39,783 nt of DNA. Origin: Coriobacteriales bacterium (lineage in GTDB: Bacteria; Actinomycetota; Coriobacteriia; Coriobacteriales; UMGS124). A program made the position numbers and the translations under genes. Shown piece by piece: positions 1-39,783 of this stretch; the first letter of the stretch is position 1; each line of letters begins with the position of its first letter. The notes beneath the pieces are model-generated. The model was given only the letters and a program-made list of their open reading frames with translations. It was not told where the DNA came from and ran no database searches. The stretch is from contig JAFWFL010000063.1 in the NCBI GenBank assembly GCA_017515595.1, positions 1 to 39,783 on the forward strand, written 5' to 3'.

Positions 1-155
1 CACATGTCATCCTCCGCTTTAGCCTCATAAAAACGCTTCGGACGAAATGTGTACTCGGCCCCCTTCTCACATACTCACAAGGTATCGCAAGAGCCAGCCT
101 CCTGAGACATCCCATGATACAGCAAGGGCTTCTCGGTATTCTTATTGAGTTAATT
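1..155. other. Intergenic edge; possible start of a minus-strand gene leaving the window
   Basis: No convincing gene lies in this stretch. On the minus strand a GGAGG motif (positions 15-11) stands five bases before an ATG at 5-3, so a gene read leftward may begin here and lie almost wholly outside the window. Only two bases past that ATG are visible, so this cannot be tested here. Confidence 0.25.
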
Positions 156-191
156 AAAAAACCGCAGGTAGTTAAGTACCTGCGGTTTTTT
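156..191. terminator. Bidirectional Rho-independent terminator
   Basis: Two perfect 15-base arms (156-170 and 177-191) enclose a six-base loop. The arms begin with six A and end with six T, so a U-tract follows the GC-rich stem in either direction. It sits 30 bases past the stop of the minus-strand penicillin-binding protein gene and would end that transcript. Confidence 0.9.
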
Positions 192-220
192 TGGTTTAAC
201 TATGCTGGGGGAGTAGCGCC

Positions 221-2317
221 TTAGGTGCCGGCAGTCTCGGTATAGCCTGCTCCGCCTGAATTGTCAGTGTTAGTCTGATTGGTTTGTCCCTCAGTGTTTG
301 TTGTTGAACTACTGTTTTCATCAGTCTTGGTAGAGTCGCTTGGGGTAGTTGTTGTAGTTGGTTCAGGCGCCGGAGGTATGTATACCCAGGTGCCCAAGCC
401 AAAGCTAAAGTACGAGCTGTCGAGATATAAGGGATCGTATGCGAAGGGGAATTCTGAGCGCGGCAGGCCGTTGAGTGTATTGCTCATAAAGCGGCTGAAG
501 ATGGGGCAGGAAAGCGAATACGGACGGCCTTCGGCGCCAAGGTAGTACACCGTTGCATCTACGCGGTAACCGCACCATACAGCACAGGCAAGCTGAGGTG
601 TGTAGCCGCAGAACCAAAGGTCACGGTAGCTCTCGGTGGTACCTGTTTTACCTGCCACAGGCTGGTTTACCGTAAGAGCGGCAGCATAACCCGTCGCCCA
701 TGAGGGGTCTCCGCTGATAACACCCTCGAGTACGTTGGTAACGGCATACGCAACTTCAGGAGAAATAGCCTGTACGCCGTAAGCTTCATACTGATACAGA
801 ATATTACCGTTACGGTCATATACCTCAGTAATTGCGGTTGGCTCGATGTAGATACCGCCGGTAGCGAGCGTGCCGTAGGCCGAGCACATCTCGAGTACAC
901 TGCAGCCCTGGGTGCCAAGTGTCAGAGAATTATACGGCTCAAGATCACTCTTAATACCCATCGCGTGGGCAACGTCTACCACACTTTGCGCGCCAATTTC
1001 GTCAATTACCTGAGCATATCCGGTGTTGGAAGAAATCCAGGTTGCCTGCTTTAAAGACAAAATGCCATAGCTTTGGTAGCCAAAGTTATTCACATACCAG
1101 TCGCCAACCATAACCGGCGAATTACAGTTAATATAAATATCCGGGTTCATGCCTGCCTGGATGGCGGCAGTTAGCGTAAACATCTTAAATGAAGAGCCCG
1201 GCTGCCTGCGCGCCTGAGTTGCAAGGTTAAACTGGTCCACATTGTAATCTCTGCCGCCAATCATGGCTTTAATATGGCCGGTATGGGGGTCAATAGCAAT
1301 GAGAGCCGCCTCGAGATCATCATAGGCAAGACCAATAACGCTATCTACCGCTTCCTCGGCAACTGCTTGAATAGAAGGAACAATGGTGGTCTTAACGGTA
1401 AGGCCGCCCTTAAAGATAATGTCGGTTGAGAACTGCTGAGACAAGCGCGTTTTTACATAGTCAACAAAGTACGGGTACGCATATGCGCCGGATTGGACGC
1501 GCGGAGTATAGTTCAGAACCAACGGCTGCTCAACTGTATCTTCATAGGTTGCTTGCGAAATATCGCCGTTTGCAAGCATACGGTATAAAACTGAGTTACG
1601 ACGCTCGAGAGCGAGCTCAGGGTTTTGCGTGGGGTCATATGAGGACGGCGACTGGGGAAGGCCGGCGATGGTTGCAGCTTCTGCGAGGGTTAACTCAGCA
1701 CAGGTTTTGCCAAAGTAGGTCTCGCTAGCGGCTTCAACACCATAACAACCGGCTCCGTAATAAATAGAATTGAGATACATCATGAGAATCTGATCTTTTG
1801 AATACATTTTCTCAAGCTGAAGCGCAATATAAGCTTCGCGCAGCTTACGGCGCAGCGTATGCTCAAACTGTTCGTCTTTGAGTACGGTATTACGTACCAG
1901 CTGCTGGGTTATGGTAGAAGCGCCTCCGCTGCCGCCGGCGATTTGTGCAACTACGGCACGCATAATACCGCGGTAGTCAACACCGTTATGGCTGTAATAA
2001 CGTTCGTCCTCAATGTCAACGGTTGCCTGCAAAATGTAGGGAGAGCACTCGTCAATCATAATAGGCGTGCGGTTCTCCATATAAAACTCGGCAATAACAT
2101 TACCGTCAGCGTCAAGAACCGTGGTTGGCTCGGCAAGCAGGTATGAGTCAGTATCGCTGTAATCAGGCAAATCTTCAAGCCAGGCAAGGCACATCTGAAC
2201 ACCCGCAACTAAAAAGGCTGCAATAAAGGCGAGGGTAAAAAGGATTGTGCCAAGAATTAGATATTTACCAATACGCGGTTTGGCGGTAGAACGAATCTTC
2301 CTGGTACGTGCTGTCAT
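221..2317 (-). CDS. Class A penicillin-binding protein (bifunctional transglycosylase/transpeptidase)
   Basis: Builds peptidoglycan outside the membrane: a GT51 glycosyltransferase domain polymerises lipid II and a transpeptidase domain cross-links the stems. A short basic N-terminus and one membrane segment (about residues 20-45) precede the GT51 domain, whose catalytic Glu lies in EDERYYSH near residue 103; STITQQL and YLNSIYYG follow. The transpeptidase carries the nucleophile Ser in SSFK (about 373), SSN (about 428) and KTGTT (about 556). The last 45 residues are a Thr/Ser/Asn/Gln-rich tail, probably disordered. The ATG at 2317 is chosen over the TTG six bases upstream because GAAAGG (2331-2326) is eight bases before it. 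About 699 residues, normal for PBP1-type proteins. Apparently monocistronic, divergent from tyrS and ending at the terminator at 156-191. Confidence 0.95.
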   Translation of the reverse strand: MTARTRKIRSTAKPRIGKYLILGTILFTLAFIAAFLVAGVQMCLAWLEDLPDYSDTDSYLLAEPTTVLDADGNVIAEFYMENRTPIMIDECSPYILQATVDIEDERYYSHNGVDYRGIMRAVVAQIAGGSGGASTITQQLVRNTVLKDEQFEHTLRRKLREAYIALQLEKMYSKDQILMMYLNSIYYGAGCYGVEAASETYFGKTCAELTLAEAATIAGLPQSPSSYDPTQNPELALERRNSVLYRMLANGDISQATYEDTVEQPLVLNYTPRVQSGAYAYPYFVDYVKTRLSQQFSTDIIFKGGLTVKTTIVPSIQAVAEEAVDSVIGLAYDDLEAALIAIDPHTGHIKAMIGGRDYNVDQFNLATQARRQPGSSFKMFTLTAAIQAGMNPDIYINCNSPVMVGDWYVNNFGYQSYGILSLKQATWISSNTGYAQVIDEIGAQSVVDVAHAMGIKSDLEPYNSLTLGTQGCSVLEMCSAYGTLATGGIYIEPTAITEVYDRNGNILYQYEAYGVQAISPEVAYAVTNVLEGVISGDPSWATGYAAALTVNQPVAGKTGTTESYRDLWFCGYTPQLACAVWCGYRVDATVYYLGAEGRPYSLSCPIFSRFMSNTLNGLPRSEFPFAYDPLYLDSSYFSFGLGTWVYIPPAPEPTTTTTPSDSTKTDENSSSTTNTEGQTNQTNTDNSGGAGYTETAGT

Positions 2318-2458
2318 GAACAAAACCTTTCATAAGCTGCCGCGAACAAAACAACAGGGGGAACAACAGTCTTGCTCCGTTCAGGTAATCTCGTATTATC
2401 TCTCATGCAGCTCAAGATTATGTGCAGGGTTTTTGCTTCTCCACCAAGGAGCTAAACC

Positions 2459-2490
2459 TTGAACACAGATTGCACAGGAATACGTATACT
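2459..2490 (+). promoter_or_regulatory. Possible tyrS promoter
   Basis: TTGAAC (2459-2464) and TATACT (2485-2490) are good -35 and -10 matches, but the spacer is 20 bases, longer than ideal. The -10 lies 43 bases before the chosen tyrS start. I see no T-box features in the 216-base gap between the PBP gene and tyrS. Confidence 0.35.
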
Positions 2491-2533
2491 ATGCTATGTA
2501 TCGCATTGTAAAGGTTTAAGAAAGGATACATCT

Positions 2534-3742
2534 GTGAGTATTTCTGTTGAAGAGCAGCTTAAAGTCATTACTTCCGGTGTCGAGAAGATCGTGCCGCTTG
2601 AAGATCTTAAGAAAAAGCTTGAGCAGGGGCGTCCGCTCAACATCAAGCTGGGTGTTGACCCCACAAGCCCTGACCTCCACCTGGGGCATGCGGTTCCTCT
2701 GCACAAGATGCGCCAGTTCCAGGATCTCGGCCACAACGTTACGCTCATCATTGGCAACGGTACCGCAATGATTGGCGACCCGTCGGGTAAAAACACCACG
2801 AGGCCGCAGCTTTCGCAAGAAACTATCGAAGCCAATGCAGCCACCTATGTTGAGCAGGCCATGAAGGTGCTTGACCCCGAGCGTACAACCATTGTGCACA
2901 ACGGCGACTGGATTCTCAGCATGGACCTCAAGAAGCTGCTTGAGGTCGCAAGCAAGTTTACCGTTGCGCGCATTCTGGAGCGCGATGACTTTACCAAGCG
3001 TTATAACAACCATACCCCCATTGCCCTTCATGAGTTCCTGTACCCGGTTATGCAGGCATATGACTCGGTTATGATTAACGCAGACGTCGAGATGGGCGGT
3101 TCTGACCAGCTGTTTAACCTGCTTGCCGGCCGTGAGCTTATGGAAAAAGTGGGCATGGAGCCTCAGGTTGCGCTCTGCATGCCGCTGCTCGAAGGCACCG
3201 ACGGCGTTCGTAAGATGAGCAAGAGCTACGGCAACTATGTTGGTCTTACTGATGCTCCTGATGACATGTTTGGCAAAATCATGTCAATCCCTGATACGCT
3301 CATTGTGAAGTACTATCGCCTCGCAACCTATGTTCCCGTTGATGAGATTGATGCCATCGAGCATGATCTCGAAGCCGGAACCGGTGACCCCAACCAGCTC
3401 AAGCGCCGCCTCGCAAGACTCATCATCGACAATTATCACGGTGAGGGCATGGGTACGGCTGCCGAGGATGCGTTTAACCGCGTACACCGCGATCATGACA
3501 TTCCCGAGGTTATTGAGGATCACGCATATGATCTCTCGGGCGATGTATACATTCCCGCGCTTTTGCAGGAACTTGGATTTACCGCAACCGCAGGCGAAGG
3601 CCGTAGGCTTATTGACGGTAACGGCGTAAAACTCGGCGGAGAAACCATCCCCGCAAAAACCTACAACCTTCCCGGTTCAGAGTTTGCCGGTAAAATCATT
3701 CAAGCCGGTAAACGCAAGTTCGCAAGGATCATCAGCGCGTAG
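2534..3742 (+). CDS. tyrS: Tyrosyl-tRNA synthetase
   Basis: Charges tRNA-Tyr with tyrosine in the cytoplasm. It is a class I synthetase: the HIGH-type motif is HLGH (residues 49-52, in DLHLGHAVPLHKMRQF) and the second ATP-binding signature is KMSKS (227-231). LGVDPTSPDLHLGH and the 402-residue length fit the TyrZ-like branch better than the E. coli TyrS branch. The C-terminal 60 residues (GEGRRLIDGNGVKLGG) form an S4-like RNA-binding domain. The GTG at 2534 is preferred to an in-frame start 75 bases upstream because AAGAAAGGA (2518-2526) is seven bases before it, and the upstream start would overlap the proposed promoter. Confidence 0.96.
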   Translation: MSISVEEQLKVITSGVEKIVPLEDLKKKLEQGRPLNIKLGVDPTSPDLHLGHAVPLHKMRQFQDLGHNVTLIIGNGTAMIGDPSGKNTTRPQLSQETIEANAATYVEQAMKVLDPERTTIVHNGDWILSMDLKKLLEVASKFTVARILERDDFTKRYNNHTPIALHEFLYPVMQAYDSVMINADVEMGGSDQLFNLLAGRELMEKVGMEPQVALCMPLLEGTDGVRKMSKSYGNYVGLTDAPDDMFGKIMSIPDTLIVKYYRLATYVPVDEIDAIEHDLEAGTGDPNQLKRRLARLIIDNYHGEGMGTAAEDAFNRVHRDHDIPEVIEDHAYDLSGDVYIPALLQELGFTATAGEGRRLIDGNGVKLGGETIPAKTYNLPGSEFAGKIIQAGKRKFARIISA

Positions 3743-3878
3743 AGCTTGGAATCCAACCCGCCTGTGAACAGTTCTGTCAATTTGAGAGTCCTAACTTCGT
3801 GTTTATTTGGCGGAGGGCTTACATCAATTTGTAAAGGCGGGTAAAATAACACCTCTTCTTAGTGCGTCTTACATTTTG

Positions 3879-3916
3879 ACGCGCGGCTTGTTCTCAACGG
3901 GGAACAGGCCGCGCGT
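3879..3916 (+). promoter_or_regulatory. Leader hairpin 1 between tyrS and the MFS exporter
   Basis: Fifteen-base arms (3879-3893 and 3902-3916) with one G-U pair enclose an eight-base loop. No long U-tract follows, so it is not a simple terminator. A six-codon ORF GTG..TGA (3862-3879, reading MRLTF) ends at its foot but has no clear ribosome binding site. Together with hairpin 2 it looks like the leader of the exporter mRNA. Confidence 0.55.
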
Positions 3917-3926
3917 TTGCGTGTAT

Positions 3927-3960
3927 AGCGAGCGCCTTTATAAGGTGCTCGCTTTTGTTT
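3927..3960 (+). terminator. Terminator-like hairpin 2 (tyrS terminator or attenuator of the MFS gene)
   Basis: Twelve-base arms (3927-3938, 3942-3953) with one G-U pair and a three-base loop are followed by TTTTGTTT. It ends 20 bases before the exporter ATG at 3981, directly against the ribosome binding site GGAAAGGGGA (3961-3970). A promoter does not fit in between, so any transcript of the exporter must pass through this hairpin. Confidence 0.7.
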
Positions 3961-3980
3961 GGAAAGGGGATTTTAAATTT

Positions 3981-5903
3981 ATGAGTCTTACTCAATCTTT
4001 GGGTATCACACGCAAACAACTCTTCACACTTGCAATTATTGTTTTTGGTACATTTGTAGCGGTGCTCAACTCAACTGTCGTTTCTCCGGCTTTGCCAAAT
4101 ATTATGGCCGAGATGAGCATTGACGCGGCAACCGCACAATGGCTCACCACCGGTTTTACCCTGGTTAATGCCATCATGATTCCTATTACGGCGTTTTTGC
4201 AGGACAAGTTTTCTACTCGTTTGCTCTTTGCGGTATCTATGGGTGTCTTCACTGTGGGCAGTGTTCTCGCAGGCTGGGGACCTAATTTTGCGGTACTTCT
4301 TGCGGGGCGTTTGGTACAAGCTGCCGGCGAAGGAATTCTTATGCCGCTTACCGGTACGGTTCTTTTGCTCATGTTCCCGGTTGAGCGACGCGGAACGGCC
4401 ATGGGAATCTTTGGCGTCATCCTTGCATTTGCTCCTGCGTTTGGTCCTACGGCAGCAGGTTTTGTAGTTGACAATGCCAACTGGCACATTATGTTTTATG
4501 CAATAGCCGCACTTTCTCTGATTGTTACGCTCCTTGGCGCCTTCATGCTCGAAAAGAGCGCGGGCATGAACCCTGCCGCTACGCTCGACGTGGCATCAGT
4601 CATACTGTCTACCTTAGGTTTTGGCGGACTTTTGTATGGTTTGAGCGACATTGGTTCAAACGGCGTTACCGTTTTGGGCTCGGTCATTGGCTTGGTTGGC
4701 ATTGCGGCGCTTATACTCTTCTTTTACCGACAGCTCCATATGGAGACACCCATGCTCGAACTGCGTGTTCTTTCGAACCGTACGTTTGCGATTTCGACCA
4801 TCATTACCATGATTATCCAAGGCGCTCTTATGGCAGGCGGAATCCTCTTACCTATCTATCTGCAGACATACCGTGGATTCAGCGCTACGGTATCGGGCCT
4901 GGTACTAATGCCCGGTGCTATTACCATGGGTGTTATGGGCCTTATTGCCGGCAGGCTGTTTGATAAACGCGGTCCGCGCAGACTTGCCATTATTGGTACC
5001 GGCGTGCTCACGTTGTTTACCTTTGCGCTTATGTTCCTGGATGATTCTATATCTCCGTTAACCATCGCCATCATTTATACCGTGCGTCTCTTTGCGCTTT
5101 CTCTTGTCAACATGCCTATTGGTACCTGGGGCATGAATGCGCTTGAGAACCGTCTTATCAACCACGGCAACTCGGTAAGCAACACATTCCGCCAGGTAGC
5201 GGGCTCAATGGGCACAGCGGTTATCATTAGCATTTCTACTATTGTAACCCAGGCGTCACTCAACAGTATGGACGCAACACACGCGGGTATCCACGGCGTA
5301 AACATGGCGTTCATGACAGCTGCCTGTCTCTGCCTTGTTGGTTTTATACTGACGGTTATTTTTGTACGCGAAACAAAAACCGCTCATGCCGAGACTGAAA
5401 CAGACATTGCCCGTCGCAGTGTTATTTCTCAGATCATGAAGACTGATGTCTTCAGCCTTCCTGCTACCGCTACCGTTCGCGAAGCCGTCGCTCTGTTTGT
5501 GGAAAAGGGCATCAGCGCCGCTCCGCTGGTAGATGCATCAGGAAAAGCGGTTGGCTTTATCAGCGATGGCGACATCTTGCGCCTGCTCTCCACACGTACT
5601 ACCACGGTAGTCGATCCTATCATCATGATCTCAAACACCATTACCAATGTGGGACTCAATGATGCCTTTGACGATAAACTGGCTGCTGTTTTGAACATGC
5701 GTGCACAGGATATTGCCACCAAAGCAACCATTGGCGTAAGCCCTGATGCTGACCTTGCCGAGGTCTGCCGCGTTTTGGGTGACAACCACCTCAAGAAGGT
5801 TCCCGTACTCGAAGACGGCAAACTGGTAGGCGTCATCAACCGCAGCGATATCATGAAGTTCTTGATGCGCACCTTCCTCGAAAAAGAAAGCTCCGCCGCA
5901 TAA
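3981..5903 (+). CDS. DHA2-family MFS exporter with C-terminal CBS-domain pair
   Basis: Residues 1-460 are a hydrophobic major facilitator of the EmrB/QacA (DHA2, normally 14-helix) type, probably a proton-driven drug or metabolite exporter. LNSTVVSPALPNIMAEM near the N-terminus is the DHA2 motif after helix 1, and GRLVQAAGEGILMPL is also typical. Residues about 480-630 are unlike a transporter: they form two CBS repeats (IMKTDVFSLPATATVREAV...GFISDGDILRLL and MRAQDIATKATIGVSPDADL...GVINRSDIMKFL), a module that usually binds adenine nucleotides and gates an attached protein. The ATG at 3981 is used because GGAAAGGGGA lies ten bases upstream; the open frame continues upstream to 3807, but that part runs through both leader hairpins and has no transporter character. 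Substrate unknown. Confidence 0.9.
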   Translation: MSLTQSLGITRKQLFTLAIIVFGTFVAVLNSTVVSPALPNIMAEMSIDAATAQWLTTGFTLVNAIMIPITAFLQDKFSTRLLFAVSMGVFTVGSVLAGWGPNFAVLLAGRLVQAAGEGILMPLTGTVLLLMFPVERRGTAMGIFGVILAFAPAFGPTAAGFVVDNANWHIMFYAIAALSLIVTLLGAFMLEKSAGMNPAATLDVASVILSTLGFGGLLYGLSDIGSNGVTVLGSVIGLVGIAALILFFYRQLHMETPMLELRVLSNRTFAISTIITMIIQGALMAGGILLPIYLQTYRGFSATVSGLVLMPGAITMGVMGLIAGRLFDKRGPRRLAIIGTGVLTLFTFALMFLDDSISPLTIAIIYTVRLFALSLVNMPIGTWGMNALENRLINHGNSVSNTFRQVAGSMGTAVIISISTIVTQASLNSMDATHAGIHGVNMAFMTAACLCLVGFILTVIFVRETKTAHAETETDIARRSVISQIMKTDVFSLPATATVREAVALFVEKGISAAPLVDASGKAVGFISDGDILRLLSTRTTTVVDPIIMISNTITNVGLNDAFDDKLAAVLNMRAQDIATKATIGVSPDADLAEVCRVLGDNHLKKVPVLEDGKLVGVINRSDIMKFLMRTFLEKESSAA

Positions 5904-5928
5904 ACTAAGAGCAGCCTCATTGGAGACT

Positions 5929-5997
5929 GTCCAAAACTGCTTGCGTGCACAAGATTTCTCAAATTTGAGAAATCTTGTGCACGCAAGTTTTTTGGAC
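5929..5997. terminator. Long palindrome acting as terminator
   Basis: Positions 5940-5987 form a perfect 48-base palindrome (two 24-base arms, no loop). Outer arms GTCCAAAA (5929-5936) and TTTTGGAC (5990-5997) extend it across a small internal bulge. Six T follow the inner stem, so it should end transcription from the MFS gene, whose stop is 25 bases before it. It is far longer than an ordinary terminator. Confidence 0.75.
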
Positions 5998-6061
5998 GGT
6001 TTGCCGGGGGCGAGCAAGAGAAAACTTGATCCAACCTTCTATTATAATACTCGGATTTTGT

Positions 6062-6090
6062 TTGCGTCCTTTTTTAAGCTGAGCTATAGT
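6062..6090 (+). promoter_or_regulatory. Promoter of nagA and the choline-activation genes
   Basis: TTGCGT (6062-6067) and TATAGT (6085-6090) are separated by exactly 17 bases and lie 42 bases before the nagA ATG. A second TATAAT (6043-6048) occurs just upstream without a good -35. Confidence 0.5.
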
Positions 6091-6131
6091 TATAACTTAT
6101 AAGGTTTTGCTATGGACGGAGCGTTACTGCT

Positions 6132-7316
6132 ATGAATAGGATACAGGCTCAGAGAGGTCAAGCTATTTGTTCTGTTGTTGGCGGTCTGGTATTTGACGGA
6201 CATGGATTTATGCCGGCAGACATTCAAATAGATAACGGCCATTTTACGGAGATACCCCTGCCGTATCCCGACGGGGACCCTCTTAATGCCTCGGGTTGCT
6301 ATGTGATCCCGGGCCTTATTGATCTCCATTTTCATGGTTGCAAAGGTGAGGACTTTAGCGATGGGAGTGCAACGGGTTTGCACACAATCGCAGCTTATGA
6401 GGCTTATGAAGGTATCACCGCGATTTGCCCAGCAAGTATGACGCTTTCTCATGAGCATCTTATAAAAGCCTTTGCAAATGCCGCTGCCTTTAAGCCTCTC
6501 GAGAATGAAGCAGCACTTGTGGGCATTAACATGGAAGGTCCGTATATTTCTCCGCAAAAGCTTGGAGCTCAAAATCCTGCGTATGTACGCCCGGCAAGTG
6601 TCTCTGAGTTTGAGGAATTGCAAAATGCTGCGCAGGGACTGGTTAAGCTTGTTGATGTTGCTCCCGAGATACCCGGTACGCTTGAGTTTGTGAGCCAAAT
6701 TTCAAAAGGCGAGGGGAGATGCGCCGACGGAGAGCCGGCGAGGGTTTCTCTCGCACATACTTGCGCAGGTTATGATTGTGCGCGCGAAGCATTTGCACAT
6801 GGAGCAAACCACATGACGCATCTCTTTAATGCAATGCCCGGTCTTCACCATCGCGATCCCGGCCCTATTGCGGCAGCAGCCGAGAATCCCGCTGTAATGG
6901 CGGAGCTCATTTGTGACGGCGTACACGTGCACGAGGCTATGGTAAAGCTTGCCTTTAAGCTCTTTGGCAGTAACCGTATTATTCTTATCAGCGATACCAT
7001 GCGTGCCTGCGGTCTTAATGACGGTACCTATGATCTGGGTGGTCAGGAAGTCCATGTAAAAGGTTCTCAAGCTACCCTCAAAGACGGCACATTGGCGGGT
7101 TCGGTAACCAATCTTATGCACTGCCTGCAAACTGCAATCCATATGGGAGTTCCGGTGGCAGATGCCATGAATGCTGCGACAATCAACCCCGCCCGCGCGT
7201 TACATATAGATTCCGAGCGCGGTTCAATTGAACCCGGTAAGATTGCCGATGCCGTCATCCTTGATGCAGACTACCATGTTCAACATGTTATAGCACGAGG
7301 ATGTCTGGTGCGATGA
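6132..7316 (+). CDS. nagA: N-acetylglucosamine-6-phosphate deacetylase
   Basis: Hydrolyses GlcNAc-6-phosphate to glucosamine-6-phosphate and acetate in the cytoplasm, in amino-sugar recycling and catabolism. It is an amidohydrolase-fold enzyme: DLHFHG (His66, His68), NMEGPYIS (Glu near 135), LAHTCAGYD and HLFNAMPGLHHRDPG follow in the NagA order, and the catalytic Asp is in LISDTMRA (about residue 288). Length 394 residues is normal. The ATG at 6132 follows GGACGGAG at ten bases. Only 22 bases separate it from the LicC-like gene, so co-transcription with the choline genes is likely. No nagB or PTS gene is present, so here it may serve surface-glycan amino-sugar turnover, which is inference. 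Confidence 0.93.
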   Translation: MNRIQAQRGQAICSVVGGLVFDGHGFMPADIQIDNGHFTEIPLPYPDGDPLNASGCYVIPGLIDLHFHGCKGEDFSDGSATGLHTIAAYEAYEGITAICPASMTLSHEHLIKAFANAAAFKPLENEAALVGINMEGPYISPQKLGAQNPAYVRPASVSEFEELQNAAQGLVKLVDVAPEIPGTLEFVSQISKGEGRCADGEPARVSLAHTCAGYDCAREAFAHGANHMTHLFNAMPGLHHRDPGPIAAAAENPAVMAELICDGVHVHEAMVKLAFKLFGSNRIILISDTMRACGLNDGTYDLGGQEVHVKGSQATLKDGTLAGSVTNLMHCLQTAIHMGVPVADAMNAATINPARALHIDSERGSIEPGKIADAVILDADYHVQHVIARGCLVR

Positions 7317-7338
7317 TACTATATTAAAGGAGAATGTG

Positions 7339-8244
7339 ATGTTAAATCGCTATGAGTTTGAGGTTTTGTGCTATGTGGAAAGAGAGAATAAAACCACCTA
7401 CTCTATTCGACAATTAAGCGATACGCTCTGCATCTCGGGCACAACGATTATGAAGAGTCTCGAATCATTAAAGGACCAGGGTTTAATTACCTCAGAGTCC
7501 GGAACTCTGAGTATCACAAAACAAGGACTTGCTGCGCTTGAGCCATACAGAGTTAAAAGAGCCATTATTCTTGCCGCAGGGTTTGGATCACGGATGATGC
7601 CTGCGACGGCAGACAGGCCAAAACCCATGGTCAGGATAAACGGCGTACGAATAATCGATACACTTCTGGATGCTTTAATAGCGGTTGGAATTAAAGATAT
7701 TACCATTATTGGCGGCTATAAGTTTAACAAGTTAAAGGAGCTTGAAGAAAAGTATCCTTTTGTAAAGCTTATCGAAAATGTTAACTATGCGAGTACAAAT
7801 AATATTTCGTCTGCGCTGTTGTCGTTTGATGCATTGCATGACGGCTGCTATTTTTGTGAGGCAGACCTTTATATAACTAACCCTCAGGTGATTACAAAGT
7901 ACCAGTATGCAAGCAACATCCTGGGCTCCTATTCAATGGAAACAGATGACTGGAGCTTTAAGATGGATAACGGATATCTGATTAATTACCAAAAGGGAAA
8001 TACCTACTGTTATAACTATTATGGTATATCCTATTGGACTCCTGAGGATTGCGAGAAACTGAAAAAGGATTTTGCCGAGGTATACTATCATGCAGAGGGC
8101 GGAACCGACGTTTTTTGGGAATTTGTGCCGTTTGTTCTGAGAAAAGAGAACTATAACGTAGAGATTCGTCCCTGTAAGAAGCAAGATATCATGGAAGTGG
8201 ACAATTATTATGAATTGGCTCAGCTGGATCCCAGTTACCGGTGA
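7339..8244 (+). CDS. LicC-like cytidylyltransferase with N-terminal winged-helix domain
   Basis: Probable CTP:phosphocholine cytidylyltransferase, making CDP-choline for LicD-type transferases. Residues 1-70 resemble a MarR-like winged helix (IRQLSDTLCISGTTIMKSLE, then LITSESGTLSITKQGL). Residues 74-301 are a Rossmann-type nucleotidyltransferase: IILAAGFGSRMMP is the nucleotide-binding loop, RPKPM supplies the conserved Lys, and EADLYI holds an acidic metal-binding pair. The ATG at 7339 is chosen over the GTG one codon upstream because AGGAGA then lies five bases away. It is paralogous to the N-terminal half of the next gene. The winged helix fused to an enzyme could be a regulator or just a scaffold. 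Phosphocholine as substrate is inferred from the LicA fusion next door. Confidence 0.85.
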   Translation: MLNRYEFEVLCYVERENKTTYSIRQLSDTLCISGTTIMKSLESLKDQGLITSESGTLSITKQGLAALEPYRVKRAIILAAGFGSRMMPATADRPKPMVRINGVRIIDTLLDALIAVGIKDITIIGGYKFNKLKELEEKYPFVKLIENVNYASTNNISSALLSFDALHDGCYFCEADLYITNPQVITKYQYASNILGSYSMETDDWSFKMDNGYLINYQKGNTYCYNYYGISYWTPEDCEKLKKDFAEVYYHAEGGTDVFWEFVPFVLRKENYNVEIRPCKKQDIMEVDNYYELAQLDPSYR

Positions 8245-8318
8245 TGGGGGAGAGTTAATACAGATGCAACACAGATACTGTAAAAGAGAAGTAATACGTA
8301 TTGATTGAAAGGCCAGCC

Positions 8319-10112
8319 ATGACAAAAGAGGAGTTTTATATTCTTAATAACCTCTATGAGTCCTCATTGGGGAGGGCCCAGAGTGGCGCAGACATCCAAT
8401 TGATGCGGGCGCTTCAGAATAAAGATACGTACCGCGAGCTCTGCAAAAAAGGTCTGATTGATGCCGAGAGCGGAGTGATTACACAGTCCGGATTGGCAGA
8501 ACTTGAACCGTATTGCGTAAATAACGCAGTTATCCTTGCAGCGGGGTCAGCTACCAGGTTTATTCCTCTGTCATTAGAGCAGCCAAAGGGGCTTTATGAA
8601 GTTCGGGGCGAAAAGCTCATTGAGCGTCAGATACAGCAACTTCATGAAGCCGGAATCAACAATATCACTATTGTTCTCGGTTATAAAAAAGATATGTTTG
8701 CATATTTGGCCGAGAAATACCATGTTAATCTTTTATTTAATCCTGCATACAATGTTAAGAATAATATTGAGAGCCTGTTGGTAGCAAAAAAGTGCCTGGG
8801 TAATTCTTATATCTGTGTCTGTGACAGTTACTTTATTGAGAATCCCTTCCATAAATTTGAGTACCAATCATTTTATGCGGGGTTTAGTACCGAAGAAACA
8901 AAGGACGAGATGTATGCCCATATTGACCAGGATTGCCGGATTATTAGCATGGAGAAGGCAGAAGACGGCGGGTTAATGCTTCTTGGCCACGCTTACTGGG
9001 ACGTGGCATTCTCAAGGGCGTTTATTGAACTGGCTGAGGCTGACAAAGAAGTCGGGAATTACGATCATAAGTTTTGGGAATGGCTTTTGAAGGATAACCT
9101 TAATACCCTGCCTGCAATATATTTTAAGGAATATGCCCCGGGTTCAATATTTGAGTTTGACTACTTTGAACAGTTAAGACAATTCGATACCGAATACATT
9201 GGCCATGCTCACAGCGATATTATTCGCAATATCAAACTAGTATTTCGCTGTGACGAAGAAGACATTGTTGACTTCAGGACGGTCCATGAGGGGCTTACCA
9301 ACACCTCTTTTATTTTTCAAATCAACGGTATAGATTATATTTACAGACACCCCGGCAATGGTACAGAAAGTATTATTAACCGGCGAGACGAGAAAACATC
9401 GCTCATAAAAGCCAGGGATTTTGGTATTGACCCAACCTATATATACATGGATGTTTTAGAAGGTTGGAAGATTTCAAAATTCGTAAACGAGTTTAGGGAA
9501 CCTGATTACGGTAGCTTTGAAGATTCCAAAAAAATAATTGCGGCAATGAGACGCCTCCATGCCACCCCGGTAAAAGTCGATTATGGTATGAAACCTTGGG
9601 AAGATGCATTAACAATGGAGCGTCTGCTCAAAGAGAAGGACGCGGATTGTTTTATCAAACATGAAGAGCTTAAGCAAAAAATCGGAAAGTTGTACGAGAG
9701 AACCATAGGCGATGGGGTTGAGAAGTGCTTTTGCCATGGTGATACTTATAAACCAAACTGGATGATAAAACCTGACGGGGAAGTAATTCTGATTGACTGG
9801 GAATACTCCGGCTATTCCGACCCGGGAATCGATGTCGGGTATTATATTGTTGACGCAATGTATGATTTTGAGGATGCCCTATGCTTTATCAGGGAGTATT
9901 TGGGGGATAACCGGAGCGATAAGCTGGAATTCCATTATATGGCATATGTAGCTATTATTGCCTACTATTGGTTTGTCTGGGCAATGTACAGGGAATCCTG
10001 TGGTGCGAACATGGGCGAAGCATTATTGAACTGGCATGATATGGCTGTTAAATATGCGGATTATTTGGTTTGCGGCTTCCCCAAAAATATGTCCGGGCAG
10101 GTTAAAGATTAA
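8319..10112 (+). CDS. LicC-LicA fusion: nucleotidyltransferase plus choline kinase
   Basis: A three-part protein of 597 residues. Residues 1-65 are a winged-helix-like segment (LCKKGLIDAESGVITQSGL). Residues 68-290 are a LicC-type nucleotidyltransferase (VILAAGSATRFIPL, QPKGLYEV, VCDSYFI). Residues about 300-597 are a LicA/choline-ethanolamine kinase of the APH fold: EGLTNTSFIF, YIYRHPGNGTE, the catalytic CHGDTYKPNW and the metal-binding LIDWEYSGYSDPG. One chain could thus phosphorylate choline and convert phosphocholine to CDP-choline. The ATG at 8319 follows GAAAGG at six bases; a TTG 18 bases upstream lacks a site. It lies 74 bases after the LicC-like gene. No LicB-type choline importer is visible in the window. 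Ethanolamine or another amino alcohol remains possible. Confidence 0.88.
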   Translation: MTKEEFYILNNLYESSLGRAQSGADIQLMRALQNKDTYRELCKKGLIDAESGVITQSGLAELEPYCVNNAVILAAGSATRFIPLSLEQPKGLYEVRGEKLIERQIQQLHEAGINNITIVLGYKKDMFAYLAEKYHVNLLFNPAYNVKNNIESLLVAKKCLGNSYICVCDSYFIENPFHKFEYQSFYAGFSTEETKDEMYAHIDQDCRIISMEKAEDGGLMLLGHAYWDVAFSRAFIELAEADKEVGNYDHKFWEWLLKDNLNTLPAIYFKEYAPGSIFEFDYFEQLRQFDTEYIGHAHSDIIRNIKLVFRCDEEDIVDFRTVHEGLTNTSFIFQINGIDYIYRHPGNGTESIINRRDEKTSLIKARDFGIDPTYIYMDVLEGWKISKFVNEFREPDYGSFEDSKKIIAAMRRLHATPVKVDYGMKPWEDALTMERLLKEKDADCFIKHEELKQKIGKLYERTIGDGVEKCFCHGDTYKPNWMIKPDGEVILIDWEYSGYSDPGIDVGYYIVDAMYDFEDALCFIREYLGDNRSDKLEFHYMAYVAIIAYYWFVWAMYRESCGANMGEALLNWHDMAVKYADYLVCGFPKNMSGQVKD

Positions 10113-10175
10113 CCTATGTCGCAAGCTGTCGGAGTCCACAGTATCGCATTATTGGCTGTAGCACAATAATTTTCA

Positions 10176-10253
10176 TTTTGGCTGTGCTTTGCTCTTGATA
10201 TTCTGTACACAAAAAGCGTACAGTATCTGCATCAGCATTTTACGGCTGATGCA
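10176..10253 (+). promoter_or_regulatory. Leader of the FrdA-like gene: weak promoter and two inverted repeats
   Basis: A weak promoter (TTTTGG 10176-10181, TATTCT 10199-10204, spacer 17) is followed by CTGTAC (10203-10208) paired with GTACAG (10218-10223), an operator-like repeat over the start region. A nine-base-pair hairpin follows (10228-10236 with 10245-10253). No T-tract follows it, so it is not a terminator. Confidence 0.4.
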
Positions 10254-10276
10254 TCCGGTTAGGAGAAGGAGGAACC

Positions 10277-12085
10277 ATGGAAACTCAGCATGTAATGAAT
10301 GTTTCGCGCAGGGACCTTATCGCAGGTGGTGCAGCCGCGACTGTGGGCTTAACTGCCGCAACCACCCTGGGTACAACAACCCAGGCGCTTGCAGATGATC
10401 CCCAGGGCGAGCGTATTGAGTACGATGTATTCGATACCGACATCTGCATCATCGGCAGCGGTCTTGGCGGTGTTGCAGCAGCTATCGCAGCTGTTGATGC
10501 CGGTAAGAACGTTGTTGTTATCGAGAAGGGCCCGCATGGCTTTGGTGGCGTAGCCGGTTACAACTGGGACCAGTTCATTAACTTTGTACGCGATGACCTG
10601 CCCTGGCAGGAGTCAACCGACTTTGTTTTGAACGAACTTACCAACCAGAAGATCGAGAAGAACAGCTACGAGCACTGGATGGGCGAAGACCGTAACCTCA
10701 TGGTTCGCTATGAGAATATGGGATACGGCCTTCTCAACCGCAACCCTGAGACCGGTGAGATTGCTCCGCTTTTGGACTTCCCCACCATTTACGGTATCTA
10801 TCGCGGTTTTTCGCGTCACCAGCTCGACACCCTGGGAGATCTGGGCGTAAAGATTCTTGACCAGACTATCGCAACCGATGTTATTGTCCAGGACGGCATT
10901 TGCACCGGCGTTACGGCGCTTCATATCCCCACAGGCTCAATGCGCGTCATTCGCGCCAAGGCAACCATCTGCTGCACCGGCGCATCGACCTGGCTGTATG
11001 GTTGGAACACCGTTGGCCCCAAGACCATTAACTCGCCTGATAATACCGGTGACATTGATGCAGCTGTCTTCCGTCATGGATGCGCGCTTGAGGGCAATGA
11101 GTTCTTCCAGTGCGACCTTTTGAACTATGAGCCCACCGGCATTGCCTGCTCGTTCCAGAGTGGTATTGGCGCCGACTCCGGTTGCTGCGAGTATATTTGC
11201 GACCAGGATGGCAATTACTTCTTCCGCGGTATGGATTACTCGACCCTCAACAAGATTACCTTTACCCAGACCATTGCCGAGTGCATCGCCAACGGTGGCG
11301 GCACCGAGAACAACGGTGTGTATGTCGACTTTAGCTCTCCCGAGGCCTTTGCTGCCATTGGTGAGACCTATCAGCGTAACATCGAGCTTTGGAAGCAGGT
11401 CTTTGGCATTGATGTTGAGGGCACCAAGCTTGAGGTCGGTCTTGAAGCCTACGAGCGCAGCGGCAACCCCGTTGCAGACGAGAACCTCATGGTTGAGGGT
11501 ATCGCCGGTCTCTTCTCAACCCGTGGCGGCGGCTACAGCGGCAGCCAGGGCGGCAGCACCGTTAACATCTCACCGCGTAACGGCTCGTATGCCGTATCAA
11601 AGGCGGTAGAGTATATCGAGAACGTCTCGCTCCCCGCACTCGATGAGGAAATCGTAAAGGCAGAGTACGCAAGGCTTCACGAGCTCTTTGAGCGCGAGGG
11701 CGGCAACCGTCCTCAAAAGGTACGCCGCATGATTCAGAATGCCTGCTATGAGGCATGCCAGCCCACCCGTACCACCGCGAATATGGAAGCCGGCATCGCC
11801 GAACTCGAGCGTATTCGCAAAGAAGAAATGCCCAAGATGACCCTTGGCGACAAGAGTCCCGTCTTTAACACCGACTGGAAGTGCGCTATCGAGAACTACA
11901 ACCTTCTCGACCTGGCCGAGGCAGCCGCAAAGGCATCGCTCTTCCGCGAAGAGACCCGTGGCCACATGTATCGCCCCGAGTTCCCCACTCAGGACAACGA
12001 GAACTGGTTGTGCAATGTGCATACGTATTACAACGACGGCAATATTACCTGCGAAAAGGCCGACGTTGTTCTCGCCGACGCATAA
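10277..12085 (+). CDS. Tat-exported FAD-dependent reductase, FrdA/SdhA-like
   Basis: Flavoprotein subunit of an exported respiratory reductase. The N-terminus has a twin-arginine signal (SRRDLIAGG, Arg11-Arg12, a hydrophobic stretch, then a probable cut near ALA-DD). The FAD-binding GSGLGG is at about residues 59-64, followed by VVVIEKG. The C-terminal part (RGHMYRPEFPTQDNENWL) is typical of SdhA/FrdA. The active-site region differs: the family's FQxHPTG appears as FFQCDLLNYEPTG, with Glu for His and a three-residue insertion, and the usual HGANRLGSN loop is replaced by a Gly/Ser-rich stretch (RGGGYSGSQGGS). The substrate may therefore not be fumarate. AAGGAGG (10266-10272) is four bases before the ATG. 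The iron-sulfur partner follows after 41 bases; no anchor gene is present. Confidence 0.9.
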   Translation: METQHVMNVSRRDLIAGGAAATVGLTAATTLGTTTQALADDPQGERIEYDVFDTDICIIGSGLGGVAAAIAAVDAGKNVVVIEKGPHGFGGVAGYNWDQFINFVRDDLPWQESTDFVLNELTNQKIEKNSYEHWMGEDRNLMVRYENMGYGLLNRNPETGEIAPLLDFPTIYGIYRGFSRHQLDTLGDLGVKILDQTIATDVIVQDGICTGVTALHIPTGSMRVIRAKATICCTGASTWLYGWNTVGPKTINSPDNTGDIDAAVFRHGCALEGNEFFQCDLLNYEPTGIACSFQSGIGADSGCCEYICDQDGNYFFRGMDYSTLNKITFTQTIAECIANGGGTENNGVYVDFSSPEAFAAIGETYQRNIELWKQVFGIDVEGTKLEVGLEAYERSGNPVADENLMVEGIAGLFSTRGGGYSGSQGGSTVNISPRNGSYAVSKAVEYIENVSLPALDEEIVKAEYARLHELFEREGGNRPQKVRRMIQNACYEACQPTRTTANMEAGIAELERIRKEEMPKMTLGDKSPVFNTDWKCAIENYNLLDLAEAAAKASLFREETRGHMYRPEFPTQDNENWLCNVHTYYNDGNITCEKADVVLADA

Positions 12086-12126
12086 TGCACCAACAGCATC
12101 CATTTATCTGAGAAGGAGGATATATC

Positions 12127-12819
12127 ATGAAGGTTTCAGTACAAAAGTATGATCCGTCAATCGATAAAGAGCCTTATCTTGAGGAATTCGAGGTTCCGTA
12201 TCATAAGAACATGACGCTTCTCGAGGCTCTTGTCTACATTAACGATAATCTTGCACCAATCGTATTTGATTACAGCTGCCGCGGCCGTGACTGCGGTCGT
12301 TGCGCCATGGCTCTTGACGGAACTCCGTGCCTTGCCTGCGTAACGCTTGTAAAAGAAGACGGTGATAACGTCATTACGTCGCTCCCCGGATTCCCCATTG
12401 TGCGTGACCTTGTTGTCGACAAGACTAAGGTTACCAGCCGTGTTCAGCAGATTATGGCCCGTAAGCGCGCAAAGCCGCTCACGCTTGATGAGATCAATGC
12501 CCCGGTTGACCCGGAGATCTACAACAAGATGAATCCGCTTGAGCAGTGCGCCCGTTGCTGTGTATGCACCGCAGCCTGCCCGGTAGTTGCCGAGATGGGC
12601 CTCAAGAAGTTTGTTGGCCCAACCCAGATGATTGCCATTGGTCTCAGGTATTATGACCCCTATGACCAGGGCGACCGTGTAGTAGAAGCCGTTCAGGGCG
12701 GTCTCTTTAACTGCATCCAGTGCGGTACCTGCACAAGCGTCTGCAAGGCTCTCGAGATCGACCATCTCTCCGTATGGGCAGACCTCCGCGCCGCCGCAGA
12801 AGAGCGTGGCCTCGCATAA
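12127..12819 (+). CDS. FrdB/SdhB-like iron-sulfur subunit
   Basis: Carries electrons to the preceding flavoprotein. The N-terminal ferredoxin fold has Cys51, Cys56, Cys59 and Cys71 for a [2Fe-2S] cluster. The C-terminal half has CARCCVCTAACP (Cys141, 144, 147, 151) and CIQCGTCTSVCK (Cys196, 199, 202, 206). In standard FrdB/SdhB the last motif is C-x5-C-x3-C and holds a [3Fe-4S] cluster; the extra Cys199 should allow a [4Fe-4S] cluster. At 230 residues it has the usual length. There is no signal peptide, so if it is exported it must ride folded on the Tat-tagged partner. AAGGAGG six bases before the ATG supports the start. The gene ends 28 bases before a strong bidirectional terminator. Confidence 0.9.
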   Translation: MKVSVQKYDPSIDKEPYLEEFEVPYHKNMTLLEALVYINDNLAPIVFDYSCRGRDCGRCAMALDGTPCLACVTLVKEDGDNVITSLPGFPIVRDLVVDKTKVTSRVQQIMARKRAKPLTLDEINAPVDPEIYNKMNPLEQCARCCVCTAACPVVAEMGLKKFVGPTQMIAIGLRYYDPYDQGDRVVEAVQGGLFNCIQCGTCTSVCKALEIDHLSVWADLRAAAEERGLA

Positions 12820-12846
12820 AGCAATAACTTAGTATCTGGCTTATAG

Positions 12847-12886
12847 AACCGAGAAACCCGCACCTCAAGGTGCGGGTTTCTCGGTT
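12847..12886. terminator. Strong bidirectional terminator
   Basis: Two perfect 19-base arms (12847-12865, 12868-12886) leave a two-base loop. It lies between the convergent iron-sulfur gene (+) and the four-module LicD gene (-) and probably ends both transcripts, although the U-tracts are short. Confidence 0.85.
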
Positions 12887-12896
12887 TCTATGGTTC

Positions 12897-15800
12897 TTAT
12901 TCTTCTTTATTTGCCATGCGGAGGGCTTCCCGGACTTCGCTGCCGCCGTGGCTGTACTCGGTCCCCATGCCGGTATCCCATTCAAGAAGGGGATGTCCAA
13001 CGCGTTGGTGTGGCTCGGGCATGAGCATATAGAGACCGTATTGCATGCGGAGAAAGATCTCGGGGTGTGCCATCATATTGACCTTAATATCTTCGAACTC
13101 GACTTCCCGGTAGGGGAGAAGGTCGCTCTTTTTAACCATGGTATATGAGGGTACAAAACTTGCCACATATTCCAGGTTGTCGCGCTCGGCGACATCGTTA
13201 TAGGTTTGGACAATCTTGTCATACGCTTTTTGAGTGCGTTTAAGTGGTATCGACCAATAAATCAGAGCATAAATGCCGCCCATTGCATGGGCAAAGTAAT
13301 AAAACGGGTTGCGCTTTGTCTGGGTGTCTTCGCTTAGAAGCTGGCCTTTTGGATACTGGCGGTTCACTGTTTTGTTGTGTTTTGCTTCTATCTTGCGTAC
13401 CTTCTTTTTAAAGGAACGAAGCTCCTTAGTATCATTCGGAACAGCATCAAAGGGGAAGATATCTACGCAAATACCTTTATGGAAATCACGGTATTTATTA
13501 TATTCGGTGATATATGAGGTTCCGTTCATACGTACCTTAGAGAACAGATACGGAATCTTAGGGTCGCTCGCACGCGTTTGCAAGAAGAACTTGTCTGAGT
13601 TAATGATTGCGGGCGCCTCGGCTTTAAAGCGCTCGTAATCTTCGCGCAGCATACCAACGTCAATATCGTCATCCCATGGGATAAAGCCACCATGTCGCAG
13701 ATAGCCAAGCATGGTTCCGCCGCAGACAAAGTATCCGATGCCAAGTTCTTTGCAGACGCGGTGAATCTCGCTCACAATTTGTTTTGCGACTTCCTGTAAT
13801 TCTTTGAGTTCGGGAGTTGCGGTGTCGAGAGGCTCGCCTTCCCACTCAGTTTCGAACTCGGGAGCCCAGGTTTCGACTCCGTGGAACATGACCCTGCGAT
13901 AGTTGCCGATTTCATTTTTAGAGACAACTTTTGTTCTCGATCCGAGGAAACGCGTTACATTGGGAGCGTCGCAGTCTTCGAATTTTTCTGCCTCTTTAAA
14001 GAGTTGATCGAGAACAGTTTTTTTTGGCAGGAAGGCGGCAGCGGTCTCTTTGACAAATGTTTTAAAGCTACGGCGTTTTTTCCGGAATGCAAAGAAACGC
14101 CTTTTTGGTTTTTTCTTTGATCGAGCCGAGTATATGCCATTGAGGTTTTTCATGAAGACAAAGTAGGTCTTCTTGGTGAGATAGTCATCGGTAACCGATG
14201 TAAAAATTGAGAGTTCAATGCTCGGGCGTATGGTATGCGGTATGCGCTGACCATGTGTTTCCATGTGTATCGGGAACGCGCTGCGAATCAACGGAAGCCT
14301 GCGTGGCCAGTCGGGCTTAGATTCGATATAAAACGAGATGGTCCATGGAATAGCGCCCGGGTGAACTTCATTGGGATCGTTGCATATATCGCGCAGTTTA
14401 AGATACTCGGGGTATAACAGTCCAATCTGCAGTTTTGCTGCTCCGGGGATAAAATCGCAGTAAGCATCGGCTCCTTGCAGAGTATCCGAGAACAGGAAGT
14501 ATTTGACTTCATGCTCGTTGCAAAACTTGTCAAATGACGCAAGCATTTGAGCGAGAGCATCGCGTTTTGCATCGATCACGACGGCCTCTTTGTAAATATT
14601 ATATTCAAGACTGCGAATAGGCTCGTCTCCCAAGGTAGTGCGCACGAGGTCTGCCTCTTTGGGGGAGAGGGCCATAAACCCCGAAGCCTCGCTGTCTATC
14701 TCCATGGTGGGCGTAATCTCTTCGGGCAAAGGAAGATTAAGATCCCAGGCGGTGCCTTCTGCCGGAGCCCATGTTTTTACTCCGTGTAGCAAAACGCTTC
14801 TCAGGTTTTTTGCACAGCTCATGGGAATGGGGATAGAACGTGCGCCCATAACACGTGCAACTTCCAAGGCCGGTTCCCGGTCGTTATCGGGATATTCGTA
14901 TTGGAGCGCTGCCTCCTTAAGGGTGCGATATTTGCTCTCGGAGAGGCGGCGCGGAGCCTTCTCGTATGCTTTATTAAGTGTCCTCATCCAGGTAAAGTAT
15001 GCTATTTTTTCTTGTGGATCATTTGGCAAGGCCGAGAAAAGCGATATTTCAATAAAAGCACGTACATCTTTTGGTAGAGAAGCCCGGTCAAAAACAGTTT
15101 TTCCGTCAAATATAACAGTGCGTCTGAACTCATCTTGGAATCTCAAAACACGGCGCGGAGTGTTGGAGCGTTTTGAGCGCATGAGAACCACCGAGAATTG
15201 AGGAAGCTGGGATGTATCCAAAGTAACATTGTTTTTTTGCGCCTGTTTTATAAGCTCGGACTTAAGGGGATCAAGCTTACGTGGCATATATTCATTGGCA
15301 ACACGCAAAAACTCAAAATAACTATCCTTGAGCATACCGACTTCAAGGCGCGATCTGTTAGGCAAAAAGTCATTGTGAACCAGAGCTCCCTGGAGCGTCC
15401 TGCCAATTAAAAAGTAGGAAAGCCCATGTTCGGCACAAAACTCATCAAAAAGCGTTAATAGATGCGCCTGCGCATCCTGACGGAAAGCTTTCGTTGCGCT
15501 GTCTTTAAACTTATTAAAGGCTCTGCCTGCTACTTTGTTGACCCTAAACGCTGAGATAACAAGGTTATGACCCTTGCCCAGAAGGGCGTCCTCTACTGTT
15601 TCTCTGCACGCATAACCGGCTTCGAGATGGTCGGTCCAGGGTGTTATTCCACCCGGGATCCAGGTCTCAATCCCATGGAATTCCGTACGGTTAAGGTTGT
15701 CTAAAGAAGTCTTTGGAACAGCCTGTCCACGCGAGCCGAGCACGCACATGACCTCATTAAAAACTGAGGTTTCATAAGTAAATGCTTTGGTAAAAAGCTC

Positions 15801-16676
15801 TGAGCGGAAGAGATCAATATCTTCTCCCTGTGCTCGTTTTGCTTCGCGTTCAAGCTCTCGGACCTCATTGAGAAAATCATAACGTTCCTGAGGCTCAGCA
15901 GGTACAACGGTAAAAATAGATACTTTGATGCGCGTTTTAACAAACAAGTCGCTTTGATCTATAGCATCGTTTATAGCTTCAACGTCAAGAGGCGCGGTAG
16001 AATCATCGTCAAATTCCTCATCGCCCTCGTTATTAAAGAGAGCATTTGCCGTGGGCTGTCCCAGGAGATCGGTAATAACCTGGATTTCGTCGGCATCGGT
16101 TTTTTCTTCTTCTGTTGCTATGTCTTCGGATGTTTCTTCGGCCAGATCGCCGGTATCATCGGCTTCCTCGGGTTCGTCTTCGGAAACAGTATCAATTTCC
16201 AAAGGGGCATAGTTTCTGATGAGAGGTTTAAACCTTGTATGGAGACCCCCGTCTTTATCTGCAAAATAGAGCGAGATAAAGAGTTCGTCGGACACCTTTG
16301 CCCAATTGTCTTTTCCTACTGTTTCGAGTCCGGCTACCGCTTCGCAGAGTGCTTTATACCCTTGAGGACGCAAACCTATTTCTACACCGGTTTTTTGGGA
16401 AAGGTAGTCATGTTCAAGTTCTGCGCCAAGCAGCGTATCTGAGATGAGAAAATATGGTATCTCGTGTTCAACACAAAATGCATCAAAGCAGGCCAGCAGC
16501 CGGGAAGACGCTTCGCGCCTTTGCTCGAGGGGATCAATCTGAAAATACGATCGTTCAAGATTTTTTACAAAAGTATCCCTCTTCAGAGGAAATGCTTCTT
16601 TATATGCCTCGAACTGGTCTTTTACCATGGATTGGTTATTATCTGAGGCATCGTTTTGCTGGCCGGTTGTTTGCAT
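12897..16676 (-). CDS. Giant LicD-family protein: three degenerate modules plus one active LicD domain
   Basis: A 1259-residue protein with four LicD-like modules. Each module opens with a similar helix and strand: FDAFCVEHEIPYFLISDTLLG (key part near residue 80), FDEFCAEHGLSYFLIGRTLQG (about 425), FDKFCNEHEVKYFLFSDTLQG (about 730) and VCKELGIGYFVCGGTMLG (about 980). Only module four has the metal-binding FIPWDDDIDVGM (Asp1002-Asp1004, Asp1006); at that place the others read SQKTGVEIGL, NRSRLEVGM and GAAKLQIGL. Modules 1-3 each close with HG[IV][EK]TW (near 332, 630, 931). Module 1 contains an acidic Asp/Glu-rich insertion (about 170-235). Module 3 has a Lys/Arg-rich patch. No signal peptide, so probably cytoplasmic or membrane-associated. 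The ATG at 16676 is one base after the GatZ stop, indicating coupling. Transfers a phospho-alcohol from a CDP donor, by family; donor and acceptor unknown. Confidence 0.87.
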   Translation of the reverse strand: MQTTGQQNDASDNNQSMVKDQFEAYKEAFPLKRDTFVKNLERSYFQIDPLEQRREASSRLLACFDAFCVEHEIPYFLISDTLLGAELEHDYLSQKTGVEIGLRPQGYKALCEAVAGLETVGKDNWAKVSDELFISLYFADKDGGLHTRFKPLIRNYAPLEIDTVSEDEPEEADDTGDLAEETSEDIATEEEKTDADEIQVITDLLGQPTANALFNNEGDEEFDDDSTAPLDVEAINDAIDQSDLFVKTRIKVSIFTVVPAEPQERYDFLNEVRELEREAKRAQGEDIDLFRSELFTKAFTYETSVFNEVMCVLGSRGQAVPKTSLDNLNRTEFHGIETWIPGGITPWTDHLEAGYACRETVEDALLGKGHNLVISAFRVNKVAGRAFNKFKDSATKAFRQDAQAHLLTLFDEFCAEHGLSYFLIGRTLQGALVHNDFLPNRSRLEVGMLKDSYFEFLRVANEYMPRKLDPLKSELIKQAQKNNVTLDTSQLPQFSVVLMRSKRSNTPRRVLRFQDEFRRTVIFDGKTVFDRASLPKDVRAFIEISLFSALPNDPQEKIAYFTWMRTLNKAYEKAPRRLSESKYRTLKEAALQYEYPDNDREPALEVARVMGARSIPIPMSCAKNLRSVLLHGVKTWAPAEGTAWDLNLPLPEEITPTMEIDSEASGFMALSPKEADLVRTTLGDEPIRSLEYNIYKEAVVIDAKRDALAQMLASFDKFCNEHEVKYFLFSDTLQGADAYCDFIPGAAKLQIGLLYPEYLKLRDICNDPNEVHPGAIPWTISFYIESKPDWPRRLPLIRSAFPIHMETHGQRIPHTIRPSIELSIFTSVTDDYLTKKTYFVFMKNLNGIYSARSKKKPKRRFFAFRKKRRSFKTFVKETAAAFLPKKTVLDQLFKEAEKFEDCDAPNVTRFLGSRTKVVSKNEIGNYRRVMFHGVETWAPEFETEWEGEPLDTATPELKELQEVAKQIVSEIHRVCKELGIGYFVCGGTMLGYLRHGGFIPWDDDIDVGMLREDYERFKAEAPAIINSDKFFLQTRASDPKIPYLFSKVRMNGTSYITEYNKYRDFHKGICVDIFPFDAVPNDTKELRSFKKKVRKIEAKHNKTVNRQYPKGQLLSEDTQTKRNPFYYFAHAMGGIYALIYWSIPLKRTQKAYDKIVQTYNDVAERDNLEYVASFVPSYTMVKKSDLLPYREVEFEDIKVNMMAHPEIFLRMQYGLYMLMPEPHQRVGHPLLEWDTGMGTEYSHGGSEVREALRMANKEE

Positions 16677-16677
16677 G

Positions 16678-18012
16678 TTATCGTATGTCTCCTGCGCGGC
16701 GCGGTCTTCCCATTCCGCAGTAGTTGGTGGCCGAGAGATAGCAGTCAATGCGCGTGCCAATGGCATCAAGCAAAAGGTCAAGCGGCTCGTTACGGAGTTC
16801 TCCGCTGCGTACCTTAAAGTACTGAGTCGGCATAAACTGGCTCAGAATGCAAAGAGGGATGACATTATGCGAGAGGTTCTCCAAAAGCTTTGCGCGCGCA
16901 GCTACAACGCGTTTATCTGCAAGATAATATCGACAACGGTCTAAGAAACTATACGTACGCGCAATGCGCTGTTCATGCTCTGATCCTTTGTAATATGACT
17001 GCCAGTGCTTGGGATTTTCGAGCATGACTTCTTCGAGCGTGGCGCGGTAATCCGAGAGTATCTCGGGTGTCTCGGCATAAACAATGCGTTCAATCTCTTC
17101 GAGGGCAAACATCGCTTCGCGTTGTGAGAAGGTAAGCGCAGGTCCCACTTTAAGAATCGCAACGCCGTCTTCGCACATGCGGGTGAGGTTTTCTTCTGTC
17201 TGGTAATCACTTGAGTGGCCTTCAATGCACAGGGGTACGTTGCGCATAGCTTGTACTACGCCTACCGTGCGGCGACGGTCATATTCGTCAAGAGAAAACT
17301 CGTGGAATTCGACTCCCATCTCGACTACCAAACCAACCACGCGCTCAAACGCTTTGCCGCAGCCTACGCGCTCAAACTCTTCGCGATATATCTCGATGGT
17401 TTTAAGGGCGTCGTTCGGAGCGGTAACGCCCATAATCATTCCGCTGCATTCGCCTCCCGGCACGGGAACCTCGCTGCCAATGATATAAACAGGCTCAACC
17501 GCATCGGGGTGCTCGATGCGGTATGTGTCAAAAGCACGTTCACAAGCTGCGCACAAGCGCACTCCGCGCTCTGCACATACCTTTACCGGGAACGGAGCAT
17601 TTGGATCATCGGAAGCCACGCGCATTGATGTGTCGAGGTGAATTTTTGAGTAACCGGCCATTATGCAGCTAACTACAAGCTTCTCGGCTTTATCCATGGC
17701 TTCTTCTGCGTCAAGATGAGTCCAAGGAAGCGGACCCAGGTGGTCGCCGGCCAGAATAATGTTATCACGACGAACGCCCATTTCGCTCGCAAGGCTGTAT
17801 ACGAGAGCGGCAAAATCCTTGGGCTGCATGCCGGTATAGCCGCCTTCTTGGTTGACTTGGTTGGAAGTAGACTCAATGAGTGCAGGAGTGCGTGTGGCCT
17901 GAGCACGGCGCAGGGTTGCCCTGATTACGTCGGGGCTTCCCGAGCAGCATGACCAGATACCCGCACGGTATCCTGCTTTGTTTTTCTCGACAATTTCTTG
18001 AACTATATGCAT
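16678..18012 (-). CDS. GatZ/KbaZ-like protein (tagatose-bisphosphate aldolase subunit family)
   Basis: Belongs to the GatZ/KbaZ family, the non-catalytic or chaperone-like subunits of D-tagatose-1,6-bisphosphate aldolase, which share the class II aldolase barrel. Family signatures are clear: ALIESTSNQVNQEGGYTGM (residues about 40-60), LAGDHLGPLPW, KIHLDTSM, YIIGSEVPVPGG and CIEGHSSDYQT. At 444 residues it is slightly longer than usual. No GatY/KbaY catalytic partner is in the window, so it may act alone or on a different sugar phosphate. Its ATG shares a base with the stop of the dehydrogenase gene (TAATG), a sign of translational coupling, and the LicD gene starts one base after its own stop. 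In this operon it may supply the ketose phosphate that is reduced and activated, which is inference. Confidence 0.87.
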   Translation of the reverse strand: MHIVQEIVEKNKAGYRAGIWSCCSGSPDVIRATLRRAQATRTPALIESTSNQVNQEGGYTGMQPKDFAALVYSLASEMGVRRDNIILAGDHLGPLPWTHLDAEEAMDKAEKLVVSCIMAGYSKIHLDTSMRVASDDPNAPFPVKVCAERGVRLCAACERAFDTYRIEHPDAVEPVYIIGSEVPVPGGECSGMIMGVTAPNDALKTIEIYREEFERVGCGKAFERVVGLVVEMGVEFHEFSLDEYDRRRTVGVVQAMRNVPLCIEGHSSDYQTEENLTRMCEDGVAILKVGPALTFSQREAMFALEEIERIVYAETPEILSDYRATLEEVMLENPKHWQSYYKGSEHEQRIARTYSFLDRCRYYLADKRVVAARAKLLENLSHNVIPLCILSQFMPTQYFKVRSGELRNEPLDLLLDAIGTRIDCYLSATNYCGMGRPRRAGDIR

Positions 18013-19067
18013 TATGAAACCTCGCTTGAATCGATGAGGATTTTACCCGTTATTTGAGAAGGACTCTTAAAGCGGTCAAATGCCGCCCTACCCTCTGCGA
18101 GTGGGTAGATGCGGTCTATCATTTGCGGATTGATGATAAGTCTGTTTTGTGCAAAGAGCCGGGCTACATCTGTCCATTCGCTGCCGGGCCAGGGTGCCGA
18201 GTAAGACATCCACGAGCCGGTAACGTGCAGCTCTTTGCGGTTGATTTGTTCCCATTGAGAAATGGTTAAAGAGATGTCCTGCTTTGGCGTTCCCACAAAA
18301 CAAACCGTGCCGCACGCTGCAGCTATGGCACATGAATCTGCGATGGTTTGAGAATTTGCGACTGTGTCGAATACCATGTCAAAGCCTCGGCCGCCACTGA
18401 GTTCTTTTGCGTTTTGTTGCCAGGAGTCCTCGGCGCTGCAAAGGGTGGTAAGACCGCTCAAAAGCTGCGCGGTCTCAAGACGGTGTGCCGAGCGGTTTAT
18501 AACCACAACCTTTGAGGCATCAAGCGCAACAAGTTCCTGTGCAAGCAAAAGCCCAATAGTCCCGGCGCCAATGACTGCCACGCTTGTACCGGCTTCGAAC
18601 CGGGCCAGGCGTAAAGCATGCATACCTACGGTCGCAGGCTCAAAAAAGGCAGCTTCGAGATCACTTATATTATCGGAAACTATGAAAAGGTTTGCGGTGG
18701 GCACGCATACATACTCTGCCATACTGCCGTCTATGCGAGAACCGATAAAGCGGTAATGTGTGCACTGCGAATAGTGACCGAGGGCACAGTCTTCGCACTC
18801 CATACAGGGAACGAGCGGGACTCCCGCTACACGTTTGCCTATGAGATGTTCGTCTTTTGCACTGCCCACGGCTTCGACTATGCCCGAAAACTCATGCCCC
18901 AGCACAATGGGGAAGCCGTGAACACGGCCTTCGAGCACGCGCGGCACGTCGGAGCCGCAGATACCGGTATAATGAACGCGGACCACAGCTTCGTTTTCGC
19001 CGGGCTGAGGGACGGGGCGTTCCAGAACCTCAAGTGTATCGCGAGCAGTTACAACAAGAGCTTTCAT
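18012..19067 (-). CDS. Zinc-dependent polyol-phosphate dehydrogenase (GatD/TarJ-like)
   Basis: A medium-chain alcohol dehydrogenase of 351 residues. It has the catalytic zinc site (GICGSDVPR and GHEFSG), the structural zinc site with Cys spacing 2-2-7 (CMECEDCALGHYSQC) and the nucleotide-binding GAGTIGLL. The segment GSWMSYSAPWPGSEW closely resembles galactitol-1-phosphate dehydrogenase GatD; ribitol-phosphate TarJ proteins belong to the same superfamily. It should interconvert a ketose phosphate and a polyol phosphate with NAD(P)H. The ATG at 19067 (MKALVV) is chosen because the 19 upstream residues have no MDR character and would overlap the cytidylyltransferase gene. It sits between the cytidylyltransferase (19-base gap) and GatZ (coupled), pointing to production of a polyol phosphate for activation. 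The exact polyol is unknown. Confidence 0.88.
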   Translation of the reverse strand: MKALVVTARDTLEVLERPVPQPGENEAVVRVHYTGICGSDVPRVLEGRVHGFPIVLGHEFSGIVEAVGSAKDEHLIGKRVAGVPLVPCMECEDCALGHYSQCTHYRFIGSRIDGSMAEYVCVPTANLFIVSDNISDLEAAFFEPATVGMHALRLARFEAGTSVAVIGAGTIGLLLAQELVALDASKVVVINRSAHRLETAQLLSGLTTLCSAEDSWQQNAKELSGGRGFDMVFDTVANSQTIADSCAIAAACGTVCFVGTPKQDISLTISQWEQINRKELHVTGSWMSYSAPWPGSEWTDVARLFAQNRLIINPQMIDRIYPLAEGRAAFDRFKSPSQITGKILIDSSEVS

Positions 19068-19086
19068 AGATAACCAGCCTTTGGGA

Positions 19087-19794
19087 TTAGAAGTAATAGT
19101 CGTGGAACAGGTGCATGAATGCATCCATATCCTGCCGGTAGGTAATTTTAAGGTTGATGTAATCTGTGGGGATAACTTTCATAACAATATCGTAAGCACG
19201 TGCAAGCGCTCCTGCTGAGGTATAGCTCTCGAGTTCGGGAATGGTTGCATTACGGTATATTTCCCAAATACGGCCAAATCTAAATGCCTCGGGGCTGGCG
19301 CCCGAGACAATGGTTTGACGGGGAATGACATCTTCGATGGTTTGGGTTTGCGGGTTAATCTGATACACTGTGTCGTATTGGCAGGCGCCGAGCGTGGCTC
19401 CTCCGCATTCATGTGTTGCCTGGATAACCCTTGCCACACCTTCCTCGTCCACATAGGGGTGGGTTGCGTCATGAATAAGCACTACGTCGTCTTGATTGGC
19501 ATATTCCGAAGCACATGCAAGCCCGTTGCGAACCGACTCTGACCTACTGGACCCGCCTGCTACAACACGAACCGGTTTGCCGAGGTGTAAGCTTGACGTA
19601 TACTCTTTGGTATAATCCACCCACTGATTGTTGCAGACAATAATAATGCTGTGAATGCAGGAAAGTGTTGCATATTTCTCAACAATATAACTGAACAATG
19701 GTTTTCCTGCTACATCTGTAAACTGCTTTGGAATCTTTGCCCCAAAGCGTGTTCCCGAACCGCCCATCATTAGCATAAGAATATTTTCTGACAC
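19087..19794 (-). CDS. IspD/TarI-like cytidylyltransferase
   Basis: Couples CTP to an alcohol phosphate to give a CDP-alcohol. The CTP-binding loop is MMGGSGTRFGAKIPKQF (residues about 8-26), followed by GKPLFSYIVEKY, RVVAGGSSRSESV, VVLIHDATHPYV and IPRQTIVSGASPEAF, all in the IspD/TarI order. The 235-residue length is normal. IspD makes CDP-methylerythritol in isoprenoid synthesis and TarI makes CDP-ribitol for teichoic acid; the families are hard to separate by eye. Position at the head of an operon with a polyol-phosphate dehydrogenase and a LicD protein favours the TarI-like role. The GTG start at 19794 is supported by AAGGA seven bases upstream. Confidence 0.88.
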   Translation of the reverse strand: MSENILMLMMGGSGTRFGAKIPKQFTDVAGKPLFSYIVEKYATLSCIHSIIIVCNNQWVDYTKEYTSSLHLGKPVRVVAGGSSRSESVRNGLACASEYANQDDVVLIHDATHPYVDEEGVARVIQATHECGGATLGACQYDTVYQINPQTQTIEDVIPRQTIVSGASPEAFRFGRIWEIYRNATIPELESYTSAGALARAYDIVMKVIPTDYINLKITYRQDMDAFMHLFHDYYF

Positions 19795-19968
19795 GGTGAC
19801 ATCCTTACTCGAGAAGTAAACAAAACTCTATAGGCTAAGTTTAGGTGATTTTGATGTCTTAAAGCAAGCCAAACGCCTATGAACACATAATCATGCATAT
19901 AAAGTTCGTTGTATATGTATATAATAAAGCCAAACCCGTTTGACGGCTCGGATTTAAATACCAAGACA

Positions 19969-19997
19969 TTGAGTTTTGGTAAGATGTACACTATAAG
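19969..19997 (+). promoter_or_regulatory. Promoter of the cyclodeaminase-LicD operon
   Basis: TTGAGT (19969-19974) and TATAAG (19992-19997) are separated by exactly 17 bases and lie about 60 bases before the ATG at 20056. The 261-base gap to the divergent cytidylyltransferase gene should also hold a minus-strand promoter, but I found no convincing one. Confidence 0.6.
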
Positions 19998-20009
19998 TTG
20001 TACACTATT
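19986..20009 (+). repeat. Tandem TGTACACTAT repeat over the promoter
   Basis: TGTACACTAT occurs twice (19986-19995 and 20000-20009), 14 bases apart, overlapping the -10 box and the start region. Each contains the palindrome TGTACA. It may be an operator or a duplicated -10 element. Confidence 0.6.
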
Positions 20010-20055
20010 TAAGCAAGAGTCGCAGTCTTATTTTTTGAGCATGGAGGCGTTTTTT

Positions 20056-21009
20056 ATGAAGGTGGTTACTTTTGAAGATATTAAAGCGCTTGGTATCGGG
20101 CCTCTTACGTGCCTGGATTGGGTACAAACAGCTATAGCCCGCAAGCGTGAAGCATTGCTACCTCCCAAAATCAGCCTCAAGCCTTTTGACGGGGTTTTTT
20201 GCAACGTGATGCCCAGTATGTTACCGCATGACCAAATGGGCTTAACGGGTGGCGTTAAAATCGTTACCAGATATCCAAACCGGGAGCCGAGTCTTGAGAG
20301 TAGACTGCTGCTTATGAATGCCCAGACAGGCGAGTTCCTCGCTCTAATGGATGCGACCTGGATCACAACAATGCGCACGGGAGCGGTTGCGGCGCATTCT
20401 ATTATGCTTTTTGGTAAAGATGACTTCTCCGTCATTGGAATGATGGGTTTGGGGAACACTGCCCGGGCGACACTGAATGTCCTTGCAGCTGCAATGCCCG
20501 ACCGTAAGTTTACGGTAAAGCTTTTACGTTATAAAAACCAGCATGAATTGTTTATAGAGCGCTTTGCTTCTTATAAAAACCTCGCATTCAGCGTTGTTGA
20601 TACCGCAGAAGATATGGTAAAGGGTTCGCATGTAGTAGTTTCCGGCGCAACGTATTTACCAAAGGATATTTGTGAAGACCGTTGTTTTGACAAAGGAGTT
20701 CTCGTAGTTCCTATTCATACCTTGGGCTTTACAAACTGTGATCTGTTTTTTGACAAAGTATTTGCCGATGATACCGGACACGTATGTCATTTTAAGAATT
20801 ATGATAAGTTTAAAAAATTTGCAGAGGTATGCGATGTGGTTAACGGAATAATTCCGGGTCGCGAATCGCAGGAAGAGCGGATTCTTGCTTATAACATAGG
20901 GATTTCGTTGCATGATATTAATTTTGCTGCAAACATTTTCATGATGCTTAACCACGATACGCTTCCTGATATCGATATGCACGATCCGATAGAAAAGTTT
21001 TGGGCATAA
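20056..21009 (+). CDS. Ornithine cyclodeaminase/mu-crystallin family protein
   Basis: A 317-residue NAD(P)-dependent protein of the ornithine cyclodeaminase superfamily, which includes ornithine cyclodeaminase, alanine dehydrogenase, ketimine reductases and SbnB-type amino-acid synthases. Visible family features are ALMDATWITTMRTGAVAAHS, carrying the conserved Asp and Arg, and the Rossmann motif VIGMMGLGNTARATL. The ATG at 20056 is chosen because GGAGG (20043-20047) lies eight bases upstream; the open frame extends upstream through the promoter and is not used. It heads a plus-strand operon, with the large LicD gene 14 bases after its stop. The reaction cannot be read from sequence. It may provide an amino-containing precursor for the glycan or its phospho-substituent, which is speculation. 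Confidence 0.85.
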   Translation: MKVVTFEDIKALGIGPLTCLDWVQTAIARKREALLPPKISLKPFDGVFCNVMPSMLPHDQMGLTGGVKIVTRYPNREPSLESRLLLMNAQTGEFLALMDATWITTMRTGAVAAHSIMLFGKDDFSVIGMMGLGNTARATLNVLAAAMPDRKFTVKLLRYKNQHELFIERFASYKNLAFSVVDTAEDMVKGSHVVVSGATYLPKDICEDRCFDKGVLVVPIHTLGFTNCDLFFDKVFADDTGHVCHFKNYDKFKKFAEVCDVVNGIIPGRESQEERILAYNIGISLHDINFAANIFMMLNHDTLPDIDMHDPIEKFWA

Positions 21010-21023
21010 CGGAGATATGGCGC

Positions 21024-23387
21024 ATGGTTAAAGAATATATAAAAAAAATCACGGTAGTTTCGGTCGGATGGCACGATACGTTGCTCTGTTTTTCATTTGA
21101 GGTAGATCCGTGGCATACAGAAGACACCTTTGATGTACATGTGTTTTTGGAGGCATATAACGAGAAATCGACTGTTGCCCGCTGTGAATGTGCGCCGGCG
21201 TGCTTCCAGGGAAAAACAATATGGTCAGGCCTTCTTGACGCCCGGAATATCTGCAAACATGCGTCTAAACATTCCCGGGAGGGTATACGGTTCCGGCTTG
21301 CCTTTGAACAGGGTAAAGTACGGGAAGTATTGCCATGCGCCAATACCAAGTTCCAAACACCCGGTTGTATGAAGGCTTTTACGTCGGGTTATTATGCGAC
21401 AAACGACTTTTTGCTCTTGCCCGATGAAACCGGGACAAGGGATTTTATTTTGCGCCTGGTCGGCTCTAAAGAAGATGTATCCCAGCAAGCATATGCCCAT
21501 ATAAAACGCAACAGGCCACTCTATAACAATATTTTGCTTCAGAGTTTCTCGGTAGGGGCAGGGGTTGCCCAAAAGACCGCACAAGCAATTAAAAACGGAA
21601 CTCTGTGGACAAGGATTTATTATAATAGTGATGATGAGCCATGTGTTTTATGCCGGGTCAACAATTCGATTGAATTCTCTGTTTGTTTGAGCAGCACCGG
21701 AGACCTTACCCCGCTTACATTTCTTGATGAGGGGAAAACGCTTGACGAGGTAACATATGATACCTGGTGCCAGCAAGAAAGGGATATCCTTTTAAAACCG
21801 TTCTTCTTTTTTGATGACTTTTGCCGCGAGCATGGGTTCAAATACATGCTGGGTTACGGGACGCTCATTGGTGCATACCGGCACCGTGGCCTGATTCCCT
21901 GGGACCATGATGTAGATATTGTTATGCATCGTGACGAATACATGAAGCTCAGGGCTTTTATGGATAGTCCCCAAGCGCCGGAGGGCTGGTTGCTTGACGA
22001 CTGGATGAGTATTCCCGGTTATCCCTGTTTTATGGGCCGTGTTATTCAGGTTGGATCTACAAAGTTTAACGTCAACAATACCTACGGACATGCGGGAATA
22101 GGGAACTTTGGCCTGGCGTTTGACATATTTGTGATTTGCCCGGTATCTTGTGAGGAGGGCAAAGAACAAGAGCTTGCAAATGACTACTATGCTTTTGACG
22201 AGCTGTACATTCGCATGCGTCGCGGAAAAATGGCAAGACGCGATCTTTTTGCATCCCGGTATGAAATGATGCAAGAGCGTTTTGCAAAAGAAGGCCCCGC
22301 GGCTGTTTATGATGATATTTGGAACCATATGATGAATGCGGCTCCCCAAGATACAACACACTATCTTACCTCGACTTCCGCAGTTTCTATACGCCGGAAC
22401 CACCTTTTTGACAAAGCGTGGTTTGACAAAACGGTTGATCTTCCGTTTGAGGGAAGGATGTTGCCCGCTCCAGCCGGATATCTGGAATTCCTACGCTCTG
22501 TTTACGGTCCAAATTTTAGAAAATTTCCTGCGGACAGGATCCCCAAACGCTACATCCATCTGCGTGATGAGAACCTTCCCTTTGGAGTGGTTAATAAAAC
22601 CTATTTATCAGAGTATAACCCCAAGGATGAGATTGATGCCCGTAGCAGGGCAAAAGATGTGCTTATGGAAGAGAGCGTCCTGAAGTGCCAGCTGTATCCT
22701 CATGCAATACGTCTGGCTGGACGTAAGACCATGCTCAAACATGAAGCAGCGTTTAAAAAGCTCGATGTATTTCCCAAGGTTAAGGGTGAGTATAAGAAAA
22801 TAGACGCGGTTTGTTCTCCGTACTACGAACTGCAGTTTGGTAAGGATTTCTCCACCTGGATGGCTGCTGTACCCATCAGTAACGGGTATTTTGAGCTGGC
22901 GCTCGAAAACCTTCTGTGTTACCGGGGGGAGTCCGGTGACGCATATCAGCTTATTTCATCACGCATTATTGACGAGCTTCAGGAATCTGATAGTCTCAGA
23001 ATTATTTACGACGCAATCAATAAAACAATCAAAATGCGTGATTGCTATGACTACCATGATTATGCCCGCGCCGGCGCTTTGGCAAAAGAGGTATTGAGTA
23101 TGTACCCGTATGCCGTAGAAGCGAAGGCAATGCTCTGGCTTCTGGATTTGGAGGGGAATACCCAAAGCCCTAAAGATCTTGAGACAATGATTGGTGAGAT
23201 TATTAAAGAAGGCAAACGTACGGTAAGCATCCTGCCGTTGTTCCTTCTGGCGGTTGCTTATAAAAAGCAGGGCAAAACTGACCAATCTTTTGCTTTGGCA
23301 GATTGCGTAATCAACAAGACCGACGATGGGATGCTTATACAGTATCTCGAAGATATGCAAAAGGAGATTGGCTGTGGCAGAGCTTAA
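21024..23387 (+). CDS. Large LicD-family phosphotransferase (copy 1)
   Basis: A 787-residue three-part protein. Residues 1-250 are a beta-rich segment with no family I recognise. Residues about 260-540 are a LicD domain: FKYMLGYGTLIGAYRHRG, then IPWDHDVDIVM (Asp294, His295, Asp296, Asp298) and a closing FEGRMLPAPAGYLEFL. The C-terminal 250 residues are helical and repeat-like (LLCYRGESGDAY, YDYHDYARAGALAKEVL, MYPYAVEAKAMLWLLDLE), resembling TPR-type helices. The same architecture recurs in the mirror-image copy at 25453-27912. The metal motif is DHDVD rather than the DDDID of the giant LicD. The ATG at 21024 has GGAG nine bases upstream; a TTG at 21000 would overlap the previous gene. It probably transfers a phospho-alcohol to a glycan. 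No signal peptide or membrane segment seen. Confidence 0.88.
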   Translation: MVKEYIKKITVVSVGWHDTLLCFSFEVDPWHTEDTFDVHVFLEAYNEKSTVARCECAPACFQGKTIWSGLLDARNICKHASKHSREGIRFRLAFEQGKVREVLPCANTKFQTPGCMKAFTSGYYATNDFLLLPDETGTRDFILRLVGSKEDVSQQAYAHIKRNRPLYNNILLQSFSVGAGVAQKTAQAIKNGTLWTRIYYNSDDEPCVLCRVNNSIEFSVCLSSTGDLTPLTFLDEGKTLDEVTYDTWCQQERDILLKPFFFFDDFCREHGFKYMLGYGTLIGAYRHRGLIPWDHDVDIVMHRDEYMKLRAFMDSPQAPEGWLLDDWMSIPGYPCFMGRVIQVGSTKFNVNNTYGHAGIGNFGLAFDIFVICPVSCEEGKEQELANDYYAFDELYIRMRRGKMARRDLFASRYEMMQERFAKEGPAAVYDDIWNHMMNAAPQDTTHYLTSTSAVSIRRNHLFDKAWFDKTVDLPFEGRMLPAPAGYLEFLRSVYGPNFRKFPADRIPKRYIHLRDENLPFGVVNKTYLSEYNPKDEIDARSRAKDVLMEESVLKCQLYPHAIRLAGRKTMLKHEAAFKKLDVFPKVKGEYKKIDAVCSPYYELQFGKDFSTWMAAVPISNGYFELALENLLCYRGESGDAYQLISSRIIDELQESDSLRIIYDAINKTIKMRDCYDYHDYARAGALAKEVLSMYPYAVEAKAMLWLLDLEGNTQSPKDLETMIGEIIKEGKRTVSILPLFLLAVAYKKQGKTDQSFALADCVINKTDDGMLIQYLEDMQKEIGCGRA

Positions 23388-24393
23388 AGAGGTAGTTTTG
23401 CAATTGCTTGACGAGATAGACTTAGCTACTGTCGCATCAGGTATACCTTATAGTTTAATAGGGTTGTTATATCGCGACGCATGTGTCTTGGGTCAGCTCG
23501 AAGACGCGCAGTATGATGCTGCGATAGCGATTCCTTCTCAGGGACGCGACGCGTTTCTTAAGGCATTGGGTTCTTTGGGTGTAGCACACAGGGAAATTAT
23601 GAATAACTATACCAGTTCTGCCATAATCCCTGCAGATTATTATATTGCCTCAAATACAACGGTAATTGACTTCTCGACGCTTTATGCACCGGGTGTTTAC
23701 GGCGCGAACATCCGCATTTTATCCTTTGACTGCAACAATACCAAAAGCGAGCTTATAAATCCCAATACAGGGCAGATTGTACCGTTTGAAGGCAATTATT
23801 TTGCAAGTATGGCACGAGTAGTTGTGGATAAACATACCTATATGGTCTCACGCGGAGAAACCCGTGTTCTTTTTGAACGGCTTGGCGAATCATGGCGCAG
23901 CGTGACGTGGCCGTATCGCATTTCAAAGGGAAACCGCATGGGTACTATTATCGAAGTCGACATGCCTTACCGTGAATTTTTTGAAGGTGTGCCTATGAAA
24001 TGCGGTTTTGACAAAGAAACAAATATAAAGTGGAGTCGCCTGAAGGAGCTGCTAGAAACAGACCTCGTAGCTGCTAAGGACGAAATGAGTATTTATGACC
24101 GCATTTTTGAACGTACGGAGCACCGTTACAGGCTTTATCTAAAGTATATGCCCCATAAAGAGCGAATTCTTAACGCCTGGCGGGAAGGCCGTTACGACCT
24201 GGTTGCCAAAACCCTGCAAGACTATACCCAAAAACTCAAAGATCATTATGAGAGTACCGGTGTCACGCTTTATTTTGACCGGGAATTTTTTGATATAGCG
24301 GTAAGCATTTTAACCATGTCAAAGTATAAATATGCTAAAAAACTCGAAGCTGCGATTCCCGAGTCACATAAGCTTCCGCTTGCGTTTGAGTAA
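23374..24393 (+). CDS. Small degenerate LicD-like protein (copy 1)
   Basis: A 339-residue protein. Its start, LKEVVLQLLDEIDLATVASG then IPYSLIG, matches the helix-strand opening of LicD domains, but the catalytic IPWDxDxD is absent (the region reads LEDAQYDAAIAI). I therefore read it as a LicD-fold pseudoenzyme; no other family is recognised. It is paralogous to the protein at 24402-25460: both have HK[ED]xIL.AW.EG and a C-terminal [KR]..IP..H..PL. The GTG at 23374 has AAGGAG seven bases upstream and overlaps the end of the large LicD gene by 14 bases, so the two are translationally coupled and may form a complex. The stop is only eight bases from the stop of the convergent copy. Confidence 0.75.
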   Translation: MAELKEVVLQLLDEIDLATVASGIPYSLIGLLYRDACVLGQLEDAQYDAAIAIPSQGRDAFLKALGSLGVAHREIMNNYTSSAIIPADYYIASNTTVIDFSTLYAPGVYGANIRILSFDCNNTKSELINPNTGQIVPFEGNYFASMARVVVDKHTYMVSRGETRVLFERLGESWRSVTWPYRISKGNRMGTIIEVDMPYREFFEGVPMKCGFDKETNIKWSRLKELLETDLVAAKDEMSIYDRIFERTEHRYRLYLKYMPHKERILNAWREGRYDLVAKTLQDYTQKLKDHYESTGVTLYFDREFFDIAVSILTMSKYKYAKKLEAAIPESHKLPLAFE

Positions 24394-24401
24394 AACACAT
24401 A

Positions 24402-25460
24402 CTATACCTCAAGTGCATATATCGGATTATGTTGCTCCGGAACCGGTACCTCAAGCGGAGATAGATGATCCTGAGGGATAGCTTTACGTAATGTGTTATC
24501 ATCAAATGCGGGATCGGTATTTTTAATCACATCGACCGCCAATTCAAAAAGGTCTTTGTCAAAGCAAATCGCTATTCCCGATTCATTATAGAATTCGATG
24601 AGGAGCGTTGTATAGAGCCGCAACGCGCTTTTAACAGCGCCTTTTTTACCTTCTTGCCAAGCTTGGAGGATCTCGTCTTTATGAGCGGCATATTTTTGCC
24701 AGAGGATATATCTGTATTCGGTTAAGGTAATTGCATAGTTATTTTTTGTAACGCGCTTTTGTGCCGGTTTTAATACTTTTTTATTCCATGCTGCGAGTGC
24801 ACGGTATTTGTCCAGGAATACCTCATAGTCAATGCCTTGGGTATTGAGATTTTGTGAGAACTTGGAGAATGGGACGGTTACAGAAGAATAAATACTATCG
24901 CTTAACAGGGGCGTGCGGTACGGCCACTTTTTACAAGCCCACTCATCTTTAAAAATGGAGGTAAACATAGATCGGTAAAACTGAGAGATGCTCAGCGATG
25001 CGGTTTCGAACTTTATGGACTCTGTCATTTGGAAAAAAATCGGGGGAAGGCTCACGGAGTCTATCCAAAACGGGTGGTAGCACAATGTCCCGTCTAAATC
25101 ATATGTGGGCAACTCAATGCGCACGGCAATATTAACGATTTGCTGGTCAAATGTGCGGGAGATATCTATGAGCGTTGTTGTGGTATCAGCATAATATGCA
25201 TGGGTTACCGGTCCAGTATCCGAGGAACATTCTATTAGGCTTCTCCCGCTATACGCTGAAGAGCTAACCCTCTCTTTAAAGGCGGCATAACCTTGAATTG
25301 ACATACATATTGAGACCACATAAGTGTTATCAACAAAACCATGTTTGGTAACAGCATCAAACGCGAGTTTGTCTACGAGGCTATAGGATATTGCAGCTGT
25401 CTTACAGATTGAATCTATCTCGCAAAGGAGTTTGAGCAGAACTTCCTGGACATTATTCAT
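24402..25460 (-). CDS. Small degenerate LicD-like protein (copy 2)
   Basis: A 352-residue paralogue of the protein at 23374-24393, on the opposite strand. EVLLKLLCEIDSICKTAAIS and YSLVDKL give the LicD-like opening, and AYYADTTTTLIDIS parallels YYIASNTTVIDFS in copy 1. The catalytic Asp cluster is missing. Both copies share WPYR in the middle and a long helical C-terminal part. Its ATG overlaps the stop of the upstream large LicD gene by eight bases, so the pair is coupled as in copy 1. The C-terminus (LRKAIPQDHLSPLEVPVPE) is also found as a relic behind the acyltransferase gene at 29.5 kb. Function unknown; a partner or scaffold for the active LicD is the simplest idea. Confidence 0.75.
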   Translation of the reverse strand: MNNVQEVLLKLLCEIDSICKTAAISYSLVDKLAFDAVTKHGFVDNTYVVSICMSIQGYAAFKERVSSSAYSGRSLIECSSDTGPVTHAYYADTTTTLIDISRTFDQQIVNIAVRIELPTYDLDGTLCYHPFWIDSVSLPPIFFQMTESIKFETASLSISQFYRSMFTSIFKDEWACKKWPYRTPLLSDSIYSSVTVPFSKFSQNLNTQGIDYEVFLDKYRALAAWNKKVLKPAQKRVTKNNYAITLTEYRYILWQKYAAHKDEILQAWQEGKKGAVKSALRLYTTLLIEFYNESGIAICFDKDLFELAVDVIKNTDPAFDDNTLRKAIPQDHLSPLEVPVPEQHNPIYALEV

Positions 25461-27912
25461 AGATGCCCTCGCTTACGTCAGCTTCAAAAAGGCGGGAGAT
25501 GAACATACCGTCAAAACCCTGCTCGGCATAGTAATGGGCAAGAGGGATGTAATGTGCGGGGTCATGAGAGTATCCGTGCAGCATAGCCATGAGAAAAGCA
25601 GGCAACCGGCTTGATGTATGCAGGGCAAGCGTTTTGATATTCTCTTCTGTTTTTGCGGTCAATTGGTTGCCGGTGGATTCTTCGAGATCTAAAAGGTACA
25701 ACATACTTTGCGCTTCTACGGCATCGGGATACATCTCAAGGACTTCCCGGGCAAGCGCGCGGGCCCTCTGTTTGTTGTGGTAATCATAGGAGTTACGCAT
25801 AGCCACGGTTTTCTCGACAGCATTTACAAGCGTATCACATGAGGCGCCGAGTTCCTGATTTGCTTCTTTATAAGCCCGGATGATTAAATACGCGTCACCG
25901 CTTTCGCCCCTATAGCATAAGAGGTTATAAAGAGCAAGCAAGAGCAGGCGGGGTGATATGGGGATTATTGTTTTCCAATCAAGGTTTACACGGGATGTCT
26001 GCTCTGCGTAGTAGGTATTAAAGAGGGTGTCCAAGCTCTGGGCCGAAGGCTGTCCCGAGGAAGCAGCAAGGAGCTTTTGGTAGTTCAGCTCAAGTTTCTG
26101 GGCCGCGGCCATGGCTTTTATGGTATATATCGCCCGGTTGATATAGCTCTTTTTATAAACTTCTTCCATTTGGATGGCTTTAAAGGCTGCGCGGTCTTCA
26201 AATTCTTGGGCAAAATCAATTTGGGACTTATAGGTTGCCAAGGGGATCGAATAGGGTATGGATTCGGACCTGAAGTGATGATAGTGATGCGGTTTGTGGT
26301 CTGGCGGATACTTCCTAAATCCCGGTCCGTATGATGCAAGGAGGATCTCAAGATAATCTGCCGGACAGGGAAGTGTACGATCCTCGAACGGCATTTCTAT
26401 AATGGTGTCAAACCACTCTTTTTTATAAATGTAACCGCTTGGGGCATCTGACGCGGTTGCGATGTAATACTCGGCATCTTCACGCGTGCTTACCAGGACC
26501 TCCCGGCTTAACTCGGCAAGAACCGCTTCTTCGCCTTCGGTTTCGCAGCGTTCAAGGTAAGAGGAATACTTCTCGAGAAAAGCCTGAGGACGGCACAGCC
26601 TTTTGCGCTTGAGTTTGTTTGACAGTTCATCAAAGACCAAATAGGTATATGCCTGGTCCTGAGCTTTTTCAAAAGGTCCGCTCAGGGGTAGCAGGATATA
26701 AATATCAAAAGCGACACCAAAGCCGCCGATCCCGCAATGACCGTACGTATTCTTGTAGTTTAGCTTTGTTGTATTGGTAAAGACAAACCGGCCCATAATA
26801 CCGGGATACCCCGGGCAATTAGACCAGTCGTCGAGCTGGCATTCGACAGGGGCTTGTGGGCTGTCCATGAGGGCCCTGAGCTTGTTATAGTTTGAAAGGT
26901 CCATAAAAAGGTCAACATCATGGTCCCAGGGGATAATACCCTTATGGCGGACTGCCCCAATAAGCGAACCCCATGCGAGGGTGTACTTTATCCTGTTTTT
27001 ACGGCATATTGTGTCAAAATAGAATAACGGTTGCAAGAGAAGGCGTTTTTCTTCCCGTAACCAGACATCGTAGGTAACGTTGTCGAGCGGTTTACCGTTA
27101 TCCAATAGAGTTATTTCTTCGAGGTCATTTGAAGCAGAAATATCGACGTCAAAGCAGGCTCCCTGCTGTAAAGATGCGGGAAGTTTAGGATGCCTTGATA
27201 AAATGCTGAGCCAGGTATTCTGACGGAGCTTTTGTTGGATTTGCTCGGGGACAGATTCTATGCAGCATGTTGCAAACGCCGTCCCCTCATTATCAACGTG
27301 GACAGTTGCGCTCAGCTCATTACGGAGAATATCTGTCGCAATAACATGAGCAACGCCCTTCCCCTGCGAAAGAGCCTTAAGAAGAATACAGTTCACGTAG
27401 GGACGATTGGGCTTCTCAGCTGCAAAAGGTTCTTGTGAGACATCTGCCAAAAGGCCAATGATGCGCAATGTAAAGTCTTTATTTTCATTAATATCGGGAA
27501 TTGCAAGGATGTTATGAAAAAGATAAAACCCCGATACAAAGCTCTTAAAACAATTGTTGATTTGAGTGGTTTGATTTGCACACGCAGATTGAAACACCTG
27601 CATACCATTACGGAGCGTAAGCTTCATACATATGTCTGTCTGTACGGTCTCGGTAAAGCGAGAAATTACAGTATCAAGATTGACAGCGGCATACCAAAGC
27701 GTTTGGTTGCTCAGCCTCAATATTCCACAGGGGACATGTGCTAAAGTGGCGGTATCGGTATAGAAATCAAGATATGCTTCAAAGCCAACAAAAGTACTCG
27801 CATTACAGGCGACCGAGAATGTCATGCCCAAATAGGGATTCTTCCATACTACGTCTGTTATTAAGATATGTTTACACAGCTCCTCATAGGAGAGCTCGGA
27901 ATTGCTTGCCAT
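25453..27912 (-). CDS. Large LicD-family phosphotransferase (copy 2)
   Basis: An 819-residue paralogue of the protein at 21024-23387 with the same three parts. The beta-rich N-terminal region covers residues 1-290. The LicD domain contains IKYTLAWGSLIGAVRHKG and IPWDHDVDLFM (Asp330, His331, Asp332, Asp334), and ends with FEDRTLPCPADYLEILL. The helical C-terminal region carries LLCYRGESGDAY and MYPDAVEAQSMLYLLDLE, nearly the same as copy 1. Divergence across the full length means the duplication is old. The ATG at 27912 is used because a promoter lies at 27950-27979, which would overlap the TTG at 27972; the ribosome site (GAGGG) is close, only two bases from the ATG. It heads a two-gene operon with the small degenerate LicD-like gene. 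Confidence 0.87.
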   Translation of the reverse strand: MASNSELSYEELCKHILITDVVWKNPYLGMTFSVACNASTFVGFEAYLDFYTDTATLAHVPCGILRLSNQTLWYAAVNLDTVISRFTETVQTDICMKLTLRNGMQVFQSACANQTTQINNCFKSFVSGFYLFHNILAIPDINENKDFTLRIIGLLADVSQEPFAAEKPNRPYVNCILLKALSQGKGVAHVIATDILRNELSATVHVDNEGTAFATCCIESVPEQIQQKLRQNTWLSILSRHPKLPASLQQGACFDVDISASNDLEEITLLDNGKPLDNVTYDVWLREEKRLLLQPLFYFDTICRKNRIKYTLAWGSLIGAVRHKGIIPWDHDVDLFMDLSNYNKLRALMDSPQAPVECQLDDWSNCPGYPGIMGRFVFTNTTKLNYKNTYGHCGIGGFGVAFDIYILLPLSGPFEKAQDQAYTYLVFDELSNKLKRKRLCRPQAFLEKYSSYLERCETEGEEAVLAELSREVLVSTREDAEYYIATASDAPSGYIYKKEWFDTIIEMPFEDRTLPCPADYLEILLASYGPGFRKYPPDHKPHHYHHFRSESIPYSIPLATYKSQIDFAQEFEDRAAFKAIQMEEVYKKSYINRAIYTIKAMAAAQKLELNYQKLLAASSGQPSAQSLDTLFNTYYAEQTSRVNLDWKTIIPISPRLLLLALYNLLCYRGESGDAYLIIRAYKEANQELGASCDTLVNAVEKTVAMRNSYDYHNKQRARALAREVLEMYPDAVEAQSMLYLLDLEESTGNQLTAKTEENIKTLALHTSSRLPAFLMAMLHGYSHDPAHYIPLAHYYAEQGFDGMFISRLFEADVSEGIYE

Positions 27913-27949
27913 ATCCCTCTGCTTTCTCGGCCATTCGGACAAGTAAAAT

Positions 27950-27979
27950 AGTATACGGGATTTCTGCAGCAACGTTCAA
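27950..27979 (-). promoter_or_regulatory. Promoter of LicD copy 2 operon
   Basis: On the minus strand TTGAAC (27979-27974) and TATACT (27955-27950) are 18 bases apart, 38 bases before the ATG. AACGTTCA occurs at the -35 (27971-27978) and again at 27987-27994, with TTGAACG at 28004-28010, which could be binding sites for a regulator. Confidence 0.6.
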
Positions 27980-28335
27980 GCAAAATAACGTTCACAACAA
28001 GAATTGAACGGTAAATTCGCGACTCTTGTATATGACTGAGATTTTTGACTTCCGAATAATTCGAAGCGGATTTTAAGCTCAAAGAAATGATACAATAACC
28101 AATTTAGAAGGCTAAACGGTATGCTGGTAAGATTACTCTTATTAGTATCTAGTATGAAAAAAAGGAACTGTTACGCATATATTATTAAATAATTAAGCGG
28201 ATTGTATCATCCCGATACTATAGTGGTTATGGAGCAGGTGATAGCTCCCGGTTTTATTGCAAAAGTATCGCCGACAATGCTGAATGGATAGCAAGTTGTT
28301 CTTTATGGTATGAGCGGAGAAAGGCTGGAAACGTT
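27980..28335. other. AT-rich divergent intergenic region
   Basis: About 350 AT-rich bases separate the minus-strand LicD promoter from the acyltransferase gene. I see no gene in it. It holds a short inverted repeat (CGAAT and ATTCG near 28046-28056) and a possible -10 (TATAGT, 28219-28224) without a good -35. The acyltransferase promoter should lie here. Confidence 0.4.
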
Positions 28336-29514
28336 TTGAACGCTTTGGTAAAAACATTACGTGAGGGATTTCCTCTTGAGTGGATAAGTAAACACAGGAA
28401 TGCTATTTACGGTTTATGCATTGTTTGGATCGTGTTTTTCCATGCTACTGCTATTAATAAAGTATATGATCTTTACTATGAGCCGGGATTTCGCTGGCTT
28501 TATAACATTGTGGGTATGGGGAATGTAGGTGTCGATATCTTTTTGTTCCTCTCGGGGATATCGCTCTATTATTCGTTTTCCAAAAATCCTAATACCAAGC
28601 AATTTTATACAAAGCGGCTTATACGTATTGTACCTGCTGTTTGGCTTATAGATGGTATCTATTGGTTTATTCGTTATGTGGTGCTCAAAGGCGATATGGG
28701 TAATTTTTTATCACGCATGAGCACTATGAGGTTTTGGATTACCGGTGATGAAACCATATGGTTTGTTTCGACCATTATTGTGCTCTATCTGTTGTACCCG
28801 CTTATTTACCGTTGGTTGTATTGTAAGCCTAAAGGAATTATCTGGCGTTTTGTTGCGCTTCTAGCTCTCACGTATGGTATGATAGCTCTTGTTGCAACTT
28901 GTTTACCAGCTTGGTACGATAAAGTAGAGGTTGGTCTTACGAGATTTCCGGTATTCATGATGGGCTGTTTTGCCGGCAAGTATGTAAAGGAGTGCAGGCA
29001 CATAAACTGGGTATTTATTTTACTGGCCGTTGTGTGCTCCTGCTTGTTTTTTGTTATTATCCATATGAAAGTTTTTACCGGCATGTACAAGCGGTTCTTT
29101 TATGCTTTTGGTGGTGTCTCGCTTACCTTTACCTTTACGTTGTTCTTCGAATTATGTACGAGAATAACCAAGAATCCCGATCTGGGTCTCATAAAATTCT
29201 TTACCTGGGTGGGTGGGTTTTCGCTTGAACTTTATTTGTCTCACATAATGCTAAACCAGGTATTGCGTCTGCAAGATTTCTATGTCAAAGGCGATTTTAT
29301 TCAGTATGCGGCAATGGCTTGTTGTGCGCTTGTGGTGGCTTGGACTGCAAAGAAAATTATAGATATTGTTTTAAAAAAGCATACATTAAAGTTACGACAA
29401 CAAACCAATGAAGCTCATATATCAGTTGAACAAGCTTCATCTGATGTGGGTAAACCGACTTTTGTTCCTCAAGAACCGATACCTCAAGAGGAACCTCATG
29501 ATTCTCGGGGATAG
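28336..29514 (+). CDS. Membrane acyltransferase, family 3 (OafA-like)
   Basis: An integral-membrane O-acyltransferase that probably adds acetyl or another acyl group to a surface glycan. About ten hydrophobic helices span residues 20-355. The first helix holds the conserved His of the family in GLCIVWIVFFHAT (about residue 37), and RLIRIVPAVWL is the typical Arg-rich loop. GNVGVDIFLFLSGI is another family signature. The TTG start at 28336 has GGAGAAAGG about 11 bases upstream, and no ATG lies nearby in frame. The last 35 residues are hydrophilic and rich in Pro, Gln and Glu; this part is encoded antisense over the relic of a small LicD-like gene, so the tail was probably acquired by readthrough. 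392 residues. Its neighbours suggest action on the same glycan as the LicD proteins. Confidence 0.85.
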   Translation: MNALVKTLREGFPLEWISKHRNAIYGLCIVWIVFFHATAINKVYDLYYEPGFRWLYNIVGMGNVGVDIFLFLSGISLYYSFSKNPNTKQFYTKRLIRIVPAVWLIDGIYWFIRYVVLKGDMGNFLSRMSTMRFWITGDETIWFVSTIIVLYLLYPLIYRWLYCKPKGIIWRFVALLALTYGMIALVATCLPAWYDKVEVGLTRFPVFMMGCFAGKYVKECRHINWVFILLAVVCSCLFFVIIHMKVFTGMYKRFFYAFGGVSLTFTFTLFFELCTRITKNPDLGLIKFFTWVGGFSLELYLSHIMLNQVLRLQDFYVKGDFIQYAAMACCALVVAWTAKKIIDIVLKKHTLKLRQQTNEAHISVEQASSDVGKPTFVPQEPIPQEEPHDSRG

Positions 29515-29528
29515 TTTTGTGTAATGTG
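29455..29528 (-). pseudogene. Relic 3' end of a third small degenerate LicD-like gene
   Basis: Positions 29464-29528 match 24431-24495 without gaps at 49 of 65 bases (my hand count). Read on the minus strand they encode TLHKTIPENHEVPLEVSVLE, against TLRKAIPQDHLSPLEVPVPE at the end of LicD-like copy 2 and KLEAAIPESHKLPLAFE in copy 1. Nothing upstream on that strand matches, so only the C-terminus survives. It overlaps the acyltransferase 3' end in antisense. Confidence 0.65.
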
Positions 29529-29584
29529 CCGATCGTGCAGCTTATCACACTATTTGACTTTTTATGAGGAAGGACTTCCATACC

Positions 29585-30970
29585 ATGTCAGAATTCAGAA
29601 CAGAACATGATTCCATGGGCGAGGTGCAGGTGCCTGCCGAGGCGTTTTGGGGGGCTCAGACACAGCGGAGTTATGAAAACTTCGCCATTGGTACCGAGCG
29701 CATGCCTCAGGAAATTATAGATGCGTTTCTGGTGCTCAAGACCGCAGCTGCCCAAGTCAATGCCGAGCTGGGCGTGCTCGACCCCATGGCAGCCACCCTC
29801 ATTGAGGATGCATGCTTTGAGATTCAAAACAAACAGCTCTATGAGCACTTTCCACTTAAGGTGTGGCAAACAGGCTCGGGCACACAGTCAAATATGAATG
29901 TCAATGAGGTTGTGGCACACCTGGCTAACCATCTTGCAAAAGAGCGCGGGATAGAGCTTGCCCAGCCCATACATCCTAATGACCACGTTAACCGCTCGCA
30001 GAGCAGTAACGATACCTTCCCAACAGCTATGCATATAGCTGCGGTTACTGCGTTGGATAATCATCTCTTGCCGACTTTAAGACGGCTCATAGACACATTC
30101 AAGCGTTTGGAAAGAGATAATCAAGGCGTGGTAAAAAGCGGACGTACCCACCTGCAGGATGCGGTACCTATCGCGTTTTCTCAGGAAATAAGCGGCTGGC
30201 GCGGGCTTTTGGAGTCAGCTCTCGAAGACATTCAGCACAGCATTCGTCCGCTGTTGCTGCTCGCACTGGGAGGCACAGCTGTTGGAACCGGTCTCAATTG
30301 CCCTGCAGGTTTTGATACGCTCGTTGCGCAAAAAGTAGCGCTTCTTACCGGAAGCCCGTTTAAAACGGATCCCAACAAATTCCATGCACTCACCGGCAAA
30401 GATGCACTGGTGTTTTCGCACGGCGCCCTTAAGGCTCTTGCAGCGAACCTTATGAAAATTGCCAATGACGTGCGCTGGCTTGCGAGCGGTCCGCGCCTTG
30501 GTTTGGGCGAGATCACGATCCCTGCTAATGAACCCGGCAGTTCTATTATGCCCGGTAAGGTAAATCCCACCCAGTGCGAAGCGCTTACCATGGTGGCGGT
30601 ACAGGTCATGGGCAATGACAGCGCGATTGGTTTTGCGGCGAGCCAGGGTAACTTTGAGCTCAATGTGTTTATGCCGGTTCTCATTTATAACTATCTCCAA
30701 AGTGTGCGTCTGCTCACCGATGCCATACGGTCTTTTGATAAGAACTGTGCGCAAGGTATTGTTGCGAACCGCGATGTTATGCGGCACAACCTGCACAATT
30801 CGCTTATGCTCGTAACATGTCTTAACCCCTATATTGGGTACGAAAATGCCGCAAAAGTAGCTAAAAAAGCTTATGTCGAGAATACCTCGCTTCGAGATGC
30901 CTGCATTGATTTGGGCTTTTTGACTCCCGAGAAATTTGACGAGGTTTTTAAGCCCGAAGAAATGATATAA
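29585..30970 (+). CDS. fumC: Class II fumarate hydratase
   Basis: Interconverts fumarate and L-malate in the cytoplasm without an iron-sulfur cluster. Homotetrameric enzyme of the fumarase/aspartase superfamily. Visible signatures are [48 protein letters not shown] (catalytic His region) and the superfamily loop [11 protein letters not shown] with its catalytic Ser (about residue 315). Length 461 residues is standard. The ATG at 29585 follows AGGAAGGA at ten bases; an upstream GTG/ATG extension of seven residues is not needed. The malic enzyme gene follows after 83 bases, so the pair can convert fumarate to pyruvate through malate and yield NAD(P)H. Confidence 0.96.
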
Positions 30971-30994
30971 TAATTAATTCAAAAAAACTGAACA

Positions 30995-31027
30995 GTGTGC
31001 CGGTAAGAATTATTCTTACCGGCACAC
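30995..31027. promoter_or_regulatory. Hairpin in the fumC-malic enzyme gap
   Basis: Two perfect 16-base arms (30995-31010, 31012-31027) with a single central base. No T-run follows on the plus strand. It stands 11 bases before the malic enzyme ribosome binding site, so it may be an RNA processing or stability element, or a Rho-linked pause, rather than a plain terminator. Confidence 0.6.
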
Positions 31028-31053
31028 AGCATGAGAAAAGAGGAACTATATCT

Positions 31054-32205
31054 ATGAAAACCACTGCCGAGCGGAGCTTGGAGCTGCATGAGAAACTTCG
31101 TGGCAAGATCGAGGTCGTCTCGAGAGCTCACGCCGAGACTGCCGATGACCTCGCATTGCTTTATACTCCCGGTGTTGCCGAGCCCTGCAAGCAAATAGAG
31201 GCCGATTATCAAAAGTCGTGGGAACTCACACGCCGTCACAACCTTGTCGCCGTAATTACCGACGGCACTGCCGTGCTGGGTTTGGGAGATATTGGACCTG
31301 CTGCCGGCATGCCGGTTATGGAGGGCAAATGCCTGCTCTTTAAAGAGTTCGGAGATGTGGACGCATTCCCGCTCTGCATAGATACTCATGATGTTGACGA
31401 GGCGGTTCGTACCATTTACCTCATAAGCAAGAGCTTTGGCGGCATTAATCTCGAGGATATTGCCGCACCGCGCTGTTTTGAGATTGAGCGTCGCCTCAAA
31501 GAGATATGCGATATCCCGGTATTCCACGATGACCAGCACGGAACCGCGATTGTGTGTGCTGCCGGCCTGCTTAATGCTCTCAAAGTATGCGGTAAAGAGT
31601 TTGGGAAGGTTCGCATTGTTATTAACGGCGCCGGAGCCGCCGGTCTTGCGATTGCCGAGCTTTTGGTGCATATGGGCTTTGGCGAGGTCATGGTTTGCGA
31701 TTCAAAGGGCATAGTATGTGAGGGCGATGAGCGCCTTAACAGCGCAAAAGCTGCTATCGCAAAGATTACCAACCGCGAACACCTTACCGGTACGCTGGCC
31801 GACGCACTCAAAGGGGCAGATGCTTTTGTGGGTGTCTCGGCACCGGGTGTGGTAACGCCTCAAATGGTAGCCTCCATGAATGAGGGCATTGTATTTGCGA
31901 TGGCCAACCCTGTACCCGAGATAATGCCCGATGAGGCAAAAGCCGGAGGAGCCAAGGTAGTGGCCACAGGACGGAGCGACTTCCCCAACCAGATTAACAA
32001 CGTACTCGTGTTCCCCGGTATTTTTAAAGGTGCGCTTAAGGCAAGAGCTCCTCAGATTACCGAAGAAATGGAGATAAAAGCAGCCTACGCCATTGCTTCT
32101 CTCGTTCCGGAAGACAAGTTGAGCCCCGAGTATATTATCCCAAGCGCCCTCGATAAAACCGTAGCAGACGTAGTTGCTGCCGCCGTTGCCGAGTGTGTGC
32201 GCTAA
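31054..32205 (+). CDS. NAD(P)-dependent malic enzyme (decarboxylating)
   Basis: Oxidatively decarboxylates malate to pyruvate and CO2. It is the short bacterial form, 383 residues, without a phosphotransacetylase extension. [53 protein letters not shown] (metal-binding Asp pair) and the Rossmann motif [16 protein letters not shown] are all in place. The ATG at 31054 is chosen because AGAGGAA (31039-31045) is eight bases upstream; the upstream in-frame ATG/GTG would place coding sequence inside the hairpin. Cofactor preference (NAD or NADP) cannot be told by eye. It is probably co-expressed with fumC and, closely downstream, the GNAT gene. Confidence 0.94.
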
Positions 32206-32221
32206 GAAAGGAAACTCACAG

Positions 32222-32785
32222 ATGAGCCTAACCTTTAAATTGGTAGAAACCTCCGAGGATATTGAACTTGTAACAGGCATTGCATATGAGATTTGGCATG
32301 AGTACTGGCCGGAGCATATTGGAGAAGCCCAGACAAACTACATGGTTTCGCATTTTCAGAGTCTCGAAGCTATAACGAAGGACATTAACGAGCATGGGTA
32401 CCTCTACTACGTGCTTTACGACGAGGATCAAAAGATTGTGGGCTATACGGCCGCGCAGTTTGAGAGCTATGATTCTCCCGATGATCCGGATTCTCTCAAA
32501 CATGGCCCTGCCATTAATAATGTAGCTCTGAGCCGTCTTTTTATTTCCAAGATTTATCTCTATGCCCAGGAGCGCGGTAAGCATTACGCGAGTGAGGTTA
32601 TTGCTTTTTATACCAGGCTCTGCCAGGACCGCCACGTTCCGGCTATGTATCTTACCGTCAACCGCGGTAATGAACTTGGCGTGCGTGCCTACAAAGGCAA
32701 GGGCTTTGAGGTGATCGAAGAAGTTGACGCGCCGATTGGCGAGGGATTTGTCATGAATGACTATATTATGGCAAAACGAGTTTGA
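32222..32785 (+). CDS. GNAT-family N-acetyltransferase
   Basis: A 187-residue acetyl-CoA-dependent acyltransferase. The acetyl-CoA loop region is weakly canonical (LYAQERGKHYASEVIAF), and the fold is recognised from IVGYTAAQFESYD, LSRLFISKIYL and the C-terminal YLTVNRGNELGVRAYKGKGF, which is a common GNAT ending in which a residue near RAYxxxGF binds CoA. The ATG at 32222 follows AAAGGAA at eight bases and starts 16 bases after the malic enzyme stop, so it is likely co-transcribed. Substrate not predictable; protein, amino-acid or small-molecule amines are all possible. Confidence 0.85.
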   Translation: MSLTFKLVETSEDIELVTGIAYEIWHEYWPEHIGEAQTNYMVSHFQSLEAITKDINEHGYLYYVLYDEDQKIVGYTAAQFESYDSPDDPDSLKHGPAINNVALSRLFISKIYLYAQERGKHYASEVIAFYTRLCQDRHVPAMYLTVNRGNELGVRAYKGKGFEVIEEVDAPIGEGFVMNDYIMAKRV

Positions 32786-32811
32786 TTCTGACCGGTATAA
32801 AGCATTACTAT
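32782..32811 (+). promoter_or_regulatory. Possible promoter of the APC permease gene
   Basis: TTGATT (32782-32787) and TACTAT (32806-32811) are 18 bases apart, overlapping the end of the GNAT gene. The ATG at 32901 would then have a leader of about 80 bases. Confidence 0.35.
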
Positions 32812-32900
32812 AAGCATGTACGGCAAACAAAAGTACGAGTGTAGTTAAATGGGGTGGGATATCCGGGCGTAACGCTTGGCCAAGAGACAAGGATCCAAAA

Positions 32901-34568
32901 ATGACTGGAATACATAGCCTCAAAAAGGTTAATATCAGTGCGTTTGGTATTGCGATTGTTCTGTATTGTTTGGTAGCATCCGGCGCGTTTGGTATAGAGG
33001 AGATTATTCCTCTGGTTGGTCCGGGTATGACCATCATCCTGTTGGCGATTTTCCCGCTTATTTGGGGCTTACCGATCTCGAACCTTGTTGCCGAGTGTAA
33101 TGCGATCATGCCGGCCGAAGGCGGTGTGCAAACGTGGGCCCGGGCGGCGCTCGGAGAATTCTGGGGCTACCAGGTGGGCTGGTGGGCGATTGTCTCAACC
33201 TATATTTCGAGCGGAGAGTATGTGGCTCTTGCGGCCGGTTATGCAGACCAGCTATTTGGACTTGATGCTACGGGATCGTTCCTCATCAAAATCGCGATGA
33301 TTGCCCTCTTTACCATTATTAACCTCCTGGGATTTAAAGAGGTCGAGAAGTCAGACGCGGTACTCTCGCTTATTATTGTAGTGGTATTTGCGCTTGTTAC
33401 TGTTATTGGCTTTGGCAGCTGGCAAACCAACCCCATGGAACCGGTTCTTGCCCCGGAGATTGTTCCGAGCGATATAGCCGAGGGTATGCTCCTCTGTGTA
33501 TGGATGTACTGTGGTTTTGAATGTATTGCGGCCATGGGCGGAGAAATCAAGAATCCGGGTGCGGTATCCAAGGGTCTTAAGATTGCGTTGCCGCTTATCG
33601 CTTTGAGTTACATTCTTCCAACGTTTGCCGGAATTGCAGCTCTTCCGGAGGGAAGCTGGGTAGATTGGGGCGTCGACGGAGGTATGACCGAGGAGACCCT
33701 CGGATACGCAAGCGTTCTCGAGCAGTCATTCCCCGGATTTGGCGCATTGCTGTTCCTTCCTGTGGCGATTTTCTCGGAATGCGCAATTTACAACACCTAT
33801 TTGGCAAGCGGCTCGCGTAACCTCTTTGTACTCGCAGAAGACAACCTCTTTCCCAAGGGAGTAGCCAAGCTCACAAGCCGCAGCCGCGTGCCTTATGTGG
33901 CAATTCTAACCATTACTCTTTCTTCTATTATACTTTCGCAGCTTGAGTTTACGGTACTCGTAGAGCTTGAATCGGTATTCATTCTTGCCACCTATGTAGT
34001 TTTGAGCATTACTGTTATGCGCTTCCGTAAGATGTATCCGGTTGAGCAGCGTTCGAAGGCAGTAAAAGAGGGCACCATCGGCGGCGGCAAGTTTGGCCTT
34101 ATGTGGTGCGTACTGCTCCCCATTATTATCTCGTTTGTAGCATTTATGCTCAATGACCTTGAGTATCTTTTATACAGTATTATCGCGTTGGGCAGCGGCA
34201 TTGTAGCCTATGTTATTTGCAAACATGTATACGGAGGCAGGGACGCCAAGAGCTTTGCCGAGCGTGTAGCCGAGGAAATCGGCGACGAACCCTCCGCACC
34301 GGTTACCGAAGCAGTCATTGCACAGGACGGCATTGCAGCAGGAACCGAAGCAACAGCCGGAGAAATTCTTGTGGGCACCATGCTTACCGATGTCGTAGGC
34401 AGCACATCCGTAGGAGAAGCTAAACCCGCAGAAGAAGCGCCAAAGGAAGCTGCAAAGCACCGCTTAACCCGCCACCCGCTGAACCCCGACGACGGCGGTC
34501 AGATAGCCCTCTTTGTGGGAATCCTCGTCCTCCTCGCATTCCTAGGCCTCGCCGCAAGCCTGATCTAG
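32901..34568 (+). CDS. APC-superfamily amino-acid permease with extra C-terminal helix
   Basis: A secondary transporter, probably for an amino acid or amine. Residues 10-450 contain about twelve hydrophobic helices; the first includes VASGAFGIEEIIPLVGPG, a variant of the substrate-binding GxG break of APC helix 1, and MPAEGGVQTWARAALGEFWG matches the helix 2-3 region. After helix 12 comes an Ala/Glu-rich linker of about 80 residues (about 450-530) and then one more helix (ALFVGILVLLAFLGLAASLI), unusual for the family. The ATG at 32901 follows AAGGAT at six bases. The gene ends at a bidirectional terminator. Substrate not determined; Eggerthellaceae commonly ferment amino acids, so arginine or glutamate types are plausible. 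Confidence 0.9.
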   Translation: MTGIHSLKKVNISAFGIAIVLYCLVASGAFGIEEIIPLVGPGMTIILLAIFPLIWGLPISNLVAECNAIMPAEGGVQTWARAALGEFWGYQVGWWAIVSTYISSGEYVALAAGYADQLFGLDATGSFLIKIAMIALFTIINLLGFKEVEKSDAVLSLIIVVVFALVTVIGFGSWQTNPMEPVLAPEIVPSDIAEGMLLCVWMYCGFECIAAMGGEIKNPGAVSKGLKIALPLIALSYILPTFAGIAALPEGSWVDWGVDGGMTEETLGYASVLEQSFPGFGALLFLPVAIFSECAIYNTYLASGSRNLFVLAEDNLFPKGVAKLTSRSRVPYVAILTITLSSIILSQLEFTVLVELESVFILATYVVLSITVMRFRKMYPVEQRSKAVKEGTIGGGKFGLMWCVLLPIIISFVAFMLNDLEYLLYSIIALGSGIVAYVICKHVYGGRDAKSFAERVAEEIGDEPSAPVTEAVIAQDGIAAGTEATAGEILVGTMLTDVVGSTSVGEAKPAEEAPKEAAKHRLTRHPLNPDDGGQIALFVGILVLLAFLGLAASLI

Positions 34569-34586
34569 GGCAAAACCAGCTCAAAT

Positions 34587-34614
34587 AAAAAGGGCTCCCG
34601 AGGGAGCCCTTTTT
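34587..34614. terminator. Bidirectional terminator between the permease and Tat flavoprotein genes
   Basis: Arms of 13 bases (34587-34599, 34602-34614) start with five A and end with five T around a GC stem, with a two-base spacer. It serves both convergent genes. Confidence 0.92.
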
Positions 34615-34635
34615 ATTATGGAAAGCTTTTAAATC

Positions 34636-36066
34636 TTATGCAAGATCCTCAACGATGTTGGTACCGACAATCATGCCGGATGCGGCAGCGGGGACAATGT
34701 CCTCGGTGCAAGCTGTGCAGCCGCAGGCATAGAGATGAGGAATGGGATTGCCTTCAGCGTCGAGAACCTCAAAGCGGATGCTTACATTGAGGCCACCGCA
34801 GCTCTTGTAACGTACGGGGACGTTGCGAATCCAGTAGTACGGAGGCTGGAGCTCCTGGAGGAAGAGCTTACGGCCAAACGGATCCTCGGCACCTTCGCAG
34901 ATGGCCTTCCAGTCATCGAATGCAGCCTGGAGGTACTCGGGATGAATGCCGGTGCCCTCAGCAAGCTCTTCAAAGGTATTGGCGGTCATGATAACGTCCT
35001 GAGCATGCTTCAAGAGCTCCTGGTCAACGCCGTTCATGGCAACATCGTCAAAGATGGTGTACCACTCGTGATAACCGTTGGCAAGTGCGCCGGTTGCAGC
35101 ATTGTGAACTGCGGTCTCGCAGTAGAAACGCTTGCCGTTGGGGAGAAGGCCAAGAATAGGATAGTGAACGCCGAGCATATGACCGGCCTCATAGCGCGGG
35201 TTGAGGTTGCCCGGAGCCTTCATGCCTGAGAGAGTACCGCCAATAGCAAGACCGGCCTTAATGCCGTCGCCCTTGCGGCCGCTTACAATGTTGCCAAGAT
35301 CTGCATGCTCGGGAGCATACTCGGTTACCCACTCCTGGTTGGAGACATAACCACCGGTAGCAAGAACAACGGTTCCTGCAGCGATGTCAACAATCTCGCC
35401 GGCCTTGGAGAGGAAGCGTGCGCCGCAAAGCTCGCCGTTGCCGTCTACAATGAGGGTCTGAAGGGTGTGGTCAAAGAGGTATGTAGCGCCGGCTTCCTGG
35501 ACCTTCTCGTCAATGAGTTCAAAGAGAGAATACATGGTGCAAATGCCGTCACGCGGGAAGAATGCCTGCTGATACGGGCCTTCCATCTTGGGCTGGAACT
35601 CATAACCCCAGTCATAGTGCATAAGGTCGAGCCATTTACCTGCCCACTCCTGCTGGAGGCAAACCCTGTCAAGGGAATCCTCGTCAGGATAATAAGGAGC
35701 AAACTTGGTGCGAATCTCCTCGATGGTTGAGTACTTCTCGGGACGCTCTTCCTGGGTAAGGCGGGCGGTCGAGACCATCATGCAGGCAGCGCTGTAAATT
35801 GCGTCGCCGCCGTAGAAGCCGTTCTGGTCAACAATCAATACCTCATGACCGGCATTGGCAATTTCCCAAGCAGCCATCATGCCCGAGAGACCTGCACCAA
35901 TAACAAGTACCTCAACTTCCTGGGCAATGTTAACGTCTGCGTTGCCCAAAGCAAAAGCCTGCGCCTTTGCCTCATCAGCAAGAGCGGTAGTACCGGCAGC
36001 GATAGCAGCGCCTGCACCGGCAACACTAAGAGCCTTCATGAACTGACGACGGTTCATACTTTGCAT
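34636..36066 (-). CDS. Tat-exported FAD-dependent reductase, fumarate-reductase-like
   Basis: A 476-residue exported flavoprotein that should reduce a small organic acceptor. The twin-arginine signal is NRRQFMKAL (Arg6-Arg7), with a hydrophobic stretch and a probable cleavage after ALADEAKA. FAD binding is by VLVIGAGLSGMMAAWEI (about residues 53-69) and VVLATGGY. The C-terminal SCGGLNVSIRFEVLDAEG and PHLYACG match the flavocytochrome c type fold, but the usual HGANRLGG loop is replaced by TEDIVPAAASGM, so fumarate is doubtful. No CxxCH heme motif is present, so electrons must come from a separate donor. The ATG at 36066 follows GGAGG at eight bases. It is divergent from the membrane LuxR regulator at 36622, a common arrangement for such reductases, suggesting regulation by it. 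Confidence 0.9.
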   Translation of the reverse strand: MQSMNRRQFMKALSVAGAGAAIAAGTTALADEAKAQAFALGNADVNIAQEVEVLVIGAGLSGMMAAWEIANAGHEVLIVDQNGFYGGDAIYSAACMMVSTARLTQEERPEKYSTIEEIRTKFAPYYPDEDSLDRVCLQQEWAGKWLDLMHYDWGYEFQPKMEGPYQQAFFPRDGICTMYSLFELIDEKVQEAGATYLFDHTLQTLIVDGNGELCGARFLSKAGEIVDIAAGTVVLATGGYVSNQEWVTEYAPEHADLGNIVSGRKGDGIKAGLAIGGTLSGMKAPGNLNPRYEAGHMLGVHYPILGLLPNGKRFYCETAVHNAATGALANGYHEWYTIFDDVAMNGVDQELLKHAQDVIMTANTFEELAEGTGIHPEYLQAAFDDWKAICEGAEDPFGRKLFLQELQPPYYWIRNVPVRYKSCGGLNVSIRFEVLDAEGNPIPHLYACGCTACTEDIVPAAASGMIVGTNIVEDLA

Positions 36067-36170
36067 AACCAAATCCTCCTTGTTAGATAGACGTGCGTTT
36101 GCACGGGTACACGCACTCTATATGGAGCGGCCACACGTGCGATAACGCGCTCGGCGGCCGCATGCGTGAC

Positions 36171-36198
36171 GTGTACCAAACCAAGACATTTTGTACAC
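36171..36198. promoter_or_regulatory. Operator-like inverted repeat upstream of the Tat flavoprotein
   Basis: GTGTACCAAA (36171-36180) and TTTTGTACAC (36189-36198) are ten-base arms with one mismatch, about 105 bases before the flavoprotein start. The core GTAC also appears in the repeat upstream of the other Tat flavoprotein at 10203-10223. Confidence 0.45.
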
Positions 36199-36354
36199 CC
36201 AAACACACGCTGTTGACTAGAATGAGTGCGCGGTAAAGTTGGTAACAAGCTGAGGTATTCATGAGGTAGAGGTGTAGTAGACAGTGTGTCTAACTGGGGT
36301 TTTGAGATAGAGGTGGCTGAGTTTCTACTTGAGGTATTTGGGAACGTGACTCAC

Positions 36355-36439
36355 TCTGCTTAAGATTCAAGGATACGGTTGCTTGGAAGGTCCCGTCTGC
36401 TTCAGATTTAAGCAACCGTATCCTTGGATCTTAAGCAGA
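36355..36439. repeat. Large inverted repeat in the 555-base divergent intergenic region
   Basis: Thirty-base arms (36355-36384, 36410-36439) differ at one position, which becomes a G-U pair in RNA. The 25-base loop contains TCTGCTTCAGATT, a near copy of the arm start TCTGCTTAAGATT. No T-tract follows in either direction, so it is not a terminator. The rest of the 36067-36621 gap holds no gene. Confidence 0.85.
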
Positions 36440-36543
36440 TAGAGGGCGCCAGCAGACATAAACAGGTACTATGTCCCATCCTGCTTCACCCTTGCAAACA
36501 GAAAAGCATATTGAGCAATTACCGATAAGTATAAGACTACATT

Positions 36544-36571
36544 TTGACAACGGTTTCGAGTACGCTATAGT
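36544..36571 (+). promoter_or_regulatory. Promoter of the LuxR regulator gene
   Basis: TTGACA (36544-36549, perfect -35) and TATAGT (36566-36571) are 16 bases apart, 50 bases before the ATG. It is the best promoter match in the window. Confidence 0.7.
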
Positions 36572-36621
36572 ATGTTCATAACAGATGAAGGTATACTGTG
36601 TGATAAGAAAGGCGCAATGTG

Positions 36622-38145
36622 ATGGAGCACGTTTTGCAGCGAACAACGGTATCTGCGCGTACCCATTGGGACATTGCGTCTTTGGTGCTCTGTACTTTAG
36701 GTATAGGTTGTTACCTGGGATGGCATTTTGTTGATATTTCTCCCACATTATTTGTGCAGCCCCAGCAGTTTATTTCTGAGCTTTTGAGCACCTGGTCCTA
36801 TGCATATGTTGCGCTTACCGTGGTTGTGTATGTGCTTTTGGCTTATGCATCTTTGAGACATGGATTTTTGGGAGCATCAAAACGCTTTGTGATACTTACT
36901 TCGCTTATCGTTACCCTGGGCTTGGCTCTCATGTACATCTGTGGTTGGGGTCTTGCTGAGCCGTTTGGGGCAGGGGCTGTTGCGGGCAAACTGCTAGCGG
37001 GATTTGGTGTAGTACAGCTTGTGCTTTGGGGAGAAGTTCTTGCACATGTAAAGGTATCGCACATGCTCGCCGTAGTTGCGGGCGGGTACTGCATCTCGTT
37101 CTGTATTTGCTTGTTGATTGCAAATCTCGAGCCGCTTACTGCCATGATATTCAGATGCGTCTTGCCGCTTTGCTCGGGAGCGCTTATGCTTGCCTGTCAT
37201 AGCAGCGCTTTTGAAATAACGGCAGTTCCGGTCTCTGATGAACTCGAAGAAACGACAATCGATCGCGACGAGCAAAAGTTTTCACTGCGAAGCATCCCAT
37301 GGCGCGTGCTTTTGGGAATTGGCATCTTTGGTGCGATGATCACTATCCTCAATCACTTATCAGAGTCTAAAAGTGATGTTTCAACCGAGGTTTATACGCT
37401 TATTGCAGGAGTTGCGGTCTCTGGGATTATTGTATGTGTAGCGGTTGTACGGCGCTCAAAGCCCCTTGATTTTGGCATGCTTTACCGGCTCTTAACTCCG
37501 CTTTTAATTGGCGCTGTACTATTGACGCTTGTTTTACAGGAGGGATTCCAGCGCTACGAAGCTCTCGCCATTGGTTGTGCATGGGTATTCTTCCGCATTT
37601 TTACCTGGACTATGTGGGGACGCGTTGCTGCGCCAAACCCGTCGCGAGGCGCTTGCGTTTTTGCGCTTGGTGCGCTGGTTATGAGTCTTTGCAGTACATT
37701 GGCTGAGATCATTTGCTTGTTCATTGATTTCAGAGCAACTCCTTTGGCGGTATCCATTGCGGTAATTATTCTGTGTGCGGTGGTAACCTCAGCGCTTATT
37801 ATGAATGAATCAAGCTTGGCTGGATTTGCTCCTGCAGGAGTGCAGGTGCCTCTCCAAGATACAGGAGAGCAACCGGCTGCTGCTCCCGTTGAGTCTGCAA
37901 AGCTTGATTTGTCATCAATTACCGCTGTTGATGTTGCGCACGCACTCCAGGACAAAGGTCTTTCTGAGCGTGAAGCTGAGGTAGCGCTGTTGGTTCTTCA
38001 AGGTAAGAACAATAGCCAAATTGCAAGCGAGGCCTGTATTGCCCAAAGTACGCTCCGCACGCATCTGCGTAATATTTATGCAAAGCTTGATGTTCATAGC
38101 CGCACTGAGCTTGTGGATCTTCTCGTCCAAAAGCTTGGTATCTAA
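36622..38145 (+). CDS. LuxR-family regulator with N-terminal multi-pass membrane domain
   Basis: A 507-residue protein. Residues 15-400 hold about ten to twelve hydrophobic helices in two halves separated by a polar stretch (about 195-225). The last 65 residues are a LuxR/GerE helix-turn-helix: LSEREAEVALLVLQGKNNSQ, IASEACIAQSTLRTHLRNIY and AKLDVHSRTELVDLL. This layout is common and often multi-copy in Eggerthellaceae, usually beside reductase or transporter genes, and suggests a membrane sensor that binds DNA directly. It is divergent from the Tat flavoprotein gene. The ATG at 36622 has GAAAGG nine bases upstream; a GTG one codon earlier is an equally possible start. The methyltransferase follows after 18 bases. 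Confidence 0.9.
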   Translation: MEHVLQRTTVSARTHWDIASLVLCTLGIGCYLGWHFVDISPTLFVQPQQFISELLSTWSYAYVALTVVVYVLLAYASLRHGFLGASKRFVILTSLIVTLGLALMYICGWGLAEPFGAGAVAGKLLAGFGVVQLVLWGEVLAHVKVSHMLAVVAGGYCISFCICLLIANLEPLTAMIFRCVLPLCSGALMLACHSSAFEITAVPVSDELEETTIDRDEQKFSLRSIPWRVLLGIGIFGAMITILNHLSESKSDVSTEVYTLIAGVAVSGIIVCVAVVRRSKPLDFGMLYRLLTPLLIGAVLLTLVLQEGFQRYEALAIGCAWVFFRIFTWTMWGRVAAPNPSRGACVFALGALVMSLCSTLAEIICLFIDFRATPLAVSIAVIILCAVVTSALIMNESSLAGFAPAGVQVPLQDTGEQPAAAPVESAKLDLSSITAVDVAHALQDKGLSEREAEVALLVLQGKNNSQIASEACIAQSTLRTHLRNIYAKLDVHSRTELVDLLVQKLGI

Positions 38146-38163
38146 AAGGAGAAGGCAAGACCT

Positions 38164-38964
38164 ATGGATCTCGAACAGCTCAGCCGTGAATGGACCATAC
38201 AGGCGGGTGATACCGAGGCCCGCATTGCAGCTTGGGACAGCACAGCCCAAGACTACCTCTATAAACAAAAGCATAACTTCACTGATGATCCCTTTTTGCA
38301 TTTTGTTGCCCAGGAGGTTGGTCTTACCCGCGAAATGCGTACGCTCGACATAGGCTGCGGAGCCGGTGCATACTCCGTAGCATTGGCAACAAGAGTGGGA
38401 GAAGCTCATGGCGTAGACTTTTCTCCCGGCATGATCAAAGCAGGAATGGACTATATCGAAGCGCATCATATTGATAACGTGAAGCTCTGGGTATGTGACT
38501 GGCACAACTGCGACAGCCGGGAGTTTCAAGGTAAGTATGACCTTGTTTTTGCGCGAACGACTCCGGCTATTGGTGACCTTGGAACCTTACAAAAGATGAT
38601 AGCCGCCTCAAAGGCGCACTGCTTCTATTGCACAATTGCCAACAGGCAGGACAGGGTATTTGATGAATGCATGCGCATTGCCGGAGTTCAAAAGCATAAC
38701 AGGAACCAAAAGATTGCTTATATACTCGAAGCGCTGAACCTTATGGGTTATTCTCCGCAAGTTAAAGATATTGGCACCGTTTGGCAGCACACAAAATCGC
38801 TTGAAGACACAACAACCTGGTTCTTAGGAAGACTCCAAATGGACGCCGCCATAAGCGAAGAAGCTCAAAACGATGTGAAAGAATACCTGAGCTCCATAAG
38901 CACAAATGGTACGGTATATGAGCACATAACCACAACGCTCACCAACATCTACTGGCATGTATAA
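38164..38964 (+). CDS. Class I SAM-dependent methyltransferase
   Basis: A 266-residue methyltransferase with the SAM-binding motif I TLDIGCGAGAYSVALA (about residues 60-75), the acidic end of strand 2 in HGVDFSPGMI, and post-motif YDLVFARTTP. The family is broad (Methyltransf_11/25-like) and substrate cannot be read. AAGGAGAAGG ends about ten bases before the ATG. It lies 18 bases after the LuxR gene and is likely co-transcribed, which could link it to the same respiratory function, for instance methylation of a cofactor or substrate. That link is inference only. Confidence 0.88.
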   Translation: MDLEQLSREWTIQAGDTEARIAAWDSTAQDYLYKQKHNFTDDPFLHFVAQEVGLTREMRTLDIGCGAGAYSVALATRVGEAHGVDFSPGMIKAGMDYIEAHHIDNVKLWVCDWHNCDSREFQGKYDLVFARTTPAIGDLGTLQKMIAASKAHCFYCTIANRQDRVFDECMRIAGVQKHNRNQKIAYILEALNLMGYSPQVKDIGTVWQHTKSLEDTTTWFLGRLQMDAAISEEAQNDVKEYLSSISTNGTVYEHITTTLTNIYWHV

Positions 38965-38972
38965 ATAAAAGC

Positions 38973-39012
38973 AAAGCGGCTGGTTGCCCCTTTTGAGAAA
39001 ACCCAGCGCTTT
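38973..39012. terminator. Imperfect bidirectional terminator
   Basis: AAAGCG..CTGG..TT (38973-38985) pairs with AA..CCAG..CGCTTT (39000-39012), with small bulges, between the convergent methyltransferase and NUDIX genes. Confidence 0.5.
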
Positions 39013-39020
39013 ATTGTTAA

Positions 39021-39533
39021 TCAGCGGTCTCCCTCAGTTATTTTAGCTGTATTTGGGCGATCGTCATAAACTCTGTGTTTTATGCTCTTGTCGTTTATAT
39101 CCAGGTCTGTTCTGAAGAATTCCGGGTAAATGGTTTTTGGCTCATTGGGAGAAACCCATTCCAAATACTCCTTATGGTCATCCTCCGTAAAGCTGTAACA
39201 AACCGGTTCAAAATCCTTTGGCATCTTCATATAGAAGAAAAAGGCAAGTTCATAGACCTCTTTGCCAAGCTTCTCTTGTTCATCAGCAATGAAATAGTTC
39301 TCGAGCACAAAGCCCAGATGGTCAATATCCATCCGGACCCCGGTCTCTTCATATACCTCGCGGACAACCGCTTCTTGTGCTGTTTCGCCAAATTTGATGC
39401 GTCCTCCCACGGAGTAATAGTAATCATTTTTGTCATTCCGGACCATAAGAAAATGGCCGTCTTTGAGAATAATGGCTCCAACTCGAATATTAAGAATTCC
39501 TTCCCCGCAAGGAACACACATATCCTGGTTCAT
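39021..39533 (-). CDS. NUDIX hydrolase
   Basis: Hydrolyses a nucleoside diphosphate linked to another moiety. The complete NUDIX box (Gx5Ex7REUXEExGU) is seen from GGRIKFGE to REVYEETGV, with the metal-binding REVYEE at its end. 170 residues. The ATG at 39533 is chosen because AAGGA lies ten bases upstream and the NUDIX fold begins soon after (ILNIRVGAIILKDG); the frame continues upstream for 35 further codons without family resemblance. Substrate unknown; housecleaning of damaged nucleotides or turnover of a CDP-alcohol are possible. It is the last gene before the repeats at the window end. Confidence 0.9.
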   Translation of the reverse strand: MNQDMCVPCGEGILNIRVGAIILKDGHFLMVRNDKNDYYYSVGGRIKFGETAQEAVVREVYEETGVRMDIDHLGFVLENYFIADEQEKLGKEVYELAFFFYMKMPKDFEPVCYSFTEDDHKEYLEWVSPNEPKTIYPEFFRTDLDINDKSIKHRVYDDRPNTAKITEGDR

Positions 39534-39633
39534 TTCGCAAAATTCCTTTTCATCATACGCATTGAGGATCGACTGACTGCAAGCAGGGAAAATCATTATA
39601 AATACAATCCGCTCAGATTCAAGATGTTGACAG

Positions 39634-39783
39634 CGCAAAGGTGTCGATCAGTTGTCCCAGAGACGAGAGCCTCGGGCTTCCCGGTCAGGGGCTGGTGGCA
39701 AAAAGGTGACGATCGGTTGTCTTGAAGCCAGAATTTTCCCTTTCGGACAAGTGTAAATGGCAAAAAGGTGAGGATTCGTTGTC
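39634..39783. mobile_element. Tandem repeats resembling the end of an IS21-like insertion sequence (cut by window)
   Basis: A motif ending AAAGGTGNNGATNNGTTGTC appears three times: 39634-39656, 39696-39721 and 39758-39783, spaced 62-65 bases. Two copies begin TGGCAAAAAGGTGA. Multiple short terminal repeats are typical of IS21-family ends. No transposase is visible, because the window stops here. Confidence 0.45.

Follow-up and report, generated by a model that had tools for sequence, protein, structure and literature searches.

Two questions are raised by this locus: which activated alcohol it supplies to its LicD-type transferases, and what role is played by the LicD relatives without metal aspartates (dead LicD modules) that accompany them. 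The window, a stretch of 39,783 nucleotides from a Coriobacteriales bacterium, stems from a gut-type actinobacterium and encodes three active LicD-family proteins, dead LicD relatives and a donor operon. In the ISPD/FKTN/FKRP pathway an IspD-family cytidylyltransferase makes a CDP-alditol for a LicD-domain phosphotransferase (PMC4873967). We consider it fairly probable (about 0.6) that the locus makes a CDP-hexitol, most likely CDP-galactitol, and that galactitol phosphate is transferred to a surface glycopolymer by LicD enzymes acting with dead LicD partners. Gene identities, conserved co-occurrence, metal-site loss and gene fusion and fission were established directly.

The donor operon and the proposed pathway

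Genes for IspD-like, GatD-like and GatZ-like proteins and a giant LicD protein form a four-gene operon on the minus strand, beside the other LicD genes of the window. The CDP-polyol donor set of the first-pass annotation was confirmed and refined to the first three genes, the donor being most likely CDP-galactitol. The IspD/TarI-like cytidylyltransferase (19087..19794; PF01128, 2.3e-33), a proposed CDP-galactitol synthase, is an extra paralogue, as a second, higher-scoring IspD is encoded at G000:C53. Its best PDB matches include TarI-type enzymes, it is about equally close to MEP cytidylyltransferases, and it scores 118 bits against NCBIfam NF001183 (ribitol-5-phosphate cytidylyltransferase, TarI type), below the cut-off of 166. 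The GatD-like zinc dehydrogenase (18012..19067, ORF to 19124), the proposed reductase of tagatose-6-phosphate to galactitol-1-phosphate, carries the motif GSWMSYSAPWPGxEW and has galactitol-1-phosphate 5-dehydrogenase (4a2c) as best PDB match, with 251 bits versus 136 for the next one. NCBIfam equivalog PRK10309 is its closest family, although 302 bits against a cut-off of 550 do not make it an equivalog by that rule. The reductase beside the IspD-like gene is an MDR enzyme (ADH_N/ADH_zinc_N) and not an SDR (PF01370), and the pair thus differs from that of CDP-mannitol or CDP-glucitol synthesis. The GatZ-like protein (16678..18012; PF08013, 2.2e-156, 521 bits) reaches the family score and has the zinc and catalytic residues; Glu44, Asp87, His88, Glu171, His257 and Lys279 are conserved wherever a sequence covers the stretch. 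GatZ/KbaZ proteins epimerise fructose-6-phosphate to tagatose-6-phosphate at C4 (PMC11907403), which is the reaction proposed here.

Co-occurrence in related genomes had been put forward as a check of the locus, and the genes do occur together as a unit. Among 397 genomes of the same order, a true GatZ was found in 13, with bimodal scores (at least 500 bits versus below 62). GatZ adjoins IspD and GatD in all 13, and in 11 of these LicD genes adjoin the three genes or lie within about 2 kb. A core of one dead and one active LicD module (M3-M4 of the giant protein) was detected in 11 of the 397 genomes, that is, in 10 besides the window's own, and all 11 are GatZ carriers (hypergeometric 9e-20, at genus level 1e-10, both ignoring shared ancestry). 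In the other two GatZ genomes, G291 and G209, a TagF-type polymerase gene follows GatZ in the place of LicD, as expected for a user of a CDP-alditol. The four genes of the window's donor operon are also arranged as an operon, though in a different order, in a Bacillota MAG (L048); for the core itself, at least one Bacillota MAG is among the matches listed, most of which are generic LicD.

CDP-galactitol is proposed because GatZ/KbaZ proteins make tagatose-6-phosphate and the best structural match of the GatD-like protein is galactitol-1-phosphate 5-dehydrogenase. The GatZ-like enzyme would convert fructose-6-phosphate to tagatose-6-phosphate, the GatD-like enzyme would reduce this to galactitol-1-phosphate, the IspD-like enzyme would join the product to CMP, and the active module M4 of the giant protein would transfer galactitol-1-phosphate to the acceptor. 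Substrates are assigned by homology, and MDR dehydrogenases and IspD-like enzymes readily switch substrate; substrate chemistry, acceptor, partner role and surface-glycan decoration are what we infer. The loci of relatives have teichoic-type genes alongside (a PF04464 polymerase and an ABC exporter). A family search of the window's own genome (97.7% complete) found no TagB/F-type gene (PF04464), so the acceptor there may differ from that of the relatives. It is conceivable, though we hold it to be doubtful, that CDP-galactitol feeds multi-module LicD machines with obligate dead partners and that the LicD assembly itself polymerises or serially adds galactitol phosphate, giving a LicD-built, teichoic-acid-like polymer.

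Active LicD enzymes and their dead relatives

The giant LicD protein (12897..16676, minus strand, ORF to 16781) comprises 1294 amino acids and probably starts at the ATG at 16676, just beyond the GatZ stop. Residues 1010-1249 form an intact LicD domain (PF04991, 1.3e-49) within the active module M4 (12897..13796, 2e-42 for the module alone), which has the motif FIPWDDDID. The protein also contains three dead modules, as the first-pass annotation had claimed; they precede M4 and were verified as LicD relatives by profile and hhalign comparison: M3 (13797..14576), the conserved dead part of the core, as seen in the core alignment, M2 (14577..15491) and M1 (15489..16571), which contains an acidic insertion and aligns with M2 and M3. 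All three DxDxD aspartates are missing from M1-M3, and their Pfam scores lie under the PF04991 gathering cut-off (E-values of 4.6e-4 for M2, 0.023 for M3 and 0.07 for M1, the weakest-supported of the three). A version of the giant protein with four modules is also found in G052.

Two further LicD proteins with extensions are encoded in the window, namely BigLicD_A (21024..23387, ORF from 21000, plus strand; long at both the N- and the C-terminus; PF04991, 1.2e-30) and BigLicD_B (25453..27912, ORF to 27972, likely ATG 27912, minus strand; 2e-28), which are 36% identical and carry the motifs LIPWDHDVD and IIPWDHDVD, respectively. Like M4, both score above the PF04991 gathering threshold and have the DxDxD metal motif, so that PF04991 matches and motif inspection bear out the count of three LicD-family proteins that retain the metal aspartates. 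Each has a small neighbour of about 350 residues: small_A (23374..24393, ORF from 23326, plus strand), whose likely start, GTG 23374, overlaps the end of BigLicD_A, and small_B (24402..25460, minus strand), whose start overlaps the BigLicD_B stop. In both, which share 26% identity, all three DxDxD aspartates are absent, as had been noted at first reading.

Searches of small_A and small_B against Pfam and NCBIfam gave no match at 1e-3. A profile built from 27 LicDs of other genomes and searched against a set of 17 sequences matched M2 (1.5e-12), M3 (7.3e-10), small_B (3.5e-8) and M1 (8e-6). In hhalign, the dead modules matched LicD with 98.7% (E 1.7e-16) and the small family, to which small_A belongs, with 98.8% (E 4.7e-17). 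By profile comparison, M1-M3, small_A and small_B are homologous relatives of LicD, and this evidence does not go against the LicD fold that the first-pass annotation expected of them; by Pfam score and loss of the aspartates they are not active family members. In an AF2 model of M3-M4, M4 matches FKRP, the closest solved structure (Z 14.6, rmsd 3.2, 169 aligned residues), and is predicted to have the same nucleotidyltransferase-type fold. The M3 half shows the same order of elements with weak nucleotidyltransferase matches (Z about 6) in a model of only moderate confidence, and the model of small_B, based on an alignment of small_B and small_A only, reached a pLDDT of 41.5.

For all full-length close relatives within the small family (9/9), the gene lies next to a BigLicD gene or overlaps it, and in 6 genomes the small genes remain open next to their partner. 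Other genomes encode the two in fused form, as proteins of 760-1134 amino acids in which active modules are N-terminal and dead ones C-terminal, and the small proteins resemble C-terminal dead modules that have become separate. This adjacency to large LicD genes, together with the fused forms, led us to read the dead modules as pseudoenzyme partners; gene fusion and fission thereby support the partner role that the first-pass annotation had suggested. In FKRP, the equivalents of the lost aspartates (D360, D362 and D364) and D416 are essential for activity, and acceptor binding spans two subunits (PMC6965139). A function of the dead modules as partners, perhaps in acceptor recognition, fits these data by analogy. 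LicD enzymes would act with dead modules either fused in front, as in the giant protein, or supplied as a separate protein by the overlapping gene that follows, and the dead modules would probably help to form the acceptor site or to position the substrate, like the second FKRP subunit.

Extent of the locus and a probable second donor branch

The locus was originally described as a single unit at 12897-28000. The gene set is real, but it looks like two or three separable modules, and LicC/LicA genes (7336-10112) and an acyltransferase gene outside this range are involved too. An HTH domain is fused to a LicC-type nucleotidyltransferase (7336..8244, plus strand; Pfam NTP_transf_3/NTP_transferase), which probably belongs to a second, CDP-amino-alcohol branch, and an HTH-LicC-LicA fusion with cytidylyltransferase and choline-kinase domains follows (8301..10112, plus strand; Choline_kinase/APH, NTP_transf_3). 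To be added is a gene of the ornithine cyclodeaminase/mu-crystallin family (OCD; 19909..21009, PF02423, 1.8e-22), located just upstream of BigLicD_A on the same plus strand. OCD homologues lie near LicC-type genes in 5 of 6 relatives and near LicD in 4 of 6; in the sixth relative a TagD-like enzyme is found instead of LicC. LicC genes of 41-43% identity lie near OCD and LicD in relatives. LicA/LicC and the OCD-family protein look like a different, amino-alcohol donor branch. A place of OCD in the galactitol branch was dropped, given its absence from the other annotated GatZ loci and its neighbourhood to LicC-type genes. BigLicD_A and BigLicD_B with their small partners would add further phospho-alcohol groups, plausibly from LicA/LicC donors. 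A lic-like set is also present at G000:C26.

The acyltransferase family 3 membrane protein (28336..29514, plus strand; PF01757, 4.2e-29), homologues of which occur within or next to the related loci L012, L013, L128 and L143, may O-acylate the polymer. Scanning the window for Rfam families and tRNAs gave no matches.

Alternative readings, known systems and significance

That the operon is an ordinary TarI/TarJ-like or Mnp-like set making another CDP-alditol (CDP-ribitol, CDP-mannitol, CDP-glucitol or another hexitol) is the less likely explanation of the donor genes. It would agree with the TarI-type matches of the IspD-like protein, with the CDP-ribitol and CDP-glycerol sets of Eggerthella lenta (PMC10234575) and with the fact that CDP-mannitol and CDP-glucitol are already known (PMC10918830). 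However, a third gene, GatZ, is always present (13/13) and retains its active-site residues, galactitol-1-phosphate 5-dehydrogenase is the nearest match of the dehydrogenase by 115 bits, and the sets known for CDP-mannitol and CDP-glucitol rely on SDR (PF01370) reductases, with no epimerase described. A catabolic galactitol/tagatose operon that merely neighbours LicD genes is highly improbable, even though GatZ and GatD owe their names to galactitol breakdown in enterobacteria. Catabolism does not call for a cytidylyltransferase, an unsystematic look around these loci showed neither a PTS nor a GatY-type aldolase, a LicD or TagF user is nearby in 13/13 genomes, and the operon is maintained in another phylum. 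The families are those of E. coli GatZ/KbaZ and GatD, but in the window they are coupled to a cytidylyltransferase and transferases, and they are therefore read as biosynthetic.

As for the LicD relatives, we think it quite unlikely that they are decaying duplicates, or modules with a migrated active site, without a partner function. Their strong divergence (18-26% within the small family) and the absence of the extra modules 1-2 from most relatives would be in line with decay, whereas the dead and active core is conserved (42-44% identity across four genomes) and occurs in 11, the four-module version recurs in G052, and the small genes are intact beside their partner in 6 genomes, with fused forms in others.

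With the favoured reading, a CDP-galactitol pathway serving partnered LicD enzymes, the locus shares IspD-family CDP-alditol synthesis with the ISPD/FKTN/FKRP ribitol-phosphate pathway and TarIJ-type sets, and the LicD user with the former. It differs from both in the predicted alditol, the GatZ epimerase and GatD-type reductase, and the dead LicD modules fused to or paired with an active one. Phosphocholine lic loci (LicA, LicB, LicC, LicD) resemble the window in LicC/LicA fusions and LicD; to our knowledge, described lic loci include neither the GatD/GatZ/IspD operon nor dead LicD partners, and none that does was found in the literature searched. CDP-D-mannitol (S. pneumoniae 35A Mnp1/Mnp2) and CDP-6-D-glucitol (C. 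jejuni HS5.18/HS5.17) are likewise made from fructose-6-phosphate with a PF01128 enzyme and go into a surface polymer (PMC10918830), but their synthesis involves an SDR reductase acting on CDP-fructose, without a C4-epimerase and with another product. The strain-variable teichoic-acid region of E. lenta, also an alditol-related envelope locus, switches alditols through tarI/tarJ or tarD/tagF (PMC10234575), but uses ribitol or glycerol, and no GatZ/GatD set is described. Consistent with the initial impression, no system with this combination turned up, nor did a description of CDP-galactitol, galactitol phosphate teichoic acids or LicD in Coriobacteriia in the openly accessible literature searched.

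If the proposal is true, galactitol would join the known CDP-polyol donor alditols of bacterial envelopes, through a new donor pathway logic of C4-epimerase, reductase and cytidylyltransferase, and every predicted step is open to direct test with four genes. The envelope polymers of these bacteria are relevant to phage and host interaction. The locus would further provide a bacterial case of LicD/fukutin-type transferases relying on pseudoenzyme partners, which could help to explain acceptor recognition in the family, including human FKTN and FKRP.

LicD genes of the window and their dead modules

The window is one entire contig of a 3.3 Mb draft genome (97.7% complete) that appears similar to Coriobacteriia in its gene content, and the genome collection contained three genomes of the host's family and about 400 of its order. 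Pfam LicD domains were found in BigLicD_A (21000-23387) and BigLicD_B (25453-27972), which share 36% identity, and in a giant minus-strand ORF (12897-16781), here in the C-terminal module only. No Pfam domain was found in the ORFs of small_A and small_B (26% identical to each other), each of which pairs with a BigLicD; the two pairs lie tail to tail. In the giant protein, three modules (M1-M3) precede the active one (M4); each keeps the LicD start (helix, Y-F-L, T-L-x-G-A) and lacks W-D-x-D-x-D, and this motif loss is more complete in small_A and small_B. Since the aspartates D360, D362, D364 and D416 are required for FKRP activity (PMC6965139), the sequences make it very unlikely that these dead modules act as metal-dependent transferases. 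Their homology to LicD is independently supported by hhalign (probability 98.7-98.8% for dead modules and small family when compared with a profile built from 27 LicDs, none of them from the window) and by direct profile matches to M2, M3, M1 and small_B. In an AF2 model of the M3-M4 core, M4 was confidently predicted and matched FKRP (Z 14.6, rmsd 3.2, 169 residues); M3 was less confident, with helices and strands succeeding one another as in M4, its own structural matches being weak and of nucleotidyltransferase type. The small_B model, built from a two-row alignment, was poor and carries no weight as evidence.

A small-family profile yielded nine full-length relatives in six genomes; all nine overlap or adjoin a BigLicD gene, and all six genomes carry the GatZ operon. 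The profile also matched the C-terminal parts of fused proteins of 760-1134 aa, in which an active N-terminal LicD module is followed by one without the motif. Most simply, small_A and small_B would therefore be C-terminal dead modules split off a two-module enzyme. In the core of the giant the order is reversed compared with the fused proteins (dead, then active). The start of small_B precedes the stop of BigLicD_B, and fusion and gene overlap together argue that active LicD and dead module are probably physical partners. Another family has a second giant LicD of four modules (L181 4184-7741, G052:C102), which is 1185 aa long and likewise carries three dead modules ahead of a single active one. 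In two further loci (L137 8015-16654; L141 7217-17480, the latter also with an FGGY kinase), fused BigLicDs occur in pairs, and interspersed among them are several divergent IspD-like genes that likely serve other CDP-polyol donors.

The donor operon and its predicted product

The IspD-like, GatD-like and GatZ-like genes and the giant follow one another in this order on the minus strand with almost no intergenic space. GatZ scores across the order were bimodal: 13 genomes reached 500-570 bits, whereas the rest stayed under 62. The three donor genes occur together in all 13 and are adjoined by LicD genes in 11 (within ~2 kb in G146); the core profile found the core in exactly these 11 genomes. 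In G374 the core lies on a separate contig, and the LicD beside IspD is another one; in G052 the core sits inside a four-module protein. In an additional genome, G359, which has no GatZ, only the active half of the core was matched. The co-occurrence of core and GatZ (9e-20 by genome, 1e-10 by genus, the genomes sharing ancestry) is far beyond chance. In a Bacillota MAG (L048) the same four genes recur rearranged, which argues that they are coupled by function and not by inherited order alone. In the other two GatZ genomes, G291 and G209, the gene after GatZ is of TagF type (PF04464); a TagF-type polymerase here replaces LicD beside the same donor genes (L179 10944-12464, L180 7476-9155).

E. 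coli GatZ and KbaZ epimerise fructose-6-P to tagatose-6-P (PMC11907403), and both the window protein and relatives retain the GatZ residues proposed as catalytic, the available sequence of one relative being N-terminally incomplete. The best solved match of the GatD-like protein was galactitol-1-P 5-dehydrogenase (251 bits; next 136), with a conserved GSWMSYSxPWPG motif region. The IspD-like protein is about equally similar to TarI and MEP cytidylyltransferases and is not the sole IspD of the genome. Combining these assignments, we infer a route in which the GatZ-like protein would convert fructose-6-P to tagatose-6-P, the GatD-like protein would reduce this to galactitol-1-P, and the IspD-like protein would form CDP-galactitol. 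By analogy to CDP-mannitol and CDP-glucitol synthesis, where cytidylylation comes first (PMC10918830), cytidylylation might precede reduction, with an unchanged product.

Possible acceptor and probable second donor branch

In relatives, TagB/F-type and ABC exporter genes adjoin the locus, pointing to a teichoic-acid-like polymer as acceptor. PF04464 had no match in the window's genome (draft, 97.7% complete), where the acceptor may differ and a LicD-built polymer is conceivable. This genome does encode one protein of the LCP family and two of PF00953; judged by size, one of the latter is likely MraY and the other would be of the TagO/WecA type.

HTH-LicC and HTH-LicC-LicA fusion genes (7336-10112; GC 0.42, lower than in the neighbours on both sides) lie just outside the finding. 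Together with the OCD (ornithine cyclodeaminase/mu-crystallin family) gene upstream of BigLicD_A they probably belong to a phospho-amino-alcohol branch, that is, a second CDP-alcohol donor. Six OCD homologues from other genomes (L189, L190, L191, L192, L193, L138; 46-59% identical) suggest this: five of them have LicC, LicC-LicA or LicC-aminotransferase fusions nearby, in some cases together with amidohydrolases and amino-acid permeases. In L192 (7887-9701) and L193 (5066-6919), OCD adjoins a fusion of a LicC-type nucleotidyltransferase with a CobD/HisC-like aminotransferase, whose product is perhaps a CDP-amino-alcohol derived from a phosphoamino acid. The sixth homologue (L138) lies beside a fused BigLicD and a fusion protein (8669-9982) that joins a TagD-like cytidylyltransferase to an oxidoreductase of the Gfo/Idh/MocA type. 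A separate lic-like set (G000:C26, L017 5006-9936) of the window's genome comprises LicC-LicA, LicC and a LicD of 294 aa, along with a BCCT transporter.

Relation to known systems

In the openly licensed literature, no description was found of CDP-galactitol, of GatZ in a CDP-alditol-type pathway or of dead LicD partners. An IspD-family enzyme paired with a LicD transferase is known for ribitol (PMC4873967), CDP-hexitols are known with mannitol and glucitol (PMC10918830), and the teichoic regions of E. lenta are known to be alditol-variable (PMC10234575). The locus is therefore regarded as a variant on known themes, in which the predicted CDP-galactitol donor and the proposed pseudoenzyme arrangement are the new parts that would surprise a specialist.
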